Of a stretch of 64,000 nucleotides of DNA, positions 1-64,000 are shown one piece after another. The notes beneath the pieces are model-generated. The model had not been told where the DNA came from, did no database searches, and saw nothing but the letters and a program-made list of their open reading frames with translations. Source of the DNA: Terasakiella sp. SH-1 (lineage in GTDB: Bacteria > Pseudomonadota > Alphaproteobacteria > Rhodospirillales > Terasakiellaceae); assembly GCF_004564135.1 (NCBI RefSeq), contig NZ_CP038255.1:3459501-3523500 (forward strand), read 5' to 3'. The position numbers and the translations under genes are program-made. The number at the start of each line of letters is the position of its first letter. Positions within the stretch are counted from its first letter, which is position 1.

Positions 1-597
1 GCCTCGGCGGGTGTCCTGAACCCAAGGGATTTTCTGGGTGTGGTGTTTAAGTTCCATGTAATGTCATCAATGTCCTGATCGCTATCATCCTTGATGTCTG
101 TTTTTCGCGGCATGTCCCGCCGAATAATGCCATTTGTGTTTTCCATACCGCCATGTTGCCAAGGTGAATGCGGGTTACAAAAGTAGGCTTCGATGTCCAA
201 AACGTCTTCGATCTCGGCAAAATGAGCAAACTCACCGCCATTATCAAAAGTGATTGTTTTCAGTGCCTCTGATGGTAAGTCAGCAAGCCTTTCCTGTATA
301 TTCTGAGCCGTTTCAGCCGCTGTTTTTGTCTGCAGGGAAGCCGTTAATGTAAAACGCGTCTTGCGTTCCATCAGCGTGAGCAAGTTGCTTTTTGGTGTTC
401 GGAGATTCATCAAGTCACCTTCCCAATGCCCGAAGGTCTTTCGTCCTTCCACTTCCTTGGGCGGTCATGGATGAAACGGCGGTTTTCCAAAGGTTCACGC
501 CTGCGTTTGTAATATCGCCGATCTCGCTTTGCCTTGGCTCTGGGGAGATAGCGATAGAGCTTGTCCAGCTTGATTTTCGGATGCGGTAAAGATAACG
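1..597 (-). pseudogene. IS30-family transposase remnant, 3' part, frameshifted
   Basis: Minus-strand translation gives the catalytic half of an IS30-type DDE transposase: an FGHWEGDLM block, then DIEAYFCNPHSPWQ and the ENTNGIIRRDMPRKTD region that carries the last acidic residue. The reading frame breaks near 459-463, where one base appears missing between HDRP and the KEVEGRKTFGHWEGD block, so no full product is possible. The upstream N-terminal part ends where an IS1595-type element begins at 601. The gene also runs off the window's left edge. Closely similar fragments lie at 4216-4456 and 59217-59503. Confidence 0.8.
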
Positions 598-600
598 ATA

Positions 601-1302
601 GGGGCTGATCCAGATAACTAAATTAAATACAGTCTAACCCACTGTTTAATCTGACGTAATTGCTCCTGAGGATCAGGAGTGTTAAAACGCCACTCACATT
701 CCTTCAAAAATAGCCCAAAATGCTCCTTAGAAACACCGTTGAATTTTCGCATATGATGCTTCGCTTGGTTCTAGAAATTCTCAATGTCATTAATGTGGTT
801 CTTTTTGTCTGCAAAGAGTTTGGAATGTTAATCCGATAGTGTTTAAAGTCGGATACATCCAGCACATTATAACCACGCCAACAGTCAGAATATGCGATGC
901 TGTCTGGCACAACCTTATCTTGGATAATCGGCAATAAAGTTGATGAGGAGGCATCAGGTATGATCTTTGTCTAGACCTTACCTTTCCGCTTTAAAAGGCC
1001 AAATACAGCTACTTTGCCACCTGCATCGCGACCTCGCTTACCTTTGCGGGTACCGCCAAAATAACTTTCATCAGCTTCAATTTCGCCATGCAGTCGATAG
1101 CCCGGCAACTTGCTGGCAACCAATTGACGAAGCTGCATGAAGAAACGGATCGCCGTGTTCGCCTGCACGCCAACAATTCTTGCAGTCGCTCGAGCGGTGC
1201 TACCTGCGACGAAATCCTCAATCAACTTGCTTTGCTGACGTGAAGTTAGACGACTTTTTCGGCTGTACATCGTAGCCATTATAGAACCTCATTTTCAGCC
1301 CC
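601..1302. mobile_element. IS1595-family (IS1016-like) insertion sequence, about 0.7 kb
   Basis: The left end GGGGCTGATCCAGATAACTA (601-620) is typical of IS1595/IS1016 terminal repeats. The right end, read inward, is GGGGCTGAAAATGAGGTTCTA (ending at 1302) and shares the first eight bases with it. The single transposase gene fills the element. The flanking 8-mers (593-600 and 1303-1310) do not match, so no target duplication remains. This points to a rearrangement after insertion, with IS30 debris on one side and a polymerase gene on the other. Confidence 0.75.
618..1279 (-). pseudogene. IS1595-family transposase, disrupted
   Basis: The N-terminal part has a helix-turn-helix region and the EADESYFGG motif of ISXO2-like DDE transposases, followed by RKGKRGRDAGGKVAVFGLL. 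An in-frame TAG at 971-973 follows KRKGKV. The same frame then continues through IIPDASSSTLLPIIQDKVV to CWRGYNVLD, and a one-base deletion near 830 shifts the rest. The last residues (KECEWRFNTPDPQEQLRQIK) are readable in the shifted frame up to a stop at 618-620 inside the terminal repeat. With a nonsense codon and a frameshift, the element cannot transpose on its own. Confidence 0.8.
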
Positions 1303-2544
1303 TTTGTTTTTTATGATGCATAAACAAATCAGTAGGCATTCTATTGACCACATACCTCTTGTCATTAAGGCAATTTCTTTAAAATTGATAATTAACGATA
1401 AAGTCAAGCAACATAGAAGAGCAATATATAAAGTCGTATCAGCATGTTTTATCTGAAAGGCAATATAATAACCGTAGAGAAATGGTAAAAGTAATAAGAT
1501 TAATCCCAGCAACCCAATTCCAAAAATTAACCTGTTATACCCTAAATCAGTTGCAATATAGCCCCCTTCCTCCCTGCCAAGAGATCCACTTCCTAACATA
1601 AAAGTTTCTAAATCGGTTGGAAAAATCCACATCTCACGAATATGTTTGAAATAGTAAAAGTTCTGAGGGTCAGATATCATCATTTGAAAGTTAAGAGCAG
1701 ATCCCATAAAATGGGAAAAAAGAATAGAACTATTTATAAAATCAAAGCTACCTAATAATAAAACTGATATAATCAAAAATATACTTCCAATCATTATTAA
1801 AAGTGTATATTTAACTGTACTTATTATATTTCCGCTCAATTGATAAAAAATAAATAAAAATACAATATGAGATAAAATCAACCCTGTTTTACTTGTTAAA
1901 GCAATGCTAATTAAGATAATTATAGAAAATATGGTTTTTAAGAACTTATTAGCGACCTGCCCATCAAGAAAAATGAGAGGTAATCCAATTAAATGGATTG
2001 CTGATGTTTGTGCTAGACCATAAGTTAGACCCGTTATGCGTGCGCCAGTTGAAATTTCAGTTCCAGCCCAATTAACATATTGTTTTGCATTAGTTAACTC
2101 ATAAATAGCACTACGAGTTTCTTCATTTATGAACATTGCAATAATGATTAAGCTATGTAAAACAATCGCATAAAGAATAAACTGAATAAGTATTTTATCC
2201 CAATTATTTTTAAATAATTTATAAAAAATAAAAATAATCCCTATTGCAGCACTAAAATTAATCCCAGATCGAATTGTTCTTAATATGAAATGCATTTCAA
2301 TTTTGTTATGATAAAAATAAATAAATGATAAATATAAAATAATTAAAACAAATAAAATAAATAAAAATCGCACATGTTTAAAACATAATATATTTTTAAT
2401 ATAAAAAAATGTATATAATGTAAATACAAATGATACAATTACTATAATATCAACATATTTACTTAATTTCCATCCAAAAATAAAAAAGAAAACACATATA
2501 TACATTAATATATACATTAATATGTAAGATTTTTTTTTTAACAT
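1279..2544 (-). CDS. Wzy-like O-antigen/surface polysaccharide polymerase
   Basis: The 421-residue product is almost entirely hydrophobic, with roughly 11-12 predicted membrane segments and a longer outward loop near residues 290-330 (LGSGSLGREEGG region), then a GLLGLILLLLPF helix. This layout fits O-antigen polymerases and ligases (Wzy/WaaL), which link lipid-carried repeat units in the periplasm; primary sequence rarely separates the two. The gene is markedly AT-rich, as such genes often are. Its last residues (GAENEVL) and stop codon are encoded by the terminal repeat of the adjoining IS1595 element, so the native C-terminus has been replaced. Whether it still works is unknown. Confidence 0.65.
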   Translation of the reverse strand: MLKKKSYILMYILMYICVFFFIFGWKLSKYVDIIVIVSFVFTLYTFFYIKNILCFKHVRFLFILFVLIILYLSFIYFYHNKIEMHFILRTIRSGINFSAAIGIIFIFYKLFKNNWDKILIQFILYAIVLHSLIIIAMFINEETRSAIYELTNAKQYVNWAGTEISTGARITGLTYGLAQTSAIHLIGLPLIFLDGQVANKFLKTIFSIIILISIALTSKTGLILSHIVFLFIFYQLSGNIISTVKYTLLIMIGSIFLIISVLLLGSFDFINSSILFSHFMGSALNFQMMISDPQNFYYFKHIREMWIFPTDLETFMLGSGSLGREEGGYIATDLGYNRLIFGIGLLGLILLLLPFLYGYYIAFQIKHADTTLYIALLCCLTLSLIINFKEIALMTRGMWSIECLLICLCIIKNKGAENEVL

Positions 2545-2800
2545 CTATTATATCAATATTATTAAAATGAATATTTAATCAGTTTATTCAATAGTTTCAG
2601 GAGCAAAATACAACATTCACTAGGAATAACAATTTGACATTTTTGCCCAGCTCATTCAATAGGGCTTAAAGAGACATTTTCTTGGTGTCATATCAAAACC
2701 GTAAACTTTTGACTCATAAGAGTCTGAATCCAGTCCAGTTATTTCGCCATGATTTAACGATTGAGGGAAATTTAGAGCGCTTCAGCTACAAGCTGACTCG
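2545..2800. other. Intergenic stretch, no gene seen
   Basis: AT-rich DNA between the polymerase start and the IS5 remnant. I see no convincing coding frame, hairpin or repeat. It probably holds the polymerase promoter (not located) and worn-out insertion-sequence debris. Confidence 0.4.
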
Positions 2801-3097
2801 CTAAAGGGGGGGCAAAACTTTCTGAACTGTTAAGTGTGGCGGAAAATTATTGGGGAGCATTGGCTACTGACAGCCCGTTGTCGCAATATACAGAATGCCG
2901 TTCATAACCTGCTGTAAATCCGTTGTTCGTGGACGTCCCTGAGGGCAAGGCACAGGTATGATGAAATTTTCAATCAAATTCCATTTTTTATCCGTTAAAT
3001 CGCTTGCATATCGACAATTCGAGTGGTTGCTGTCCAAGCCATTATTGTTCTCCATCAGTTGTCGCAAACCGATAGAAACATAAGTAACTGTAATCAC
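2801..3097 (-). pseudogene. IS5-family transposase N-terminal remnant
   Basis: The readable segment RYASDLTDKKWNLIENFIIP followed by GRPRTTDLQQVMNGILYI and TTGCQ is the N-terminal DUF4096 region of IS5-family transposases. An in-frame TAG follows TGCQ where the family has Trp. The frame then continues with PMLPNNFPPHLTVQKV, matching the family, before a stop at 2801-2803. The catalytic domain is absent. This is a truncated, inactivated copy. Confidence 0.75.
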
Positions 3098-3137
3098 TCA
3101 ACGACTTTTAGGTCAGGCTCTGTCCAGTTTTTTGGGA

Positions 3138-4025
3138 TCATCTCTGAGATGCTTTTCTTTTTCGACTTAATTCCTTAATACCATCATGTATACTAGGCAA
3201 TGTAATCTTAAAATCTTTAGAGAATCGGTTACTATTCATTCTCATATCTTTTGGCCTAGGTGCTAATCCTAATTTTTCTATACTCTTCCCAATTTTTACC
3301 ATTGAGGTGTCAAGCATTAAATAATCTGCAATACACAATGCAAAATCAGCTTTAGACATTCCTCCACAAGATGATCCCAAATTATATGTTCCTATTCTAT
3401 CAGAAAGAATCGTTGCTTTTATAAGCTTAGCTAAATCTTCAACATATAAAGGTGAAAAATAAATATCATCGAAAAGAGTAATTTTAGTTTTCTCTAAAAA
3501 AGAATGGATCAACCAGTCAACAAATGTTAGACGTTTTTCTCTGCCTAAACCAAAAAAATTCGTTCTAATAATCAGGTGATTTGGTAACTGCCTAGCAAGG
3601 TCCTCCCCCCATAATTTTGTCATTGCGTAAATATTGATTGGAGCAACTATATTTTCAGAATGGGGGCCTATACCGGAATATACTTGGTCTGTTGAAATAT
3701 ATATAAATCGAGTTTTAGAGGATTCTTTCAATATCCAACTTGTTAGGTTTCTTGTAATTTGAACATTTGAGATATAAGCAGATTGTGGATCTTCCTCACA
3801 GCAATCAACATTTGTTGCTGCAACGGTATGAAGAATAACATCCGGGTTAATTTCTGGAAGTAAATCCTCAATCTGAGATGCATCAGAAAGATTACATTTA
3901 AAGAAGTTTGAATTTTCCTCAGCTTGTGATAGGCCAAAATTAAAAATTTCTCCACAGGTCTTGAGTTTTGGGCCTAAATACCCACCTAAAAATCCTGTAG
4001 CCCCTGTCAAAAGAATTTTCATCAT
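3138..4025 (-). CDS. RmlD-like sugar-nucleotide reductase/epimerase (SDR)
   Basis: This 295-residue extended short-chain dehydrogenase has the N-terminal Rossmann motif TGATGFLGGYL, the STDQVYSG strand and a YAMTKLWGE active-site Tyr-x3-Lys (about residues 128-132). It resembles dTDP-4-dehydrorhamnose reductases (RmlD family), which reduce or epimerise nucleotide-linked keto-sugars with NAD(P)H in the cytoplasm. No rmlA, rmlB or rmlC lies in the window, so rhamnose synthesis is not supported. A role on another deoxy-sugar of the neighbouring glycan locus is likelier. The gene starts with two ATG codons. It stands alone between IS5 and IS30 remnants and is AT-rich. Confidence 0.7.
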   Translation of the reverse strand: MMKILLTGATGFLGGYLGPKLKTCGEIFNFGLSQAEENSNFFKCNLSDASQIEDLLPEINPDVILHTVAATNVDCCEEDPQSAYISNVQITRNLTSWILKESSKTRFIYISTDQVYSGIGPHSENIVAPINIYAMTKLWGEDLARQLPNHLIIRTNFFGLGREKRLTFVDWLIHSFLEKTKITLFDDIYFSPLYVEDLAKLIKATILSDRIGTYNLGSSCGGMSKADFALCIADYLMLDTSMVKIGKSIEKLGLAPRPKDMRMNSNRFSKDFKITLPSIHDGIKELSRKRKASQR

Positions 4026-4215
4026 ATTTTCATCTATTTATCACTTAGTTCACCTCGTAGATATAATAAGATTAACTCGATAATTAGAATGCCCTTAATT
4101 ATAAATGCAATTATTTAATTGAAGAAAGTGTAAATCAATTACGCTAGTTAACATAGGAAATGTTAAAAAAGTTTGGAGCTATCCTAGATAACTAGTTGTT
4201 TAGTCTTAGCTTGGT

Positions 4216-4456
4216 TCACATCTCAAGTGTAATTTGAAGGTTTTGAAAGAATGCCTCGGCGCGTGTCCTGAACCCAGGGCATTTTCTGGGTGTGGTGTTT
4301 AAGTTCCATGTAATGTCATCAATGTCCTGATCGCTATCATCCTTGATGTCTGTTTTTCGCGGCATGTCCCGCCGAACAATGCCATTTGTGTTTTCGATAC
4401 CACCACGTTGCCAAGGTGAATGCGGGTTACAAAAGTAGGCTTCGATGTCCAAAACG
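4216..4456 (-). pseudogene. IS30-family transposase C-terminal fragment
   Basis: Reads VLDIEAYFCNPHSPWQ through ENTNGIVRRDMPRKTD to FRTRAEAFFQNLQ, nearly identical to the C-terminal end of the remnant at 1-597. Homology stops abruptly at about 4456, where unrelated sequence carrying an integrase scrap on the other strand begins. Only the last third of a transposase is present. Confidence 0.8.
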
Positions 4457-4474
4457 CCTTCTTTATTTTGCCTG

Positions 4475-4633
4475 AGAAAAAGGACGGTACGGTCTACGCG
4501 ATGCAACCATGATCCTAGGCATGGCTTAAGGGGATGTGAAGTCCGTAATTTGACTTGGGATCAAATCAAGGGTATTTACATTAAACGCAGAAAACACGGT
4601 ATTGATAGTACGCACGCCCTAATCTCGCTATGA
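4475..4633 (+). pseudogene. Tyrosine recombinase/integrase internal fragment
   Basis: Translation across two frames gives RYGLRDATMILGMA followed by RGCEVRNLTWDQIKGIYIKR and a GIDSTHAL tail. These match the region of tyrosine site-specific recombinases around the first catalytic Arg (usually RHGLRVSEL). The catalytic His/Arg/Tyr part is missing and a frameshift separates the two halves. It is only a scrap of a former mobile-element or plasmid-type integrase. Confidence 0.55.
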
Positions 4634-4743
4634 AATGGGGGCAGCCCCAGTCCTGAATCTAGCTCTTAACTTGATGGAGCAATAAAAAGAGGCTATACGT
4701 TTTACAATTCTAATTTAATTTTAATTCTGTCAGAATACCTCCC

Positions 4744-6090
4744 ATGCTGCAAACGAAGATAATAAGCCAAATTTTGTCCTCAAATGCTTTCAAAAATATT
4801 TTCCGTTTCTCATTTTTCGGAATATTTGCAGGTATTTTATTAGGTTTTAAGTCTAAGTGTATTTATAAATCTAATAATAAAGATTCGTTAAAAATCATTG
4901 TGTTTAGTTCTAATCGTTACGAGCAAGATCTCGACGCAATTTCGAAGGTAGAACAAGCTAGTTTTTATACTATTCCTTTAGAGCTTTTTCAAAAAATTAA
5001 TGCAATCTTTTCGTTCAAAGGGAAAACGGAAAATATTTTCTATCACCTTGAAGAAGACCCAGTTCTTTTAAACTTAAGAGATAGGCAAGTTTTGTTCCTT
5101 AGAAAAGTAGGATGGGTTTTAAAGAAGCTTTTTCATTACGATATTGCGATTACTCCATCTATGCAATACGTTAATGAAAAGGCTTGGGTCAAAGGTTTAC
5201 CTGAAGGCGGGCTCCCTTTTGTTGCAATTCATAAGGAGTTCACACTGATAGATGAACATCATATTCCACGCCGAGTTAAACTTAATAAAGAAGAAAAAAT
5301 TCGTTTTGAAGGTAGTCGTTTACTTGTAACAAATCAAACAGGTAAGGAACTGTTTATTCAGTCTAATATTTTTGCTGGTGAAAAGATCGGGGTAGTAGGT
5401 TTACCCCGTATGGATCGAATTTTAAAAGCTGACAGTGTATTTCGTAAACCTACTTCATCCAAACAAATGACAATGTTTTCATTTGGGCATTTTTCTGGTG
5501 ATATGGAATATATTCCACGAGAGCGTAAAGCTCATTATTTTAGTATTAATGACGACTTGGGTTTTGTTGAACTTGTACGTGATAGCCATGCAGCTTTTGC
5601 AAGGGCTGCCCTTAAACGTCCTGATTTTAGGTTTGTTTATAAGCCCAAATATAATGATCCTGATTGGTTCGCAGAAATTGACCATTATGTAGAGTATGGT
5701 ACTGGAAAGTCGATTAAAGAAATTAAGAACTTAGAAATTGTTTTTGATCCCGCACCTGATTTGATATGTCAATCAACAGCCGTTGTGGGGTTTAATTCAA
5801 CTGTAGTTATTGAAGCGCGAGCTTTGGATAAGCCTACATTAATTCCAGTTTTTGCAGAAGCGGTCGGAGCTTATAAAGATAATGTGTTTTTTCGTGATTA
5901 CTTAAAATTATTTGAAACTCCAAGTTCTGCTAAAAAATTAGAAGAACGGTTGCTTGAATTGGCTAAAGGGCAAGATACAACGCAGTCTAGTGATAGAAAA
6001 GTATATCAAAAATTTATCCGAAATTACTTAGGTTATGATGATGGGCGAACGTCCCAACGTGTCATTGAAGAACTTAAAAAAGTTTTATAA
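4744..6090 (+). CDS. Putative GT-B-like surface carbohydrate biosynthesis protein
   Basis: The 448-residue protein has one possible N-terminal hydrophobic segment (residues about 20-36), then an alpha/beta body. The C-terminal half (FSFGHFSGDMEYI, KPKYNDP, DPAPDLICQSTAVVGFNST, VIEARALDKPTLIPVF) resembles the sugar-nucleotide-binding half of GT-B enzymes and CDP-glycerol-type polymer transferases, where a Ser/Thr-Thr and a Glu contact the donor. I cannot assign a substrate. It converges with neuA, and their coding ends overlap by six bases. Its position next to the nonulosonic acid operon suggests it transfers a sugar of the same glycan. Family assignment is tentative. Confidence 0.55.
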   Translation: MLQTKIISQILSSNAFKNIFRFSFFGIFAGILLGFKSKCIYKSNNKDSLKIIVFSSNRYEQDLDAISKVEQASFYTIPLELFQKINAIFSFKGKTENIFYHLEEDPVLLNLRDRQVLFLRKVGWVLKKLFHYDIAITPSMQYVNEKAWVKGLPEGGLPFVAIHKEFTLIDEHHIPRRVKLNKEEKIRFEGSRLLVTNQTGKELFIQSNIFAGEKIGVVGLPRMDRILKADSVFRKPTSSKQMTMFSFGHFSGDMEYIPRERKAHYFSINDDLGFVELVRDSHAAFARAALKRPDFRFVYKPKYNDPDWFAEIDHYVEYGTGKSIKEIKNLEIVFDPAPDLICQSTAVVGFNSTVVIEARALDKPTLIPVFAEAVGAYKDNVFFRDYLKLFETPSSAKKLEERLLELAKGQDTTQSSDRKVYQKFIRNYLGYDDGRTSQRVIEELKKVL

Positions 6091-6792
6091 GTAGTAGTTC
6101 TGGCGTTCTAATAATAACTCCGCAATTTCGAAATCAAACGGTTCGTCAATATCAATCGAAACTTTGGCATCCATTATATATGGGCGTATTTTTTCACCAT
6201 ATAATGATGGTGTTTTACATAATAAATTATCTGTTTTAGTAACAATAATAGCAGGACCATTTCTACCATAAACTTTTGGAATGGTCTGAGTTTGCCCAGG
6301 CTTTGGAGCATTGTCATGATAAGTATTTAGAAACCCCTCATGCTCAGTCATTAATTTCATAGGATTAAACTGATGAGGACATTCAGTTACACTTACGACA
6401 CTATCGCATGCATTAGACCTAAATAATTTAATAGCTTCATCTATGTGTATAGATGTGCGCAAAGGCGACGTGGGTTGCAGGAGGACTAAAATATCATAAT
6501 GTTCACCTTTTTCATTATAGAAATTTAATAAATCTATTAAGACTGGCAACATAGGTGTTGCGTCTTCTGCGAGTTCTTTGGGGCGTACATAAGGCACTGT
6601 CCCACCCCATTGTAGCGATATATCTGCAATTTCTGAATCATCAGTAGAAACAACATAGGAATTAATATGTTGAGATTCTCTTGCTGCTATACAGGTGTAA
6701 GCAATTAGAGGCTTGCCAGCACATAATTTAATGTTTTTCCGAAGTACCCTCTTTGAACCACCTCGGGCGGGAATTACTGCTATTATTCGCAT
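6085..6792 (-). CDS. neuA: CMP-nonulosonate (sialic/legionaminic-type) cytidylyltransferase
   Basis: The 235-residue protein opens with IPARGGSKRVLRKNIK, the nucleotide-binding signature of CMP-sialic acid synthetases (NeuA/LegF/PseF). It continues with the STDDSEIA, LLQPTSPLR and SIDIDEPFDFEIA blocks, the last holding metal-binding Asp residues. The enzyme joins CTP and a nine-carbon sugar acid to give the CMP-sugar used by glycosyltransferases. It is divergent from neuC with an 83-base gap that must hold both promoters. LegF, PseF and NeuA cannot be separated by eye; legB-legC elsewhere in the window favours a legionaminic-type substrate. Confidence 0.85.
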   Translation of the reverse strand: MRIIAVIPARGGSKRVLRKNIKLCAGKPLIAYTCIAARESQHINSYVVSTDDSEIADISLQWGGTVPYVRPKELAEDATPMLPVLIDLLNFYNEKGEHYDILVLLQPTSPLRTSIHIDEAIKLFRSNACDSVVSVTECPHQFNPMKLMTEHEGFLNTYHDNAPKPGQTQTIPKVYGRNGPAIIVTKTDNLLCKTPSLYGEKIRPYIMDAKVSIDIDEPFDFEIAELLLERQNYYL

Positions 6793-6875
6793 ATCATTTA
6801 CCTATGTATATCTTGCTTCAAGAAACATCATGTGCAAATTTGAGACTACCTTAATAATGCGATACCTAAAAGATT

Positions 6876-8048
6876 ATGTCTGAACAAATAAAAAATATAT
6901 GTGTTGTAACTGGAACCCGAGCAGAATACGGCTTACTTTTCTATTTACTTAAAGAACTTAACAAATCAACTAATTTCAATCTACAAATTGCGGTAACGGG
7001 CACCCACCTTTCTCCTGAGTTCGGTAATACATATCAGCAAATTGAACAAGATGGTTTTTTAATAAATGCTAAAATAGAAATGTTATTAAGTAGTGATACA
7101 CCTATAGGTATTGCAAAATCAATTGGCCTTGGCGTTATTGGCTTCGCTGATGCATTTGATCGATTGAAACCAGATATTATTGTTTTATTGGGTGATCGGT
7201 ACGAAACATTAGCTGCAGCCCAAGCCGCCTTACCCGCACGAATACCGCTCGTACATATACATGGGGGAGAAGCTACAGAGGGCCTAATTGATGAGGCTAT
7301 TCGTCATAGCCTTACAAAAATGTCTCATGTTCATTTTGTAACAGCTGAACCATATAGAAATCGTGTAATTCAGATGGGAGAAGATCCCAAATATTGTTTC
7401 AACGTAAGTGCGCCAGGTTTAGATAATATCGGTAACTTAGATTTGATTGACAAGAAAGAGCTTGAAGAATTCCTTGGAATTGATCTGAAGCAAAAGATTT
7501 TTATTGTTACTTATCATCCTGTTACACTTGAAGAAAAGCCATCTCGTAGTATTAATAATCTAATAAATGCTTTAAATCAATTTGATAGAACTTCCATTGT
7601 ATTTACAGGTACTAATGCAGATACATCTGGTCGAGAAATTCGACATTTAATCGAAAATTATGTACGAAAAAAACCTAGGGACCTTGCAGCTGTCGAAACA
7701 CTTGGTCAACGTCGCTACCTTTCTCTTATGCATTATGCTGATGTCGTTATTGGGAATTCTTCCAGTGGGATTTTGGAAGCCCCAGCTATGGGAGTTCCAA
7801 CTGTAAATATAGGAATACGTCAAAAAGGCAGGCTCACAGCACCCTCTGTTATATCCTGTAAGACGGATGAAGATAGCATCAAGGAAGCTATTCAAAAAGC
7901 CCTATCAGATGAACACATCGCACTTACAAGAAAGAAAACTTCTCCATTTGGGCAACCAGGTGCTGCAAAACGTATGGTCGATCATTTAAATAATATTAAT
8001 TGGAATAAAATTATAATCAAATCATTCCATGATATTCTGGTGAAATAA
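6876..8048 (+). CDS. neuC: UDP-N-acetylhexosamine 2-epimerase, hydrolysing (NeuC/LegG)
   Basis: This 390-residue GT-B-fold epimerase has the N-terminal VVTGTRAEYGLL motif, the LLGDRYETLAAAQAA and HIHGGEATEG active-site blocks, and the C-terminal GNSSSGILEAPAMGVPTVNIG UDP-binding segment. NeuC/LegG enzymes remove UDP while inverting C2, giving the free mannosamine-type sugar that NeuB-type synthases condense with phosphoenolpyruvate. It is the first gene of a tight five-gene plus-strand run ending at 11601. The next gene starts 10 bases after its stop behind a clear AAGGA site. Confidence 0.88.
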   Translation: MSEQIKNICVVTGTRAEYGLLFYLLKELNKSTNFNLQIAVTGTHLSPEFGNTYQQIEQDGFLINAKIEMLLSSDTPIGIAKSIGLGVIGFADAFDRLKPDIIVLLGDRYETLAAAQAALPARIPLVHIHGGEATEGLIDEAIRHSLTKMSHVHFVTAEPYRNRVIQMGEDPKYCFNVSAPGLDNIGNLDLIDKKELEEFLGIDLKQKIFIVTYHPVTLEEKPSRSINNLINALNQFDRTSIVFTGTNADTSGREIRHLIENYVRKKPRDLAAVETLGQRRYLSLMHYADVVIGNSSSGILEAPAMGVPTVNIGIRQKGRLTAPSVISCKTDEDSIKEAIQKALSDEHIALTRKKTSPFGQPGAAKRMVDHLNNINWNKIIIKSFHDILVK

Positions 8049-8058
8049 GGACCAAATA

Positions 8059-8952
8059 ATGAGTATGCGTATTATTTTGATTGGCTGTGTAGAAACAAGT
8101 AAGACAGCACTTGAAACTCTTATGAACCACCCTAAATGTGAATTAGTGGGCATTGTTACACGGGATTTTAATAACTTCAATTCTGATTTCACTGACCTTT
8201 CATTGCATATAAAAGGAGATAGATGTCCTGTATATTATGCTAACTCACAACATCGTCAGGATAAGCTTACTTCTTGGATTACAGAAAAAAAACCTGATCT
8301 AATTTTCTGCATTGGATGGTCTTGGTTATTACCCCCTTCTATTCTTAAGATCCCTCGTATTGCAGCTATTGGATATCATCCAGCAGCTTTGCCAAAAAAT
8401 AGAGGGCGCCATCCATTAATCTGGGCACTTGTTCTGGGCTTAGAAGAAACAGCATCTTCCTTTTTTATAATGGAAAATAAACCTGATGAAGGAGCATTAG
8501 TACATCAAATTCCAATAAAAATTAAATTTGAGGATTATGCTAAAGACTTGTATCAAAAAATATTAAACTTAATTCCCTCACAAATATCTGAAATCATTGA
8601 CCAAGCTTATGTAGGAAATTTAACTCATAAAAAACAAAGTAATAAAGAAGCAAGTTATTGGCGCAAAAGATCTCCGAAGGATGGGATGATTGATTGGAGA
8701 ATGTCTTCCATAAATATTTATAATTTAATTAGAGGTTTATCCTATCCTTACTGCGGCACGTCTCTATTTGTTGGAAAAAAAGAATATTTAGTATGGCGTA
8801 GTAAAATAGGACCAAAGTTCCCAAATGACATTGAACCTGGAAAAGTTTTATATATTGAAGGTAATAATATATGCATAAAGTGTGGAGAGGGTTCTTTAGT
8901 CTTAATTGAACATGATATTGAAACCTTACCTGAGGTAGGTGAATATTTATAA
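8059..8952 (+). CDS. Sugar N-formyltransferase-like protein (first copy)
   Basis: The 297-residue protein has the formyl_trans_N fold: an N-terminal Rossmann-like strand (MRIILIGCVE), then GYHPAALPKNRGRHPLIWA, which corresponds to the HxSLLPxxRG catalytic/folate loop of methionyl-tRNA formyltransferase. It ends in a short C-terminal domain with WRKRSPKDGMIDWRMS. Relatives in glycan loci move a formyl group from N10-formyl-tetrahydrofolate to an amino group on a nucleotide-linked amino sugar. The usual catalytic Asn before the loop is not obvious here (FCIGWSWLLP), which may mark divergence. Its stop overlaps the next start (TAATG), arguing for translational coupling with the deacetylase. Confidence 0.75.
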   Translation: MSMRIILIGCVETSKTALETLMNHPKCELVGIVTRDFNNFNSDFTDLSLHIKGDRCPVYYANSQHRQDKLTSWITEKKPDLIFCIGWSWLLPPSILKIPRIAAIGYHPAALPKNRGRHPLIWALVLGLEETASSFFIMENKPDEGALVHQIPIKIKFEDYAKDLYQKILNLIPSQISEIIDQAYVGNLTHKKQSNKEASYWRKRSPKDGMIDWRMSSINIYNLIRGLSYPYCGTSLFVGKKEYLVWRSKIGPKFPNDIEPGKVLYIEGNNICIKCGEGSLVLIEHDIETLPEVGEYL

Positions 8953-9617
8953 TGGATATCTTAGTAATTGCACCTCATCCAGATGATGAGACTCTTGGCT
9001 GTGGTGGTACCCTGCTCAAGCACAAAGCAAACGGTGATCGAATTCACTGGTTGATTATAACGTGTATGAATGTTGAACAGGGCTTTTCAGCTGAACGTAT
9101 TAGAAATAGAAAGGTTGAAATTGTAGAAGTTTCTAAACAGTTTCAATTTGATAGTGTCTTTGAGCTTAATTATCCTTCCACCCTATTGGATACAATTCCA
9201 ATGTCAGATTTTGTCTTAAGAATCAGTGATGTTATAAAAGAAATTAAGCCTGAAGTTGTATACCTTCCTCATGGCGGAGATATTCATTCAGATCATTATG
9301 CTGTATATCAGTCTGCTAAACCTTGTATTAAATGGTTTAGATACCCCAGCATTAAGAGAACCTATATATATGAAACTATTTCAGAAACCGATTTTTCATT
9401 ACCTGACAGTTCTTTTTTTCAACCCAATGTTTTTATAAATATATCTGAATTTATTGACAAAAAAATAGAAATTATGAAAATATATGGTGGTGAAATGAAA
9501 GAGTTTCCTTTTCCTCGCTCCGAAAGAGCAATACGTGCATTAGCTGAACAACGTGGCTCCCAGGTAGGCTGCCATGCAGCAGAAGCATTTATGTTACTAA
9601 AAGAATTCAAGTCCTAA
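8952..9617 (+). CDS. PIG-L family N-deacetylase
   Basis: The 221-residue protein shows the zinc-binding signature APHPDDETLGCGG (residues 7-19) and the downstream GGDIHSDHYAV motif that supplies further His/Asp ligands. PIG-L enzymes remove N-acetyl groups from sugars such as GlcNAc-PI or bacillithiol precursors. In this operon it overlaps both neighbours (TAATG junctions) and lies between a formyltransferase and neuB. The simplest inference is that it strips an acetyl from a nonulosonic acid precursor so that a formyl (or another acyl) can be put on. That role is inferred from context only. Confidence 0.82.
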   Translation: MDILVIAPHPDDETLGCGGTLLKHKANGDRIHWLIITCMNVEQGFSAERIRNRKVEIVEVSKQFQFDSVFELNYPSTLLDTIPMSDFVLRISDVIKEIKPEVVYLPHGGDIHSDHYAVYQSAKPCIKWFRYPSIKRTYIYETISETDFSLPDSSFFQPNVFINISEFIDKKIEIMKIYGGEMKEFPFPRSERAIRALAEQRGSQVGCHAAEAFMLLKEFKS

Positions 9618-10678
9618 TGACAAAATGTTTTATTATTGCAGAAGCTGGCGTAAATCATAATGGTGATGAGAAACTAGCATACGAACTTATTGCAGCGGCG
9701 GCTGAGGCTAAGGCAGATGCTGTAAAATTCCAAACTTTCAAAGCTGAACGTCTTGTAAGTCAAGGGACGCCAAAAGCAAACTATCAATTAGAACAGACAG
9801 ATAAATCAGAAAGTCACTTCGATATGATTCAGCGTCTGGAAATAAGTCCAGACCAGCACTTTAGGCTCAAAGAAGAGTGTGAAAAATATAACATTGAATT
9901 TATGTCGACTCCTTTTGATACTATTAGTGCTAACTTTTTGGTTAAAGAACTTAAAGTTAAACGTTTAAAAATTCCCTCAGGTGAAATCATTAACGGTCCC
10001 TTACTTGATCATGTTGGACGTTTAGGGGTACCAATTATTTTATCTTCAGGAATGTCATCATTGTCTGAAATTAAACAAGCTTTAAAGGTTCTATCTCATA
10101 GCCTATGTCACCGCGATGGTCCTCCAGACTTTAAAGCATTGATAGAAAAAAGTGATCAAAGAGCTTTAAACGAGAATATCAGTTTACTTCATTGCACAAC
10201 TGAATACCCAGCTCCATTCAATGAGATTAACCTTCGGGCAATGGATAATATGAGAAAAGAATTCAGGCTTCCAGTTGGTTATTCTGATCACAGTCTTGGT
10301 ATTCATATTCCCTTGGCAGCAGTAGCACGAGGTGCGCGAATTATTGAAAAACATTTTACACTGGACCACAACCTGTCTGGACCAGATCATGCAGCATCAT
10401 TAGAGCCAGCTGAATTAATTAAAATGGTTCAACTTATCAGGGATGTTGAGGTCGCGCTAGGAGACGGCATTAAAAAAACTACAAAAAGCGAAAAAAAGAA
10501 TCTACCAGTCGTGCGCAAAAGCCTTGTCGCCAAAGTTGATATTTCTAAAGGTGAGACATTTACGGCTGAAAACTTAAGCATTAAAAGACCTGGTGATGGC
10601 ATAAGTCCTATGCAATATTGGGACTATTTAGGTAAAATAGCTGAGGCTGACTATAAAAAGGACGCATTAATTAAATGA
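9617..10678 (+). CDS. neuB: Nonulosonic acid synthase (NeuB/LegI type), first copy
   Basis: The 353-residue protein has the TIM-barrel opening IIAEAGVNHNGDEKLAYELI, then KFQTFKAERL, the SGEIINGPLLDHVG and LHCTTEYPAPFNEINL blocks, GYSDHSLGI and EKHFTLDH, all NeuB hallmarks. It ends with a C-terminal SAF (antifreeze-like) domain beginning near VRKSLVAKVDISKGE. The enzyme condenses phosphoenolpyruvate with a six-carbon amino sugar to form the nine-carbon acid. The start overlaps the deacetylase stop and its own stop overlaps the next start (ATGA), so it sits in the middle of a coupled operon. Sequence alone does not choose between sialic and legionaminic acid. Confidence 0.88.
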   Translation: MTKCFIIAEAGVNHNGDEKLAYELIAAAAEAKADAVKFQTFKAERLVSQGTPKANYQLEQTDKSESHFDMIQRLEISPDQHFRLKEECEKYNIEFMSTPFDTISANFLVKELKVKRLKIPSGEIINGPLLDHVGRLGVPIILSSGMSSLSEIKQALKVLSHSLCHRDGPPDFKALIEKSDQRALNENISLLHCTTEYPAPFNEINLRAMDNMRKEFRLPVGYSDHSLGIHIPLAAVARGARIIEKHFTLDHNLSGPDHAASLEPAELIKMVQLIRDVEVALGDGIKKTTKSEKKNLPVVRKSLVAKVDISKGETFTAENLSIKRPGDGISPMQYWDYLGKIAEADYKKDALIK

Positions 10679-11601
10679 AAATAGGTTATTTTGGCGATGG
10701 TCCTTGGGCTGTTAGAGCGCTTGAATTATTAAGAGATGAAAATAATATCACAATTGATTTTATTGTTGGCCGTTATGGTTCAGTCGACCCCTCATTAGAA
10801 AATATGGCGCGTAACCTTAATATTCCTTTCTTTTGTCCTCCCAAAGTCAATGCACAGGATTTTCTTAAGACAATATCCACATTTCAGTCAGATTTAAATG
10901 TATCAATGTCTTATGATCAAATTATAAAACCTGAATTAATCAACCTGTGTCCTGAGGGGTTTGTCAATTGTCATGCAGGAGCTTTACCATTTTATCGGGG
11001 AAGAAATATTCTCAACTGGGTTTTAATTAATGGTGAAGACAAATTTGGGGTCACACTACATTATATTGATGAAGGTATTGATACTGGGGATATCATTGAG
11101 CAAAGGTTTTCTTCTATTGGCAAAGATGACACCTACTATGATATTCTTGAAATAGCTCATGAACTATGTGCTGAGACACTTTTAACAGGTCTTAGAAAAA
11201 TCAGAGATAAACAAGTTAAACCAATTAAACAGAGTAGTATTCATCCCGTTGGTTTCTATTGTGGTCGACGTAAAGTCGGAGATGAAAATGTAGACTGGAA
11301 TTGGACTAGTGAACGTATTCACAATTTTGTCCGAGGAATTTCTTCTCCTGGTCCATGCGCCCGTGCAAAAATTAAATCTGATGATATAGCTATTGTTCGT
11401 ACGAGATTAATCTTAGGAGTACCTAGCTATATGGGAACACCAGGTGAAATTATAGGCAAAAATAATGAAGGTGTAATAATAAAAACTGGAGATACGACAC
11501 TTCAAATTCTTGAATATGCTCACATTAACAAGCAACAACAGCCAGAAAAGATACTTAAGCCAACATGGCCAATTGGGACGCGAATTGATAGTAAAAACTA
11601 A
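10675..11601 (+). CDS. Sugar N-formyltransferase-like protein (second copy)
   Basis: The 308-residue protein has a formyl_trans_N domain with GYFGDGPWAVRALELL at the N-terminus and a catalytic block FVNCHAGALPFYRGRNILNW, where the His and the ALPFYRGR loop match the family. An acidic segment HYIDEGIDTGDII follows, and then a C-terminal domain (VDWNWTSERIHNFVRGISS). It is clearly a different paralogue from the protein at 8059-8952. The likely reaction is N-formylation of an amino sugar in the same pathway, using N10-formyl-tetrahydrofolate in the cytoplasm. It closes the operon, with IS debris directly downstream. Confidence 0.78.
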   Translation: MKIGYFGDGPWAVRALELLRDENNITIDFIVGRYGSVDPSLENMARNLNIPFFCPPKVNAQDFLKTISTFQSDLNVSMSYDQIIKPELINLCPEGFVNCHAGALPFYRGRNILNWVLINGEDKFGVTLHYIDEGIDTGDIIEQRFSSIGKDDTYYDILEIAHELCAETLLTGLRKIRDKQVKPIKQSSIHPVGFYCGRRKVGDENVDWNWTSERIHNFVRGISSPGPCARAKIKSDDIAIVRTRLILGVPSYMGTPGEIIGKNNEGVIIKTGDTTLQILEYAHINKQQQPEKILKPTWPIGTRIDSKN

Positions 11602-11733
11602 ATTTAAATATCAGCTTTGGCACGCTGGTTGAGAGTGTCCGTTGTCAAAACATTAGAGACCAGAGATCATGATTTCTCTTTGGTTGATTTTAAACGGCCT
11701 GATTTTGGTAGATCAAGCGTCTTTTAGCGATAG
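11602..11733. other. Unassigned junction sequence
   Basis: This is 132 bases between the end of the second formyltransferase and the truncated IS3 copy. No recognisable gene or terminal repeat is visible. It may be the scar of a lost insertion sequence. Confidence 0.35.
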
Positions 11734-12491
11734 TCTGTCGTTTTAATATAGGTAATATCAGTTACCTAAAATCGATTTGGTTCCAGAACATCAAATTGTC
11801 GATCAAGTGTATTATCAACAACAATAGACGGTTTTCCACCATATTGACCAGGACGACGTTTATATCCGATCTGAGCACAAATTCCTGCCAGACGAGTCAG
11901 GCGTGCGACACGGTTAGGACTGATGCATTCGCCTAATTCTCACAGGTCATCGTGTAATTTACGATAGCCATAAACCTTGCCACTCTCTTCCCAAGCCTGT
12001 TTGATGAGTTCAGTTTGGCGTTGGTCTTCAAGGGCTCTATTGCTGAGTGGTGATTTTAGCCACGCATAAAATCCGCTTGGATGAACTCGCAATATACGGC
12101 ACATGCTTCGGATCATAAAATCAGAACGATGCACCTTCATAAAGGCGTACTTCACTTGGCATCTTTTGCGAAGAACGCCGTGGCCTTTTTTAAGATGTCT
12201 CACTCCTCGGTGACACGGGCCAACTCTTTCTTTTAGCGACTGATCTCGGCAGATTGTTCCATAACTTCTTGGGCAACAGCTGGCAATTTAGAAAACCGCT
12301 TACGCCATTGATAAAGCGAATGTGTGCTGACACCTAAACGCCGGGAAACTTCTGCGACTGAATAGCCCCGTTCCGTAATCTGCTATACAGCATCAATTTT
12401 AAATTCATCGGTGAAATAGGATTTGGATATTGAATAACTCCTTGCCTCATTTTGTAACCGACAAGGTGTCTAGAAATCTAGGGGCTATTCA
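11734..12491 (-). mobile_element. Truncated IS3-family element, copy 1
   Basis: Nearly identical to the right part of the element at 57759-58986. Its outer end reads TGAATAGCCCCTAGATTTC inward from 12491. OrfA (about 12152-12430) reads as SKSYFTDEFKIDAV...YSVAEV, but its start codon position is ATA and it has internal stops. One of these (TAG after DAV) is unique to this copy. OrfB begins at the A-rich slippage site (KKATAFFAK to RCQVKYAFMKVHRSDF) and runs to a TAG in place of Trp after EPNRF. Homology ends at about 11734, so the catalytic core is lost. Confidence 0.82.
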
Positions 12492-12524
12492 ATCGTGTAA
12501 ACTCCTTTTAGGAGGTGCCAGAAG

Positions 12525-12698
12525 ATGGTTATCAAGAAAGAACTGCTCGATGAGCTATTTGCGTCCGTTGACAACCCACAAGACTTGATGGGTGAAGAGG
12601 GACTTCTCAAAAAATTGAAGAAAGCTCTGATTGAACGGGCAATGACACTGGACCGCCTGACCATTGATCTTTTAGACCATCAGGTCCCTCTTTATTAA
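12525..12698 (+). pseudogene. IS256-family transposase N-terminal fragment
   Basis: An ATG preceded by a good GGAGG site opens a 57-codon frame, IKKELLDELFAS...GLLKKLKKALIERAM. This is the start of IS256-family (mutator) transposases, which usually read IPKELLDELL...GENGLLKQLTKALLERAL. The frame then diverges (TLDRLTID) and stops at TAA, so only about a tenth of the gene survives. Confidence 0.7.
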
Positions 12699-12719
12699 AA
12701 CGCAAAACCCAGTCATGGA

Positions 12720-12904
12720 TTATTTGCAAAGTCACACCGCCATATTTCTCCAACGAACAAAACGATTGTAGAGCGTTTTATGTGAACCGTAACCTGTCGG
12801 AGTGTCACGCCATACGCCATTGAAGACCACGTTTAGGCACATGAATAATACATGAAATAACCCGTTGATCATCGGTGCGGGGAACGCCATGGGACAACGT
12901 CATG
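12720..12904 (-). pseudogene. IS5-type transposase N-terminal fragment
   Basis: Minus-strand reading gives LSHGVPRTDDQRVISCIIHV, then RGLQWRMA, a frameshift, and DTPTGYGSHKTLYNRFVRW. These blocks match the start of IS5-family (IS1031/IS427-like) transposases. The frame is broken within 60 codons and no catalytic domain follows. Confidence 0.65.
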
Positions 12905-13086
12905 CGACCCCATTCAGGCCGGCTGGCGCTGTTATGGAAAAACACCCATGCAGACCTTCGAGAATGTCAAACATTTGGCTATTGAGAAAAATCTTGATAA
13001 CTTGATGCCACAATCGGACAACACGATCTCAAATATTTTTGCTGTCCGATAATTCATATATGTCGGATCAAGTTCTGACTTTTACA
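12905..13086 (+). mobile_element. IS481-type element, right end with transposase C-terminus (copy A)
   Basis: The plus strand encodes RCYGKTPMQTFENVKHLAIE, ending in a stop at 13050-13052. The GKTPMQTF block is characteristic of the C-terminus of IS481-type transposases. The sequence then ends in TGTCGGATCAAGTTCTGACT followed by TTTACA (to 13086), a plausible terminal repeat. A close copy in the opposite orientation lies at 45448-45563. The next gene's ATG is only 26 bases beyond this end. Confidence 0.6.
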
Positions 13087-13111
13087 AATAAGGCTTTACG
13101 TTTTTTTCGAT

Positions 13112-15172
13112 ATGTCCCTTTTGTTTCCCCAGTTTTTGCTTCGTATTCTTGTGTTTTTCTTGGTTGTCGCCTGTTTGTCATTGCCTTTAAATCAATTTGG
13201 GGATTTTCTTTTTCTTGTGTTTTTCTTGCCCATATTGTTTTGGGCAGGTGTTACGGATAGATTTATAAGATGGGGATCGGCCTTAATAGTTTTGTTGATC
13301 TGTCTTACTCTTCAATCTGTTTTGCCTCAACATAAGATACAGGAAGGTCATAATCTGTTTATGCCAGCCCCACAGGGCCAGGTTTTTAAAGATCAATTGC
13401 CTGAAGAAATTTACAGCTGGCTGGAAGCTGATTTCCTGCGAAAGTATCCTGTAAAAGGCCATTGTCTGGGTGTGGATGTATCAAAGACGAGTAATTGTTG
13501 GAAAACACATCAAAAACCCACAGAATTATATGATGTAAATGCCGATGGGATTTGGCAAAATCCTGTTTATTCACGTGTTGTCTCTGATATTAATTTTTCA
13601 GATGTCATGAGTTTGCGTGGCGGTTTTATCAATCGCTCTTATAACTGGTATGATACACGTAGTGACGTTAAACGTGCGGATATGCCGTTTTTTGTCCTGT
13701 TTGAATTTAAGGGGAATAATCCGGCAAGTCAGATCTGTTGGCGAGGTAAAGTGGCTTGGGTTGAAGAAAAAAAGCCTGTTGTTTTTCTTCATCATCTTGA
13801 ATTGGCGTGTCGTTCTCTTGAAAAGGCACAAGGCTTAAAGCTTTATGGTAATGGGATTGATTCTCTTGAAATGAGGCTGGAAACCTCATTTTTGATGCAA
13901 ATACATCAGTTTGCCCCTTATGTGGGAGCTGTGCTTTTGGTCCTGCTTTTGGTCCGCGTTGAATTTAAACAGCTATTTCTTCCCTTTGGTTTTGTTTGTG
14001 CAAGCTTGTCCGTCTTAGCAGGAAAGGTAAGTCATCTCTTTACAGCATTACCTGTGTATCCAGGGGGGCTTGACGGTTTAACCCATGACAGTATGTCACG
14101 CTTGATGCTGGATGGGTTTTTGAGGGATGATTGGTCGAAGGTTTTTCAGGGTGGCGTTGACATTTTTTATTACATGCCCGGATTGCGTTATTTCCGTTTT
14201 CTAGAACATTTGATGTTTGGGGAAACGGTTTATGGCTATTTGATTATTCTCACCTTTGTCCCCCTGGTTTTATATTCTTTGCTCAGGATTTTTATTCCAA
14301 GCCTGTGGCTCTTGCCTGTGATGGGACTGTTTTTCTTCACGCCTTTTGTGCGTAGTTTTGGGCTTTCTTTCCCCCATTATATGGACAATATGGCTCTGGG
14401 TTTTCCGGGGGCTTTAGGATATGGGCTGTTTCTTTTGTCTTTATGTGTTCTTGTTAAACAGGTTTTGAAGGAGAAAGAGGTTTCGCTTGTGGCCCTGTGG
14501 CTGGGCGGATTGTTCTTAGCCTTTGCTGTCTTTATGCGCCCGAATATGGCCCCAGGGGCTGCTGTCTTGTTGTTGGGGCTTTCTGTTTTATTCCTTAGAC
14601 AGGGGAATTTGAAAAATATTTTATGGTTGGGGTTTGGTTTTTCTCCCCTTCTTTTTGTGCCGTTTCATAACTGGTATTTTGGGGGCGTTTTTGTTCCCTT
14701 TACCACAGCGGCTACGGCCAGTGTGAATTTACATGCCCCACCTGCCTTGTGGATAGAGGCACTGGGTGATCTGTTATCTTTTGACATGGCAAGTGGGGCT
14801 GTGGAGAAATGTTGGGAGCAGCTTTCTTTATGGTCTAAGGGGTGGCATCCCCTTCATCTTTGGGCTTTTCTTTCTGTGGTTTTTGTCTGTTTTAATCCAT
14901 TTAAAACACATTTTGCCTTACGTTTGATTTCTTATATTGCCCTTGTCCAGCATAGCGTGTTGTGGGTTTTTACGGCACATAGTCGGTATGCTTGGTTGGC
15001 GTGGCTGTTGAGTTTTGTGGTGACTGTCGCGCTGAGCCGTGCATTCTTCTGGCAAATGTTTGCGACCCGTTCTGAAATATGGAATAAGATAGCCCACCTG
15101 TTAGAGCCCACGGGTCTGTCAAACCCGCCTGTTATTGATATTGATTGTATAAAGTTGAGAAAGCTTTCCTGA
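13112..15172 (+). CDS. Polytopic membrane protein, possible GT-C-type glycosyltransferase
   Basis: The 686-residue protein has three or four N-terminal membrane helices (about residues 5-75), a large soluble periplasmic-type domain (about 80-270, with paired cysteines), then about nine further helices. The second half carries a YPGGLDGLTHDSMSRLML segment after a helix, reminiscent of the first-loop acidic residues of GT-C enzymes, but I cannot confirm the family. The stop overlaps the start of the UbiA-type gene (TGATG), so the two are probably co-translated. A lipid-linked sugar transferase or polymerase role is inferred. The ATG lies just beyond an IS end and has only a weak ribosome site. 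Confidence 0.5.
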   Translation: MSLLFPQFLLRILVFFLVVACLSLPLNQFGDFLFLVFFLPILFWAGVTDRFIRWGSALIVLLICLTLQSVLPQHKIQEGHNLFMPAPQGQVFKDQLPEEIYSWLEADFLRKYPVKGHCLGVDVSKTSNCWKTHQKPTELYDVNADGIWQNPVYSRVVSDINFSDVMSLRGGFINRSYNWYDTRSDVKRADMPFFVLFEFKGNNPASQICWRGKVAWVEEKKPVVFLHHLELACRSLEKAQGLKLYGNGIDSLEMRLETSFLMQIHQFAPYVGAVLLVLLLVRVEFKQLFLPFGFVCASLSVLAGKVSHLFTALPVYPGGLDGLTHDSMSRLMLDGFLRDDWSKVFQGGVDIFYYMPGLRYFRFLEHLMFGETVYGYLIILTFVPLVLYSLLRIFIPSLWLLPVMGLFFFTPFVRSFGLSFPHYMDNMALGFPGALGYGLFLLSLCVLVKQVLKEKEVSLVALWLGGLFLAFAVFMRPNMAPGAAVLLLGLSVLFLRQGNLKNILWLGFGFSPLLFVPFHNWYFGGVFVPFTTAATASVNLHAPPALWIEALGDLLSFDMASGAVEKCWEQLSLWSKGWHPLHLWAFLSVVFVCFNPFKTHFALRLISYIALVQHSVLWVFTAHSRYAWLAWLLSFVVTVALSRAFFWQMFATRSEIWNKIAHLLEPTGLSNPPVIDIDCIKLRKLS

Positions 15173-16185
15173 TGTCTGACCCGAAAATTCAAGATATTTA
15201 TTGGGAAAGTGTCATCAACCTTGTGAAAAAAAATCCTCTCCAGCTTTTTCAAACAAAAAATATTATTGAAAGTGGTTCGGCCAATCTGGATTTAGCACTC
15301 CTGCCACAACAAAGTAAAACAACTTTATCGGGATTATTTAAGGGATTACGCCCTCATCAATGGTCTAAAAATATTCTCATATTCGCCGTCTTAATCATTG
15401 GGGGAGTGCCGACATTTGAGAATGTGAGCATTGCTTTTGGTATTTTTGTTTTATTTTCAATGATGGCCAGTGCCACATATATCATCAATGATCTGTTTGA
15501 TTTACAAGCTGATCGGCAAAATCCCTATAAACAGTATCGGCCCCTGGCAAAAGGGGAATTCAGGATTCCTCATGCTATTGCTTTATCGCTTTTGATGTTA
15601 CTATTTAGTTTAGGGTTAGCCACATATCTAGATCCAGTTTTATTCCTGTGTTTTGGGACATATTTGATCGTAACACTGGCTTATACTTTCTATGTGAAGC
15701 GGTTGATTATCGTTGATGTTATGCTTCTGGCCTTTCTCTATACATGGCGGGTTATTATTGGTGGGGTCGCACTTGATCTTCCCATGAGTTCCTGGTTTAT
15801 CGCCTTTGTGGTTGTGACCTTTCTTAGTCTGGCATTTGTGAAACGTGCAGCAGGGCTCAAAGACGAGGTGGGGGAAGATACAGGTCGAGGCTATCGTCAA
15901 AAGCATTATCCGTTGGTTGTTACATTGGGCTGTGGTTTGGCAGTCATAGCAACGGTTGTATATGGGTTGTTTATTCAGTTAGACCCCAGTGTGGCTGATC
16001 GTTATCATGAATATGTCTATCTTTGGTTGTCAGCCATCGCCTTTGGTTTGTGGATCGGTTATATCTGGTTGCAGACTATTAAAGGTAAGATGCATCAGGA
16101 CCCGATTGTGTTTAGTGGAACAAATATCATTAGTCTTTGGCTTAGTGGGGCCACTGTTGCCTTTCATTTTTTAAGTCGGGTATAA
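15172..16185 (+). CDS. UbiA-family prenyltransferase, decaprenyl-phosphate phosphoribosyltransferase-like
   Basis: The protein is 337 residues from the ATG at 15172, which overlaps the upstream stop; an in-frame earlier start at 15145 lies inside the previous gene. It has the opening LRPHQWSKNILIF, the metal-binding NDLFDLQADR (about residue 106), NPYKQYRPLAKG, and the second Asp-rich loop KRAAGLKDEVGED. With about eight helices this fits DPPR synthases, which join prenyl phosphate and PRPP. Residues 1-50 (DIYWESVINLVKKNPLQLFQ) resemble the linker of HAD-UbiA fusions, suggesting loss of an N-terminal HAD domain. It acts in the inner membrane. Confidence 0.75.
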   Translation: MSDPKIQDIYWESVINLVKKNPLQLFQTKNIIESGSANLDLALLPQQSKTTLSGLFKGLRPHQWSKNILIFAVLIIGGVPTFENVSIAFGIFVLFSMMASATYIINDLFDLQADRQNPYKQYRPLAKGEFRIPHAIALSLLMLLFSLGLATYLDPVLFLCFGTYLIVTLAYTFYVKRLIIVDVMLLAFLYTWRVIIGGVALDLPMSSWFIAFVVVTFLSLAFVKRAAGLKDEVGEDTGRGYRQKHYPLVVTLGCGLAVIATVVYGLFIQLDPSVADRYHEYVYLWLSAIAFGLWIGYIWLQTIKGKMHQDPIVFSGTNIISLWLSGATVAFHFLSRV

Positions 16186-16192
16186 GGTTGAA

Positions 16193-16828
16193 ATGACGCC
16201 ACAAGAAATTTCAAAGATTAATGTTCAGGCTTATAAAAGGGCAGGTTTTTTAACGCGTTTACTATGTCGTCTGCGTCCTTATATCTGCCCGTTTGATATG
16301 TTGCTGGAACATGTTCCCCATGGGGCATCGCAATTCGATATTGGATGTGGCAACGGGGTGTTTTTGTTGTTAGCCAAGCACTATTGTCATATTCAAGATA
16401 GTGTCGGTGCTGATGTAAATGAGGCGGCCCTGGCAACGGCAGATGAGGCTGTGGAGAGTGAACGTGTCGAGTTTATCATGTCCATAAGGCCACAAGAGTG
16501 GCCAAATAAGCAGTTTGACGTGGTTTCTATGATTGATGTGATGCATCATGTACCTGCTGTGCAACAAGGTATTTTCTTAGAAAAAGCATGCGAGAAAGTC
16601 AAAAACGGCGGAAAGATTATTTATAAGGATATGGCGAAAAAACCGTTCTTTTTTGCCTTTATGAATCGTTTGCACGATTTGGTCTTGGCCCGTCAGTGGA
16701 TTACATATTTTGACAAGGGCGAAGCTCGTCAAATTTTGAAAAATCAAGGGTTTGACATTACATATGAAACGGTCAGAACCTGTTATTGGTATCGTCACGA
16801 ATTGATCGTTGCACAAAAAATCAAATAA
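16193..16828 (+). CDS. Class I SAM-dependent methyltransferase
   Basis: This 211-residue protein has the SAM-binding motif FDIGCGNGVFLLLA (about residues 44-57), an acidic second strand (GADVNEAAL), and motif IV VVSMIDVMHHV, typical of UbiE/Methyltransf_11-type enzymes. It starts seven bases after the prenyltransferase stop, so it probably belongs to the same membrane-glycan or lipid module. The substrate is not evident. A lipid-linked intermediate of that module is a reasonable guess. Confidence 0.75.
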   Translation: MTPQEISKINVQAYKRAGFLTRLLCRLRPYICPFDMLLEHVPHGASQFDIGCGNGVFLLLAKHYCHIQDSVGADVNEAALATADEAVESERVEFIMSIRPQEWPNKQFDVVSMIDVMHHVPAVQQGIFLEKACEKVKNGGKIIYKDMAKKPFFFAFMNRLHDLVLARQWITYFDKGEARQILKNQGFDITYETVRTCYWYRHELIVAQKIK

Positions 16829-16902
16829 CTTATCTCTTGCTTAAGAAGTTTGGTGTATAACACGCTTTATTGACGAAGTTTTTCTATTGGAGACACTCCC
16901 CT

Positions 16903-17490
16903 ATGCGCACTGCATCTGTTCAGCGACAAACGTCTGAAACTGATATTTCCGTTGAGATTAATCTGGATGGGACAGGCGAGTATGACATTAAGACCGGGAT
17001 CGGTTTTCTGGATCATATGCTGGAACAGCTGTCACGTCACGGGTTGATTGATCTGAAAATCCGCTGCAACGGTGATCTCCATATTGACTGTCACCATACG
17101 GTGGAAGATGTGGCTTTGGCGCTGGGTGAGGCGTTTACGCAAGCCTTGGGCGATAAAAAAGGCATTACACGTTACGCTCATGCTTATATCCCCATGGATG
17201 AGACTTTGGTGCGTGTGGCGCTGGATTGTTCCGGGCGCCCCTATCTGGTGTGGAAAGTTCAATTCTCACAGGCACAATTGGGCGATATGGATACGGAGAT
17301 GTTCCAGCATTGGTTCCAATCTTTCGCGCTGAAAGCCGGGTTGTCCCTGCATGTGGAATGTCTGGATGGGGAAAATAACCATCATATTGCGGAAGCGGCC
17401 TATAAAGGGTTGGCGCGGGCCTTGCGTCAAGCGGTGGAGATTGATCCGCGCAAATCTGATGAAATTCCCAGCACCAAAGGGTCTCTCTAA
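16903..17490 (+). CDS. hisB: Imidazoleglycerol-phosphate dehydratase
   Basis: The 195-residue protein has the paired metal-binding motifs of His[12 protein letters not shown] and [15 protein letters not shown] in the first half, and their pseudo-repeats QHWFQSF and [17 protein letters not shown] in the second. It dehydrates imidazole-glycerol phosphate in histidine synthesis. It is the monofunctional bacterial form, without the phosphatase domain found in enterics. The start at 16903 is chosen because a GGAG site lies about 10 bases upstream and [15 protein letters not shown] is the family N-terminus; an upstream in-frame start at 16870 is less likely. It leads the run of his genes. Confidence 0.95.
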
Positions 17491-17496
17491 ACAGCT

Positions 17497-18102
17497 ATGC
17501 TGACGCTATATTCTAGTCAAAGTTCTGGCAATTGTTACAAGGTACGCCTGCTGCTGCATCAGCTGGGCTGTGATGTTACTATCAAGGAAATGGATGTGGT
17601 GGCTGGTGATTGCCAAACAGATGAGTTTAAGGCGATCAATCCCATGGGCCAAGTCCCTGCTCTTGTCTTGGATGAAGGCATGGTTCTGGCCCAATCCAAT
17701 GCTATCTTGCTGCATTTTGCCGATGAAACCCAATATATGGCCATGGATTATTTTGATAAGTCGCTGACTTATCAATGGTTATTCTGGGAACAATATAGCC
17801 ATGAAACCGCCATCGCCGTGGCGCGCTATTCCATGCATTATCTGGGCAATAGCGAAGCTGATGATCCCCGTTTGTCGGAACTGTGGGAAAAGGGATATCG
17901 CGCCCTTGATGTCATGGAAAAGCATTTGTCTGATCAGGACTTCTTTGTGGGTAACCGTTATTCCATCGTCGATATTGCCCTGTTTGCCTATACCCATGTG
18001 GCCGATGAAGGGGGCTTTGACCTATCCGGTTATCCCAAGGTTCAGGCATGGCTTGACCGGATCAAGGCACAACCGCGCTGGAAACCCATGGGTGAGATCT
18101 AA
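17497..18102 (+). CDS. Glutathione S-transferase family protein
   Basis: The 201-residue protein has an N-terminal thioredoxin-like domain (YSSQSSGNCYKVRLLLHQLG) with the cis-Pro segment MGQVPAL and the LAQSNAILLHFAD glutathione-binding loop. An all-helical C-terminal domain follows, including FFVGNRYSIVDIALFAYTHV with the conserved N-capping Ser/Asp. It conjugates or reduces with glutathione in the cytoplasm. It starts seven bases after hisB, so it appears to ride in the his transcript without an obvious link to histidine. Confidence 0.88.
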   Translation: MLTLYSSQSSGNCYKVRLLLHQLGCDVTIKEMDVVAGDCQTDEFKAINPMGQVPALVLDEGMVLAQSNAILLHFADETQYMAMDYFDKSLTYQWLFWEQYSHETAIAVARYSMHYLGNSEADDPRLSELWEKGYRALDVMEKHLSDQDFFVGNRYSIVDIALFAYTHVADEGGFDLSGYPKVQAWLDRIKAQPRWKPMGEI

Positions 18103-18107
18103 ATCCC

Positions 18108-18995
18108 ATGAAATGCTTACAGGCAGAGTTGTTGGTGGGTTGTCACAATGAACTGGGGGGAGGTATCCAGTGGAATGGGGCAGAACAGCGACTTTATTGG
18201 ACGGATATTCAGAACAAACACCTTTATAGCTGTGACGAGTTTGGTCATGACCTTATGTGTTATGAGCTTGAAGAACGTCTGTGTTCTTTCGCCTTTGATC
18301 TGGACGGTAAAATCCTCGCAGCCTTTGCTAGCGGTTTATACCGTCTGGATATCCAAAGCGGACAGCGTGATTTGCTCTATGCCTATGAAACTCATCAACC
18401 CGCGACTCGCTTGAATGATGGACGTTGTGATCGACAGGGCCGGTTTATTGTCGGGGGCTATTATGAAGCCGGACCAGAAGCCATTACCCATGTTCTTTCT
18501 TTTGGAAAGGGTGAGGCAACCTCTTTATTTGACGGGGTGAAATGTGCCAATAGCATTTGTTTCTCACCCTGTGGCACCCGGATGTATTTTGCTGATACAG
18601 AGACCCGTGAGATTGCGAGCTTTACTTACGCCCCAGACTCAGGGTGTTTATCACAGAGATCCTCTTTCGCCCAACTTTCTGAAGAGGAAGGTTTGCCAGA
18701 TGGGTCTTGTATTGATCGTGAAGGTGGTTTGTGGAATGCTCAATATAATGGGGCCTGTGTCCAGCGGTTTTTAGCAGATGGGACACGCGATATTATTATT
18801 AAGGTTCCAGCCCTGAATGTGACTTGTTGTTGTTTTGGCGGTAAAAATTTGGATAAGCTCTTTATCACAACGGCCCGTCAGGAAATGGATACCGGGCAGC
18901 TTGTGCGCTATCCGCAAAGTGGGGGTGCGTTTGTTGTAAAGCCGGGTATAATCGGTTTGGCAGAGAGTTTATATCAGGATCGCTTGTTTGCATGA
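18108..18995 (+). CDS. SMP-30/gluconolactonase-like beta-propeller protein
   Basis: The 295-residue six-bladed propeller has WNGAEQRLYWTDIQNKHLY in blade one, the metal-binding RLNDGRCDRQGRF, CANSICFSPCGTRMYFADT, and LPDGSCIDREGGLWNA with its Asp. Family members hydrolyse sugar lactones with a divalent metal. The first-blade glutamate (usually GEGPVW) is replaced: the sequence reads LGGGIQW, Gly at about residue 18. One expected metal ligand is therefore missing and activity may be altered. The ATG lies six bases after the transferase stop, and the stop overlaps the next start. Confidence 0.82.
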   Translation: MKCLQAELLVGCHNELGGGIQWNGAEQRLYWTDIQNKHLYSCDEFGHDLMCYELEERLCSFAFDLDGKILAAFASGLYRLDIQSGQRDLLYAYETHQPATRLNDGRCDRQGRFIVGGYYEAGPEAITHVLSFGKGEATSLFDGVKCANSICFSPCGTRMYFADTETREIASFTYAPDSGCLSQRSSFAQLSEEEGLPDGSCIDREGGLWNAQYNGACVQRFLADGTRDIIIKVPALNVTCCCFGGKNLDKLFITTARQEMDTGQLVRYPQSGGAFVVKPGIIGLAESLYQDRLFA

Positions 18996-19366
18996 AAATA
19001 TACACCGTCCATATCCAGAAATTCGGCCTTGATCCAGAACCGGATGTTCGTTTGGTTAAAGAGGGATTTAACTGGGCGGCTTTTGTCTTCTCGCTCTTTT
19101 GGGCATTGATGAAAGGCTATTGGTGGGTTGCATTGAGTATTTTTGCCCTTTCCATGGCAATAAGTGTGTTTTTAGGTGTCTTTGGGCTTGATCTTTTTGG
19201 GCAAGCTGTGGTCAATATCAGTTTCAATATGTTATTGGGTATCTATGCTAATGATTTGGCGCGCTGGACATTAAGACGGCGGGGATATTTGGAAGAAGAT
19301 GTGATCTCTGCACAATCTGTGGATCATGGATTGCAGTTGGTGGTGAGCAAGCTTCAAACTGATTAG
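18992..19366 (+). CDS. DUF2628 family small membrane protein
   Basis: The 124-residue protein begins with a short soluble region containing VRLVKEGFNWAAFVFSLFWAL, the signature of DUF2628 proteins, followed by two or three membrane helices. The function is unknown. It overlaps the SMP-30 gene by four bases and precedes hisH by 19 bases. I recall this position, inside his operons, from other Rhodospirillales. Confidence 0.75.
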   Translation: MKIYTVHIQKFGLDPEPDVRLVKEGFNWAAFVFSLFWALMKGYWWVALSIFALSMAISVFLGVFGLDLFGQAVVNISFNMLLGIYANDLARWTLRRRGYLEEDVISAQSVDHGLQLVVSKLQTD

Positions 19367-19385
19367 AAAGTGGGCGAAGGACAGT

Positions 19386-20027
19386 ATGTCTGTTGTCATT
19401 ATTGATTATGGGTCGGGCAATTTACGCTCTGCCGAAAAATCCTTTGAACGTGCTGCACGCGAAGCGGGCTTAGGGCTTGATGTGCTGGTGTCTAATAAAC
19501 CGGAAGATGTTGCGGCCGCTGATCATGTGGTGCTGCCCGGTGTGGGTGCCTTTGGTGATTGTGCTCAGGGCTTACGCAGCCTTGATGGCATGTTGGAAGC
19601 ATTGAACGAAGCGGTTCATCAAAAAGGCAAACCCTTTATGGGCATCTGTGTGGGCATGCAGTTGATGGCTGAGCGTGGCCTGGAACATGGCAATCATGAA
19701 GGTTTGGGCTGGATCAAAGGTGATGTGGTGGCGATTGAACCTACAGATGCATCCCTGAAAATTCCGCATATGGGTTGGAACGAGCTGTCGTTTGATGAGG
19801 GGGCACACCCTGTTTTGGACGGCGTAGGCGATGCGGATGTTTATTTTGTCCATTCCTATCAGTTTAAAACGGTTGATCCTGCCCACCAATTGGCAACAGT
19901 GAAGTATGGTGGTGATGTCACTGCGATGGTGGGCCGTGATAATATGGTCGGTACCCAGTTCCACCCGGAAAAAAGTCAGGCGATTGGCCTGAAAGTCATC
20001 ACTAATTTCCTGAAATGGAAACCTTAA
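19386..20027 (+). CDS. hisH: Imidazole glycerol phosphate synthase, glutaminase subunit
   Basis: The 213-residue class I amidotransferase has DYGSGNLRSAEKSFERA at the N-terminus, the nucleophile Cys88 in GICVGMQLMAERG, and the His193/Glu195 pair in GTQFHPEKSQ. It releases ammonia from glutamine and channels it to HisF, together making imidazole-glycerol phosphate and AICAR. hisF follows after hisA, giving the usual hisH-hisA-hisF order. A palindromic repeat lies in the gap to hisA. Confidence 0.95.
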   Translation: MSVVIIDYGSGNLRSAEKSFERAAREAGLGLDVLVSNKPEDVAAADHVVLPGVGAFGDCAQGLRSLDGMLEALNEAVHQKGKPFMGICVGMQLMAERGLEHGNHEGLGWIKGDVVAIEPTDASLKIPHMGWNELSFDEGAHPVLDGVGDADVYFVHSYQFKTVDPAHQLATVKYGGDVTAMVGRDNMVGTQFHPEKSQAIGLKVITNFLKWKP

Positions 20028-20043
20028 GAGAATAGATAAAGAA

Positions 20044-20113
20044 CGTCATCCCCAACTGGATTGGGGATCTCGAAAATCACAGGAAAAAGATCCCCGCATG
20101 CGCGAGGATGACG
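20044..20113 (+). repeat. Intergenic palindromic repeat, copy 1
   Basis: A 70-base element running from CGTCATCCCCAACTGGATT to CGCGAGGATGACG. Its ends are inverted (CGTCATCC / GGATGACG) and inner arms pair (GGGGATC / GATCCCC), so it can fold into a long hairpin. It fills the hisH-hisA gap. A matching copy in the opposite orientation lies between hisA and hisF, suggesting a dispersed genomic family. Confidence 0.85.
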
Positions 20114-20129
20114 AAAGAGAGTAAAGCAG

Positions 20130-20861
20130 ATGAATTTATATCCAGCCATTGACCTTAAAGACGGTAACTGCGTGCGCCTTTTGCGCGGTGATATGGATGC
20201 GTCCACCGTGTTTAATGAAAATCCCGGTGATCAGGCGGCGCAATTTGTCGCTGATGGTTGTGAGTGGGTGCATATTGTGGACCTTAATGGGGCCTTTGCC
20301 GGTGAACCAGCCAATGCTGAAGCGGTGAAATCTATCCTCAATGGCATTGATGGCAAGGCAAAAACCCAGCTGGGCGGCGGTATTCGTACTTTTGAGACCA
20401 TTCAATATTGGCTGGATGCAGGTATTTCCCGTGTGATTTTAGGTACCATTGCATTGCGTGATCCGGATTTTGTGATTGAGGCGTGTAAGCGCTTCCCCGG
20501 CCAAGTGGCTGTGGGGATTGATGCCCGTGATGGCTATGTGGCGGTTGAAGGTTGGGCAGAAGTCTCTGACATGAAAGTGCTCGATCTTGCTCTGAAATTT
20601 GAAGATGCGGGTGTCTCTGCCATCATCTTTACCGATATTTCCAAAGATGGCGCGATGGAAGGCCCGAACCTGCAAGCCACTGTAGAACTGGCCGAAGCGA
20701 TTTCTACACCGGTGATCTTGTCTGGGGGCGTATCATCCATGGAAGATATCACCGCGATTAAGGCCGCAGAAGTACCGGGCTTGGACGGGGCGATTTCCGG
20801 TCGTGCCATTTATGACGGCAAACTCAATGTGGCGGAAGCTATGAAAGTATTAAAAGGCTAA
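20130..20861 (+). CDS. hisA: ProFAR isomerase
   Basis: The 243-residue (beta/alpha)8 barrel starts with [19 protein letters not shown], in which the Asp is the first catalytic acid, and contains a phosphate-binding LGGGIRT loop. The second half has [24 protein letters not shown] with the second Asp, and the ILSGGVSS loop. It isomerises the ribonucleotide ProFAR to PRFAR, the HisF substrate. It has a good ribosome site just after the repeat element. Confidence 0.95.
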
Positions 20862-20865
20862 ATGT

Positions 20866-20930
20866 CGTCCTCGCGCAGGCGGGGACCTCGTTCAAACGGA
20901 GAAAGATTCCCGATCCAGTCGGGGATGACG
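20866..20930 (-). repeat. Intergenic palindromic repeat, copy 2 (inverted relative to copy 1)
   Basis: Read on the minus strand this is CGTCATCCCCGACTGGATCG through to CGCGAGGACGACG, closely matching the element at 20044-20113 but in the opposite orientation. It fills the gap between hisA and hisF and ends almost on the hisF start region. Confidence 0.85.
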
Positions 20931-20941
20931 TGAGTGGAAAG

Positions 20942-21703
20942 ATGCTGAAAGTAAGAATTATCCCCTGTCTCGATGTGGCCGATGGTCGCGTGGTCAAGGG
21001 TGTGAACTTCGTTGATTTGGTGGATGCGGGTGATCCGGTGGAACAGGCCAAGGTCTATGATGCGGCAGGCGCCGATGAGTTGACGTTTCTCGATATCACT
21101 GCAACCCACGAAAATCGCGACACCATCTATGATGTGGTGCGTCGCACGGCAGAGCAATGTTTCATGCCCCTGACCGTTGGTGGCGGTGTGCGTGAAGTGG
21201 AAGATATCCGCAAGCTCTTGCTGGCCGGGGCCGATAAAGTCTCCATCAACTCCGCAGCCGTGAAACGTCCTGAATTTGTCCGTGAAGCGTCTGAGAAATT
21301 CGGGAGCCAATGTATTGTGGTTGCTATTGATGCTAAATCTGTTGGCGAAGACAAGTTCGAAATCTTCACCCATGGTGGGCGCAAGGAAACCGGTATTGAT
21401 GCGGTGGAATGGGCGAAAAAGATGGAAGAATATGGCGCAGGGGAAATCCTGCTGACCTCCATGGATCGTGATGGCACCAAGATTGGATTTAATTTGCCTT
21501 TAACGCGTGCCATTGCCGATGCGGTTAAAATCCCGGTGATTGCTTCCGGTGGTGTGGGCAATTTGGACCATATGGTCGAAGGGGTGACTGAGGGCCATGC
21601 ATCGGCTGTGTTGGCCGCTTCTATTTTCCATTTTGGAACGTATACGATCCAAGAGACCAAAGAACATATGGCAAAAGCCGGTATCCCTGTGAGGCTGGAT
21701 TGA
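20942..21703 (+). CDS. hisF: Imidazole glycerol phosphate synthase, cyclase subunit
   Basis: A 253-residue (beta/alpha)8 barrel paralogous to His[21 protein letters not shown] with the first catalytic Asp, [23 protein letters not shown] with the second Asp, [13 protein letters not shown] and [11 protein letters not shown]. It cyclises PRFAR using ammonia from HisH. The ATG at 20942 gives the family start MLKVRIIPC; an in-frame GTG at 20930 overlaps the repeat and is less likely. The stop overlaps the hisE start (TGATG). Confidence 0.95.
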
Positions 21704-22026
21704 TGGACGCAACCGTACTTGATAAGCTGTTTGAGACCATTGCATCACGCAAAGGTGCTGACCCATCTGAATCTTATACAGCCAAGCTTTTTTCCAAAGG
21801 CCGTGGCAAAATCGCCCAGAAGGTCGGTGAAGAAGGTGTAGAATGTGTCATTGCGGCCCTGTCTGAGGGCAATGATAAGCTGACCGCAGAAAGTGCCGAT
21901 CTTTTCTATCACTTACTGGTGCTGTGGGCCGAAGCCGGGGTGAAACCGGAAGAGGTTTGGGTTGAGTTGGCGCGGCGCGAAGGTATTTCCGGGATTGACG
22001 AGAAAAATTCCCGCCCGAAAGATTAA
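21703..22026 (+). CDS. hisE: Phosphoribosyl-ATP diphosphatase
   Basis: The 107-residue all-alpha MazG-like pyrophosphatase contains [34 protein letters not shown] with the metal-binding Glu residues, and [17 protein letters not shown] with the conserved Glu and Asp. It hydrolyses phosphoribosyl-ATP to phosphoribosyl-AMP, the second histidine step. The ATG at 21703 overlaps the hisF stop; a TTG one codon upstream is possible. It is a separate hisE, with no hisI fused or nearby. Confidence 0.93.
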
Positions 22027-22039
22027 GGAGACTAAAAAC

Positions 22040-22375
22040 ATGCCTCATATGGTGATTTCTTACGCAAAGTCTGTTGAAAAACAGGTGGATATTCAGACAT
22101 TGGTACAAGAAGTCTGGAATGGGGCCGAAGAAAGTGGCTTGTTTAACCCCGATGCGATCAAGGCCCGTGCTTTCCCTGTGGAGCATTATGTCACCGCCAA
22201 TACGGACCAGCTCTTCATCCATGTAGATGCCAAGCTGTTTGTCGGACGCACCGATGAGCAAAAACAGGATATGATCCAACGCGTCTTCGATAAAATGGAT
22301 GCGCTGGTGTCAGAAGATGTAGCTTTGTCAGTTGAAGCGATTGATATTGATAAGCCGAACTATGTGAAGCGCTAG
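22040..22375 (+). CDS. 5-carboxymethyl-2-hydroxymuconate isomerase-like tautomerase
   Basis: The 111-residue protein begins MPHMVISYAKS. The N-terminal Pro after Met is the catalytic base of tautomerase-fold enzymes, and the rest (AFPVEHYVTA, FIHVDAKLFVGRT, DKMDALVS) matches the CHMI family. Known members isomerise an intermediate of homoprotocatechuate breakdown, but no other genes of that pathway are near, so the true substrate is uncertain. An AAGGAG site ten bases ahead supports this start over a longer frame beginning inside hisE. Confidence 0.78.
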   Translation: MPHMVISYAKSVEKQVDIQTLVQEVWNGAEESGLFNPDAIKARAFPVEHYVTANTDQLFIHVDAKLFVGRTDEQKQDMIQRVFDKMDALVSEDVALSVEAIDIDKPNYVKR

Positions 22376-22388
22376 ATCGTACTGTCTC

Positions 22389-23846
22389 ATGCTGTCCACC
22401 TTGTTCCAACCCAAAAAGCCGACAAAAAAAGAATGGCTAACGATGATTGCCATTTGTGTTGTGGGTTCTATTTTGTGTATGGGGCTAATGTATGCAAAAT
22501 CAAAGGCGGAAAACCCTTTTTATGGGGATGCTAGTGATTATGTGAGAGGCGCTTTTACATTATATCATCACGGTGTCTTTTCGCAGCATATTTCAATAAC
22601 AATGCCACCCGCAGGTCTTGGTCGGGAGCCAGCCTATGCTTTTGTATTGTCTTTATGGGCATATTTAGATAGCGGATTCCAGTCATTAACAATTCAATGT
22701 TTAGAGGCTATTAGTTGTTCAAAAGAGCAGTTTGTAGGTGCGCAATGGTTTAACAGATTTCTGTTTGCCTTAAGCGGTGTTTTGATGTTTATCGCAGGCT
22801 ATTTGGCGTCTGGGCGTTTGTTGGGGGCTACCATTGCAGGGGGGGCGATCTGGTTTAATAAACATATGCAAAAAAATATGGATTATATTGTATCTGATCC
22901 ATTAGCTTTAATGTTGAGTTCATTTCTTTTGCTATTGCTTGTTGTGATTGCGGTTAAAAAGCGAGAAAATAAACCAGTCGTTTTCTTATGGGCTCTGGCA
23001 GGTGGGGTGCTGGCAGCTTTAACCTTAACCAAAGCCGTATTTTATTATTTTGGTTTACTATTTATAGCGACTTTTGTTGTTTATTGTATTTATAAAATAT
23101 TTTGTAAACAGCAGGATAGGTTTTTAACTACAGTTCGTTTTCTTTTATTTTCTGTGTGTTTTATTGTCCCAGTTTTTATGTGGATGGAACGGAATAATGA
23201 TATTAGTGGGGAACGTATTATTACGCCTTCACGGGCGGGTATTGCTCTGAATACGCGGGAAGTGCTGAATCATATGACACCCGCACAATATTTCACGTCT
23301 TTCCTTTATTGGACACGAGGGTTTGGGGATAATTGGGCACGAGCTTTATTGCCAAAAGAAATTTGGACTGAATTTGAGATTGCAAATCCGGATGGTTTTT
23401 ATTTAAAGGCTCAACTTGGGTATCCAAAACTTGTCAAAGAAGTCATGTTAAAAGAGGGGGTCAATAAGACGGTTGCAAGCAAGATGGTTGACCGCCGTCT
23501 GATGATGGATATTGTGAGTAATCCCATTACTCATGTATTGGTTACAATCCCAGTTTTTTATTATGGAATTTGGGTGGATCAGTTTGCTTTTCTGTCTGTG
23601 CCTTTCTTTTTCTGGTGTTTATGGTTGGCTTGGAAGAAGCGTGAGTTTGCTTTACCTCTTATCTTGGCTCCCAGTTTATTTAATATGATCTTTTACGCTT
23701 TGATTAGCTTAAATATCCCACGTTATCAAATGACAGCGGTACCAGGATTAGCACTGGCTTTAGCAATAGGTTTTTGTATTTGGGCAGAGCAGGGGCGTTT
23801 TCAAAAATTACAGATTTTTTTATTGAGAAGGCGACCAAAGGGATAG
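22389..23846 (+). CDS. Polytopic membrane protein, GT-C glycosyltransferase-like
   Basis: The 485-residue protein has about eleven membrane helices. After the first helix comes NPFYGDASDYVRGA, an acidic loop like the catalytic first loop of GT-C (PMT/ArnT-type) enzymes. Further on are YIVSDPLALML and GGVLAALTLTKAVF, segments typical of the same superfamily. Such enzymes use polyprenyl-phosphate sugars in the periplasm. It follows the his operon closely and converges, with a 27-base overlap, with the flippase gene on the other strand. Substrate unknown. Confidence 0.62.
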   Translation: MLSTLFQPKKPTKKEWLTMIAICVVGSILCMGLMYAKSKAENPFYGDASDYVRGAFTLYHHGVFSQHISITMPPAGLGREPAYAFVLSLWAYLDSGFQSLTIQCLEAISCSKEQFVGAQWFNRFLFALSGVLMFIAGYLASGRLLGATIAGGAIWFNKHMQKNMDYIVSDPLALMLSSFLLLLLVVIAVKKRENKPVVFLWALAGGVLAALTLTKAVFYYFGLLFIATFVVYCIYKIFCKQQDRFLTTVRFLLFSVCFIVPVFMWMERNNDISGERIITPSRAGIALNTREVLNHMTPAQYFTSFLYWTRGFGDNWARALLPKEIWTEFEIANPDGFYLKAQLGYPKLVKEVMLKEGVNKTVASKMVDRRLMMDIVSNPITHVLVTIPVFYYGIWVDQFAFLSVPFFFWCLWLAWKKREFALPLILAPSLFNMIFYALISLNIPRYQMTAVPGLALALAIGFCIWAEQGRFQKLQIFLLRRRPKG

Positions 23847-25142
23847 TTTTTTAAAAACAGTGAAAAACATAAGACTTGTCCAGGTTATGCTAAAAATAAG
23901 ATAACTAATTGATATGCCATTGAGCTGTAGAAGACTATGTAGCCAGAAAATAGAGAGAATATAGGCCAGTACTGCGATTGTTTGATTGATAAGAAGTTTA
24001 CCAGGTATACCAAGAGCCAATCCTAAAGGGCTTAATGGGGCACTTAATGTCATCACCGAAGCCCCTGCTGTGAAAATAACTAAGGCTATATAGGATTGGG
24101 TGTAATCTTCACCTATGAGCAAAAGGATAGGGTAACCGAATATGGTGAACCCCAACCAGAAAAAAAGGCTAATAATTATGCAGTACTTTAATGTTGTTCT
24201 GTTGAGTTTACGTAAATCATTGAGCTGTTTCTGAACAACTAATTTATTGATTTCAGGAAAAAAGGCTTGGGTGAACGGATCGATAATTCGCATCACGATT
24301 GATGAAAGCTGTTTGATAATTCGAAGAATACCAGCTGCTGCAGGCCCTAGTAACAAGCCAGTGAGGAGTATATCGCCATCTTTAGGAAAGAGGCGTACAA
24401 ACGCATTCAGGCTTGTTTTAATGATAAAGCCAAAAAAGTTTGGGCATTTTTCCAAGACTGAATAAGACAAATATTTCTTATGCTTCGGGATAAAATGAGA
24501 AGCAGAAATTAAAAATATAATAGGGATAAAAACTTCAAATACAGCCCAAACTAATAAAAAGCCTGAAAAATGATCTTCTTTTGGTAATAAAAAGAAACAA
24601 ACGACTAATGAAATAAGCCGAAGCCCACTGTTTAAGGCAATGAACCAAGCGACTTTGGAAAATTTTTGATAAAACTGTAGGATCGCGATAGGAAGGTGAC
24701 TTAATGTGCCAATGGCTGTAAGAGCATAAAGTTGAGCATAGAAGACCTCTTCGGCTTTGATTTCTAGCCAATGAGGAAGGTAAGGAATGAGGAAGTAAGC
24801 TGATAAACAGGCTAGAAGACTACTGGTCAGATCTAAAAGAAAACACAGTCGAGCAAGTTTATGTTGGAAATAGTCTGCATAATCTGTTTGTTTTAGCCGT
24901 TCAGCATAATGAATGAAGGCTTTACCTGTATTAAAGGTGAAAAACTGTATCAGGACAAGAACTACCGCCTGTATTGCGGCCCATTTTCCGAATGCTTCTG
25001 CTCCTAGGGCAGATGCGATAAACATATAGCTTAGCATTGTTGCCAGTGCTGCCCCTGCTTGACCAAAAAGCATTTGGATGCCCCCTTTGGCGACAGGGTG
25101 AGATTTGCAGGTTTGAATAAACTGAGAGGCAGAAGGAAGCAT
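23820..25142 (-). CDS. Wzx-like oligosaccharide flippase (first copy)
   Basis: The 440-residue protein has about twelve membrane helices and opens with a soluble stretch followed by GGIQMLFGQAGAALATMLSY, the usual first helix of polysaccharide-exporter (MOP/Wzx) flippases. A charged loop between helices (LSSIVMRIIDPFTQAFFPEI) also fits. It would flip a lipid-linked oligosaccharide across the inner membrane. Its start codon overlaps the stop of the asparagine synthetase-glycosyltransferase fusion (TAATG), so the two are probably co-translated and act on the same glycan. Confidence 0.78.
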   Translation of the reverse strand: MLPSASQFIQTCKSHPVAKGGIQMLFGQAGAALATMLSYMFIASALGAEAFGKWAAIQAVVLVLIQFFTFNTGKAFIHYAERLKQTDYADYFQHKLARLCFLLDLTSSLLACLSAYFLIPYLPHWLEIKAEEVFYAQLYALTAIGTLSHLPIAILQFYQKFSKVAWFIALNSGLRLISLVVCFFLLPKEDHFSGFLLVWAVFEVFIPIIFLISASHFIPKHKKYLSYSVLEKCPNFFGFIIKTSLNAFVRLFPKDGDILLTGLLLGPAAAGILRIIKQLSSIVMRIIDPFTQAFFPEINKLVVQKQLNDLRKLNRTTLKYCIIISLFFWLGFTIFGYPILLLIGEDYTQSYIALVIFTAGASVMTLSAPLSPLGLALGIPGKLLINQTIAVLAYILSIFWLHSLLQLNGISISYLIFSITWTSLMFFTVFKKLSLWSPSQ

Positions 25143-28100
25143 TATGCAGTGATTGAGGCTGGAAGAGTGGAATTAGTTTTAAGAAGGCCCATGATCCTTT
25201 TTGCCCGATGATAAAAATCAAATTTGCGATCAATATCTTTTAAGGCATTCTTAGAAATATGACTTCTTAGCTTGTCATCAGATATTAATCGTTGCAATTC
25301 AGTAGCCCATTGATTGATGTTATTTGCGGGACAGAGCAGACAGTTTGTTTCGTGTTCCAGGATATCTTTAATGACGGGTAAATCACTGGCAATAATGGCT
25401 TTTCCATGTGCCATATATTCAAAGAGTTTTAAGGGGGACATCCAAGGGGCAATATTTCTGTCGCCACCAAAGCCATAGGTTTCTTCCTGAAACGGTGCGA
25501 TACAGATATCAAATGCCTGCAGGTATTGTGAGACGGATGCATGGTTGATTGCCCCGTGGAAATGAAGGTTTCCATTTGTATGTTGGGCTCGTAATTCTTC
25601 TACTTGTGAGGGAGCACCGCCAACAAGGTGAAAATCAAATTCAGGCATCATTTTTGAAAGGGTAATAACTGTTTCATAGCCCTTTCCTTTATGGAATTGC
25701 CCAACATAACCGATATGTGTGGTATTGGCCCGACCCGGTAAAGCAACAGGTAAATTTTCTTTACTTGGAATGTTAGCCCCGCTTGGCAGAACAATAACGT
25801 TCTGTTCATTTAATTCTGTGAAATTTGAAATATAATAGTCTCTCAAGGGGGTAGAAATACAAATTAAGCCTTTAAAATTCTTGGATTCAAAAAGTTTTCT
25901 TTCCAAACTTTCATGGAATGAATTTGGTGGGGGTGTATGTACTTCGAAGGCAAAAGGAACATTAAGGTTTAAACAGCTTTGCATGCTGTAAACATCGCGG
26001 CCATAGGCATAGTCGAAATTATCTTTGCTTTTTGAGAGTGTCTTTTTAACAGCATGAGCATATTTTAAGCCACCCCAAAGTCTGACCTTCGGCCATATAT
26101 GTTGCTTAATAGAGACCGGCTCACTGATGCCATAATGAATATAGGGATCGATTGGACCCTTTTCATAACCTTGACGGCAGAAAAGAGTGACATCAATATC
26201 TTGGCGGGCAAAACCGCTTGCCATACTCATGACTTGAACACTGTTTGCCATGGGAGAAGGGATGGATGACGCTGAGAAATAGGCGAGTTTTTTCTTTGTT
26301 GTGTTTGTTTTAAGTGTCGGGATATTTGGGGGAGCATCACTACAGGATGGCTTGTGCCAGGTCTGTGACCAGTTGGCTAGCATTAAGACGGCCCAAAGTT
26401 GGTATTGCCAGTTTCGTTTCGAAGACTGATGCTCATTCCAGCGTTGCATGATTGCTGTTTTATCCAGACCCATTTCTTCATAAAGGATCGGTGTTTCAAT
26501 CAGGTTGTGTGCCCAATCTTTTAAGGAACCACGTAACCATGCATTCAGGGGAATGGCAAACCCAGCTTTAGGCCGTTCAATTAATTCTTTAGGGACATAG
26601 CGATAGAGAACTTCGCGTAAGATATGTTTGCCATTTGTGCCTTGCAGTTTGTACTTTTCAGGCAATTGCCAGCTAAATTCGATAACGCGATGATCAAGAA
26701 TGGGAACGCGGACCTCCAGCGAGCAAGCCATAGAGGCTCGATCAACCTTTGCTAGAATATCGTCCGGCATATAGGTCGTGGTGTCCAGAAGCTGCATGCG
26801 TTCAACAAAACTAAGGCCAGAAGCGGCTGCTGTACGTGTCCATCCTGCACTTTGTGCTTCTAATGTACCCGGCGTAACTCCTTCAAGATGGGTCACAAGT
26901 GAGCGATACATTAATAAGGGGTCGTCCATTCCTAACAACGGGGCAGCCTTATGGATTTTATCACCAATCATGGAAGGCAGGAAATGGCCTGTTAGTGGGG
27001 AAAGGAGCTTATCCCATGTTTGAGGAGAGGGGTGTTGCAGGCTATTGGCAATAGCATGACGGGCAAAATCAGGAATCTTTTTCCTGAAGTTTTCAATCTG
27101 AGAGCCCCAGGTATATCGGTTGTAGCCTGCAAAAAGTTCGTCCCCACCATCGCCTGATAAAGCAACCGTGACATTTTTTTTTGTCATTTCAGAAACAAGA
27201 AAAGTCGGAATTTGGGATGAATCGCTAAAAGGTTCATCATACATAGTTGCTAAACTAGGGATGACTTCTTCTGCTTTTTTTGGGGAGACATAAAGTTCTG
27301 TATGGTCAGTTTGAAGGTGGTTGGCGACAGCTTTGGCATATTCGGCTTCGTTAAACCCTTCTACATCAAAACCGATAGAAAATGTTTTTGCTTTGCTACT
27401 TCCAGCTTGTTGCATAAGTGCAACAACAGTAGAAGAATCAACGCCGCCAGATAAGAAAGCCCCTAAAGGCACATCAGTAATCATTCTCCTTTTGACAGAA
27501 TCACTAAGTAGAGCCTCGAGTTCATCTGTGGCGTCTTTTTCAGAAAGGTCAAGTTGGTTTTTCTTGCCAAAATGAGCGACTTGGGTAGCATCCCAATAGC
27601 GTTGAATATGAGGTTGTCCCTTAAGGTTACTAGATAAAATACAACCTGGTTCAAGTTTATAGATCGAGTTATAAACGGAATAAGGCGCAGGAACATATGT
27701 GTATCTGAGGTATGCAGCAATGGCTTCACGACATAGCGATGGTGTCCAATTGGGCAGGGTGTGGAAAGCTTTAAGTTCTGAAGAGAAAATAAGTTGGTTA
27801 TGTTGGAGCCCCCAATAGACCGGCTTAATCCCTACCCGGTCACGTACCAAATAAAAGCGGCGTTCTTTGCGATCCCAGGCGGCAATGGCGAACATGCCGA
27901 TGAGTTTTTCAACAGTGGCTTTCACCCCCCAGGCCGCAAACCCGTTAACAATCACTTCGGTATCGGAATGACCTTTGAATGTGTAGCCTTTTGCCTCTAG
28001 TTCAGGGCGTAAGTCATCTGCGTTATAGATTTCTCCATTGTAAACGATCACAAAACGGCCATCACTGGACTGCATGGGTTGATGACCCGCAGGTGACAAG

Positions 28101-28276
28101 TCGATAATAGCAAGACGGCGATGACCAAGCCCGACACCCACCTCGCTATCGACCCAGGTATCACCACCATCTGGGCCACGGTGATAGAGGGTGTCGGTCA
28201 TTCTTTTGGTGGTTTGGGCAAGTTCTTCTGTGGGGGTTTGGGCATTTAAATCAATAAAACCGGCAATTCCACACAT
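25142..28276 (-). CDS. asnB: Asparagine synthetase (glutamine-hydrolysing) fused to GT4 glycosyltransferase
   Basis: The protein is 1044 residues. Positions 1 to about 215 are a class II glutamine amidotransferase: catalytic Cys2 in MCGIAGFID, then YNGEIYN and SDTEVIV. About 235-625 is the ATP-pyrophosphatase synthetase domain with GAFLSGGVDSSTVVAL, LSGDGGDELFAGYNRY and the C-terminal RPKAGFAIPLNAWLRG. After a polar linker (about 630-660) a GT4 domain follows: YFSASSIPSPMANSVQ, HIGYVGQFHKGKGYE, and MSPLKLFEYMAHGKAII with the nucleotide-sugar-binding Glu. In exopolysaccharide loci AsnB-like enzymes amidate sugar acids. The fusion suggests coupled glycosyl transfer and amidation. It starts two bases after ubiH. 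Confidence 0.88.
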   Translation of the reverse strand: MCGIAGFIDLNAQTPTEELAQTTKRMTDTLYHRGPDGGDTWVDSEVGVGLGHRRLAIIDLSPAGHQPMQSSDGRFVIVYNGEIYNADDLRPELEAKGYTFKGHSDTEVIVNGFAAWGVKATVEKLIGMFAIAAWDRKERRFYLVRDRVGIKPVYWGLQHNQLIFSSELKAFHTLPNWTPSLCREAIAAYLRYTYVPAPYSVYNSIYKLEPGCILSSNLKGQPHIQRYWDATQVAHFGKKNQLDLSEKDATDELEALLSDSVKRRMITDVPLGAFLSGGVDSSTVVALMQQAGSSKAKTFSIGFDVEGFNEAEYAKAVANHLQTDHTELYVSPKKAEEVIPSLATMYDEPFSDSSQIPTFLVSEMTKKNVTVALSGDGGDELFAGYNRYTWGSQIENFRKKIPDFARHAIANSLQHPSPQTWDKLLSPLTGHFLPSMIGDKIHKAAPLLGMDDPLLMYRSLVTHLEGVTPGTLEAQSAGWTRTAAASGLSFVERMQLLDTTTYMPDDILAKVDRASMACSLEVRVPILDHRVIEFSWQLPEKYKLQGTNGKHILREVLYRYVPKELIERPKAGFAIPLNAWLRGSLKDWAHNLIETPILYEEMGLDKTAIMQRWNEHQSSKRNWQYQLWAVLMLANWSQTWHKPSCSDAPPNIPTLKTNTTKKKLAYFSASSIPSPMANSVQVMSMASGFARQDIDVTLFCRQGYEKGPIDPYIHYGISEPVSIKQHIWPKVRLWGGLKYAHAVKKTLSKSKDNFDYAYGRDVYSMQSCLNLNVPFAFEVHTPPPNSFHESLERKLFESKNFKGLICISTPLRDYYISNFTELNEQNVIVLPSGANIPSKENLPVALPGRANTTHIGYVGQFHKGKGYETVITLSKMMPEFDFHLVGGAPSQVEELRAQHTNGNLHFHGAINHASVSQYLQAFDICIAPFQEETYGFGGDRNIAPWMSPLKLFEYMAHGKAIIASDLPVIKDILEHETNCLLCPANNINQWATELQRLISDDKLRSHISKNALKDIDRKFDFYHRAKRIMGLLKTNSTLPASITA

Positions 28277-28277
28277 T

Positions 28278-29498
28278 TTAAGATGCCTCGCGCTCTTTCA
28301 TGATTTCGGGTAATTCACCAACAAGACCCATAGCAGATTTTGTAAAGAATTTCTTGGCAAAAGGAATTTGATCCACAACCGTGAGACCAATATCACGGGC
28401 CAGTCGAAGAGGAGTGCTGTTATTGGAAAAGAGTTTCACAATCGCATCGGTGGAGGCGAGCATAAGGTGGTTATCAAAATGGCGCCAGCGATCATAGTCT
28501 TCCAATACGCGCCCCGCCCCTACATCAAGGCCAAGTTTTTTGGTTTCGATGATGAGTTCAGCAATGGCGCAGGCATCGCGTGCACCCATGTTAAAGCCTT
28601 GGCCTGCAACCGGGTGCATGCCGTGGGATGCATCGCCAACCAAAGCCAGACGGGTATCAATAGAGCGTTTGGCAAATTGTAGGGTCAAAGGATAGGACCA
28701 GCGTGGTCCTTCAACTTTAACCTCACCAAGATAATCACCAAAACGTTCAGACAGTTCGGCTTGGAAATCTTCGTCGCTTAGTTTCATCATCATAGGCGCA
28801 TTGCGTGTGCTTTCTGTCCAGACAATGGAGCTACGTGTGCCTTGCATCGGTAAAATGGCAAAGGGGCCATTGGGCAGGAAATGTTCCTGGGCGACATTGA
28901 GATGAGGCTTCTCACTTTGAACAGTGCAAACAATAGCTGTTTGATCATAAGACCATTTGGTGATGTCAATATTGGCTGAACGGCGCACCCATGAACCCCG
29001 ACCATCTGCCCCAATGACCAGCTTGGCTTTAATCTCTATCCCATCATTGAGTTTTGCATTAACTTCGGAAGCGGAACGTTCTAACTTTTCTACACGTTTA
29101 GGCGCAAGATAGGTCGCATGGTCCATATCTGGTACGACTTTGAGGATGGCTTTGCGCACCGTGCGATTTTCCAGCATATAGCCAAAGGGTACACCAGTGA
29201 GGTCGAGACTATCAAAATGTAAAAACAGGGGTGATGTCCCATCTGTTACACGAATATCTTCAATAATGCCGGCTTCAGGTTCCATATGGTCCCATAGGCC
29301 AAGAGAAACAAACGCATTATAAACCGATCGGGCAATGGCAGAACAGCGCCCGTCATATTCTGCCTTAAGCAAGGTTTCGGGATCGTCGGCATCCACGACA
29401 ACGACATCAACACCGCCACGGGCCAAGGCACAGGCTGTCATGCCACCGACGAGGCCACCACCAATAATAAGGACGTCCGTATCGTAATGTTGTGTCAT
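28278..29498 (-). CDS. UbiH/Coq6-family FAD-dependent ubiquinone-biosynthesis hydroxylase
   Basis: The 406-residue flavoprotein monooxygenase has an N-terminal FAD-binding GGGLVGGMTACALARGG, the middle VIGADGRGSWVRR block and the GDASHGMHPVAGQGFNMGAR signature of UbiH/UbiF/VisC/COQ6 enzymes. These hydroxylate the benzoquinone ring during ubiquinone synthesis at the inner membrane. Which ring position it hydroxylates cannot be read by eye. It is upstream of, and nearly abutting, the asparagine synthetase-glycosyltransferase gene, an unrelated neighbour that would share its transcript. Confidence 0.87.
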   Translation of the reverse strand: MTQHYDTDVLIIGGGLVGGMTACALARGGVDVVVVDADDPETLLKAEYDGRCSAIARSVYNAFVSLGLWDHMEPEAGIIEDIRVTDGTSPLFLHFDSLDLTGVPFGYMLENRTVRKAILKVVPDMDHATYLAPKRVEKLERSASEVNAKLNDGIEIKAKLVIGADGRGSWVRRSANIDITKWSYDQTAIVCTVQSEKPHLNVAQEHFLPNGPFAILPMQGTRSSIVWTESTRNAPMMMKLSDEDFQAELSERFGDYLGEVKVEGPRWSYPLTLQFAKRSIDTRLALVGDASHGMHPVAGQGFNMGARDACAIAELIIETKKLGLDVGAGRVLEDYDRWRHFDNHLMLASTDAIVKLFSNNSTPLRLARDIGLTVVDQIPFAKKFFTKSAMGLVGELPEIMKEREAS

Positions 29499-29580
29499 CT
29501 TTAACTTTAAAATCCATTAAAGGCTCTTGGATAGATGTGACTTTTGTAAAGCTATTTGTCTCGGGCGTAAACTGTCTTAT

Positions 29581-30894
29581 TTACGATGCTTGTTTTAAAC
29601 GTTGTGAGACGCGGTAGATGAAAAAGAGAAAGAGTGAGAAGTTCCAAAATATAATGGCCGTTCCATAGGCTATAGCAGCACCATCAATGCCATAATGGGG
29701 AATGAGGGTGTAGTTCAGCAAAATATTGATCAAAACGCTGATGCTGACCAACATGGCAACAAGAACCTGACGCATAGTCATTAAGGCTGTGACACTAAAG
29801 ATACCGAAAATAGCGTTTACCAATTGTGCAAAAGCCATGACTTGGAGGCTTGTTGCTCCTGATTTAAATTGTGCTCCAAAGAAGTTTAGGCACCATTCTG
29901 GAAAAACAAGCATCACCCCTGAAATGGGAAGGGCAAACCCGGTGCCTCCAACAATGGCATAAAGGATTAATTGTCTCAGGTTGTCTTTTGATCCTGTTGC
30001 ATTGAACTTTGATAACAGCGGGGCAACAACGACATTTAAAGCAACCAGACCAAAGGCTGTTAAAGTCGCTAGACGTATGGCAGCAGAAAAGATGCCAGCA
30101 TTTTCAATTTCATGAATGGAACCTAGAAACAAGGTACCGATTTGGCCGTTTGCAGCTTGACAGATATTAAAGACAAGCATGGATAGGCTGATAATAAACC
30201 ATTCTTTTTTGGCAAAGGCCGGCTTGGTTTCACCCTTAAGAAGGGAAGGAACTTTCTTAACAAGAATATAAAATGCATAAATTGCAGCAATTCCAAATCC
30301 GATTGTTTGTCCAACCCAGACATCGCCTGTTGTTTGCGCACCAAGAATATAAATAAAGAGAAAGGCACAGAACCAGAATGACAGGGGACGAACAAGCCCT
30401 TCCGGTGTGGCGGCCAAGACACTATGACCAGAGCCCCTTAAAAAGGCTTGCCAGGTAAGCATAAGGGCGGCAAATGGCAGAGAGATTAAAGCAATCCACA
30501 AAGTGTCTGGATCAATATTGAGCCATATATTCAGGATCAAACCGACAGCGAAACAAAGTGCAGATGTAATTACAACCGACCATGTGGCAAACCGAAATAA
30601 TCCTTGATAGCAATTTGATGAACCATCTGCGAGATATTTTGCGCTGAAACGTACTGATGTATGATCCAGGCCAAAAACAGCAAGGATCAACAAGAGATAG
30701 ATAAAGCTTGAGGTATAGCTATAGAGGCCATATTCCTCTGCTCCAAGATTGCGTGCGAGGAAAACCTGATAAAAAAAGATAAGTGCTGCGGACGTTAGGT
30801 TAATGATAAATGTACCGCCTGACCCTTTAATCAGTTCAATCGCGAGTTCCTTGTTGGTGAACAAGGATTTTATATACGTAAGATATCGGTACAA
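29581..30894 (-). CDS. Wzx-like oligosaccharide flippase (second copy)
   Basis: The 437-residue protein has about twelve to fourteen helices. It opens IKGSGGTFIINLTSAALIFF with FLARNLGAEEYGLYSYTSSF, the classic MOP-superfamily flippase start, and ends in a Lys/Arg-rich tail. It is clearly different from the flippase at 23820-25142, so the window encodes two transporters for lipid-linked glycans. The only start in this frame that keeps the N-terminus is TTG at 30894; a TTG ten codons later is also possible. The ribosome site is weak. Confidence 0.75.
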   Translation of the reverse strand: MYRYLTYIKSLFTNKELAIELIKGSGGTFIINLTSAALIFFYQVFLARNLGAEEYGLYSYTSSFIYLLLILAVFGLDHTSVRFSAKYLADGSSNCYQGLFRFATWSVVITSALCFAVGLILNIWLNIDPDTLWIALISLPFAALMLTWQAFLRGSGHSVLAATPEGLVRPLSFWFCAFLFIYILGAQTTGDVWVGQTIGFGIAAIYAFYILVKKVPSLLKGETKPAFAKKEWFIISLSMLVFNICQAANGQIGTLFLGSIHEIENAGIFSAAIRLATLTAFGLVALNVVVAPLLSKFNATGSKDNLRQLILYAIVGGTGFALPISGVMLVFPEWCLNFFGAQFKSGATSLQVMAFAQLVNAIFGIFSVTALMTMRQVLVAMLVSISVLINILLNYTLIPHYGIDGAAIAYGTAIIFWNFSLFLFFIYRVSQRLKQAS

Positions 30895-31041
30895 CGATAG
30901 ATCCAGACGTGTTTATCAGACATTACCAAAAATCATTTGGTTATTCAGTCTCTTATGAGGAATAATCAATTTAATGATACAATAACTCCTGCTTTCTCTG
31001 CGATCAAGTCAGGATGGTTTTATGAGTTTACGTTTAGAGGC

Positions 31042-31785
31042 TTACAATTGCGCCCTCAGGTCCTGAATAATGGCTTTTGTATCAAGTCCGACCAGTTTAT
31101 CCAGCTTTTCCCAGTCAGCCGTGCTGATTTGAGCTTTGTCAAAACTGTTATAAAGTTCTTTTAAGATCACTTTGAGTTCGGTTTCCTTGTTGATCTCAAC
31201 ATTGTCGACCAAAGAGCGTTTTTCCAGGAAGTTGATCATCCAGTCCAGGCGGTCTTGATAATTATACATAATATAAGCGGCGACTTTTACGAGGAAGGCT
31301 TGGAGAATGGCCTGACTTTCTGGATGGTCATAGAAATGATAAAGGGTGAAGTCTTTATCTTCGCTGGCGCGTAGCATGTTGACGATCTGGATGCAGCGTT
31401 CATTTTCGCGCACAACGTTTTCACGTTCAAATATGGCGGTAAAGAGATCGAAGTAATAGGGCAGTTTGTCACGGGTGAGGAATTCTGTTTTGATCAGGTT
31501 CTCAAATTGATAGGTGACCAGACGCCAGAAAAAACCACGGCGTTTGGATTCAAAATAGCGCGACGTAAAGGTTGCCGGGCAGCTCATATTGCGCTGCATA
31601 TGGTCTTCCTGCATCATGTCAGATGACAGAAACTGGGCGGCTTTGTCTGTAATTTCGCTACGGCTGAAACTGTCTTTCCCGGTGATCAGTAATTCATTGA
31701 TGAACTGTTGCAGCAACATTTGGGAATGTTGCATACAAGGGGAATTTGCCGCTTCCTTAAATTGAACCATATCTGGTTTCACCAT
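31042..31785 (-). CDS. Uncharacterised protein, mostly helical
   Basis: I do not recognise this 247-residue protein. It lacks membrane segments and a signal peptide. It is rich in charged and aromatic residues, with a Cys pair region (SPCMQHSQM, NMSCPATF) and predicted long helices (YYFDLFTAIFERENVVRENE, AAYIMYNYQDRLDWMINFLE). The ATG at 31785 is preferred over an upstream TTG at 31806 because a GAGG site lies about six bases before it. It is followed on the same strand by nothing close, and it precedes the TPR-methyltransferase gene by about 100 bases in transcription order reversed (that gene is upstream), so a shared transcript is possible. Confidence 0.6.
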   Translation of the reverse strand: MVKPDMVQFKEAANSPCMQHSQMLLQQFINELLITGKDSFSRSEITDKAAQFLSSDMMQEDHMQRNMSCPATFTSRYFESKRRGFFWRLVTYQFENLIKTEFLTRDKLPYYFDLFTAIFERENVVRENERCIQIVNMLRASEDKDFTLYHFYDHPESQAILQAFLVKVAAYIMYNYQDRLDWMINFLEKRSLVDNVEINKETELKVILKELYNSFDKAQISTADWEKLDKLVGLDTKAIIQDLRAQL

Positions 31786-31882
31786 CTTATCCTCGCCCGC
31801 TATCAACGTTTTTTTTAACTATAGCGTAGAAATCCTATAGGTAAAATTCTCTTGAAGGATATCAGTATTTTCCCTTATGCCT

Positions 31883-33133
31883 TTAGGGTTGAACAGGGCT
31901 TACTTCAAAATGGAAATAGGTGTGATAAGTGCTGCTGAGCTGGATCTTTTCCCCCTTGTTACATGGGTGGGGGGCAAGCAGAATTTGTGCAGCCTGACGC
32001 CAGTGGTTATGGGGTTTCGGGGCTTGGGTAGAAAAGATTAAATCATCGCTCAGGTGAAGATCAAACCACATCAAAATGGCGTCTGCCTGACCTGTTTGGC
32101 AAATCGGAATGTCTGTTTTTTCACGAAACCCTACAGAAGGGGCCTGTGTAAAATCAAATTTTTTGATGGTAAAGGGGGCGCTTAGAATACGGTGGTCTTC
32201 GGTTTCATTCAGACCAATCTGAGCATCTTTATAAGAGAGAGGGTGGGCCAGAACATTCATGGGGCTGAGGTCAAAGCCGTTCACTTGGTCCACATGGTGG
32301 AATTTTTGCAAATGCGGACATTCAATCAACACCCCGTAAAGTGTGGCTCCTTGCGGGATAATGCGGGCATCTTCTTTGAGCAAATGGTGCCAGGCATGAT
32401 TAAGGGTGGGTAGAGCCCCTTCCCCCACAATGGCGCGATCAAAGATTTCGGTCAGGAGCAGATCACATTTTTCAGGGAGGTCTTCACCAATGACGAGATC
32501 GCTGGAGCGTTTGTGAATGACGCTGATTTTATCTTCAAACCCATTAAGTTTAATGATTTGCCGCGCCTGTTCTGCCATAAATCCATTGGCTTCACAGGCA
32601 TAGACATGGGCAGCCCCGGCTCGCGCGGCCATCATGGCCAGCAGGCCGGACCCTGTACCCACATCAAGAACGATATCATCGGGGCGCACCATCTTTGAAA
32701 TGGCCTGGTCATAAATATCATTGCGTTCCTGATCAGCCAGCATGGGTAAATGCCATCCCGGCATACATTGCATGGCGACCTGACCGCGCAGGTAGAGGAT
32801 GTCCAGATCATCACCAAATTGATTGCGGGCTTTTTCCAGAATGCTCAGGGCATCCTGTTTCATTGTCATTGTGTAATAAAGATTTGAGAGCTGCACATAA
32901 GCTTGTCGAACCGTAGCGTCCAGTGTGATGACTTTATAATAGGCTTTAATCGCCAATTCTGTTTCACACAGCTCTTCCAGAGCAGCGGCCAAAAAGTAGT
33001 TGATGCTGACGTTATTGGGGTCCAGCTCAAGGGCGGTTTCAAACGTTTGACGCGCTTTTTTATAATGTGCGCTCGAGAGTTCCTTTGCCCCTTTGGAAAT
33101 CAATTTTTTAACAGTGGTTGTATGTTTGACCAT
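31883..33133 (-). CDS. TPR-domain protein arginine methyltransferase-like protein
   Basis: The 416-residue protein has N-terminal tetratricopeptide repeats (about residues 10-115: AHYKKARQTFETALELDPNN, then AIKAYYKVITLDATVRQAYV) followed by a SAM-binding domain: VLDVGTGSGLLAMMAARAGA, CEAN as acidic motif II, and LLTEIFDRAIVGEGALPTL. That last block resembles the double-E loop of PRMT7/PRMT9-type arginine methyltransferases (SEIFDxxLLGEG). A beta-sandwich-like C-terminal part follows. The eukaryotic PRMT9 also combines TPRs with this fold. The substrate in bacteria is unknown. No signal peptide is present, so it is cytoplasmic. Confidence 0.72.
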   Translation of the reverse strand: MVKHTTTVKKLISKGAKELSSAHYKKARQTFETALELDPNNVSINYFLAAALEELCETELAIKAYYKVITLDATVRQAYVQLSNLYYTMTMKQDALSILEKARNQFGDDLDILYLRGQVAMQCMPGWHLPMLADQERNDIYDQAISKMVRPDDIVLDVGTGSGLLAMMAARAGAAHVYACEANGFMAEQARQIIKLNGFEDKISVIHKRSSDLVIGEDLPEKCDLLLTEIFDRAIVGEGALPTLNHAWHHLLKEDARIIPQGATLYGVLIECPHLQKFHHVDQVNGFDLSPMNVLAHPLSYKDAQIGLNETEDHRILSAPFTIKKFDFTQAPSVGFREKTDIPICQTGQADAILMWFDLHLSDDLIFSTQAPKPHNHWRQAAQILLAPHPCNKGEKIQLSSTYHTYFHFEVSPVQP

Positions 33134-33302
33134 AGTTTAAAAAAGTCCAAAAGCTAAAGACGGATAAGTTGATGAAGGTGATTGGGGCGGAGAATAGGCG
33201 ATTCAGGTAAAATTGTCATGGATAAAAAATCTCTTGCCATATAATTATGCCCAAAAAATAGTCACAAAAACTTAATAGCCTAAAAAATAGGCATTAAATT
33301 TT

Positions 33303-33313
33303 GTGCAGTGCAC
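33303..33313. promoter_or_regulatory. Palindrome GTGCAGTGCAC, possible NtrC-type site
   Basis: This odd palindrome lies about 70 bases upstream of the sigma-54 promoter candidate of glnK. NtrC sites are built from TGCAC/GTGCA half-sites, but the spacing here is not the classical one, so the assignment is weak. Confidence 0.35.
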
Positions 33314-33381
33314 ATTCCATCGAATCGACTCAGGAAATATAACTATTTGTTTTTAAATAATAAAATAGCATTTTTTGAAAC

Positions 33382-33397
33382 TGGCACGCTCCTTGAA
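33382..33397 (+). promoter_or_regulatory. Sigma-54 promoter upstream of glnK
   Basis: TGGCACGCTCCTTGAA matches the sigma-54 consensus TGGCAC-N5-TTGCW except for A in place of C in the -12 element. It lies about 75 bases before the glnK ATG, as expected for a nitrogen-regulated glnK-amtB operon. The rest of the 33134-33472 gap is AT-rich with no other gene. Confidence 0.7.
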
Positions 33398-33433
33398 ATA
33401 GAAGAGGCAAGAGCAATTAAGCTTTTGTTTTGA

Positions 33434-33811
<378 letters not shown>

Positions 33812-33825
33812 GGAGTTTTAAGACA

Positions 33826-35154
33826 ATGACTGCGTGGAAAAAACTTTCCAAAATCTCGCTTGTGGCCCTGCTTGGTCTGGTCGCAGCGATTGATCCGGCG
33901 CTGGCTGAAGATGCGCCCACAACTGAAGTTCAATATATTCTTAACAGTTTCCTTTTCCTGGTTTGTGGCTTCTTGGTCATGTTTATGGCAGCAGGTTTCG
34001 CTATGCTGGAATCTGGTTTGGTTCGTTCCAAAAACACAGCGACGATCTGTTTGAAAAACATCGTACTTTATGCGGTGTCAGGTTTCATGTTCTACCTCGT
34101 CGGGTACAACGTTCTTTACGGTGGCGCTGAAGGTGGCTTCATTGGTTCGTTCTCCGTTTGGGGGCCGGATGATGCAGCTGCATTAAGTGGTGACTTCTCT
34201 GGCGGTTATGCGGCATCCAGTGACTGGTTCTTCCAGATGGTATTCGTTGCAACAGCAGCCTCTGTCGTATCTGGTACGGTTGCGGAACGTATTAAGCTGT
34301 GGCCGTTCCTAGGCTTTGTTGTTGTTCTTTCCGGTTTCATCTACCCGACAATTGCCATGTGGCAGTGGGGCGGCGGCTGGTTGGCTGAAATGGGCTTTGC
34401 TGATTTCGCCGGTTCCACGCTGGTACACTCAACAGGCGGCTGGTGTGCGCTGACAGGTGCAATCATCTTGGGTGCGCGTAAGGGTAAATATGACTCAGAA
34501 GGTCGTGTAACGCCGATCCCGGGTGCGAACCTGCCGATGGCGACACTGGGTACATTCATCCTGTGGCTCGGTTGGTTCGGCTTTAACGGTGGTTCTCAGT
34601 TGGCGCTGGGTACAGCAGCTGATGCGATCGCGATTTCCAACATCTTCATCAATACAAATATGGCCGCTGTTGGTGGTACGATTGCCGCAGCTCTGCTGAC
34701 GCAAGTTGTGTACAAAAAAGTTGACCTGTCCATGACGCTGAACGGTGCGATCGCTGGTCTGGTTTCCATCACAGCAGGTCCGGATACGCCGACACTGGCT
34801 TCGGCATTCCTGATCGGTGCTGTTGGTGGTGTGATCGTGGTCTTTGTTGTACCGCTGCTTGATAAATTTAAAATCGACGATGTTGTTGGTGCGATCTCCG
34901 CTCACTTGGCAGCGGGTATCTGGGGCACAATGATTGTTCCGGCCACAAATGCTGATACGTCATTTGTCACTCAAGCCATTGGTGTGGTTTCCATCGGCGC
35001 CTTCGTTATCGTAACGTCTGCGATTGTATGGTTCGTGCTGAAGGCAACAGTTGGCATCCGTTGCTCCGAAGAAGATGAGGAGCTTGGTTTGGACCGTGCT
35101 GAATTGGGGATGGAAGCCTATCCTGAGTTCGGACGTGGTTCCCAAACTGTGTAA
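33826..35154 (+). CDS. amtB: Ammonium transporter
   Basis: The 442-residue protein has a cleavable signal peptide (about 1-27, ending in PALAED), then eleven membrane helices. It carries AGFAMLESGLVRSKN, DFAGSTLVHSTGGWCALTGA with the conserved pore-flanking Asp and first twin His, and HLAAGIWG with the second twin His. It conducts ammonia/ammonium inward and is gated by GlnK, encoded just upstream. The C-terminal cytoplasmic tail (about 30 residues, EEDEELGLDRAELG) has the region that contacts PII. Confidence 0.95.
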   Translation: MTAWKKLSKISLVALLGLVAAIDPALAEDAPTTEVQYILNSFLFLVCGFLVMFMAAGFAMLESGLVRSKNTATICLKNIVLYAVSGFMFYLVGYNVLYGGAEGGFIGSFSVWGPDDAAALSGDFSGGYAASSDWFFQMVFVATAASVVSGTVAERIKLWPFLGFVVVLSGFIYPTIAMWQWGGGWLAEMGFADFAGSTLVHSTGGWCALTGAIILGARKGKYDSEGRVTPIPGANLPMATLGTFILWLGWFGFNGGSQLALGTAADAIAISNIFINTNMAAVGGTIAAALLTQVVYKKVDLSMTLNGAIAGLVSITAGPDTPTLASAFLIGAVGGVIVVFVVPLLDKFKIDDVVGAISAHLAAGIWGTMIVPATNADTSFVTQAIGVVSIGAFVIVTSAIVWFVLKATVGIRCSEEDEELGLDRAELGMEAYPEFGRGSQTV

Positions 35155-35196
35155 TTGATCTTTCGATTACATCATCTCTACCTTCCCAAAGGTCGA

Positions 35197-35231
35197 CCCC
35201 GGTACTCTTTTGAGTGCCGGGGTTTTCTTTT
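35197..35231 (+). terminator. Intrinsic terminator after amtB
   Basis: CCCCGGTACTC, a TTTT loop, then GAGTGCCGGGG form an eleven-position stem with one mismatch, followed by TTTTCTTTTT. It would end the glnK-amtB transcript. Confidence 0.85.
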
Positions 35232-35257
35232 TGAATCCATTGGTCAAAGAATAACCA

Positions 35258-35333
35258 TGCACAAAAAATAATCAAATATATGCCTATATGATTAGCATTT
35301 GAGCAAAATATATCATGACTACTTTTTGTGCAC
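35258..35333. promoter_or_regulatory. Possible NtrC half-sites upstream of the second ammonium transporter
   Basis: TGCAC at 35258-35262 and GTGCAC at 35328-35333 occur 50-130 bases upstream of a sigma-54 candidate, the usual enhancer range. The sites are not a tight palindrome, so this is suggestive only. Confidence 0.3.
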
Positions 35334-35386
35334 CTTTCGCCCCGACTCCGCAGGTTTCTGCCTATAGCCGGGTTTGCCTAATTAAT

Positions 35387-35402
35387 TGGCATGTTTTTTG
35401 AT
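35387..35402 (+). promoter_or_regulatory. Candidate sigma-54 promoter for the second ammonium transporter
   Basis: TGGCATGTTTTTTGAT fits the -24/-12 spacing (TGGCA, then TTG after N5-6) with a weak -12 element. It lies about 83 bases before the ATG at 35485, like the arrangement at glnK. Confidence 0.5.
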
Positions 35403-35484
35403 TATAGGGTGCCAATGTTTAATTTCTGGGCAGTTCCAGTTTTGGGATGGGGCGGCTCACTCGTCATCTTAAAGGTAGAGAGAT

Positions 35485-36714
35485 ATGGAAACCGTAAAAA
35501 TTGGGGCAGATGTCTTTTTCGTGCTGATGGGGGCTATTATGGTCCTTGCCATGCACGCAGGCTTTGCATTTTTGGAAGTTGGGACTGTTCGTCGGAAGAA
35601 CCAGGTCAATGCCTTGGTTAAGATCATTGTGGATTTTGCCGTTTCGACCATTGCTTACTTCTTTGTTGGTTATATGGTGGCTTATGGGGTGAGTTTTCTT
35701 GCGCCTGCCAGCACAATTTCCGGTGCAACGGGTGACTTATTTGCCAAAAGCGGTTTCGATCTGGTGAAATTCTTCTTCCTACTCACCTTTGCAGCTGCGA
35801 TCCCTGCGATTATTTCTGGGGGTATTGCGGAACGGGCGAAATTTTATCCACAATTGCTGGCGACAGCTATTTTGACAGGGCTGGTCTACCCCTTCTTTGA
35901 AGGTATTGTCTGGAATGGCAACTTCGGTTTGCAAGGCTGGATTGAAGAGGCTTTCGGTGCAGGTTTCCACGATTTTGCCGGTTCCATTGTTGTGCACGGT
36001 GTGGGCGGCTGGCTGGCCCTTGGCGCTGTTGTCATGCTGGGTGCACGCAAAGGCCGTTATAAAAAAGATGGATCTGTCGTTGGTATCCCGCCAAGCAACA
36101 TCCCGTTTCTCGCACTGGGGTCCTGGATCCTTTGTGTCGGCTGGTTCGGCTTTAACGTGATGTCTGCGCAATCTGTTGAAGGTGTGACAGGCTTGGTTGC
36201 AGTCAACTCCTTAATGGCGATGGTCGGCGGTATTTTGACAGCGGTTGTTGTTGGCAAGAACGATCCGGGCTTCATCCACAACGGCGCGTTGGCTGGTCTG
36301 GTTGCCGTTTGTGCTGGCTCTGATGTGATGCATCCGGTCGGTGCTTTGGTCACAGGCGGTCTTGCTGGTGCTCTGTTCGTCTGGGGCTTTGAGAAGTGCC
36401 AAAATATATGGAAAATTGATGACGTACTCGGTGTATGGCCCCTGCATGGCATGTGCGGTCTACTCGGCGGCTTGGCTTGCGGTATCTTCGGTATGGAGGC
36501 CCTTGGCGGTATGGGCGGTGTCAGCTTTATGGCCCAGCTGGTTGGTTCCTTGATCGGTGTGGCTTTTGCAACGGTTTCTGGCTTTATTGTTTATGGTGTG
36601 CTTGCCAAATCTGTTGGTATTCGCTTGGATGAAGAAGAAGAATTCCGTGGTGCAGATTTGTCCATCCATCATATTGGGGCTTACCCGGAAGAGGACCTGA
36701 CGCAGGGTCGTTAA
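35485..36714 (+). CDS. Ammonium transporter, second paralogue
   Basis: The 409-residue Amt family protein has no cleavable signal; it begins directly with a helix (ADVFFVLMGAIMVLAMHAGF). It contains HAGFAFLEVGTVRRKNQVNAL, DFAGSIVVHGVGGWLALGA with the first twin His, and WPLHGMCGLLGGLACGIFG with the second. It is shorter and clearly diverged from the 33826 protein and has no adjacent PII gene. This subgroup is often separate from GlnK control. A candidate sigma-54 promoter and a terminator frame it as a single transcription unit. Confidence 0.92.
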   Translation: METVKIGADVFFVLMGAIMVLAMHAGFAFLEVGTVRRKNQVNALVKIIVDFAVSTIAYFFVGYMVAYGVSFLAPASTISGATGDLFAKSGFDLVKFFFLLTFAAAIPAIISGGIAERAKFYPQLLATAILTGLVYPFFEGIVWNGNFGLQGWIEEAFGAGFHDFAGSIVVHGVGGWLALGAVVMLGARKGRYKKDGSVVGIPPSNIPFLALGSWILCVGWFGFNVMSAQSVEGVTGLVAVNSLMAMVGGILTAVVVGKNDPGFIHNGALAGLVAVCAGSDVMHPVGALVTGGLAGALFVWGFEKCQNIWKIDDVLGVWPLHGMCGLLGGLACGIFGMEALGGMGGVSFMAQLVGSLIGVAFATVSGFIVYGVLAKSVGIRLDEEEEFRGADLSIHHIGAYPEEDLTQGR

Positions 36715-36730
36715 GCTTTACAAATTTAGA

Positions 36731-36764
36731 AGAAACCGTTAGTCCTCAAAGATTAGCGGTTTCT
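36731..36764 (+). terminator. Intrinsic terminator after the second ammonium transporter
   Basis: AGAAACCGTTAGTC and GATTAGCGGTTTCT pair over fourteen positions (two G-T wobbles) around a CTCAAA loop, followed by TATTTTC. Placed 17 bases after the stop codon. Confidence 0.8.
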
Positions 36765-36893
36765 TATTTTCAATATTAAACATCAATATTTTGTATTTAA
36801 TTTATATTTAACACAAAATATGTATTTTTATTTGACTTGCAGGCTCATTGAGACTAAGTTGCACGAAATTTTAAAATCCAAGGATTAGGATTT

Positions 36894-37802
36894 ATGACGA
36901 CTTCAGAACTCACACACTTAAAACAACTCGAAGCTGAAAGCATTCACATTATCCGTGAAGTGGCCGCTGAATTTGAAAATCCGGTGATGCTTTATTCTAT
37001 TGGTAAAGATTCCGCTGTGATGCTGCATTTGGCACGCAAGGCGTTTTATCCTTCCAAGCCTCCGTTTCCGCTTATGCATGTGGATACGACGTGGAAGTTC
37101 AAGGAAATGATTGAGTTTCGCGATCGAATTGCGCATGAATATGGTTTTGATCTGATTATTCATATTAATGAAGAGGGTGTGAAGCAGGGTATTGGTCCTT
37201 TTACGCATGGTTCTTCCATGCATACCGATGTGATGAAGACGGAAAGTCTCAAGCAAGCCTTGAACAAATATAAGTTTGACGCAGCTTTTGGTGGGGCGCG
37301 TCGTGATGAAGAAAAGTCCCGTGCCAAGGAACGTGTTTTTTCATTCCGGTCTGAAAACCACCGTTGGGATCCCAAGAATCAGCGCCCGGAATTGTGGAAT
37401 GTCTATAATGCACGGGTGAAACCAGGTGAAAGCATTCGTGCTTTTCCTCTGTCCAATTGGACGGAGCTGGATATCTGGCAGTATATCTACAAAGAGAATA
37501 TTCCCATTGTCCCGCTTTATTATGCCAAGGAACGTCCTGTTGTGGAACGTGATGGCATGCTGATTATGGTCGATGATGACCGTATGCCGCTGGACCCAGG
37601 TGAAACGCCGATGATGAAATCTGTGCGCTTCCGCACCCTTGGCTGTTATCCCCTGACCGGTGCAGTTGAATCTGAAGCGGCCACTTTGCCGGAAATTATT
37701 CAGGAAATGCTACTGACCCGCACGTCTGAGCGTCAAGGTCGTATGATTGATCATGACCAAGCTGGTTCCATGGAAAAGAAAAAACAAGAAGGGTACTTCT
37801 AA
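36894..37802 (+). CDS. cysD: Sulfate adenylyltransferase subunit 2
   Basis: The 302-residue PP-loop ATP pyrophosphatase has [20 protein letters not shown] near residue 30, [36 protein letters not shown] and the C-terminal [20 protein letters not shown]. With CysN it makes adenosine-5'-phosphosulfate from ATP and sulfate. The stop overlaps the start of cysNC (TAATG), so the two subunits are co-translated. An AT-rich 130-base leader with an AAGGATTAGG-like ribosome site precedes it. Confidence 0.95.
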
Positions 37803-39721
37803 TGGCCCACCAAGATACACTTATTGCCGAAGATATTCTGGCCTATCTCAAGGCACAGGAAGAAAAAAGCCTGCTGCGTTTTATCACGTGTGGTTCTGTA
37901 GATGATGGGAAATCCACTCTGATTGGCCGTCTCCTCTGGGATTCAAAACTGATTTTTGAAGACCAGCTCGCAGCTCTTGAATCTGACTCCAAAAAAGTTG
38001 GGACCCAAGGCGGTGATATTGATTACGCCCTGTTAATGGATGGCTTGCAGGCTGAACGGGAACAAGGCATTACCATTGATGTGGCCTATCGCTTCTTTTC
38101 CACAGACAAGCGTAAATTCATCGTGGCCGATACGCCGGGTCATGAACAATATACCCGTAATATGGCAACGGGCGCCTCCAATGCTGATGTGGCCGTGATT
38201 TTGGTAGATGCGCGCAAAGGTATCTTAACGCAGACGAAACGACATAGCTATATTGTGTCCTTGGTGGGGATTCGTAAGGTTGTTGTCGCCATCAATAAGA
38301 TGGATCTGATTGAGTATAATCAGGAAAAATATGACGCCATTGAAGAAGCTTACCGTGAGTTTGCAGCCGATCTGGGCTTTGATAATATTACCTGTGTGCC
38401 CATTTCTGCCCTTAAAGGCGATAATATCATTGAACCAAGTGCCCATACCCACTGGTATCATGGCCCCACTTTAATGAGCTATCTGGAAACGGTGCAGGTC
38501 GCATCTGACTTAAAAGATAAACCTTTCCGCCTGCCCGTACAATGGGTGAACCGTCCCAACCTTGATTTTCGGGGGTTTAGCGGTACGATTGAAGCAGGGA
38601 CCATCAAGCCGGGGGATGAAATTGCGGTTCCGGCTTCTGGTCAGACCTCGATTGTCGATAAAATTGTTACTATGGATGGTAATCTTGAGGAAGCAGGCGC
38701 AGGGCAGGCTGTCACTGTCACTCTGAAAGATGAAATTGATATTTCACGGGGTGATATGTTGGTGGATGCCAAGGCACGCCCGGATTTTGCCGATCAGTTT
38801 GAAGCTAAAGTCATCTGGATGCACGATGAAGCGCTCTTGCCGGGGCGCTCTTATCTGATCAAGTTTGGTTCACAATCGGCGGGTGCTCAGATCAGTGAAC
38901 TCAAATACAAAGTCAACGTGAATAGTCTGGAACATACGGCAACAAAGACATTGGACCTCAATGAAGTTGGTGTCTGTAATATTGCGCTGGATCGCAGTGT
39001 TGCCTTTGATCCATATATTGAAAGCCAAGGGACAGGCCGTTTCATTCTGATTGACCGTTACACAAACGCAACGGTTGGTGTCGGTATGATTGACCATGTG
39101 TTGCGTCGGGCAACCAATGTGCATTGGCAATCCATGGATATTGGCAAGCAACAACGCGCTGAACGTAAGGGTCAAAAAGCATGTGTACTGTGGTTCACGG
39201 GCCTATCTGGTTCTGGAAAATCCACTATTGCCAACCTGGTAGAAAAGAAACTTCATTCACTACATAAACATACTTATACCCTGGATGGGGATAATGTTCG
39301 CCATGGTTTGAATAAGGATCTGGGCTTTAGTGATGCCGATCGGGTGGAAAATATCCGCCGCATTGGTGAAACGGCAAAACTGTTTGTTGATGCCGGTATG
39401 ATCACCATTACGTCCTTCATCTCACCGTTCCAGTCTGAACGTAAAATGGCACGGGACCTGCTGGAAGAAGGGGAATTTATCGAAATTTTTGTCGATACAC
39501 CACTAGAGATTTGTGAAGAACGCGATGTCAAAGGGCTCTATGCCAAAGCCCGTTCAGGTGACTTGCCAAACTTCACGGGTATTTCTTCGCCTTATGAAAG
39601 ACCTGAAAAGCCTGAAATTCATCTGGATGGGGCAACTCTGAATGCTGAAGAAGCGGCCGAAGCCGTTGTTCAGAAGCTGGAAGATTTAGGAATCTTAGGA
39701 GTTTGGTTCCCTGAAATTTAA
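37802..39721 (+). CDS. cysNC: Bifunctional sulfate adenylyltransferase subunit 1/APS kinase (CysN-CysC, NodQ-like)
   Basis: The 639-residue protein begins with an EF-Tu-like GTPase: P-loop [19 protein letters not shown], switch [32 protein letters not shown] and NKMD. Beta-barrel domains follow, and from about residue 466 an APS kinase: [34 protein letters not shown] and [16 protein letters not shown] with the catalytic Ser. The fused enzyme makes APS and then PAPS for sulfate assimilation or sulfotransferases. In rhizobia the same fusion (NodQ) supplies sulfate for surface molecules; here, beside glycan genes, that is only suggestive. Confidence 0.94.
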
Positions 39722-39738
39722 TACATAGATACACTTTA

Positions 39739-39774
39739 AAAGCGGTCTTTGAGAAATCAGAGACCGCTTTTTTT
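39739..39774 (+). terminator. Intrinsic terminator after cysNC
   Basis: AAGCGGTCTTTGA and TCAGAGACCGCTT pair around GAAA with one mismatch, followed by a run of T. Strong rho-independent terminator closing the cysD-cysNC unit. Confidence 0.88.
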
Positions 39775-39863
39775 CTCCCCCATCTTGCCCTGATTCTATG
39801 AACCTGATAGGTATGAAGTAAGAAAAACAAAAATATTTGGTTTCAGCTGCGTCGAGAGTGGTT

Positions 39864-41513
39864 ATGTCTTTGTCCAACAAAGAAAATATTCATGAGCCCC
39901 CACTATGGCACCAGTGGCTGAATAAAATTCGCGCCCTGACCTATCGCTCCCCACTTTATCTCATTACATTAAAAAAACGCAAACAACTGGAAATTGACCT
40001 TGTTCCCGGTGTTTTGTTCGATATTCGGGTTGGGCATGGACGGTCCCTGAAATCAGGGAATTTTCCTTTTGCCGGACGCATTTATCAAAGTACAGGCCAG
40101 CCTTGGTCAACAGCACAAGATGACTTGGCTTGGCAACGTTGGGTCCATGGCTTCGGCTGGTTGGGGGATTTGTGTGAATATGATGACCCGGAAGCCCTGC
40201 CCAAGGCACGTGAATATGTGCAAAGCTGGCTTGATTTGCATGGCGTCTGGACCCCGCTTGCCTGGCGTTCAGACGTGATTGGCAACCGTTTGGTCGCCTG
40301 GATGTGTCATGCACGTACGCTCGCCAAAGATGCGGATGCAGATTTCATTCATTCTTTTTACACCAGCCTGTCTTTACAAGCTTCACATTTATCGCGGTCC
40401 TATTTTAATGATTTGCGCGGATATGCTTTATTAAAAGCTTTGCGCGGGCAGCTTTACGCCTGTTTTTTCATAAAGGATTTAAAACGGCGAGGGGAAAAGC
40501 CACTTAATCGCCTGGCGAATGAGTTCGACAAGCAGGTTCTACCTGATGGGGGACATATTTCGCGTTGTCCTCAAACCACATTGGACGTCTTGCGTCTTGC
40601 CCTTGAACTGGTTGATGTGTTTGAGGCCATGAATATTGAATGTCCTAAGGCCATTCGCCTGTGTATTGATCGTATGGCCCCGATGATCCGTACCATGTTA
40701 CATCAAGATGGCGGATTAGCATTATTCCATGGGGGACAGGAAGGCAATACTCAGGAAATTGAAGCTTTACTGGATCGAACTGGAAACCAGGGCAAACCCT
40801 TAAGTGATGCCCGCCATACCGGCTTTCAACGGGTCGAAGCTGGGAAAACTGTTTTACTCATGGATGTAGACAGCCCACCGGACATACACACCCACCCTTT
40901 TGGTCATGCTGCCCCTCTCAGTATGGAGGTAAGCTATGATCAGGACCGTTTATTGGTGAATTGTGGCTCTGTTTTAGGTGGTGATCCCAATTGGCAAGAA
41001 GCTCTTTCTGCCACAGCTGCCCATAATACCCTGACAGTAGATGAAAAAAATTGTATGTCTCTGGTCCACGGTGGAGGCATTCAACCTCAAAATATTACGG
41101 TATCGTATCAACGCATTGAAGAAAACGGCGAAGTTCTGATCCATGCCAATCATGATGCGTATAAAGAAACATTTGGCCTGATCCATGCCCGTAGTGTTTA
41201 TGTTAATAAAACCGGTGATGATATCCGGGTTGAAGATAAACTTACCGGCATGGGGGGAAGTTCCTATGCCATCAGCCTGCATCTCCACCCTGATACCCAT
41301 GCTTCCTTGGTACAAGATGGGCAGGCTGTTTTGTTAAAAATGCAAAACGGTATGGGCTGGCACCTGCGTGTACAGGGCGGAAAGCTGGATATGCGTGAAA
41401 GTATCTACGTTGGTCAGCCCGGCGATATGCGCCATACGGATCAAATTTTGATCCAGGGACCTTTACGTGGCGAGGGGGCTGTTGTGAAGTGGCGCCTGAG
41501 CCGGGTGGGGTGA
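39864..41513 (+). CDS. Heparinase II/III-family protein
   Basis: The 549-residue protein has an alpha-helical toroid N-terminal half (WLGDLCEYDDPEALPKAREY, then PLAWRSDVIGNRLVAW) and a beta-sandwich C-terminal half with HTHPFGHAAPLSMEVSYDQD and LLVNCGS, matching the Heparinase_II_III Pfam domain. Family members cleave uronic-acid polysaccharides by beta-elimination, but the alphaproteobacterial branch is functionally unproven and has no obvious signal peptide here. The ATG at 39864 after a GAGAGTGG site is preferred to an upstream TTG at 39837. It converges with the dehydratase gene across only five bases. Confidence 0.8.
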   Translation: MSLSNKENIHEPPLWHQWLNKIRALTYRSPLYLITLKKRKQLEIDLVPGVLFDIRVGHGRSLKSGNFPFAGRIYQSTGQPWSTAQDDLAWQRWVHGFGWLGDLCEYDDPEALPKAREYVQSWLDLHGVWTPLAWRSDVIGNRLVAWMCHARTLAKDADADFIHSFYTSLSLQASHLSRSYFNDLRGYALLKALRGQLYACFFIKDLKRRGEKPLNRLANEFDKQVLPDGGHISRCPQTTLDVLRLALELVDVFEAMNIECPKAIRLCIDRMAPMIRTMLHQDGGLALFHGGQEGNTQEIEALLDRTGNQGKPLSDARHTGFQRVEAGKTVLLMDVDSPPDIHTHPFGHAAPLSMEVSYDQDRLLVNCGSVLGGDPNWQEALSATAAHNTLTVDEKNCMSLVHGGGIQPQNITVSYQRIEENGEVLIHANHDAYKETFGLIHARSVYVNKTGDDIRVEDKLTGMGGSSYAISLHLHPDTHASLVQDGQAVLLKMQNGMGWHLRVQGGKLDMRESIYVGQPGDMRHTDQILIQGPLRGEGAVVKWRLSRVG

Positions 41514-41518
41514 TTTAT

Positions 41519-43414
41519 TTATCCTAGTTTATTATGTTTAAGTTCTGGCACCATTGTCTGAACATAGTCAAGGGCCGTACTGATTTCCTTAGAAAGACAA
41601 AGTTGTTCCAATTGTTTCAGTTCAGATTGAAGTTTTTCACAATTGCGGACCCGAGGTGTTGCGATCATCACACCTGTCAGTTCAGATGGTGTCGGGGGTT
41701 CATCACCATGGAAGATTTCTTCAAAAAGCTTTTCACCGGGGCGCAAACCAGTGAATGTGATATCTATATCTTTATAGGGCTCAAGACCAGATAGACGGAC
41801 CATTTGTTCAGCCAGATGTAAAATCTTGACGGGCTCTCCCATATCCAAAACACAGATTTTACCGTCAAGGGAATGATCTTTCTGCGTGAGAACAGCCGCT
41901 TGAAGGACCAATTCAACAGCCTCACGCACGGTCATAAAGTAACGTGTCATTTCTTCATGGGTAACAGTTAAAGGCCCGCCCAGATTCATCTGTTTCTGGA
42001 ATAAGGGAACAACAGACCCTGTTGAGCCCAAAACATTACCAAACCGTACAGTGGTGAAACGACAGGAAAGTTGTTTGAGGTCCAAAGCTTGGGCATAACT
42101 TTCTGCAATGCGTTTGGTTGCCCCCATAATATTGGTAGGATTAACAGCCTTATCGGTAGAGATTTGAACCATAGCCTGCACGTTATGAGTAACACAAGCA
42201 TCAGCGACGTTACGGGTCCCGATGGCATTGGTTAAAATACCTTCCAGTGGGTTTTCTTCAACCAATGGCACATGTTTAAGTGCGGCTGCGTGAAAGACAA
42301 GATCTGGCTTTGTTTCTTCAAAAATATGATGAAGACGGCTGGCTTCGCGAATATTACAGATGAGTGCCTGACGTTTAATGTCTGGAAATTTCCGAGAGAC
42401 CTCCATATCAATGGAATAAAGTGCATATTCTGAGGCTTCTAAGAGCAAGACTGCGCTTGGGGAAAAACTACAAATCTGGCGAACCAACTCACTTCCGATG
42501 GAACCACCTGCACCTGTTATGAGGACGCGTTTGCCTTGAACAAGGGATTTAGGCAAAGATTTGTCCAATGCTTTTTGTGGTCGACCAAGGAGGTCCTCCA
42601 CATCAATGGGGCGAACTTGAATTTGATCTGTACTACTTGATTTCAGTTCCGTCATTTTTGGCATTCGGGATAAAGGAATCCCAAGTTCTTCTGACAAATC
42701 ATAAAGCTGCCTGACTTTTTCCCCCGGCCAGTCTTCTTTTGTAAGTACAAGACGCTGAGGTTTTTCCCCTTGTTGTTCTAATCTTTTAATAATCTCAGGA
42801 AGATCATCAACCAATCCAAGAACAGGGGTACCCTGAATATCAAGCCCGAGACGTGTTTTTTTCTCTGCTGCCAAACCAAGTGGAATATAGGGAGTGGTGG
42901 GATAGCGCCTTATGGCCCGTAAAAAAAGGTCTGCTTCGTCTCCTGCTCCAATCAATAAAATAGGTACAGTGCGAATATCCCCAGCAACATGAGTAAGATC
43001 AAAATGTCGGTCTTTGATTATTCGATAGATAAAACGTGGTCCTCCTAATAGGGCCATTAAAACAAACCAATTGATAAGAGGAATAGAACGAGGAAGCTCT
43101 TCAAGGCGCGTTGCCATAAATAGGACAAGGGCAATAATCAGTACTGCAAGACTGGTTGATTTCGTAATGGCAACTAAATCTCGGATGGAGGCATAGCGCC
43201 AAACTCCGCGATATAGCCCCATCAAATAGAAAACAAGTGCTGCAACACAGGCACTGATCACGGTCCCTGTTGTTAAAAAAGACACATTATCAAATGCCTG
43301 TTCCCCGAGCCTTAAATAAAGGGCAATCACAAAAGACAACCCAGCCATAAAAATATCATGGCTGAAAGCGACCATTGCACGTAAGCTGAATTGTCTTTTC
43401 TGAAAGAACATCAT
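41519..43414 (-). CDS. Membrane nucleotide-sugar 4,6-dehydratase (WbpM/CapD/PglF family)
   Basis: The 631-residue protein has four N-terminal membrane helices (about residues 12-125), a CoA-binding-like Rossmann domain (about 145-270), then the catalytic SDR: VLITGAGGSIGSELVRQI, ISTDKAVNPTNIMGATKR and VRFGNVLGSTGSVVPLF. The active site has the Met-x3-Lys (MGATK) that replaces Tyr-x3-Lys in this subfamily. It dehydrates UDP-GlcNAc to the 4-keto-6-deoxy sugar, leading to QuiNAc, FucNAc or bacillosamine. It is downstream of an epimerase and an initiating transferase on the same strand. Confidence 0.9.
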   Translation of the reverse strand: MMFFQKRQFSLRAMVAFSHDIFMAGLSFVIALYLRLGEQAFDNVSFLTTGTVISACVAALVFYLMGLYRGVWRYASIRDLVAITKSTSLAVLIIALVLFMATRLEELPRSIPLINWFVLMALLGGPRFIYRIIKDRHFDLTHVAGDIRTVPILLIGAGDEADLFLRAIRRYPTTPYIPLGLAAEKKTRLGLDIQGTPVLGLVDDLPEIIKRLEQQGEKPQRLVLTKEDWPGEKVRQLYDLSEELGIPLSRMPKMTELKSSSTDQIQVRPIDVEDLLGRPQKALDKSLPKSLVQGKRVLITGAGGSIGSELVRQICSFSPSAVLLLEASEYALYSIDMEVSRKFPDIKRQALICNIREASRLHHIFEETKPDLVFHAAALKHVPLVEENPLEGILTNAIGTRNVADACVTHNVQAMVQISTDKAVNPTNIMGATKRIAESYAQALDLKQLSCRFTTVRFGNVLGSTGSVVPLFQKQMNLGGPLTVTHEEMTRYFMTVREAVELVLQAAVLTQKDHSLDGKICVLDMGEPVKILHLAEQMVRLSGLEPYKDIDITFTGLRPGEKLFEEIFHGDEPPTPSELTGVMIATPRVRNCEKLQSELKQLEQLCLSKEISTALDYVQTMVPELKHNKLG

Positions 43415-43480
43415 GATTAGGCATTCATTTGATTAGGTTCTACTGAGTTGAGTAACCTGTTTTGAAAATGACTGCAACCG

Positions 43481-44437
43481 TTATGCTTCTTTTTTAGGAG
43501 CAGAGCAACTGAGTTCAATTGCTTGATCAACAGACACAGGGGGCTGCCAACCTAACTTGCTTTGTAAAGGTGTGCTATCGACCTGTAGATACTGGGTTAA
43601 ACGCCCTACTTGGTCCTGTTTGCCTAATACTTTTGCAATGAGTTCCATCCACTTAGCTGGAATGTTAATCAGTTTTGCTTTGTGGCCTTGTGCAAAACAA
43701 AGTTTCTCATAGAGTTGACGAACAGAGAGGTCATGGCCGTCAGAAATCAAAAAAGTTTGGTTGGCTGCTTGTGGATGTGTGAGACATATTTTGATGCAAT
43801 CACATAGATTGTCGATAAAAACATAACTTCTTAAATTATTTAAAGAACCAAAAGGGACTGGCCAGCCCTTTGTTGCCAAGTTTTGTAATCGCTTAAAGTT
43901 TGCTTTTACCCCTGGCCCATAAATAAGAGACGGTCGTATGATACAGACTTCCATATTACTCTTTGCAGCTATGGCATTTAAAGCTTGCTCTGCTTCCCAT
44001 TTGGATTGCCCATATGGATCCTCAGTATGAGGGCGATCACTATTTTTAAAAGGGAAATTTGGGGAGGAACTTTCACCATTAACCTTAATTGAACTTAAGA
44101 AAATAAATCTCTTAACGCCATGTTGGGCAGCCTGGTCAGCAAGCTGGCGTGTACCTTCAACATTGGTTTTGCGGAATTCCTCTAATGGGTTATCTGCAAT
44201 ATCATTCATAATATGGACCCGTGCAGCACAATGAACAACGATATCAATATTTTTGAGAGCATCTTGCCAGTTTGTATCGTTATTAATATCTCCAATATTA
44301 ATATATTCAATTTTTTGATTGTGTGTATGGGGGGGGCGTCTCGTTGAACCTCGTACTGAAATGGATTGCTCATTCAAAAATTGACAAAGACGCGAACCGA
44401 CGAACCCGGTTGCACCAGTGACTAATACACGTGTCAT
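43481..44437 (-). CDS. NAD-dependent epimerase/reductase, WbpV-like (4-keto sugar)
   Basis: The 318-residue SDR has [17 protein letters not shown] at the N-terminus, [22 protein letters not shown] and the [11 protein letters not shown] active site with Tyr-x3-Lys. It is closest, by recognition, to GalE-like WbpV/WbfT enzymes that reduce or epimerise UDP-4-keto-6-deoxy-GlcNAc made by WbpM. Its start overlaps the stop of the initiating transferase (ATGA). With that gene and the dehydratase it forms the WbpL-WbpV-WbpM set known from O-antigen loci. Confidence 0.83.
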
Positions 44438-45432
44438 TGTTTTTTCCTTGTGGCAAAGAAGTACAATAAGGAAAAGGTTGCTAATAAGCCAAGGAAGAAG
44501 GCAACAAGGCCATTTGTAATGCTGTAGAGAGCCAATCCTAATAAGGCAATGTTAAGCGCAGTAATAGAAAGAACAACACGGTTATGCGCTATTCCGGCTT
44601 GAGTGGCCTGTTGATAGAAATGTTCACGATGGGCTTGCCATATTTTTTCTTTTCGAAATGCTCGTTTAAGTAAAGTAATGGTTGCATCGGACAAATGATA
44701 TAAAGGTAAAATAAGGGCGACAAAAACAAATCCTTCACCGGCAAGGTGAATTAACATCCAGCCCAGAAGGTAGCCAATTGGTATACTGCCGACATCACCC
44801 ATAAAAATTTTAGCTTTATGCCAGTTCCATTTTAAGAAGCCTAGAGAGGCCCCTCCAAGAGCGAGGCTAATAAATTGTAATTGCGGACTTAGAGTATAGA
44901 GCGTTGAAACAATGACGACACCTAAAGTAATTGTAATGATTTCAACACCACTAATGCCATCAATACCATCCATAAAATTAAAAAGATTGATGAACCAAAC
45001 CCAGGCTAAGCCGAGTAAAATTTTCTCTATTGCAATTGGTAAAAAACCACCAAGATAACCAAACTCAGGTGCAGGCATGAAAAATAGCGTTAAACCGACG
45101 GCACAGGTTTGAGTTAAAAAACGTATCCCAGGGCCAAGAGAACGTAAGTCATCAACCCAAGATAAGCTTGCTAGTAAAAGTGTACTGAATATAACAGGCC
45201 ATAAAATAAGTTCGTTATTTTTAAATATGGTCGCAACGATAGCCATTGCCGATAAGGCGATAGCGACAATTGCGATACCGCCACCACGAGGCGTTGGTGT
45301 TGAATGGCTACTGCGTTCATTAGGGTGGTCAAGAATGGCTTTTTTATGGAGGTATTTTAGAACAACCCCCGTTGCAAAGAGGCCCCCACATGTACTCAAT
45401 GCAAAAATACTGACAAAATATAAATAGGTCAT
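44434..45432 (-). CDS. Undecaprenyl-phosphate N-acetylaminosugar-1-phosphate transferase (WecA/WbpL-like)
   Basis: A polytopic GT of the MraY/WecA superfamily, 332 residues from the ATG at 45432, with about ten helices. It contains [20 protein letters not shown], the catalytic Asp pair in [25 protein letters not shown], and [17 protein letters not shown]. It loads the first sugar onto the lipid carrier to begin O-unit synthesis. A longer frame starting at a TTG (45474) would add 14 residues encoded by an IS481-type end (45448-45473), so I chose the first ATG beyond it. The upstream IS end has replaced the native promoter region. Confidence 0.85.
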
Positions 45433-45447
45433 AAGCAACACATAAAA

Positions 45448-45563
45448 TGTAAAAGTCAGAATTTGATCTGACAAAGTTGAATTATCGCACAGAAAGAATA
45501 TTTGAGGTCGTTTTGTCCGATTGTGACATCAGGTTATCAAGATTTTTCTCAATAGCCAAATGT
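45448..45563 (-). mobile_element. IS481-type element, right end with transposase C-terminus (copy B)
   Basis: This is the same sequence as 12971-13086 with scattered differences, but inverted. It encodes [20 protein letters not shown], stops at 45482-45484, and ends in the terminal repeat TGTAAAAGTCAGAATTTGAT up to CTGACA. Homology to copy A stops at about 45563, where the IS3 remnant begins. Confidence 0.65.
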
Positions 45564-46308
45564 GGACTGGTACAGAAAAATTGGTGTGTGTCTCACTCAC
45601 TTAGGAAGCCCTTCTCTCAAATTTAATCGGGCTGAGGCCCTTCAGGTATGAAGGGCGACGGTGAGCATTGTAAAACCCATTTATGTATTTGAACAATTCC
45701 TTTTTGGCCTGATCGCGTGTTTGGAAGGCAATTTTCCAAATTATTTCCGCTTTCAAGGTTTTGAAGAAGGTTTCCACAACGGCATTATCGTAACAATTTT
45801 CTTTGCCAGACATCGACTGTTTGAACTTGTATTTTCCAGCATTTTACGGAATTTGTTTGAGCAATATTGGCTGCCATGATCTGAATGGAAGATTACGTCA
45901 AGCAAAATAGCGATTTTGTGAAACGCTTATCACACGGCAGAGTCCTGTAATGCTGTGGTTTTCGCGGTGTTGTTGGACAAACTGGAATTTCACGGTTTTT
46001 GGCTCGCAAAGTACCGGACTGCCTTTTTTAAGATGTCCCTCTCCTCCCGCAGTTCATAAATCTCGCGGCGTAGTAGGGACAATTTCTTTTAAACCTCATC
46101 ATTTGGCTCTGCCGTTTCTTCTTTACGATATTGAGAAACCCAACGGTTCAAACTGCCGACACTAACACCAAAATCGGCAACAACAACTTTACGCAGTTGG
46201 TTGCTGCTTAAAGCAATGCGGGCTGCTTCTTCTCTAAATACAGGGGGCGTTTGCGACTCATTATATTCTCCTGTAGTCTGTATAATTTACTCAGGAGACA
46301 CGTTCCAC
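45564..46308 (-). mobile_element. Decayed IS3-family element, internally deleted
   Basis: The right part encodes an OrfA whose N-terminus is frameshifted within the first ten codons. It then reads ARIALSSNQLRKVVVADFGV and SLNRWVSQYRKEETAE, has an internal stop, and continues LREERDILKKAVRYFA. The left part encodes the OrfB C-terminus: IFHSDHGSQYCSNKFRKML, then after a frameshift SGKENCYDNAVVETFFKTLK and the end INGFYNAHRRPSYLKGLSPI (stop at 45601). Most of the OrfB N-terminal half is deleted. It is a different IS3 subgroup from the two copies at 11.7 and 57.8 kb. Confidence 0.78.
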
Positions 46309-46450
46309 TTTTTTTTAAGTACGAGTCCATTGCATAACTTTTCTGAAAAATGTAGAAGACTAACCTACTCTTATAGCTCAAGCTATATAGCTTTTTTATA
46401 TGTGAGCAAAACAACAGTTTTTAAATCTCCATAATTTAGATGAGTATGTC

Positions 46451-47455
46451 ATGAACGCTAAGAAAATTCTTGTTACAGGTGCAGATGGTTTTATTGGTTC
46501 ACATTTAACTGAATTACTTATTAGCCAAGGGCATGACGTACGCGCATTGTGCTACTATAACTCATTTGGTCAATTTGGTTGGCTTGACCAATGTGCCCCA
46601 AATATAAAGAAACAGTTTGAACCTATTTTAGGTGATATTCGTGATCCTGTTTTAGTACGAAATGCCGTTAAAGGGTGTGATGTAGTATTACACTTAGCTG
46701 CCCTCATTGGTATCCCCTACTCATATGTGGCACCAAATTCATATATTGACACAAATATATCAGGCACCTTGAATGTATTACAGGCTGTTCGAGATTACGA
46801 TGTAGGGCGTATGGTACATACCTCAACGAGTGAGGTTTATGGCACGGCTCAATTTGTCCCAATTACTGAAGAACACCCCTTAGTTGGCCAATCACCTTAT
46901 TCGGCTTCTAAAATCGGAGCCGATCAATTAGCTATATCATATTATCGGTCTTTTCAAACGCCCGTTACAATTATGCGCCCATTTAACACCTATGGTCCAC
47001 GTCAATCAGCTCGTGCAGTGATTCCAACAATCATTTCTCAAATTTTGGATAATGATGGGCCAATTAGATTAGGCTCTCTTACTCCAACAAGAGATTTTAA
47101 TTTTGTTAAAGATATTGCACGAGGTTTTATCGAAATGGGGTTAAGTTCTAAAGCTGCTGGTGATGTTATCAACTTTAGTTCAAACTTTGAAATATCCATT
47201 AAGCAACTTATTGAAACTATAAAAACCATTACTGGTAAGGAAGTTGAAATTATTGCAGACAATGATCGTATACGCCCAAAAGATAGTGAAGTGGAACGGT
47301 TATGGGGCTGTAATAAGAAGGCTGAAGAAATTATTGGCTGGAAACCAGAATATAGTGGCCTTGCTGGTTTCCAAAAAGGAATTGAAGAAACAATTGAATG
47401 GTTCTCTGATCCCCAAAATCAAAAAACATATAAATCAGATCATTATAATATATAA
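46451..47455 (+). CDS. legB: UDP-GlcNAc 4,6-dehydratase, legionaminic-type (LegB)
   Basis: The 334-residue extended SDR has ILVTGADGFIGSHLTELLIS, HTSTSEVYGTAQFVPI and the active site YSASK (Tyr150/Lys154), with MRPFNTYGPRQSARAVIP and RDFNFVKD in the second half. It matches the LegB-type NAD-dependent epimerase/dehydratases found next to LegC aminotransferases. The reaction forms the 4-keto-6-deoxy sugar nucleotide that LegC aminates. It is the first gene after the IS3 remnant, 12 bases ahead of legC, and starts an eleven-gene plus-strand series reaching 57197. Confidence 0.88.
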   Translation: MNAKKILVTGADGFIGSHLTELLISQGHDVRALCYYNSFGQFGWLDQCAPNIKKQFEPILGDIRDPVLVRNAVKGCDVVLHLAALIGIPYSYVAPNSYIDTNISGTLNVLQAVRDYDVGRMVHTSTSEVYGTAQFVPITEEHPLVGQSPYSASKIGADQLAISYYRSFQTPVTIMRPFNTYGPRQSARAVIPTIISQILDNDGPIRLGSLTPTRDFNFVKDIARGFIEMGLSSKAAGDVINFSSNFEISIKQLIETIKTITGKEVEIIADNDRIRPKDSEVERLWGCNKKAEEIIGWKPEYSGLAGFQKGIEETIEWFSDPQNQKTYKSDHYNI

Positions 47456-47467
47456 CAAGCAATAATA

Positions 47468-48649
47468 ATGTCTAATCTACCTGCTTCCATACTTAATGCC
47501 TTAAGAACGGTTCTTCCAAACCCTGATACTTTTTATCCGTTACACGAACCAGAATTTTCGCTTGAAACGTGGAACTTGCTAAAAGAGTGCCTTGATAGTG
47601 GTTGGGTAAGTTCAGTTGGTAAATATGTGGATCAATTTGAAGAACAATTTTGTGATATAACTGGAGCGCAATATGCTATTGCTACAACGAATGGCACTGC
47701 AGCTCTTCATCTTGCTCTTCATCTTGCAAAAGTTCAGAGGGATGATGAAGTTATCACGCCAACGTTAACCTTTGTTGCAACTACAAATGCTATCTCTTAT
47801 TGTGGTGCAGTTCCCCATTTTGTTGATAGTGACCCTATAACTCTCGGAGTTTGCCCAGACAAATTATCTGACTATTTAAATCAAATTGCAGTAATGCGTA
47901 ATGGGATTTGCTATAATAAAAAAACAAATAGAAATATTACAGCACTAATGGTTGTCCATATCTTTGGAAGACCAGCACAAATTAAAAAGTTAAGAGTTTT
48001 GGCTGATAAATGGAACTTAGAACTTATTGAAGATGCTGCAGAAGCTTTAGGTTCAGAAGAGAGTAGTGTTTTTATTGGTTCTAATAGCAAGTTTGCTGCA
48101 TTTAGCTTTAATGGAAACAAGATCATTACGACTGGAGGTGGTGGTGTATTAGCAACAAGTGATTTTAGTGTTTGGAAAAGAGCTAAGCATTTATCTACGA
48201 CAGCAAAACAACAACATGCATGGGAATATTCACATGATGAGATTGGGTTTAATTATAGAATGCCAAATATTAATGCGGCAATGGGGTGTGCCCAACTTAA
48301 CTGTCTCAAAGATTTCTTAAATAGAAAACGTGAATTAAGCAATCATTATCTCAGCGCGTTTCAAAAAGTCAAAGGTATTCAATTTATACAGGAAGCGCCA
48401 AATACTAAAATTAATTATTGGCTTAATATATTACAGTTAAACAAACCTAACTTGGAGCTTCGTAATGAAATATTAGAAGTTACAAATAAAAGTAACATTA
48501 TGACACGACCAATTTGGAATTTAATGCATAATTTGCCAATGTATTCATCCTCACCCCGGATGCATGATTTAAGTACTGCTTCTAACCTTTTTGCTTCTAT
48601 TATTAACATTCCCTCTAGTCCAAGCCTCATATCCTCAAGACTAAATTAA
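47468..48649 (+). CDS. legC: PLP-dependent aminotransferase, LegC type
   Basis: The 393-residue DegT/DnrJ/EryC1-type aminotransferase has SSVGKYVDQFEEQFCDITGA, ATTNGTAALHLALHLA, LIEDAAEALGS, and the PLP-binding Lys218 in FSFNGNKIITTGGGG. It opens with the ILNALRTVLP motif and ends in NIPSSP, like LegC proteins. It transfers an amino group to C4 of the keto sugar from LegB. Normally LegH (an N-acetyltransferase) would follow; none is here. A 90-base gap with weak dyad symmetry separates it from the next gene. Confidence 0.87.
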   Translation: MSNLPASILNALRTVLPNPDTFYPLHEPEFSLETWNLLKECLDSGWVSSVGKYVDQFEEQFCDITGAQYAIATTNGTAALHLALHLAKVQRDDEVITPTLTFVATTNAISYCGAVPHFVDSDPITLGVCPDKLSDYLNQIAVMRNGICYNKKTNRNITALMVVHIFGRPAQIKKLRVLADKWNLELIEDAAEALGSEESSVFIGSNSKFAAFSFNGNKIITTGGGGVLATSDFSVWKRAKHLSTTAKQQHAWEYSHDEIGFNYRMPNINAAMGCAQLNCLKDFLNRKRELSNHYLSAFQKVKGIQFIQEAPNTKINYWLNILQLNKPNLELRNEILEVTNKSNIMTRPIWNLMHNLPMYSSSPRMHDLSTASNLFASIINIPSSPSLISSRLN

Positions 48650-48740
48650 GTCCTTGCCATTATTTGACAAATATCAAGGTTAGTTCATATTTCCATAATA
48701 AAATGAAGCTTAATAACTAATTTTATTCAAAGGTATATAA

Positions 48741-49565
48741 ATGATAAATTGTTTTAATGAAGCGTTAGTTGAAGCCTATAATTCGCGTAAGAAAGAGTAT
48801 TTTGCAAAAATAGGCTCCCCCCTTTCCTCAGAAAACCCTAAAGTTAATAATGTCGTTAGCACCTTAAAACGAGATGGTCTTTGCGTTATTGAAAATTATT
48901 TCGATCATAACGAGGCATTGTCATTAGGGGAAATGTTAGATACATGGCTTGACGATTTAAAAAATGAAAAAAAAATATGGGAAGAAACAATTCATCATTT
49001 TGATGATATTGGTCTGACCCGACTTTTGAATGCGCACAAAATTGAAGGTAACATAAAAAGTTTCTTTGAAGATCCTTTTATTTATGAAGTGGCGAAAACA
49101 TATGCTTGTGAAACAATTGAATCTCGACAAAAAATGTTAGAACGCCGTAAACCAATCAATAAGCATGGACCTGCAGACGATTATCATGTGGATGAAGGTT
49201 ATTACCACAAGTTTAAAGCTTTTTTATATTTGACAGATGTGTCTGAAAGCACTGCTCCTTTTGATTATTATATAGGTTCTCATGAAGATGCTTCATGGCG
49301 TATCCCCAAAGAAATTCAAATGCATGCTTGGGAAACCTATGGCAATGAAGCAACCTTTGGTTGGCGCGGGAACTGCTTTGATAGTCGTGAAATGGATGAA
49401 ATTATCAAACAAAATAATTACGAACATAAAATATGCACCGCTAAGGCAGGTACTCTTATTTTTGTCGATACCAGAGGCATTCATAAGGCAACAACACCAC
49501 AAACAGGTGGACGTTTAATGTTAGGAAATTATTTCGAAGTTTCGAGAAAAAAGTTATTTTCTTAG
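48741..49565 (+). CDS. Phytanoyl-CoA dioxygenase-like Fe(II)/2-oxoglutarate enzyme (first)
   Basis: The 274-residue PhyH-family protein has an iron-binding facial triad: His149 and Asp151 in YHVDEGYYHKFKAFLYLTDV, and His248 in DTRGIHKATTPQTGG, with Arg258 positioned to bind 2-oxoglutarate. Such enzymes hydroxylate small molecules, carrier-bound amino acids or sugars. In this cluster the likely substrate is an amino acid, acyl group or sugar of the same glycan. A tetraloop terminator directly follows, so expression may drop after this gene. Confidence 0.77.
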   Translation: MINCFNEALVEAYNSRKKEYFAKIGSPLSSENPKVNNVVSTLKRDGLCVIENYFDHNEALSLGEMLDTWLDDLKNEKKIWEETIHHFDDIGLTRLLNAHKIEGNIKSFFEDPFIYEVAKTYACETIESRQKMLERRKPINKHGPADDYHVDEGYYHKFKAFLYLTDVSESTAPFDYYIGSHEDASWRIPKEIQMHAWETYGNEATFGWRGNCFDSREMDEIIKQNNYEHKICTAKAGTLIFVDTRGIHKATTPQTGGRLMLGNYFEVSRKKLFS

Positions 49566-49587
49566 CATCTTAATTATAAAAACTATT

Positions 49588-49612
49588 ATGGAGCTTCGGC
49601 TCCATTTTATTT
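49588..49612 (+). terminator. UUCG-loop hairpin, probable terminator or attenuator
   Basis: ATGGAGC-TTCG-GCTCCAT is a perfect seven-base stem with the very stable UUCG loop, followed by TTTATTTT. It sits in the 60-base gap inside an otherwise collinear gene series, so it may reduce rather than end transcription. Confidence 0.72.
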
Positions 49613-49625
49613 TGGAATATTTATA

Positions 49626-50384
49626 ATGTTTTCTAGTAATTTTAGTTACGCGTTTTATGAAACCATATTACAATACTGTCAAACTAAGGGAGAAATTATC
49701 CCTTTGCATAAATTCGATCTGGGTAGCGTAGATCGTAAGACATTTGTTTGGCGACATGATATTGATATTGACTTGAGGGCTGCCGTTAAAATGGCAGAGG
49801 TGGAAGCTAAACTCGGTATTAAATCTACTTATATGGTTATTCCTGACTCACCGATTTATGATATTAGTTCCCAAGAAAACAAGTCATATATAAATGAACT
49901 TCAAGCGTTAGGGCATGAAGTCGCATTACACTTTGATATTGTTACTGCTGGCGTTACAGATCTCAAAAATAATGAACAATTAGAACAATGCATTCAACGT
50001 GATATGGATAAAATTTCATCAATCACAAATAATCGTGTTTTATCAATTTCTTTCCATCGTCCAATTCAATCTTTCTTACATGGGCCTAGTCATATATGTG
50101 GTTGTGTTAATGCATATGCTGCAGAACTTATGGATTTTTATATTTCTGATTCAAAAGGAAATTGGCGTTCAGGTAACCCATTAGAAAGATTGAAGAAATT
50201 TGATGGTTTACTTGGACAAACATTAACCCATCCGATTTGGTGGTCAGATAAACATTGTTCTCCAGATCTTTCTTTAGAACATTTTTTTCAATACCGTACA
50301 TGTGATATGTCTTCTTCACAGGTATCAAATTTTGATAGCCTTCTTAGAGAGACAATTCCTGCTGTCAAACGTCAAGGCTTATAA
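49626..50384 (+). CDS. Polysaccharide-deacetylase-like protein
   Basis: The 252-residue protein has FVWRHDIDIDLRAAVKMAEV, where His-Asp-x-Asp begins a (beta/alpha) barrel, then ALGHEVALHFDIV and SISFHRPIQSFLHG, resembling the NodB/WbmS-type deacetylase fold with a divergent metal site. It lacks a signal peptide, so it would act on a cytoplasmic substrate, perhaps a nucleotide sugar or acyl intermediate. It is the fourth gene of the legB-legC series. The deacetylase activity itself is inferred. Confidence 0.6.
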   Translation: MFSSNFSYAFYETILQYCQTKGEIIPLHKFDLGSVDRKTFVWRHDIDIDLRAAVKMAEVEAKLGIKSTYMVIPDSPIYDISSQENKSYINELQALGHEVALHFDIVTAGVTDLKNNEQLEQCIQRDMDKISSITNNRVLSISFHRPIQSFLHGPSHICGCVNAYAAELMDFYISDSKGNWRSGNPLERLKKFDGLLGQTLTHPIWWSDKHCSPDLSLEHFFQYRTCDMSSSQVSNFDSLLRETIPAVKRQGL

Positions 50385-50397
50385 TAAAGGAAAAACC

Positions 50398-51174
50398 ATG
50401 AAAATTGGGAAACTTGATACCCATTCCGAGTCTTTAAAAAATCGAGTTGATTTACAGAAAAAGCTAAGTTCTTTTGACTTGAACGAATGGATTTTTCAAT
50501 ATCTCTCTCCTTATGCAGGAGCAACATGCCTTGATTTAGGCTGTGGTAGAGGAAACCAAACTCTGGAGATTGCAAAAACCATAGGTGAAAATGGTCATAT
50601 CACTTCTATTGATTTGTCAAAAGAATCCTTGCAAGCTCTTGAAAAAAGCGCACGTGAACAAGAGACTTTAACTCGTATACACACAATCAATAGTGAATTA
50701 GATAATATTGATAAATACTTAGAAAACAAAAAATTTGACCGCGTAGTTGGGAGCTATTCTTTATATTATGTTCGAAACGCAGAGCATATGTTTAAGACTA
50801 TTCATCAACATCTTAATGATGGTGGGCGTTTTTTCTACTGTGGTCCTTCTCATGAAAATAATATTGAGCTTCGTAATATCATTGCAAGCGTCACGCAAGA
50901 TAAAAACGTTCTTGAACCAACCGTCGCTTCTAAATTTATGGAAATGGAGAGTCAAATAATTGTCAAAAGTTTATTTAAGAATGTGGAACTCTTTACTTTC
51001 AAAAATGAAGTAACCTTTCCATGTATAGAAAGCATTAATACTTATTGGAAAAGTCATAATTTATATAACAAAGAATTTGATGATAAATTCCAAAGGTTGG
51101 TAGCTGAATATTTTGATAGAAATGGACAATTCATCAATGTTAAACGTGGTATTGGTGTTCTCGCAATAAAGTAA
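50398..51174 (+). CDS. Class I SAM-dependent methyltransferase
   Basis: The 258-residue enzyme has ATCLDLGCGRGNQTLEIAKT as SAM motif I, TSIDLSKESLQALE as motif II and GSYSLYYVRNAEHMF as motif IV. It begins 13 bases after the deacetylase-like gene behind an AAAGGA site; a longer frame from 50302 would overlap that gene and is rejected. The acceptor is unknown. In context it may methylate an amino or hydroxyl group of the acyl unit or sugar made by this cluster. Confidence 0.75.
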   Translation: MKIGKLDTHSESLKNRVDLQKKLSSFDLNEWIFQYLSPYAGATCLDLGCGRGNQTLEIAKTIGENGHITSIDLSKESLQALEKSAREQETLTRIHTINSELDNIDKYLENKKFDRVVGSYSLYYVRNAEHMFKTIHQHLNDGGRFFYCGPSHENNIELRNIIASVTQDKNVLEPTVASKFMEMESQIIVKSLFKNVELFTFKNEVTFPCIESINTYWKSHNLYNKEFDDKFQRLVAEYFDRNGQFINVKRGIGVLAIK

Positions 51175-51238
51175 TCTTAATCTGACGATTTCTAATTTAC
51201 AGTCCCAAAAGAGCAAGTTCGTTCAAGGTAATATAGTT

Positions 51239-52039
51239 ATGCTTAAACTCACAAATAAAGAAATTGTACAACATGTCCAAAACCTCGAGATTTTAGGCTA
51301 TACGGTTTTAGAAAATTATTTGCCTGATAATGTGGTCCTGAAAATGCGAAAAAAACTGGAACAGCAGAGAGCACTTAATAAAGACAGACATTATCCAGGC
51401 TACTCAGAATTACGAAGTAAGGACGAGCAAGTTTTTAACCTTCAAAATAAAGATGTTGATTTCCTACGTTTATTATCAGATTCAAATATAGAAAATATCT
51501 TAATGAAACGTATCAATGATGAATATTATCCGGCGCTAGAAGATAATCATCCAAACTATATTCTTGGTGAGTTTATCGCACGTAAAAGTGGAGACCCCCT
51601 GCGGCTTCATATTGATTCATGGATGCCTTCAACAGGTAATCATTGCTGGATGATGCAAGTGGTTTTTGCATTGCATGATCGTAACGAGGAAGATGGCTGT
51701 ACAACATTAGTTCCTGGTAGCCATCGCATTGGTGATTACACTGATCGTGAATTCCCGAATGTTGTTAAAGTGCCAATTAAAGCTGGTGATGTGGTGATGT
51801 GGGATAGTCGTTTGTGGCATGGGGCTTTGGCAAATATAAGTGATCAGGATAAATGGGTCTTAATTGCAACTATTCAACGTTGGTGGGTCAAGCAACGTTT
51901 TGATATTCCAAATGCTATTCCCAAAAATATTCTTAAAAAACTCACTGATAGAGAAAAAATCTTGTTGGGCTTTGCCTCAAGGCCGCCACTAACAGAATTT
52001 GACGGCACTAATGCACGTGGTGGCTATGAGGCCTTGTGA
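51239..52039 (+). CDS. Phytanoyl-CoA dioxygenase-like Fe(II)/2-oxoglutarate enzyme (second)
   Basis: The 266-residue PhyH protein has the triad His124-Asp126 in RLHIDSWMP and His194 in VVMWDSRLWHGALANI, plus the supporting CTTLVPGSHRIGDY block. It is only distantly like the enzyme at 48741-49565, so two different hydroxylations or a desaturation are possible. It directly precedes the radical SAM aminomutase-like gene by 59 bases. A hydroxylated amino-acid product is an attractive inference. Confidence 0.8.
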   Translation: MLKLTNKEIVQHVQNLEILGYTVLENYLPDNVVLKMRKKLEQQRALNKDRHYPGYSELRSKDEQVFNLQNKDVDFLRLLSDSNIENILMKRINDEYYPALEDNHPNYILGEFIARKSGDPLRLHIDSWMPSTGNHCWMMQVVFALHDRNEEDGCTTLVPGSHRIGDYTDREFPNVVKVPIKAGDVVMWDSRLWHGALANISDQDKWVLIATIQRWWVKQRFDIPNAIPKNILKKLTDREKILLGFASRPPLTEFDGTNARGGYEAL

Positions 52040-52098
52040 TTCCCTAAAAAATCCACTACATCTCATGTAATAATTGAAAGAATTCTAAAGGAATAATT

Positions 52099-53244
52099 AT
52101 GGCTGGAGCTAAAGGTGGGGAGTTTAAAGAACTTCTGTCTCCATTTTTGAAAGAAAAGTTAGAACGAGCCAAATGGGATTTCGGTGAAGACAGCAAGGAA
52201 GTCTTTGCTATTACACATCAGTATTTGAGAAGTCCTTTAGAAAATTTAATTCAATCACATGAACGTCGCCGCCATTATGAAGCGGAAATGGAAATTGAGT
52301 TTGAAGGGCAAAGCCTTATTGGTGTTGAGCGTCTATATCGTCGAACTATTCTCATCGAACCAACAACCGTTTGCGCTGCTCATTGCCGTTGGTGTCTTCG
52401 TGGTCAGTACCCTGTTAAGACAATGACGCAGGATGATATTGTTCATGCTGCAAGATATATCGGTAGTCCCCAAAACAAACAAGATATTGATGAAGTGTTG
52501 ATTACTGGTGGTGATCCGTTAATGTCACAAAAATTGTTAAGTTTTACCCTCCAGGCTTTAACAGATCATGCTCCTAATGTGATTAATGTACGTATTGGTT
52601 CCCGTGTTCCGTTTCAGGACCCTAAGAGGATCAACGATGGCCTGATTGCTATTTTTAAGGAATTTAGCCAGTTTAACTTTGAAATCGGCATTAATGTTAA
52701 TCATCCAATTGAATTTTGGCCAGAGTCTGTTTCTGCGATCAAGAAACTTCAATCTATCGGCGTTACATTTTACAATCAACACCCGCTCTTAAAAGGGGTT
52801 AATGATGACATTGAGACTTTAATAGAACTGTATTCCCTTTTACGTAAACATCGTATTGAGGCGCATTATTTCTTTCATGCTATTCCAATGCGTGGCATGC
52901 AACACCATCGGACATCTTTGCGCAAAGGTTTAGCACTAGCTAATCAGCTTTCATCTTGCGGACAATTTTCGGGGCGAGCTAAACCAAGATATGCTGTTTT
53001 GAGTGATATTGGGAAAATTGTTATTTATCAAGATACAATCGTCGATGAGCACACTGAGGACAATAAACTCTTATTACGCTCTGGCTTTAAATTAGAAGAC
53101 CGCCAACGTTGGAATCCTAGTTGGCAAAAACCCGATTCTGTTGTTCTCGCAAATGATGGAACAATGATGACTTGGTATCAAGATGGTACAGATAAAACAC
53201 TGACTGAATTATCGATAGAGCTTGCACAAAATATAAATTTGTAG
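52099..53244 (+). CDS. KamA-family radical SAM aminomutase-like enzyme
   Basis: The 381-residue protein has the 4Fe-4S Cys triad Cys92-x3-Cys96-x2-Cys99 in TVCAAHCRWCLRGQYPVK, with Arg101 at the carboxylate-binding position of lysine 2,3-aminomutase. It has LITGGDPLMS and a probable PLP-binding Lys (about 295) in SGRAKPRYAVLSDIGKI. KamA enzymes move an alpha-amino group to the beta carbon. The two Asp residues that hold the lysine side-chain amine appear absent (FHAIPMRGMQHHR at the first site), so the substrate is probably not lysine. It heads a compact aminomutase, acyltransferase, adenylation enzyme and carrier protein set. Confidence 0.82.
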   Translation: MAGAKGGEFKELLSPFLKEKLERAKWDFGEDSKEVFAITHQYLRSPLENLIQSHERRRHYEAEMEIEFEGQSLIGVERLYRRTILIEPTTVCAAHCRWCLRGQYPVKTMTQDDIVHAARYIGSPQNKQDIDEVLITGGDPLMSQKLLSFTLQALTDHAPNVINVRIGSRVPFQDPKRINDGLIAIFKEFSQFNFEIGINVNHPIEFWPESVSAIKKLQSIGVTFYNQHPLLKGVNDDIETLIELYSLLRKHRIEAHYFFHAIPMRGMQHHRTSLRKGLALANQLSSCGQFSGRAKPRYAVLSDIGKIVIYQDTIVDEHTEDNKLLLRSGFKLEDRQRWNPSWQKPDSVVLANDGTMMTWYQDGTDKTLTELSIELAQNINL

Positions 53245-53256
53245 AGAGTATAAAGC

Positions 53257-54069
53257 ATGGCGAAAAAAAAATGGTCTCTTTCTGATTTAAAAAATGTTTT
53301 AGAATATTTCGGCATTCAATCTGGCGATACCTTGTTGGTTCATTCTTCTCTCTTACACATCGGAAAACCAGACGGCGTTAATATGACAGAATATCCTAAA
53401 CAGACCATTCAATTGTTTAGAGATTATCTTGGTCCTACAGGTACATTTTGCGTACCCTCTGCTTTCTTTAAGTATGGCTCTAAGTCTGAGCCTTTTAATC
53501 TCCAAGACTCTCCCGTTGAACGTTTACTAGGTGTGTTACCAAATGTTTTTTTAAATGAAAAAGGATGCCACCGCTCCTCTAACCCTTTCTTTAGTGTGGC
53601 AGCAGTCGGGAAGTATGCATCAGAAATTTGTGATAATCATATAGGCTCTCCATTTGGTCAAGGCTCCCCATGGGCAACGATGTATGACCTAAATGCGAAA
53701 ATGTTATTTTTAGGATGCGGGCTTGAAGCAATGACTTTCACTCGTTTTGTCGAAACTCATTTTGGTGTTCCTTACCTCTACAATAAATTATTTAACACGC
53801 CTGTAATTAATTCTGGTGAAAGACTAGATGTTACAATTACAGCTCCTCTTCGCTATCGGCACTTAGACAGTACTTATGATATGTCGACTTTCCATAGGTC
53901 TGTCGAGCAATCAGGTTTTTTGAAAAAAGTAGAAATTGGAAAAGGCTTTGCATATTATTGGGATATGCAAACAGCCTATGATATTTGCTCAGATGCTTTG
54001 AGAAAAGACATTCACTGTTTTCTTAAGGCAGTACCAAATTATGATCAGCAACAACTCCCACTAACGTAG
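53257..54069 (+). CDS. AAC(3)-fold N-acyltransferase
   Basis: The 270-residue protein belongs to the Antibiotic_NAT/AAC(3) family: SGDTLLVHSSLLHIG near residue 25, GTFCVPSAFFKYG, HRSSNPFFSVAAVG (family RSxHP), SPFGQGSPW and FVETHFGVPYLY. Relatives in surface-glycan loci acylate amino sugars with acetyl-CoA or carrier-bound acyl groups rather than inactivate antibiotics. Placed between an aminomutase and an adenylation/carrier pair, it is the best candidate for moving the activated acyl group onto a sugar amine. No drug-resistance role should be assumed. Confidence 0.78.
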   Translation: MAKKKWSLSDLKNVLEYFGIQSGDTLLVHSSLLHIGKPDGVNMTEYPKQTIQLFRDYLGPTGTFCVPSAFFKYGSKSEPFNLQDSPVERLLGVLPNVFLNEKGCHRSSNPFFSVAAVGKYASEICDNHIGSPFGQGSPWATMYDLNAKMLFLGCGLEAMTFTRFVETHFGVPYLYNKLFNTPVINSGERLDVTITAPLRYRHLDSTYDMSTFHRSVEQSGFLKKVEIGKGFAYYWDMQTAYDICSDALRKDIHCFLKAVPNYDQQQLPLT

Positions 54070-54078
54070 ATTTCGAAC

Positions 54079-55641
54079 ATGCTTTTACAACAAGACTTCT
54101 TTGAAAAAACGGTTGAGCAATTTCCAGACAATATTGCGGTGGATGATCATGGTGATCAAATCACCTATTTGGGCTTAGACGGAAATTCTAACCAATTAGC
54201 ACACCTTTTAAAGAAATTAGGTTGTGCTGCTAATGATAGAGTCTGCATATTTACTGAGAAATCGATAAAAGCTTACACAGCAATTTTAGCGACTTTAAAG
54301 GCAGGTGGATGTTGGGTGCCGTTAAATAAGGCATTCCCAACTGAGCGAATTAAATTTCTATTTCAAACATTGAAACCCTGCGCCGTTATTTGTGATAGTG
54401 CTTCTGTTAAAATTACAGAAGCACTAAAAAGAGAGCTAAAGGCTGAATGGGATATTGTCTATATAGATGAACAAGACATTGATGATCCAGATGATAGTAC
54501 TCTATCTATAAAAGATTATATTAACTTACCCGCTGAGCGACCATCACGTGCTGAAATTAATAATAATGACTTAGCCTATATTATTTTCACCTCAGGTTCT
54601 ACAGGTGAGCCCAAAGGGGTTATGGTTCGACATAGTAATACGGTTCTATTTCTGTCTGAATGTCAAAAATTCTTTCAAGTTCAACCTAAAAGTCGTTTTG
54701 CCCATTTTTCGGACTTAACGTTTGATCCGTCAGTTTTTGATATGTTTTATTGCTGGGCAAGTGCAGGTACATTGGTACCAATGAATAAAAGAGAGTATAA
54801 GATTAATCCTTCTTTGTTTCTCCTTTCTCAGAACATCAACGTTTTATTTACTGTACCTTCTGTTATTTTACAGCTCCAAAATCAGGGAAAGTTGTCCGAC
54901 CAAGCATTAAAAACACTCAAACATCTTCTTTTAACAGGTGAGGCAGTTCCTGCTCCGTTATTGTGTGCATGGTATGACGAACACCCTGACAGCCAAGTTT
55001 ATAATATGTATGGAACGACTGAAACGGCTATCATATCTCATTGGTATAAAGTTCCCTCATATATTAAAGCAGGTGATGAAGTTGCTGTTGGTTATCCAAT
55101 GCCAACCATTCGAGTTATGCTAATGGATGATGGTAAAATTGTTGAGAATGGTCAAATAGGGGAGAGTGTTATCTGCGGAGGCCAATTATCCCCTGGTTAT
55201 TGGGCAAATGACCAGCAAACCGATACCGTTTTTTCTAGTTATCCAGATCATCCCGACCTTCCTATTAGGGTCTATAAAACAGGTGATTTATTGCGTAAAG
55301 ATGAGAATGATTTATACTATTATGTAGGGCGACGGGATAATCAGGTTAAAGTTCGCGGTAACCGTGTAGAGCTTGGTGAAGTTGAGCGACATATTATTAA
55401 TTTTGAAGGTGTTCAAAATGCATGTGTTGTGCCTATTGGGGAAAGCCATGAAAAACGCTTATATGCATATGTGCATTGTGATGAGATGGTAACAAAGAAA
55501 CAATTAAAACGTCATTTGATACAGTCTATACCTGCATTTATGATTCCTTCCCATTTTCACCTTCAAAATAAATCATTACCACTCAATGCGAATGGTAAGA
55601 TTGATCGCAAAGAATTAATCGCACAAGTGACAGAAACATGA
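54079..55641 (+). CDS. Stand-alone amino-acid adenylation enzyme (NRPS A-domain type)
   Basis: The 520-residue protein is a full adenylation domain with the core motifs in order: LAYIIFTSGSTGEPKGV (about 166-181), FDPSVFDMF with Asp216 at the amine-binding position, NMYGTTETA, YKTGDLL, GRRDNQVKVRGNRVELGEVE and the C-terminal LPLNANGKIDRKEL with its catalytic Lys. It would activate an amino acid as AMP ester and load the carrier encoded next. The retained Asp favours an amino-acid substrate. It is not fused to condensation or thioesterase domains, like DltA-type ligases. Confidence 0.85.
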   Translation: MLLQQDFFEKTVEQFPDNIAVDDHGDQITYLGLDGNSNQLAHLLKKLGCAANDRVCIFTEKSIKAYTAILATLKAGGCWVPLNKAFPTERIKFLFQTLKPCAVICDSASVKITEALKRELKAEWDIVYIDEQDIDDPDDSTLSIKDYINLPAERPSRAEINNNDLAYIIFTSGSTGEPKGVMVRHSNTVLFLSECQKFFQVQPKSRFAHFSDLTFDPSVFDMFYCWASAGTLVPMNKREYKINPSLFLLSQNINVLFTVPSVILQLQNQGKLSDQALKTLKHLLLTGEAVPAPLLCAWYDEHPDSQVYNMYGTTETAIISHWYKVPSYIKAGDEVAVGYPMPTIRVMLMDDGKIVENGQIGESVICGGQLSPGYWANDQQTDTVFSSYPDHPDLPIRVYKTGDLLRKDENDLYYYVGRRDNQVKVRGNRVELGEVERHIINFEGVQNACVVPIGESHEKRLYAYVHCDEMVTKKQLKRHLIQSIPAFMIPSHFHLQNKSLPLNANGKIDRKELIAQVTET

Positions 55642-55663
55642 ACGCGTTTTAGGAATTATTACA

Positions 55664-55900
55664 ATGAATGAGATCGGAAAAATTATTCGAGAATGTCTTA
55701 TCGAAGCATTGGAATTGAATGAACATTCATTACCAACTGAGATTTCAGTTGAAACGGTTGAAACATGGGACTCGTTAGCACACTTGAATCTAATAGATTT
55801 ACTTGAAGAACGTTTCGATATTTCAATCGAAAATGTAATTGCCCCGACATTATTAAATGAAAAAGAGATTATTCAAGCTATCAAAAAAACTCTAGGATAA
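55664..55900 (+). CDS. Acyl/peptidyl carrier protein
   Basis: The 78-residue acidic four-helix protein has the phosphopantetheine attachment Ser37 in ETWDSLAHLNLIDLLEE. It carries the acyl group loaded by the adenylation enzyme 22 bases upstream. It begins behind a TTAGGAATT ribosome site and is followed by one base before the next start. Such dedicated carriers are seen in D-alanylation and in O-antigen acylation systems. Confidence 0.87.
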   Translation: MNEIGKIIRECLIEALELNEHSLPTEISVETVETWDSLAHLNLIDLLEERFDISIENVIAPTLLNEKEIIQAIKKTLG

Positions 55901-55901
55901 A

Positions 55902-57197
55902 ATGTCAAACGCCCAAAAAAAATCCATTGAGCTAGCTTCTTATCTGGATCGCCTTTTTCCTATTCTGAGAAGTATAACAGGCAATGGTGTGCGAGAAACG
56001 TTCTTAATACTTTCTGAGATCATCCCTTATGATGTTCTTGAGTTCCCCTCAGGAACCAAAGTATTTGATTGGGAAATTCCACCAGAATGGAATGTTGAAA
56101 AAGCGCAGATTAAAGATGATCTGGGTAATGTTCTTGTTGACGTGGATGATCACCCTTTACATATATTGAATTATTCAATCCCTTTTAGTGGTACGGTCTC
56201 TCTAAACGAATTACAGGACCATTTATATAGTTTACCTGAACGCCCAGAAGCTATTCCGTATGTTAGTAGCTATTATAAAGAGCGATGGGGGATGTGCGTT
56301 TCAGAACAGCAAAGGCAAGCTCTTAAACCGGGAAATTACCGTGTAGATATTCAAACATCACTTGATCCTAATGGCTCATTATCTATAGCTGAATATGTTA
56401 TTCCTGGTCGCTCAAAAAAGGAAATCCTTTTTACCGCTTATAGTTGCCACCCAGGGATGGGAAATGATGAGATGGGTGGAATGATTGCTCTTACCCTATT
56501 AGCGGATCGTCTTCTTAAGAAGAAAAATTTTTATACTTATCGTTTCTTATTACACCCAGAAACCATTGGTTCCATTTCCTATCTCGCGCATAGAGGAAAA
56601 GAATTAAAACAAAACCTTCATGCAGGACACGTTATTGCTAATATATGTTGGGAACAACCCTTTAATGCCAAACGAAGTAGGTGTGGTGGAAAGGTGGACC
56701 AAATTCTTGAGTATGTTTTAAAGCATGAGCGCTATGAACAGGGAGTTTTAAACGATTTTTCACCATTAGCTTCAGATGAACGACAATATTGTTCACCTGG
56801 TTTTAACCTCCCTGTTTGCTCAATCTGGCGGGGAGATCCTTATTTCCAAGAATATCATTCTTCTCTTGATTCAAAAGAAAAGATATCAACTGATGCCATA
56901 TGGGAAACTGTCGATTTTTTCGAGGAAATCTGTAGCTCTCATGAAATGAATTTAACTTATCAAAATCTTTTCCCCGATTGTGAACCGCAGTTAGGAAAAA
57001 GGGGGCTATATCCTACAATCGGTGCTTCAAGTAGACGTACTCAAGAACTTGAAGCACTCCTATGGGTCTTAAATTTATCTGATGGTAATCATGATTTGCT
57101 TCAAATAGCAAAAAAAAGTGCAACCTCATTAAAAATTATCAGTGAAGCTGCACAGAAATGTGAGCAGGCCGGCCTCTTAGTATCTATTTGCAAATAA
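55902..57197 (+). CDS. DUF4910/DUF2172 aminopeptidase-like protein
   Basis: The 431-residue protein has a zinc-peptidase-like core: YSCHPGMGNDEMGGMIALTL with His and Asp ligands, a FLLHPETIGSISYLA block, and a later QEYHSSLD with a further His, plus a C-terminal winged-helix segment (HDLLQIAKKSATSLKIISEA). It matches the DUF4910/DUF2172 family that I recall from surface-glycan clusters. Peptidase or deacylase activity on an amino-acid-bearing glycan or carrier intermediate is plausible but unproven. It ends the eleven-gene series just before an IS cluster. Confidence 0.75.
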   Translation: MSNAQKKSIELASYLDRLFPILRSITGNGVRETFLILSEIIPYDVLEFPSGTKVFDWEIPPEWNVEKAQIKDDLGNVLVDVDDHPLHILNYSIPFSGTVSLNELQDHLYSLPERPEAIPYVSSYYKERWGMCVSEQQRQALKPGNYRVDIQTSLDPNGSLSIAEYVIPGRSKKEILFTAYSCHPGMGNDEMGGMIALTLLADRLLKKKNFYTYRFLLHPETIGSISYLAHRGKELKQNLHAGHVIANICWEQPFNAKRSRCGGKVDQILEYVLKHERYEQGVLNDFSPLASDERQYCSPGFNLPVCSIWRGDPYFQEYHSSLDSKEKISTDAIWETVDFFEEICSSHEMNLTYQNLFPDCEPQLGKRGLYPTIGASSRRTQELEALLWVLNLSDGNHDLLQIAKKSATSLKIISEAAQKCEQAGLLVSICK

Positions 57198-57259
57198 TAT
57201 ATACGTTTCTTCAAACTGGAGAGTACCTTCTGTTAAACTGAGATTTACAGGAGGAATAA

Positions 57260-57758
57260 ATGAGTCCTAGAAAATCTGATGAATTTATAAACGTGAAGCT
57301 GTTCAGCTTGCACTGGCAAGTGGATTATCACGGAAACAGGTTACTGCCGGTCTTAGTATTGGCATGTCCACCTTGAACAAATGGGTCGCTCAGCATAAGC
57401 ATAATGATTTGATGTCACGCTCCCATGATGACCTTTACAAGGAACTTGTCCGTCTTCGGAAAGAAAATCGCATTCTCAAGGAGGACGTGATATATTAAAA
57501 AGGCTGACCATCCGCTTCATCTGCTGTGCAAAGCCTTCAATATCAGTCCCAGTGGCTATTACGATTGGCGAAAGCGGCCCATGTCACAACGTCAGCGTGA
57601 AGACCTGATTTTGTTGACCAATATTCGCACGATCCATAAAGAGAACTACCAGTCTTATGGCGTGAACGCATGACGGATGAATTGCGAGATCTTGACTTCA
57701 CAGTCAGTGAGAAACGTGTCGCTCGTTTGATAAAAGATAATAATATCAAAATGGTACG
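57260..57758 (+). pseudogene. IS3-family element (IS51-like) remnant, truncated by another IS
   Basis: OrfA begins MSPRKSDEF, then, after a frameshift, KREAVQLALASGLSRKQV and MSTLNKWVAQHKHN to ENRILKEDVIY and a stop. OrfB follows in another frame: LLCKAFNISPSGYYDWRKRP, RTIHKENYQSYG, and FTVSEKRVARLIKDN, ending at MVRE where the next IS begins. The catalytic core is absent. The IS at 57759 inserted into or recombined within it. Confidence 0.75.
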
Positions 57759-58698
57759 TGAATAGCTCCTATTTCCCTAGACGCCTTGATCTCTCTTTTT
57801 TGCTGTCGTTCGAATTCATTTGGTGACAGCATTTCGTTCCTAGCATGCTTGCGTTTTGGATTGTAGAACATTTCAATATAGTCAAATACATCCTGCCTTA
57901 CATCCGCTCTGGTTTTGTAGACCTTGCGCCTGATGCGTTCACGTTTAAGCAGGTTAAAGAAGCTTTCCGCAACAGCGTTGTCATGACAATTACCGCGACG
58001 GCTCATAGAATGTTCCAAGTTATGAGATTTCAGAAACGAAGCCCATTCAATGCTGGTAAATTGTGAGCCCTGATCGGAATGTATGACGACTTTATTTTTA
58101 GGTTTTCGCCGCCACACAGCCATTAATAAAGCCTGCAAGGCGAGTTCTGTCAGTTGCCTGCTTTGCATAGACCAACCAACAACTTTTCTGGAATAAAGGT
58201 CAATAACAACCGCTAAATATGAATATCCTTCTGTCGTTTTAATATAGGTAATATCAGTTACCCAAAATCGATTTGGTTCCAGAACATCAAATTGTCGATC
58301 AAGTGTATTATCAACAACAATAGACGGTTTTCCTCCATATTGGCCAGGGCGACGTTTATATCCGATCTGAGTAAAATTCCTGCCAGATGAGCTAAACGTG
58401 CGACACGATTGGGGCTTATGAATTCGCCTAATTCGCACAGATCATCATGTAACTTACGATAACCATAGACCTTGCCACTCTCTTCCCAAGCCTGCTTGAT
58501 AAGCTCCGTTTGACGTTGGTCTTCAAGGGCTCTTTTGCTGAGCGGTGATTTCAACCACGCATAAAACCCGCTTGGATGAACTTGCAATATACGGCACATG
58601 CTTCGGATCATAAAATCAGAACGATGCACCTTCATAAAGGCGTACTTCACTTGGCATCTTTTGCGAAGAACGCCGTGGCCTTTTTTAAGATGTCTCAC
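57746..58698 (-). pseudogene. IS3-family OrfB transposase (copy 2), frameshifted
   Basis: The first part starts after the A-rich slippage site and reads KYAFMKVHRSDFMIRSMCRI to YRKLHDDLCELGEFISPNRV. A one-base deletion near 58370 (relative to copy 1, which keeps that base) breaks the frame. The rest carries the DDE catalytic core: FWVTDITYIKTTEGYSYLAV, VIHSDQGSQFTSIEWASFL and NCHDNAVAESFFNLLK with the conserved Glu. The frame runs past the element's left end and stops at 57746 in flanking DNA. Confidence 0.82.
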
Positions 58699-58986
58699 TC
58701 CTCGGTGACACGGGCCAACTCTTTCTTTTAGCGACTGATCTCGGCAGATTGTTCCATAACTTCTTGGGCAACAGCTGGCAATTTAGAAAACCGCTTACGC
58801 CATTGATAAAGCGAATGTGTGCTGACACCTAAACGCTGGGAAACTTCTGCGACTGAATAGCCCCGTTCCGTAATCTGTTTTACAGCATCAATTTTAAATT
58901 CATCGGTGAAATAGGATTTGGATATTGAATAACTCCTTGCCTCATTTTGTAACCGACAAGGTGTCTAGAAATCTAGGGGCTATTCA
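57759..58986 (-). mobile_element. IS3-family insertion sequence, copy 2, near full length
   Basis: Length is 1228 bp. The imperfect terminal repeats are TGAATAGCTCCTATTTCCCT (left, from 57759) and TGAATAGCCCCTAGATTTCT (right, inward from 58986). It contains OrfA and OrfB in the usual overlapping frames. No matching target duplication flanks it: IS51-like debris lies to the left, IS481 debris to the right. It shares several disabling lesions with copy 1 at 11734-12491. Confidence 0.85.
58647..58925 (-). pseudogene. IS3-family OrfA (copy 2) with dead start and internal stops
   Basis: The frame is 92 codons and reads SKSYFTDEFKIDAVKQITER, GYSVAEVSQRLGVSTHSLYQ and LPAVAQEVMEQSAEIS. The codon where ATG is expected is ATA, and two in-frame stops interrupt it (after AEISR and after VTEE). 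It then reads DILKKATAFFAKDAK across the A6G slippage site. The same defects are present in copy 1. Confidence 0.8.
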
Positions 58987-59165
58987 TTGCTATTAATCAA
59001 CCCCTTTTCACCATGCTTGGCATACTCACGTTTCCTGCGATGAAAAGTGTCTCGTGAAATCCCAAAATAACGACAAGCTTTGGAAGCATTGCCGATTTCA
59101 ACAGCGTAATTCAGAACCTTGATTTTGTGCTTAACAACACGTTCGTCTGCAGGTGTCATGGTGGA
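58987..59165 (-). pseudogene. IS481-type transposase N-terminal fragment
   Basis: Reads MTPADERVVKHKIKVLNYAV, then GNASKACRYFGISRDTFHRR and EYAKHGEKGLI. This is the helix-turn-helix start of IS481-type transposases. It is cut off by the IS3 element at 58986. It could be the missing N-terminal part of the same kind of element whose C-terminal ends lie at 13 and 45.5 kb. Confidence 0.7.
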
Positions 59166-59216
59166 CCTCAAAATACATGATGTAATTATTTACAAAATGT
59201 CAGGCAAGGTCCCAAG

Positions 59217-59503
59217 ATCCACATTTGATAATAGCGGTGAGTTTATTCATTTTGCCAAGATCGAAGACGTTTTGGACATCGAAGCCTACTTTTGTGACCC
59301 GCATTCACCTTGGCAACGTGGTGGTATCGAAAACACAAATGGCATTATTCGGCGGGACATGCCGCGAAAAACAGACATCAAGGATGATAGCGATCAGGAC
59401 ATTGATGACATTACATGGAACTTAAACACCACACCCAGAGAATCCCTTGGGTTCAGGACACCCGCCGAGGCATTCTTTCACAATCTTCAAAATTACACTT
59501 TAT
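59217..59503 (+). pseudogene. IS30-family transposase C-terminal fragment
   Basis: Reads STFDNSGEFIHFAKIEDVLD, IEAYFCDPHSPWQRGG, ENTNGIIRRDMPRKTD and FRTPAEAFFHNLQN. It is nearly identical to the remnants at 1-597 and 4216-4456 but on the plus strand. An apparent longer frame (59119-59586) merely fuses it with flanking DNA. The remaining stretch to 59609 holds no gene. Confidence 0.8.
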
Positions 59504-59609
59504 ACGTGTATTCAGCGGGTGCGAATGGTGTTTCAATGGAGGTACAACTATGCAGACCTCCTAAAGTAACTGAAAACATGATATAAACAGACTAAACACT
59601 AAAACTTAG

Positions 59610-60302
59610 CTACTCCATCCCCTTAAATATAGTTCCTGCCTCCTGTTCATTCATTAACAAATCAATAATGGCCATATATGGAATAAATTCAGCCCCAGTA
59701 ACTTGTTGATAAGTTGGGTGGATATAATCTTGAAATTTTACTTCAATATTCTCTCTTTCAAATGAAGGAAGATCAAGATAGTTACGTCCAAGAGACCCCG
59801 AAAGGTAAGAAGTTGCAGAAAGTGACTTGCAGATATCAAGTACTAGATCGCTTTTTTGACTATCAAAAAAACCGAGTTCAGAGGATTTGATTATTTGTGT
59901 CGTAATTCCGAGTTTGTGACAATAGTAAGTTAACATCTCAAAGCATATGTCGCTAAGAGTTCTAAATTCTTTCTGATAAAACTCAGAAATTTCAGGAAAA
60001 ATTTCCTTATAGCAAATTGCCTTTTTATAGTTTAGCCGAATTGAATTCAGGTGTTTTTTTTGCCACTTTTGTTTTGAATCGATTTCAATTTCTTTTAAAG
60101 ACAGTTCAAATAATTTTCCTTTGGTTAAGACTGGTATACTTAACCATAAAGGGCCATTTGCGGTTAAAATTTTATTTCGATTCTGAAAACTGTTTTTCTG
60201 AAATTGAACAGTATCTAAATACACAAAAATATCACTCTGGATAATCTTGTCCATATAACCAAGCCAAGGAAGATAAGCTGGCTGATGAATACTGATTTTC
60301 AT
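59610..60302 (-). CDS. WbqC-family protein
   Basis: The 230-residue protein begins ISIHQPAYLPWLGYMDKI with SDIFVYLDTVQFQKNSFQNR, the hallmark of the WbqC family, and ends with a GAEFIPYMAIIDLLMNEQ helix. WbqC proteins occur in O-antigen loci and have been tied to amino-sugar acylation, but the reaction is not established. It lies immediately downstream (14 bases) of the second NeuB-type synthase on the same strand, suggesting a role in the same sugar. Confidence 0.85.
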   Translation of the reverse strand: MKISIHQPAYLPWLGYMDKIIQSDIFVYLDTVQFQKNSFQNRNKILTANGPLWLSIPVLTKGKLFELSLKEIEIDSKQKWQKKHLNSIRLNYKKAICYKEIFPEISEFYQKEFRTLSDICFEMLTYYCHKLGITTQIIKSSELGFFDSQKSDLVLDICKSLSATSYLSGSLGRNYLDLPSFERENIEVKFQDYIHPTYQQVTGAEFIPYMAIIDLLMNEQEAGTIFKGME

Positions 60303-60316
60303 ATAATGATGTTTCC

Positions 60317-61375
60317 TTAAGAAAAGTTCACATCAGACAATGAGATACCCTCATTTGCTCTTTTAGATACTTTTAGAATTGAACCTTCGATATTAGTCCA
60401 TTCTCCTAAAAAGGATCCCTTATCAGCACGTTTAAAACCAACATTCTTTTCACTTAAAACTGTGCCTGGTTCTAGGTTTATTTTGGCAACAATTCGGCGG
60501 CGCATAATTTTTTTACTTTTTAATTCTTCATCACTGGGCGTAATATAATTACTTCCCATTGCAGCTTCTGCAAAACGGATATCACGAACTAACTGAGACA
60601 TTTCCTGGGGGTCCATTGAGAACCAGTGGTCTGGACCAGCTAGGCTATGGTCCATAGTAAAGTGCTTTTCTATCACTCTAGCTCCCATTGTAACAGCTAA
60701 TGTAGAAGCAAGCGTACCTTGAGAGTGATCAGAGAAGCCCCAAATGATTTCTGGGTATATTTTTTTAAGTAGTGGAATTTGATTTAGATTCAGAAATGCT
60801 GGCCCTGCTGGATATATGGATACACAATGAAGTGCAATTATTTGAGACCAATGATCTTTTAATGCAGATAATGTATGATCTACTTCTGCAAGATTTGCCA
60901 TCCCCTTTGAAATGATTAAAGGTAAGCCCGTTTCCGCAAATTTCTTTAGATTTAGAATGTGATCAAAGTCGTCAGAGCCAACTTTAATAGCTTCAAGTCC
61001 AAGGGTCTGCATTAATTCTAAATTAACCATATCCTGGACAGTAGTCATAAAGAAAATATCTTTTTTCTCACATTCCTGAATAATCTGCGCCCACTCATCA
61101 GCTGTAAATTCAAAACGTTTAAACATTTCAAATTCACTTTCGGTAACTTCTTTACCTTGGGATTGATATGTAAATGTTTTTTCTTTATCAGCACAAAATT
61201 CTTCAGCAGAAAAAGTCTGAAACTTTACACAATCGCATCCAGCTTCTTTAGCGGCAGCAATAAGTTCAAATGCGAGAGAAAGGTCACCATTATGGTTGGC
61301 GCCAGCTTCTGCTATTACATATGCAGGTTGGTCATTCCCAACCAGACGATTACCTAATTGTACTGTATGGCCCAT
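60317..61375 (-). CDS. NeuB-family nonulosonic acid synthase, second copy
   Basis: The 352-residue protein has YVIAEAGANHNGDLSLAFEL, CVKFQTFSAEEF, KVGSDDFDHILNLKKFAETG, LHCVSIYPAG, GFSDHSQGTLAS and EKHFTMDHSLAGPDHWFS, then a C-terminal SAF domain (RRRIVAKINLEPGTVL). It differs widely from the synthase at 9617-10678 (for example KVGSDDF in place of KIPSGEI), so it may make a different nine-carbon acid. It is between a methylase of the pseudaminate type and wbqC. No second set of upstream pathway genes is visible here. Confidence 0.85.
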   Translation of the reverse strand: MGHTVQLGNRLVGNDQPAYVIAEAGANHNGDLSLAFELIAAAKEAGCDCVKFQTFSAEEFCADKEKTFTYQSQGKEVTESEFEMFKRFEFTADEWAQIIQECEKKDIFFMTTVQDMVNLELMQTLGLEAIKVGSDDFDHILNLKKFAETGLPLIISKGMANLAEVDHTLSALKDHWSQIIALHCVSIYPAGPAFLNLNQIPLLKKIYPEIIWGFSDHSQGTLASTLAVTMGARVIEKHFTMDHSLAGPDHWFSMDPQEMSQLVRDIRFAEAAMGSNYITPSDEELKSKKIMRRRIVAKINLEPGTVLSEKNVGFKRADKGSFLGEWTNIEGSILKVSKRANEGISLSDVNFS

Positions 61376-61392
61376 AATGATTGCTTTTCGTT

Positions 61393-62034
61393 CTAAGCTT
61401 TCTGAAGAAGATAAGTTTTATCAATCAGTCCAGCTTCATCTTTACATTCCAGAAGATGTGAATTTACTTCTTCTAAATTACCACAACGATCTATAAACTC
61501 TTTTGCGAAGTCACATTTCCATAAGAGGTCGGAATTTCCGCGATATTTAATCTCAGTGTATTCCGGTGCATAATATTCTGTACCCCAGATATATTTTCGG
61601 CTTACCCGGGTCATTTCTTGCATGACTTGTGTGATATTATCTGGAGAAATATGAATGAGAACATTGTTTGTAAAGACCAGATCAAAATACTCATCTTTAA
61701 ATGGAATATCCAAGGCTGAGCCTTCAATGAAATCAATGCTGTGGCAATATTGTTTTGCTTTCTCAATAGCATCTCTTTGAAGTTCAAGTCCAAACAAGTT
61801 TTTGAAACCTTTGCCTTGTAAGGCGCGGAGCTGGTTGCCAATATTAGCGCCAACTTCTAGGATACGGATATCACGATCCAAATCTTTGAGGAGAAGATCA
61901 ATAATTTCTGCTCGAGTTATTCCATATCGCTCAATATAAAGCGCTTCAAATGCTTTCTGATTCTCAAAGGTATTGCGATTTGTGTAGTTTTGGCCAAAAT
62001 CACCAAGCCACACTTTTATTTGATCTGTCTGCAT
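61393..62034 (-). CDS. Pseudaminic acid biosynthesis-associated methylase-like protein
   Basis: The 213-residue methyltransferase starts QIKVWLGDFGQNYTNRN and continues with RILEVGANIGNQLRALQG (SAM motif I), GLELQRDAIEKAKQ, and FKDEYFDLVFTNNVLIHISP, then GTEYYAPEYTEIKYRG. This pattern matches the methylases associated with pseudaminic acid clusters. It may methylate a nonulosonic acid or its N-acyl group. It lies 17 bases upstream of the second NeuB-type gene in the direction of transcription. Confidence 0.82.
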   Translation of the reverse strand: MQTDQIKVWLGDFGQNYTNRNTFENQKAFEALYIERYGITRAEIIDLLLKDLDRDIRILEVGANIGNQLRALQGKGFKNLFGLELQRDAIEKAKQYCHSIDFIEGSALDIPFKDEYFDLVFTNNVLIHISPDNITQVMQEMTRVSRKYIWGTEYYAPEYTEIKYRGNSDLLWKCDFAKEFIDRCGNLEEVNSHLLECKDEAGLIDKTYLLQKA

Positions 62035-62112
62035 TTGAGCACTCTTTCAAATCTATATCTAAATATTGTTACTTTTTGGGCAGATCAGTAGAATAAGTCA
62101 AGATAAAGCTAT

Positions 62113-63222
62113 TCATCTAAATGAATCAGGGAATATATATTTATTCCAATCATGAATAACATTATCAAGAGTATAACGCTGTGCCGTTTGTCGTGCTTGA
62201 AAGGCCATACCGTCTAGTTTATTGTGATTTTCAATAAATCTCAATAGGGTAAAAGCCCATTCCCTTTCATTGTTACATGGGATAATCGCCCCAGAAACTT
62301 TATCTTCAATTAAAGATTCAATTGAAGGAATCGCATCGCTGGCGATAGAGGGAATCCCATATGACAATGCTTCAAGAAGAACATTTGGGGTTCCCTCGTA
62401 ACGTGAGGGTAAAGCAAAGATTGATGCTTTTTTATAGTATTCAGTAACGTTTTCTTGAAAACCACATAAAGTAATCCTTGTTTCTAGTCGTAATTGAGAA
62501 ATCAGCTCTGTAAGCATCTCTCTTTCTGGCCCTTCACCTACGATCATAAGGTGCCAGTCTTCTTTTTTATCCGCGACATGAGAAAAGGCTCGAATTAATA
62601 CATCATGTGCCTTTTGTTGATGCAATCTACCAACAGTCAAAATGATTTTTTGATCACGAGAAACCGGATGATGAGGAAAGCTATGACGTAATGGATTCGG
62701 GAGATATCCGAGCTTAGAATAGGGAACATATGATGACAATGTCTCTAAAGCCCCTTGGCTGTTAGCTGTAACTACATCAGCACAGGGATAGAGTTTGGTT
62801 CTTAAATAGTCCCAAAATTTTCCGAAACTTTGTTTTGCAGGGTCATTACGCTCAGAAATAACTCGCCTACACTTAAATCCTACTGTTGCCAGAATGGTTA
62901 AAATATTCATCGGTGCAATAAAGCTTAAAATCGTATAGCCAGAATATAGTTTTAAAACTTTTCTAAGTTGTATAATTCGTTTAATATTATTGAATAGTCG
63001 AGATATTAAATTGGTAGATGGGATAATCCCTCCAATTACATGTCTTGTTATTGCCGGATGAATCGGAAATTTATCCTCACTGACAGGAGCCATTGTGATC
63101 AATGCGACGTTCTTGCCATTTGCCGCCCAATAATTCATGACATTATGAGATACATTCTGTGCGCCACCACCTCCCATATCAGCGAGAACAAAAACAACAG
63201 AATCTTTGTATAGGTTTTTCAT
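62113..63222 (-). CDS. GT4-family glycosyltransferase
   Basis: The 369-residue GT-B enzyme has VFVLADMGGGGAQNVSHNVM at the N-terminus and, in the C-terminal half, KIILTVGRLHQQKAHDVLIR, LMIVGEGPEREML and ALPSRYEGTPNVLLEALSYG, with the EGTPNVLLEA donor-binding Glu pair. It transfers a sugar from a nucleotide donor to the lipid-linked acceptor in the cytoplasm. Its start overlaps the stop of the neighbouring glycosyltransferase (TAATG), so both probably build the same oligosaccharide. Confidence 0.87.
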   Translation of the reverse strand: MKNLYKDSVVFVLADMGGGGAQNVSHNVMNYWAANGKNVALITMAPVSEDKFPIHPAITRHVIGGIIPSTNLISRLFNNIKRIIQLRKVLKLYSGYTILSFIAPMNILTILATVGFKCRRVISERNDPAKQSFGKFWDYLRTKLYPCADVVTANSQGALETLSSYVPYSKLGYLPNPLRHSFPHHPVSRDQKIILTVGRLHQQKAHDVLIRAFSHVADKKEDWHLMIVGEGPEREMLTELISQLRLETRITLCGFQENVTEYYKKASIFALPSRYEGTPNVLLEALSYGIPSIASDAIPSIESLIEDKVSGAIIPCNNEREWAFTLLRFIENHNKLDGMAFQARQTAQRYTLDNVIHDWNKYIFPDSFR

Positions 63223-64000
63223 TAATTTGCCATTTGCCGAATAAGATTTATTTCTAACTCAATACGTTCTGACCAAGATGAAATGCGGGGCTTAACTTGT
63301 TGAGCAATATGTGTTTGGAATTCTTTGCGCTTTTCAGGACTTTGAATTAAATCAGCAAGACATTTTGCAAGATCACTAGGTTTTGCATTCTTAGGAATAG
63401 ATGTATAAGTTCCAACAGGCATTAACTCGTCAAACTCTTCATCATGCATTCCTTCCCCAAAAATATTACGTACAACAAAACAACATTCTGCAGAAATTGC
63501 CTCAAGATTTGCATTACTTACATGCCCTTGTTTGTTTAAGCAAACGTAGATATCAGCTTTTGCAAGCTCATTTTTTACTTGAGACCCAAGTACAGCACCA
63601 TAAAATTTTACCTGATCAGCAATCTGTGAATTAGTTACTTTTGTTTCCAAATCATGTTTTAATGTTCCATCCCCAATAATTTTAACTTCTGTTTGTTTTA
63701 ATAAATCTTGAGGCAAATAAAATAGACTTTCTATAAAGAAGTCTGACCCTTTGAATTCTTCTAAACGGCCAAGAAGCACTATAGAAACTTTTTTTCTATA
63801 CTCTCTGTTTCTATTAATTTGATCAACACCATTAAGTAAAACATCTCGTGTCACAGTCGGAAGAAGTGCTTTTTCCATCCAAGTTTTCCCTCCACTGCCA
63901 TCGCCTGTACAGATTACATGGGAAAAAGGGGACTTATATGCCCATCTTAATAAACGTTCAAAGGGGCTGGTACCAGCAAGAGCATGCTGTAAGTCAATGG
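63222..64000 (-). CDS. Glycosyltransferase, GT4-like, partial (N-terminus outside the window)
   Basis: At least 259 residues. The frame stays open to the window edge at 64000, where residues such as HVICTGDGSGGKTW precede the internal Met at 63878. It contains VSIVLLGRLEEFKGSDFFIE, VKIIGDGTLKHDLE, KADIYVCLNKQGHVSNANLE and an AISAECCFVVRN donor-site block, a variant of the usual EGFGLV..EA region. The C-terminal tail is helical. It overlaps the downstream GT4 gene and belongs to the same operon. Confidence 0.78.
   Translation of the reverse strand, partial: IDLQHALAGTSPFERLLRWAYKSPFSHVICTGDGSGGKTWMEKALLPTVTRDVLLNGVDQINRNREYRKKVSIVLLGRLEEFKGSDFFIESLFYLPQDLLKQTEVKIIGDGTLKHDLETKVTNSQIADQVKFYGAVLGSQVKNELAKADIYVCLNKQGHVSNANLEAISAECCFVVRNIFGEGMHDEEFDELMPVGTYTSIPKNAKPSDLAKCLADLIQSPEKRKEFQTHIAQQVKPRISSWSERIELEINLIRQMAN

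Follow-up and report, generated by a model that had tools for sequence, protein, structure and literature searches.

Genes at the locus

The window analysed here, a 64,000-nucleotide stretch of the Terasakiella sp. SH-1 genome, carries nine collinear open reading frames on the forward strand between positions 48741 and 57197, separated by intergenic gaps of 1–64 bp and preceded by legB and legC, with 91 bp between legC and the first gene of the run, PhyH1 (Table 1). This arrangement bears out an earlier sequence-only reading of the region, which had described a closely spaced, collinear gene set after legB-legC. The family calls of that reading were likewise upheld by profile scores, with the exception of the “deacetylase”, for which they gave weak support: no family scores above cut-off for this protein, and its AlphaFold model (pLDDT 47) is too poor for a fold call and has no usable structural match. 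A search of the PDB found no relative of PhyH1. The GC content of the cassette genes is 32–40%, as against 46–49% in two housekeeping stretches and 50–52% in three housekeeping genes.

Table 1. Genes and features of the cassette region, with their positions in the window and the match behind each assignment.
Feature	Position	Strand	Match
LegB, NAD-dependent 4,6-dehydratase	46451..47455	+	TIGR04180, 497 bits (cut-off 475)
LegC-family aminotransferase	47468..48649	+	TIGR04181, 507 bits (cut-off 420)
PhyH1, putative Fe/2-oxoglutarate dioxygenase, accessory	48741..49565	+	PF05721, 24.6 bits (cut-off 22), marginal
Deacetylase-like protein, weak assignment, accessory	49626..50384	+	Weak DUF2334 match, E 0.013
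Class I SAM methyltransferase, accessory	50392..51174	+	Methyltransf_31 (PF13847), 66 bits
PhyH2 dioxygenase	51239..52039	+	PF05721, 82 bits
KamA-like radical SAM/PLP aminomutase, separate clade	52099..53244	+	Radical_SAM over cut-off; alignment with PDB 2a5h
AAC(3)-fold N-acyltransferase, Arg-for-His clade	53257..54069	+	PF02522, 125 bits
Stand-alone amino-acid adenylation enzyme	54079..55641	+	TIGR01733, 332 bits (cut-off 317)
Carrier protein	55664..55900	+	ACP models below cut-off; WDSL serine
DUF4910 M28-like hydrolase, proposed sugar N-deacylase	55902..57197	+	PF16254, 240 bits
Insertion element stretch, between cassette and WbqC-NeuB	57759..58760	-	rve domains; approximate ends
WbqC-family protein, kept near cassette in L013 and L017	59610..60302	-	PF08889, 248 bits
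NeuB-type NulO synthase, probable cassette partner	60317..61375	-	PF03102, 253 bits

The insertion element downstream of the cassette is one that we take to be IS3-like, and 1.0-kb copies of it (99.6% and 98.9% identical) follow at distances of about 20 and 37 kb. The WbqC-family protein yielded a model of pLDDT 62 for which even the best Foldseek hit (E 0.011, TM 0.22) is not a usable match. The neighbouring NeuB shares 64% identity with the NeuB of another cassette-bearing locus (L013) and at most 43% with the six other NeuBs compared, and it stays under the cut-offs of both the NeuB_NnaB (317 of 400 bits) and PseI (221 of 340 bits) models. With LegB and LegC over cut-off and a NeuB-family synthase, the window has these three elements of a legionaminic pathway for nonulosonic acid (NulO) synthesis. 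Across the whole genome of the window, neither a LegH-type N-acetyltransferase (NeuD model, best 64 of 160.8 bits) nor PseH (best 30.8 of 93.1 bits) was found above cut-off.

Conservation of the five-gene core

Three other loci, L013, L017 and L026, combine a KamA-clade gene with an AAC(3)-like gene, and in each of them the KamA-like, AAC(3)-like, adenylation domain (A-domain), carrier and DUF4910 genes all recur; these three loci range from 29 to 71% GC. Because it recurs in all three, the five-gene core is a real unit, beyond chance. In L013 the DUF4910 gene is located on a second contig, the first 99 bases of which are exactly the last 99 of L013. A change from the sequence-only reading is that the DUF4910 protein is a core member. 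The broader expectation in that reading of a gene set conserved as a unit stood for the genes of the KamA-like enzyme, the AAC(3)-like enzyme, the A-domain and the carrier. It did not extend to the methyltransferase, the deacetylase-like protein or PhyH1, none of which has a match in L013, L017 or L026. PhyH2 is present in three of the four cassettes (window, L013 and L026), with homologues 53% identical in L013 and 48% in L026. Genes in the GC-rich loci were identified with a composition-scored caller together with six-frame profile searches, plain ORF lists being unreliable there; the caller missed the PIG-L gene of L017, which is present at a distance of 14 kb.

NulO genes lie beside the cassette in the window, L013 and L017. 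Unlike the legB-legC setting of the window, the two of the three other loci in which NulO genes adjoin the core are PseB-type, with PseB and PseC over cut-off in L017 and a PseB fragment in L013. For this reason the cassette is not specifically legionaminic, and a legionaminic-only reading is too narrow. Between its NeuB and WbqC genes, L017 also shows a match to PseH, although a weak one (21 of 93 bits). No NulO gene was found within the 20 kb stretch of L026, and all seven NeuB matches of that genome are on other contigs.

Beyond the full cassettes, an activating enzyme adjoins the KamA gene in six of the nine loci outside the window. The KamA genes of L014–L016 stand alone, the rest of the set being absent, and the KamA gene of L083 is accompanied by an A-domain and a carrier, with no AAC(3), DUF4910 or NeuB gene within 17.5 kb; the genome of L083 (G757) does possess DUF4910 and AAC(3) genes, but not on the contig that carries KamA. 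Since KamA in L083 lies beside the A-domain and carrier alone, it tracks the activation step. The pairing of AAC(3) with DUF4910 is not strict across KamA genomes, G154 and G207 both lacking DUF4910; no NeuB was found in G207 (80% complete). A shared acyltransferase of L024 and L083 was also considered and dropped, as the candidates have no Pfam match and no similarity to each other. Searches of plasmids returned no KamA relatives at E 1e-40 and, for the A-domain, only 33% matches in four Pseudochrobactrum records.

A distinct clade of KamA-like aminomutases

The KamA-like protein is 58–69% identical to eight clade members and 29–35% identical to the ten ordinary family members compared. It shares with KamA/AblA, EpmB and the arginine and glutamate aminomutases a common radical SAM family and three features, the CxxxCxxC motif, the Arg that follows it and the PLP Lys, which are kept in all nine clade sequences and which we take to hold the FeS cluster, bind the substrate carboxylate and bind PLP, respectively. 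All KamA-family NCBIfam models listed score below cut-off for this protein, the best being glutamate 2,3-aminomutase (137 of 650 bits), with arginine at 135 of 600 and lysine at 120 of 525 bits, so that none of these functions can be assigned.

In lysine 2,3-aminomutase the side-chain ammonium is presumably bound by Asp293 and Asp330. Asp293 is Ile in 9/9 clade sequences and Asp in 10/10 ordinary relatives fetched, and the Asp330 loop has two fewer residues in the clade, leaving the Asp330 position ambiguous; the pair of Asp residues that goes with lysine or arginine 2,3-aminomutase function was not found. Together with the linkage to activation enzymes and NulO genes, these changes set the cassette enzyme apart from the ordinary family. 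The loss of the lysine-specifying Asp293, with the FeS, carboxylate and PLP residues kept, suggests that the substrate is a neutral amino acid; lysine and arginine fit poorly with the predicted pocket, and glutamate with the model scores. A lysine 2,3-aminomutase making beta-lysine is disfavoured by the same missing Asp293.

Activation, transfer and hydrolase enzymes

The A-domain contains an Asp235-type FDPSVF motif and the lysine of NGKIDR, and by sequence it qualifies as an NRPS-type adenylation enzyme; we take Asp235 to bind the substrate amine and the Lys of NGK to be catalytic. The specificity residues are identical in the four cassettes except for one Ile/Val change, and Asp235 is present in all five KamA-linked A-domains (four cassettes and L083). 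No Pfam family matches the carrier and no NCBIfam model reaches its cut-off (the best at 23 of 71 bits), yet the DSL serine is found in the window and in its three homologues (WDSL). Pfam called no condensation or thioesterase domain in the cassette. In D-alanylation, DltA-DltC likewise pairs a free-standing A-domain with a carrier to supply a surface polymer with an amino acid; the cassette enzyme scores 275 of 559.85 bits against the DltA model. Transfer in the Dlt system uses the membrane proteins DltB/DltD, whereas for the cassette an AAC(3)-fold acyltransferase is proposed, with a sugar amine as its target.

This acyltransferase belongs to family PF02522 but scores 83 of 270 bits against the aminoglycoside 3-N-acetyltransferase model NF033082, and all four cassette proteins carry an Arg at a position that is His in 16 of 18 others, this His being presumably catalytic in AAC(3) enzymes. 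Because the usual His is missing, ordinary AAC(3) chemistry should not be assumed, and the sequence gives no sign of a resistance enzyme. The cassette proteins form one clade (support 100/99) in a tree of 15 of the 22 sequences, seven with a matched segment shorter than 180 residues having been left out. The DUF4910 protein also has DUF2172 and HTH_47 domains and matches PDB 3k9t across nearly its entire length (E 8e-102).

Comparison with known systems

In Campylobacter, we take Cj1295 to be a DUF4910 family protein and Cj1296/7 to be AAC(3)-like, with genes for a carrier and for an enzyme that activates amino acids presumably close by. The published text available describes Cj1295 as an aminopeptidase-like polysaccharide-biosynthesis protein and Cj1296/7 as an N-acetyltransferase gene in a NulO locus of Campylobacter jejuni, and reports that Cj1295 is needed for the di-O-methylglyceroyl group on N5 of flagellin pseudaminic acid, with the deacylase step put forward as a hypothesis by its authors (PMC3068675). 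The cassette is like this system in placing an aminopeptidase-like protein and an N-acetyltransferase gene in a NulO locus; by gene content it includes a Cj1295-type module (DUF4910 and AAC(3)-type genes together at a NulO locus), the likeness to Cj1295 itself being one of description. The Campylobacter system differs in that the same text mentions neither an aminomutase nor a PhyH dioxygenase and the acyl group is a glyceric acid derivative (PMC3068675), and the Arg-for-His change of the cassette AAC(3) clade is a further difference.

Amide linkage of an amino acid to an amino sugar, as proposed here, is described for O-antigens, in which deoxyamino sugars such as Qui3N or Qui4N carry, for example, N-acetylalanyl groups (PMC3210612). 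The examples in the text available are alanyl and N-acetylglycyl groups on 6-deoxyhexosamines, with no beta-amino acid and no aminoacyl NulO among them (PMC3210612). Among the papers listed by literature searches that take in few subscription journals, none, as judged by title and opening of the abstract, links an aminomutase to the acylation of NulOs or O-antigens; the matches that pair an aminomutase with legionaminic or pseudaminic acid, an osmolyte study and the annotation of a glutamate-1-semialdehyde 2,1-aminomutase in a Legionella O-antigen locus, are both unrelated as far as their available text goes. The sequence-only reading knew of no described system with the full set; the cassette resembles the sugar-decorating system of Campylobacter, and what we did not find reported for such use is the added radical enzyme.

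Proposed pathway and alternatives

The explanation that we favour, and consider somewhat probable, is that the cassette makes a carrier-bound, probably beta, neutral amino acid and swaps it for an N-acyl group on a NulO or a nucleotide-sugar precursor. Gene content, the conserved core, NulO genes beside it at three of four loci and the retention of most cofactor residues are observed, whereas each reaction, the beta position, the identity of the amino acid and the site of attachment are what we infer. Starting from a neutral L-amino acid, the KamA-like enzyme would carry out a C2-to-C3 shift of the amino group, the A-domain would form the adenylate of this amino acid and load it onto the carrier serine, and PhyH2, where present, may hydroxylate it, either free or carrier-bound. 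On a sugar supplied by LegB, LegC and NeuB, the DUF4910 protein would hydrolyse an existing N-acyl group (N-acetyl), and the amine so exposed would receive the carrier's aminoacyl group through the AAC(3)-fold enzyme. Since Cj1295 is needed for the N5 di-O-methylglyceroyl group of pseudaminic acid, the module may exchange acyl groups and not merely add them; by analogy, N5 is as plausible for the attachment as N7 (C4 of the precursor), the position named in the sequence-only reading. The complete scheme, an aminomutase-dependent beta-aminoacylation in which a radical-SAM aminomutase with a new substrate feeds carrier loading and an exchange onto the NulO by a DUF4910 deacylase and an Arg-type AAC(3), is offered tentatively, as a possibility slightly less likely than not.

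An unlikely alternative that still deserves weight has the AAC(3)-fold enzyme filling the LegH/PseH slot, where it would acylate the 4-amino group introduced by LegC/PseC, which becomes N7 in the finished sugar, while the DUF4910 protein edits separately. This account departs from the favoured explanation solely in where the acyl group goes and in whether deacylation is required. It draws on the genome of the window, which has LegB and LegC and no NeuD-type LegH or PseH over cut-off, but absence by two models is weak evidence, given the diversity of families from which LegH and PseH come. In genome G040 the cluster contains a PseH-like match, though a weak one, and a NeuD over cut-off is encoded elsewhere; the presence of the DUF4910 gene in 4/4 cassettes also counts against this alternative.

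It is improbable that an ordinary alpha-amino or hydroxy acid is attached to the NulO and that the KamA-like enzyme acts otherwise, for example in an amino shift on the sugar or on a carrier-bound acyl group. Such a reading would fit the glyceric acid derivative attached by C. jejuni, for which the available text names no aminomutase (PMC3068675), and the KamA genes found without the rest of the set in L014–L016, but it sits poorly with the L083 arrangement, in which activation genes accompany KamA without AAC(3) or DUF4910, and with the amine-binding Asp of every KamA-linked A-domain. More doubtful still is a small beta-amino-acid metabolite or siderophore-like product with NulO genes adjacent merely through a shared mobile island, since the low GC content and insertion elements that mark the region as acquired, and the L026 and L083 stretches without adjacent NulO genes, are set against NulO genes that adjoin KamA in L013, L017 and L024 in differing gene order and surroundings, a cassette in which Pfam calls neither a condensation nor a thioesterase domain, and other genomes in which AAC(3) and DUF4910 genes lie close together and close to NeuB.

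Were aminomutase-dependent beta-aminoacylation to hold, the acyl substituents of sialic-acid-like sugars in bacteria would come to include beta-amino acids and a KamA clade with a new substrate would be defined; as a speculation, amides formed by such amino acids on a surface sugar might withstand ordinary peptidases. It would also provide a biochemical frame for the recurrent pairing of DUF4910 with AAC(3) across many genomes: among 51 DUF4910-bearing genomes, 18 of 42 AAC(3) genes are located no more than 8 kb from a DUF4910 gene.

Gene layout and family assignments

The sequence-only reading had described collinear genes with small gaps after legB-legC, and this is borne out by nine plus-strand genes with gaps of 1–64 bp (in order 60, 7, 64, 59, 12, 9, 22 and 1 bp) in a genome that is a single contig of 3.83 Mb; legB and legC lie 12 bp apart, and legC and the first PhyH gene (PhyH1) 91 bp. 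LegB and LegC passed their curated cut-offs in the family search, which also confirmed most of the families named earlier: two PhyH proteins (the first one marginal), a methyltransferase, a radical SAM protein (KamA-like), an AAC(3)-fold protein, an amino-acid adenylation domain (A-domain) and a product of DUF4910/DUF2172/HTH_47 architecture that aligns with 3k9t across nearly its entire length. The deacetylase assignment is weak: no family came over cut-off, the sole lead is a weak DUF2334 match (E 0.013), and the predicted structure was too poor for use. The carrier falls under every model cut-off, and its DSL serine is conserved in all four homologues.

Features of the window and of the fetched loci (L-numbers, with positions within each locus)
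Feature	Position	Strand	Remarks
Insertion element, partial copy	11734-12265		94% identical
Transposase C-terminal remnant	45601-45813		rve_2; just upstream of legB
legB	46451-47455		
legC	47468-48649		
Cassette	48741-57197	+	nine genes, directly after legB-legC
Insertion element stretch	57759-58760		1.0-kb copies 99.6% and 98.9% identical, ~20 and ~37 kb further on (L018, L019)
WbqC-family gene	59610-60302		
NeuB gene	60317-61375		
WbuX-type amidotransferase set	L019:5946-8705		
A-domain, carrier, KamA	L083:5964-9171		
KamA and PaaK-type AMP ligase	L024:8729-12296		373-aa protein of no assigned family upstream
KamA and PaaK-type AMP ligase	L025:270-3825		373-aa protein of no assigned family upstream

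A five-gene core in a rare KamA clade

The KamA-like protein is a member of a rare clade: at E 1e-60 it was recovered from 4 genomes in the order set (317), 2 in the class set (385) and 2 in the phylum set (388). The sets overlap, and each count includes the window's own genome. Relatives occur in four contigs of a species-representative collection, searched with six peptide patterns from the window's protein that pick up close relatives only. In addition to the window, nine loci were fetched (L013, L014, L015, L016, L017, L024, L025, L026 and L083); those named are alphaproteobacterial (Kiloniellales, Dongia, Rhodospirillum), one is designated Proteobacteria only, and the window's genome is probably alphaproteobacterial as well.

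Co-occurrence of the KamA, AAC(3), A-domain and carrier genes, by which the sequence-only reading proposed to check its unit, was found in L013, L017 and L026, three of these nine; no match was seen there for PhyH1, the deacetylase-like gene or the methyltransferase. DUF4910 lies within L017 and L026 themselves. The genome of L013 carries it near the start of a second contig that begins with the same 99 bases with which L013 ends, so the two very probably adjoin, which would leave a single gene between the carrier and DUF4910 downstream of it. Counting the window, all four loci with an AAC(3) thus have the five-gene core, and three of them the second PhyH gene, which is missing from L017. Core gene order is variable, with AAC(3) and DUF4910 divergent from the remaining genes in L026, and GC content ranges widely (71% in L013, 66% in L017, 29% in L026 and 37% in the window's cassette).

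The remaining loci are arranged otherwise. L083, a 46% homologue, has A-domain, carrier and KamA consecutively and no AAC(3), DUF4910 or NeuB within 17.5 kb; its genome (G757, from the phylum set) has DUF4910 and AAC(3) on other contigs. By eye, the three genes of L083 lie close to flhA-, flhG- and fliA-like genes, and flagellin could therefore be the target in that organism. KamA is preceded in L024 by a PaaK-type AMP-binding ligase (Pfam) and in L025 by a closely similar one (by eye), possibly another means of activating that amino acid. Next to KamA in L024 lie LegB, which passes its cut-off, a relative of LegC, and a NeuB that passes that of NeuB_NnaB; DUF4910 was not found in the genomes of either locus (G154 and G207). 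Taken together, KamA adjoins an activating enzyme in six of the nine outside loci. No other cassette gene was matched in L014–L016, where the KamA clade occurs without the remaining set in a Dongia/Rhodospirillum-type lineage.

DUF4910 and AAC(3) as a recurrent pair

DUF4910 is present in 26 of 385 genomes of the class and 29 of 398 of the phylum (own genome included). Stretches of ~17 kb, less at contig ends, were examined around 55 DUF4910 places, every one found apart from the window's and the one in genome G572. Profile searches placed AAC(3) in 18 of the 55 (one match weak, at 24 bits) and NeuB in 18; KamA was found in none. The curated AAC(3) family gave 42 matches in 30 of the 51 DUF4910-bearing genomes, and 18 of these matches lie at most 8 kb from DUF4910, where even placement over such genomes would give well under one; part of this excess may be due to a shared habitat, surface-sugar loci. 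DUF4910 and AAC(3) are thus a recurrent pair, of which the KamA cassette is a rare variant.

The AAC(3) proteins of the four cassettes form one clade (support 100/99 in a tree of 15 of 22 rows, short rows dropped). They have Arg at a position where, of 18 AAC(3)s that neighbour other DUF4910 genes, 16 have His and 2 Met. Two AAC(3)-IVa entries, 6mn5 and 6mn3, have Ala and His there, a difference consistent with a mutated catalytic His.

Substrate-binding residues of KamA and the A-domain

KamA sequences were compared with lysine 2,3-aminomutase 2a5h and ten ordinary relatives, using residue numbers and roles that we assume for this family. All nine clade rows retain the cysteine motif with the Arg that follows it, as well as the PLP lysine. 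The Asp293 position is Ile in 9/9 clade rows, Asp in 10/10 ordinary relatives and Val in L083, and the loop bearing Asp330 is two residues shorter, which argues for a neutral amino acid as the substrate of the clade.

The A-domain has the Asp235-type motif and the NGK lysine. Its specificity positions are identical in the four cassettes bar one Ile/Val change and give, by hand, the hydrophobic ten-residue code D-P-F-F-L-T-M-I-I/V-K, presumably reminiscent of isoleucine-type codes and treated as a lead only. Among A-domain-like proteins in KamA-less DUF4910 stretches, the Asp recurs in some (L044, L062), and the motifs of others are unrelated.

Proposed route and precedent

We take Cj1295 of C. 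jejuni to be a DUF4910 protein. According to PMC3068675, Cj1295, which has an aminopeptidase-like domain, is required for 5-(2,3-di-O-methylglyceroyl) pseudaminic acid, and the authors propose that this protein takes off the C5 acetyl so that another acyl can be added. Carried over by analogy, this deacylate-then-reacylate logic suggests that KamA would convert a neutral alpha-amino acid to the beta form ahead of activation, the cassette would activate it onto the carrier, DUF4910 would free an amine on the sugar, to which the AAC(3)-fold enzyme would transfer the aminoacyl group. Less probably, AAC(3) may act instead at the LegH/PseH step (N7): NeuD-type LegH and PseH both lack a match over cut-off in the window's genome, but these enzymes are diverse. 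The kinds of parts are already known and the decoration logic has a precedent; what is new is the aminomutase, an AAC(3) of the Arg type and the five-gene unit. No description of the full set appeared among the literature matches listed.

Nonulosonic acid genes and the surrounding island

Three loci have genes for nonulosonic acids (NulOs) next to the cassette. In the window these are LegB, LegC and NeuB; in L013 they are NeuB, a fragment of PseB and a PseG that scores 149 bits against a cut-off of 153.55; and in L017 NeuB is joined by PseB and PseC, both over cut-off. No NulO gene was found in the 20 kb examined of L026, and the seven NeuB matches of its genome are all on other contigs. The window's genome has six NeuB-family matches in 3.8 Mb, four of them within ~83 kb inside and beyond the window, so several NulOs may be produced. 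The tabulated NeuB shares 64% identity with its L013 counterpart and no more than 43% with the six others compared.

In the window, L013 and L017, WbqC is adjacent to NeuB or close by. Proteins of this family are repeatedly near NulO or DUF4910 genes (also in L044 and L067), and the AlphaFold model of WbqC gave no usable structural match. An insertion element, of which near-identical copies lie nearby, stands between the cassette and WbqC/NeuB in the window, and the NulO island, rich in such elements, may be rearranging. The GC of the cassette genes (32–40% vs 46–49% in two housekeeping stretches) indicates acquisition. The L013 cluster includes a PIG-L deacetylase gene; a 54% identical relative occurs in the window's genome, ~14 kb past DUF4910, and another in L017 (38–42% identity). 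Further on, in L019, a WbuX-type amidotransferase over cut-off stands with HisF- and HisH-like genes (by eye), probably to give a different sugar of this island an amidino-type modification.
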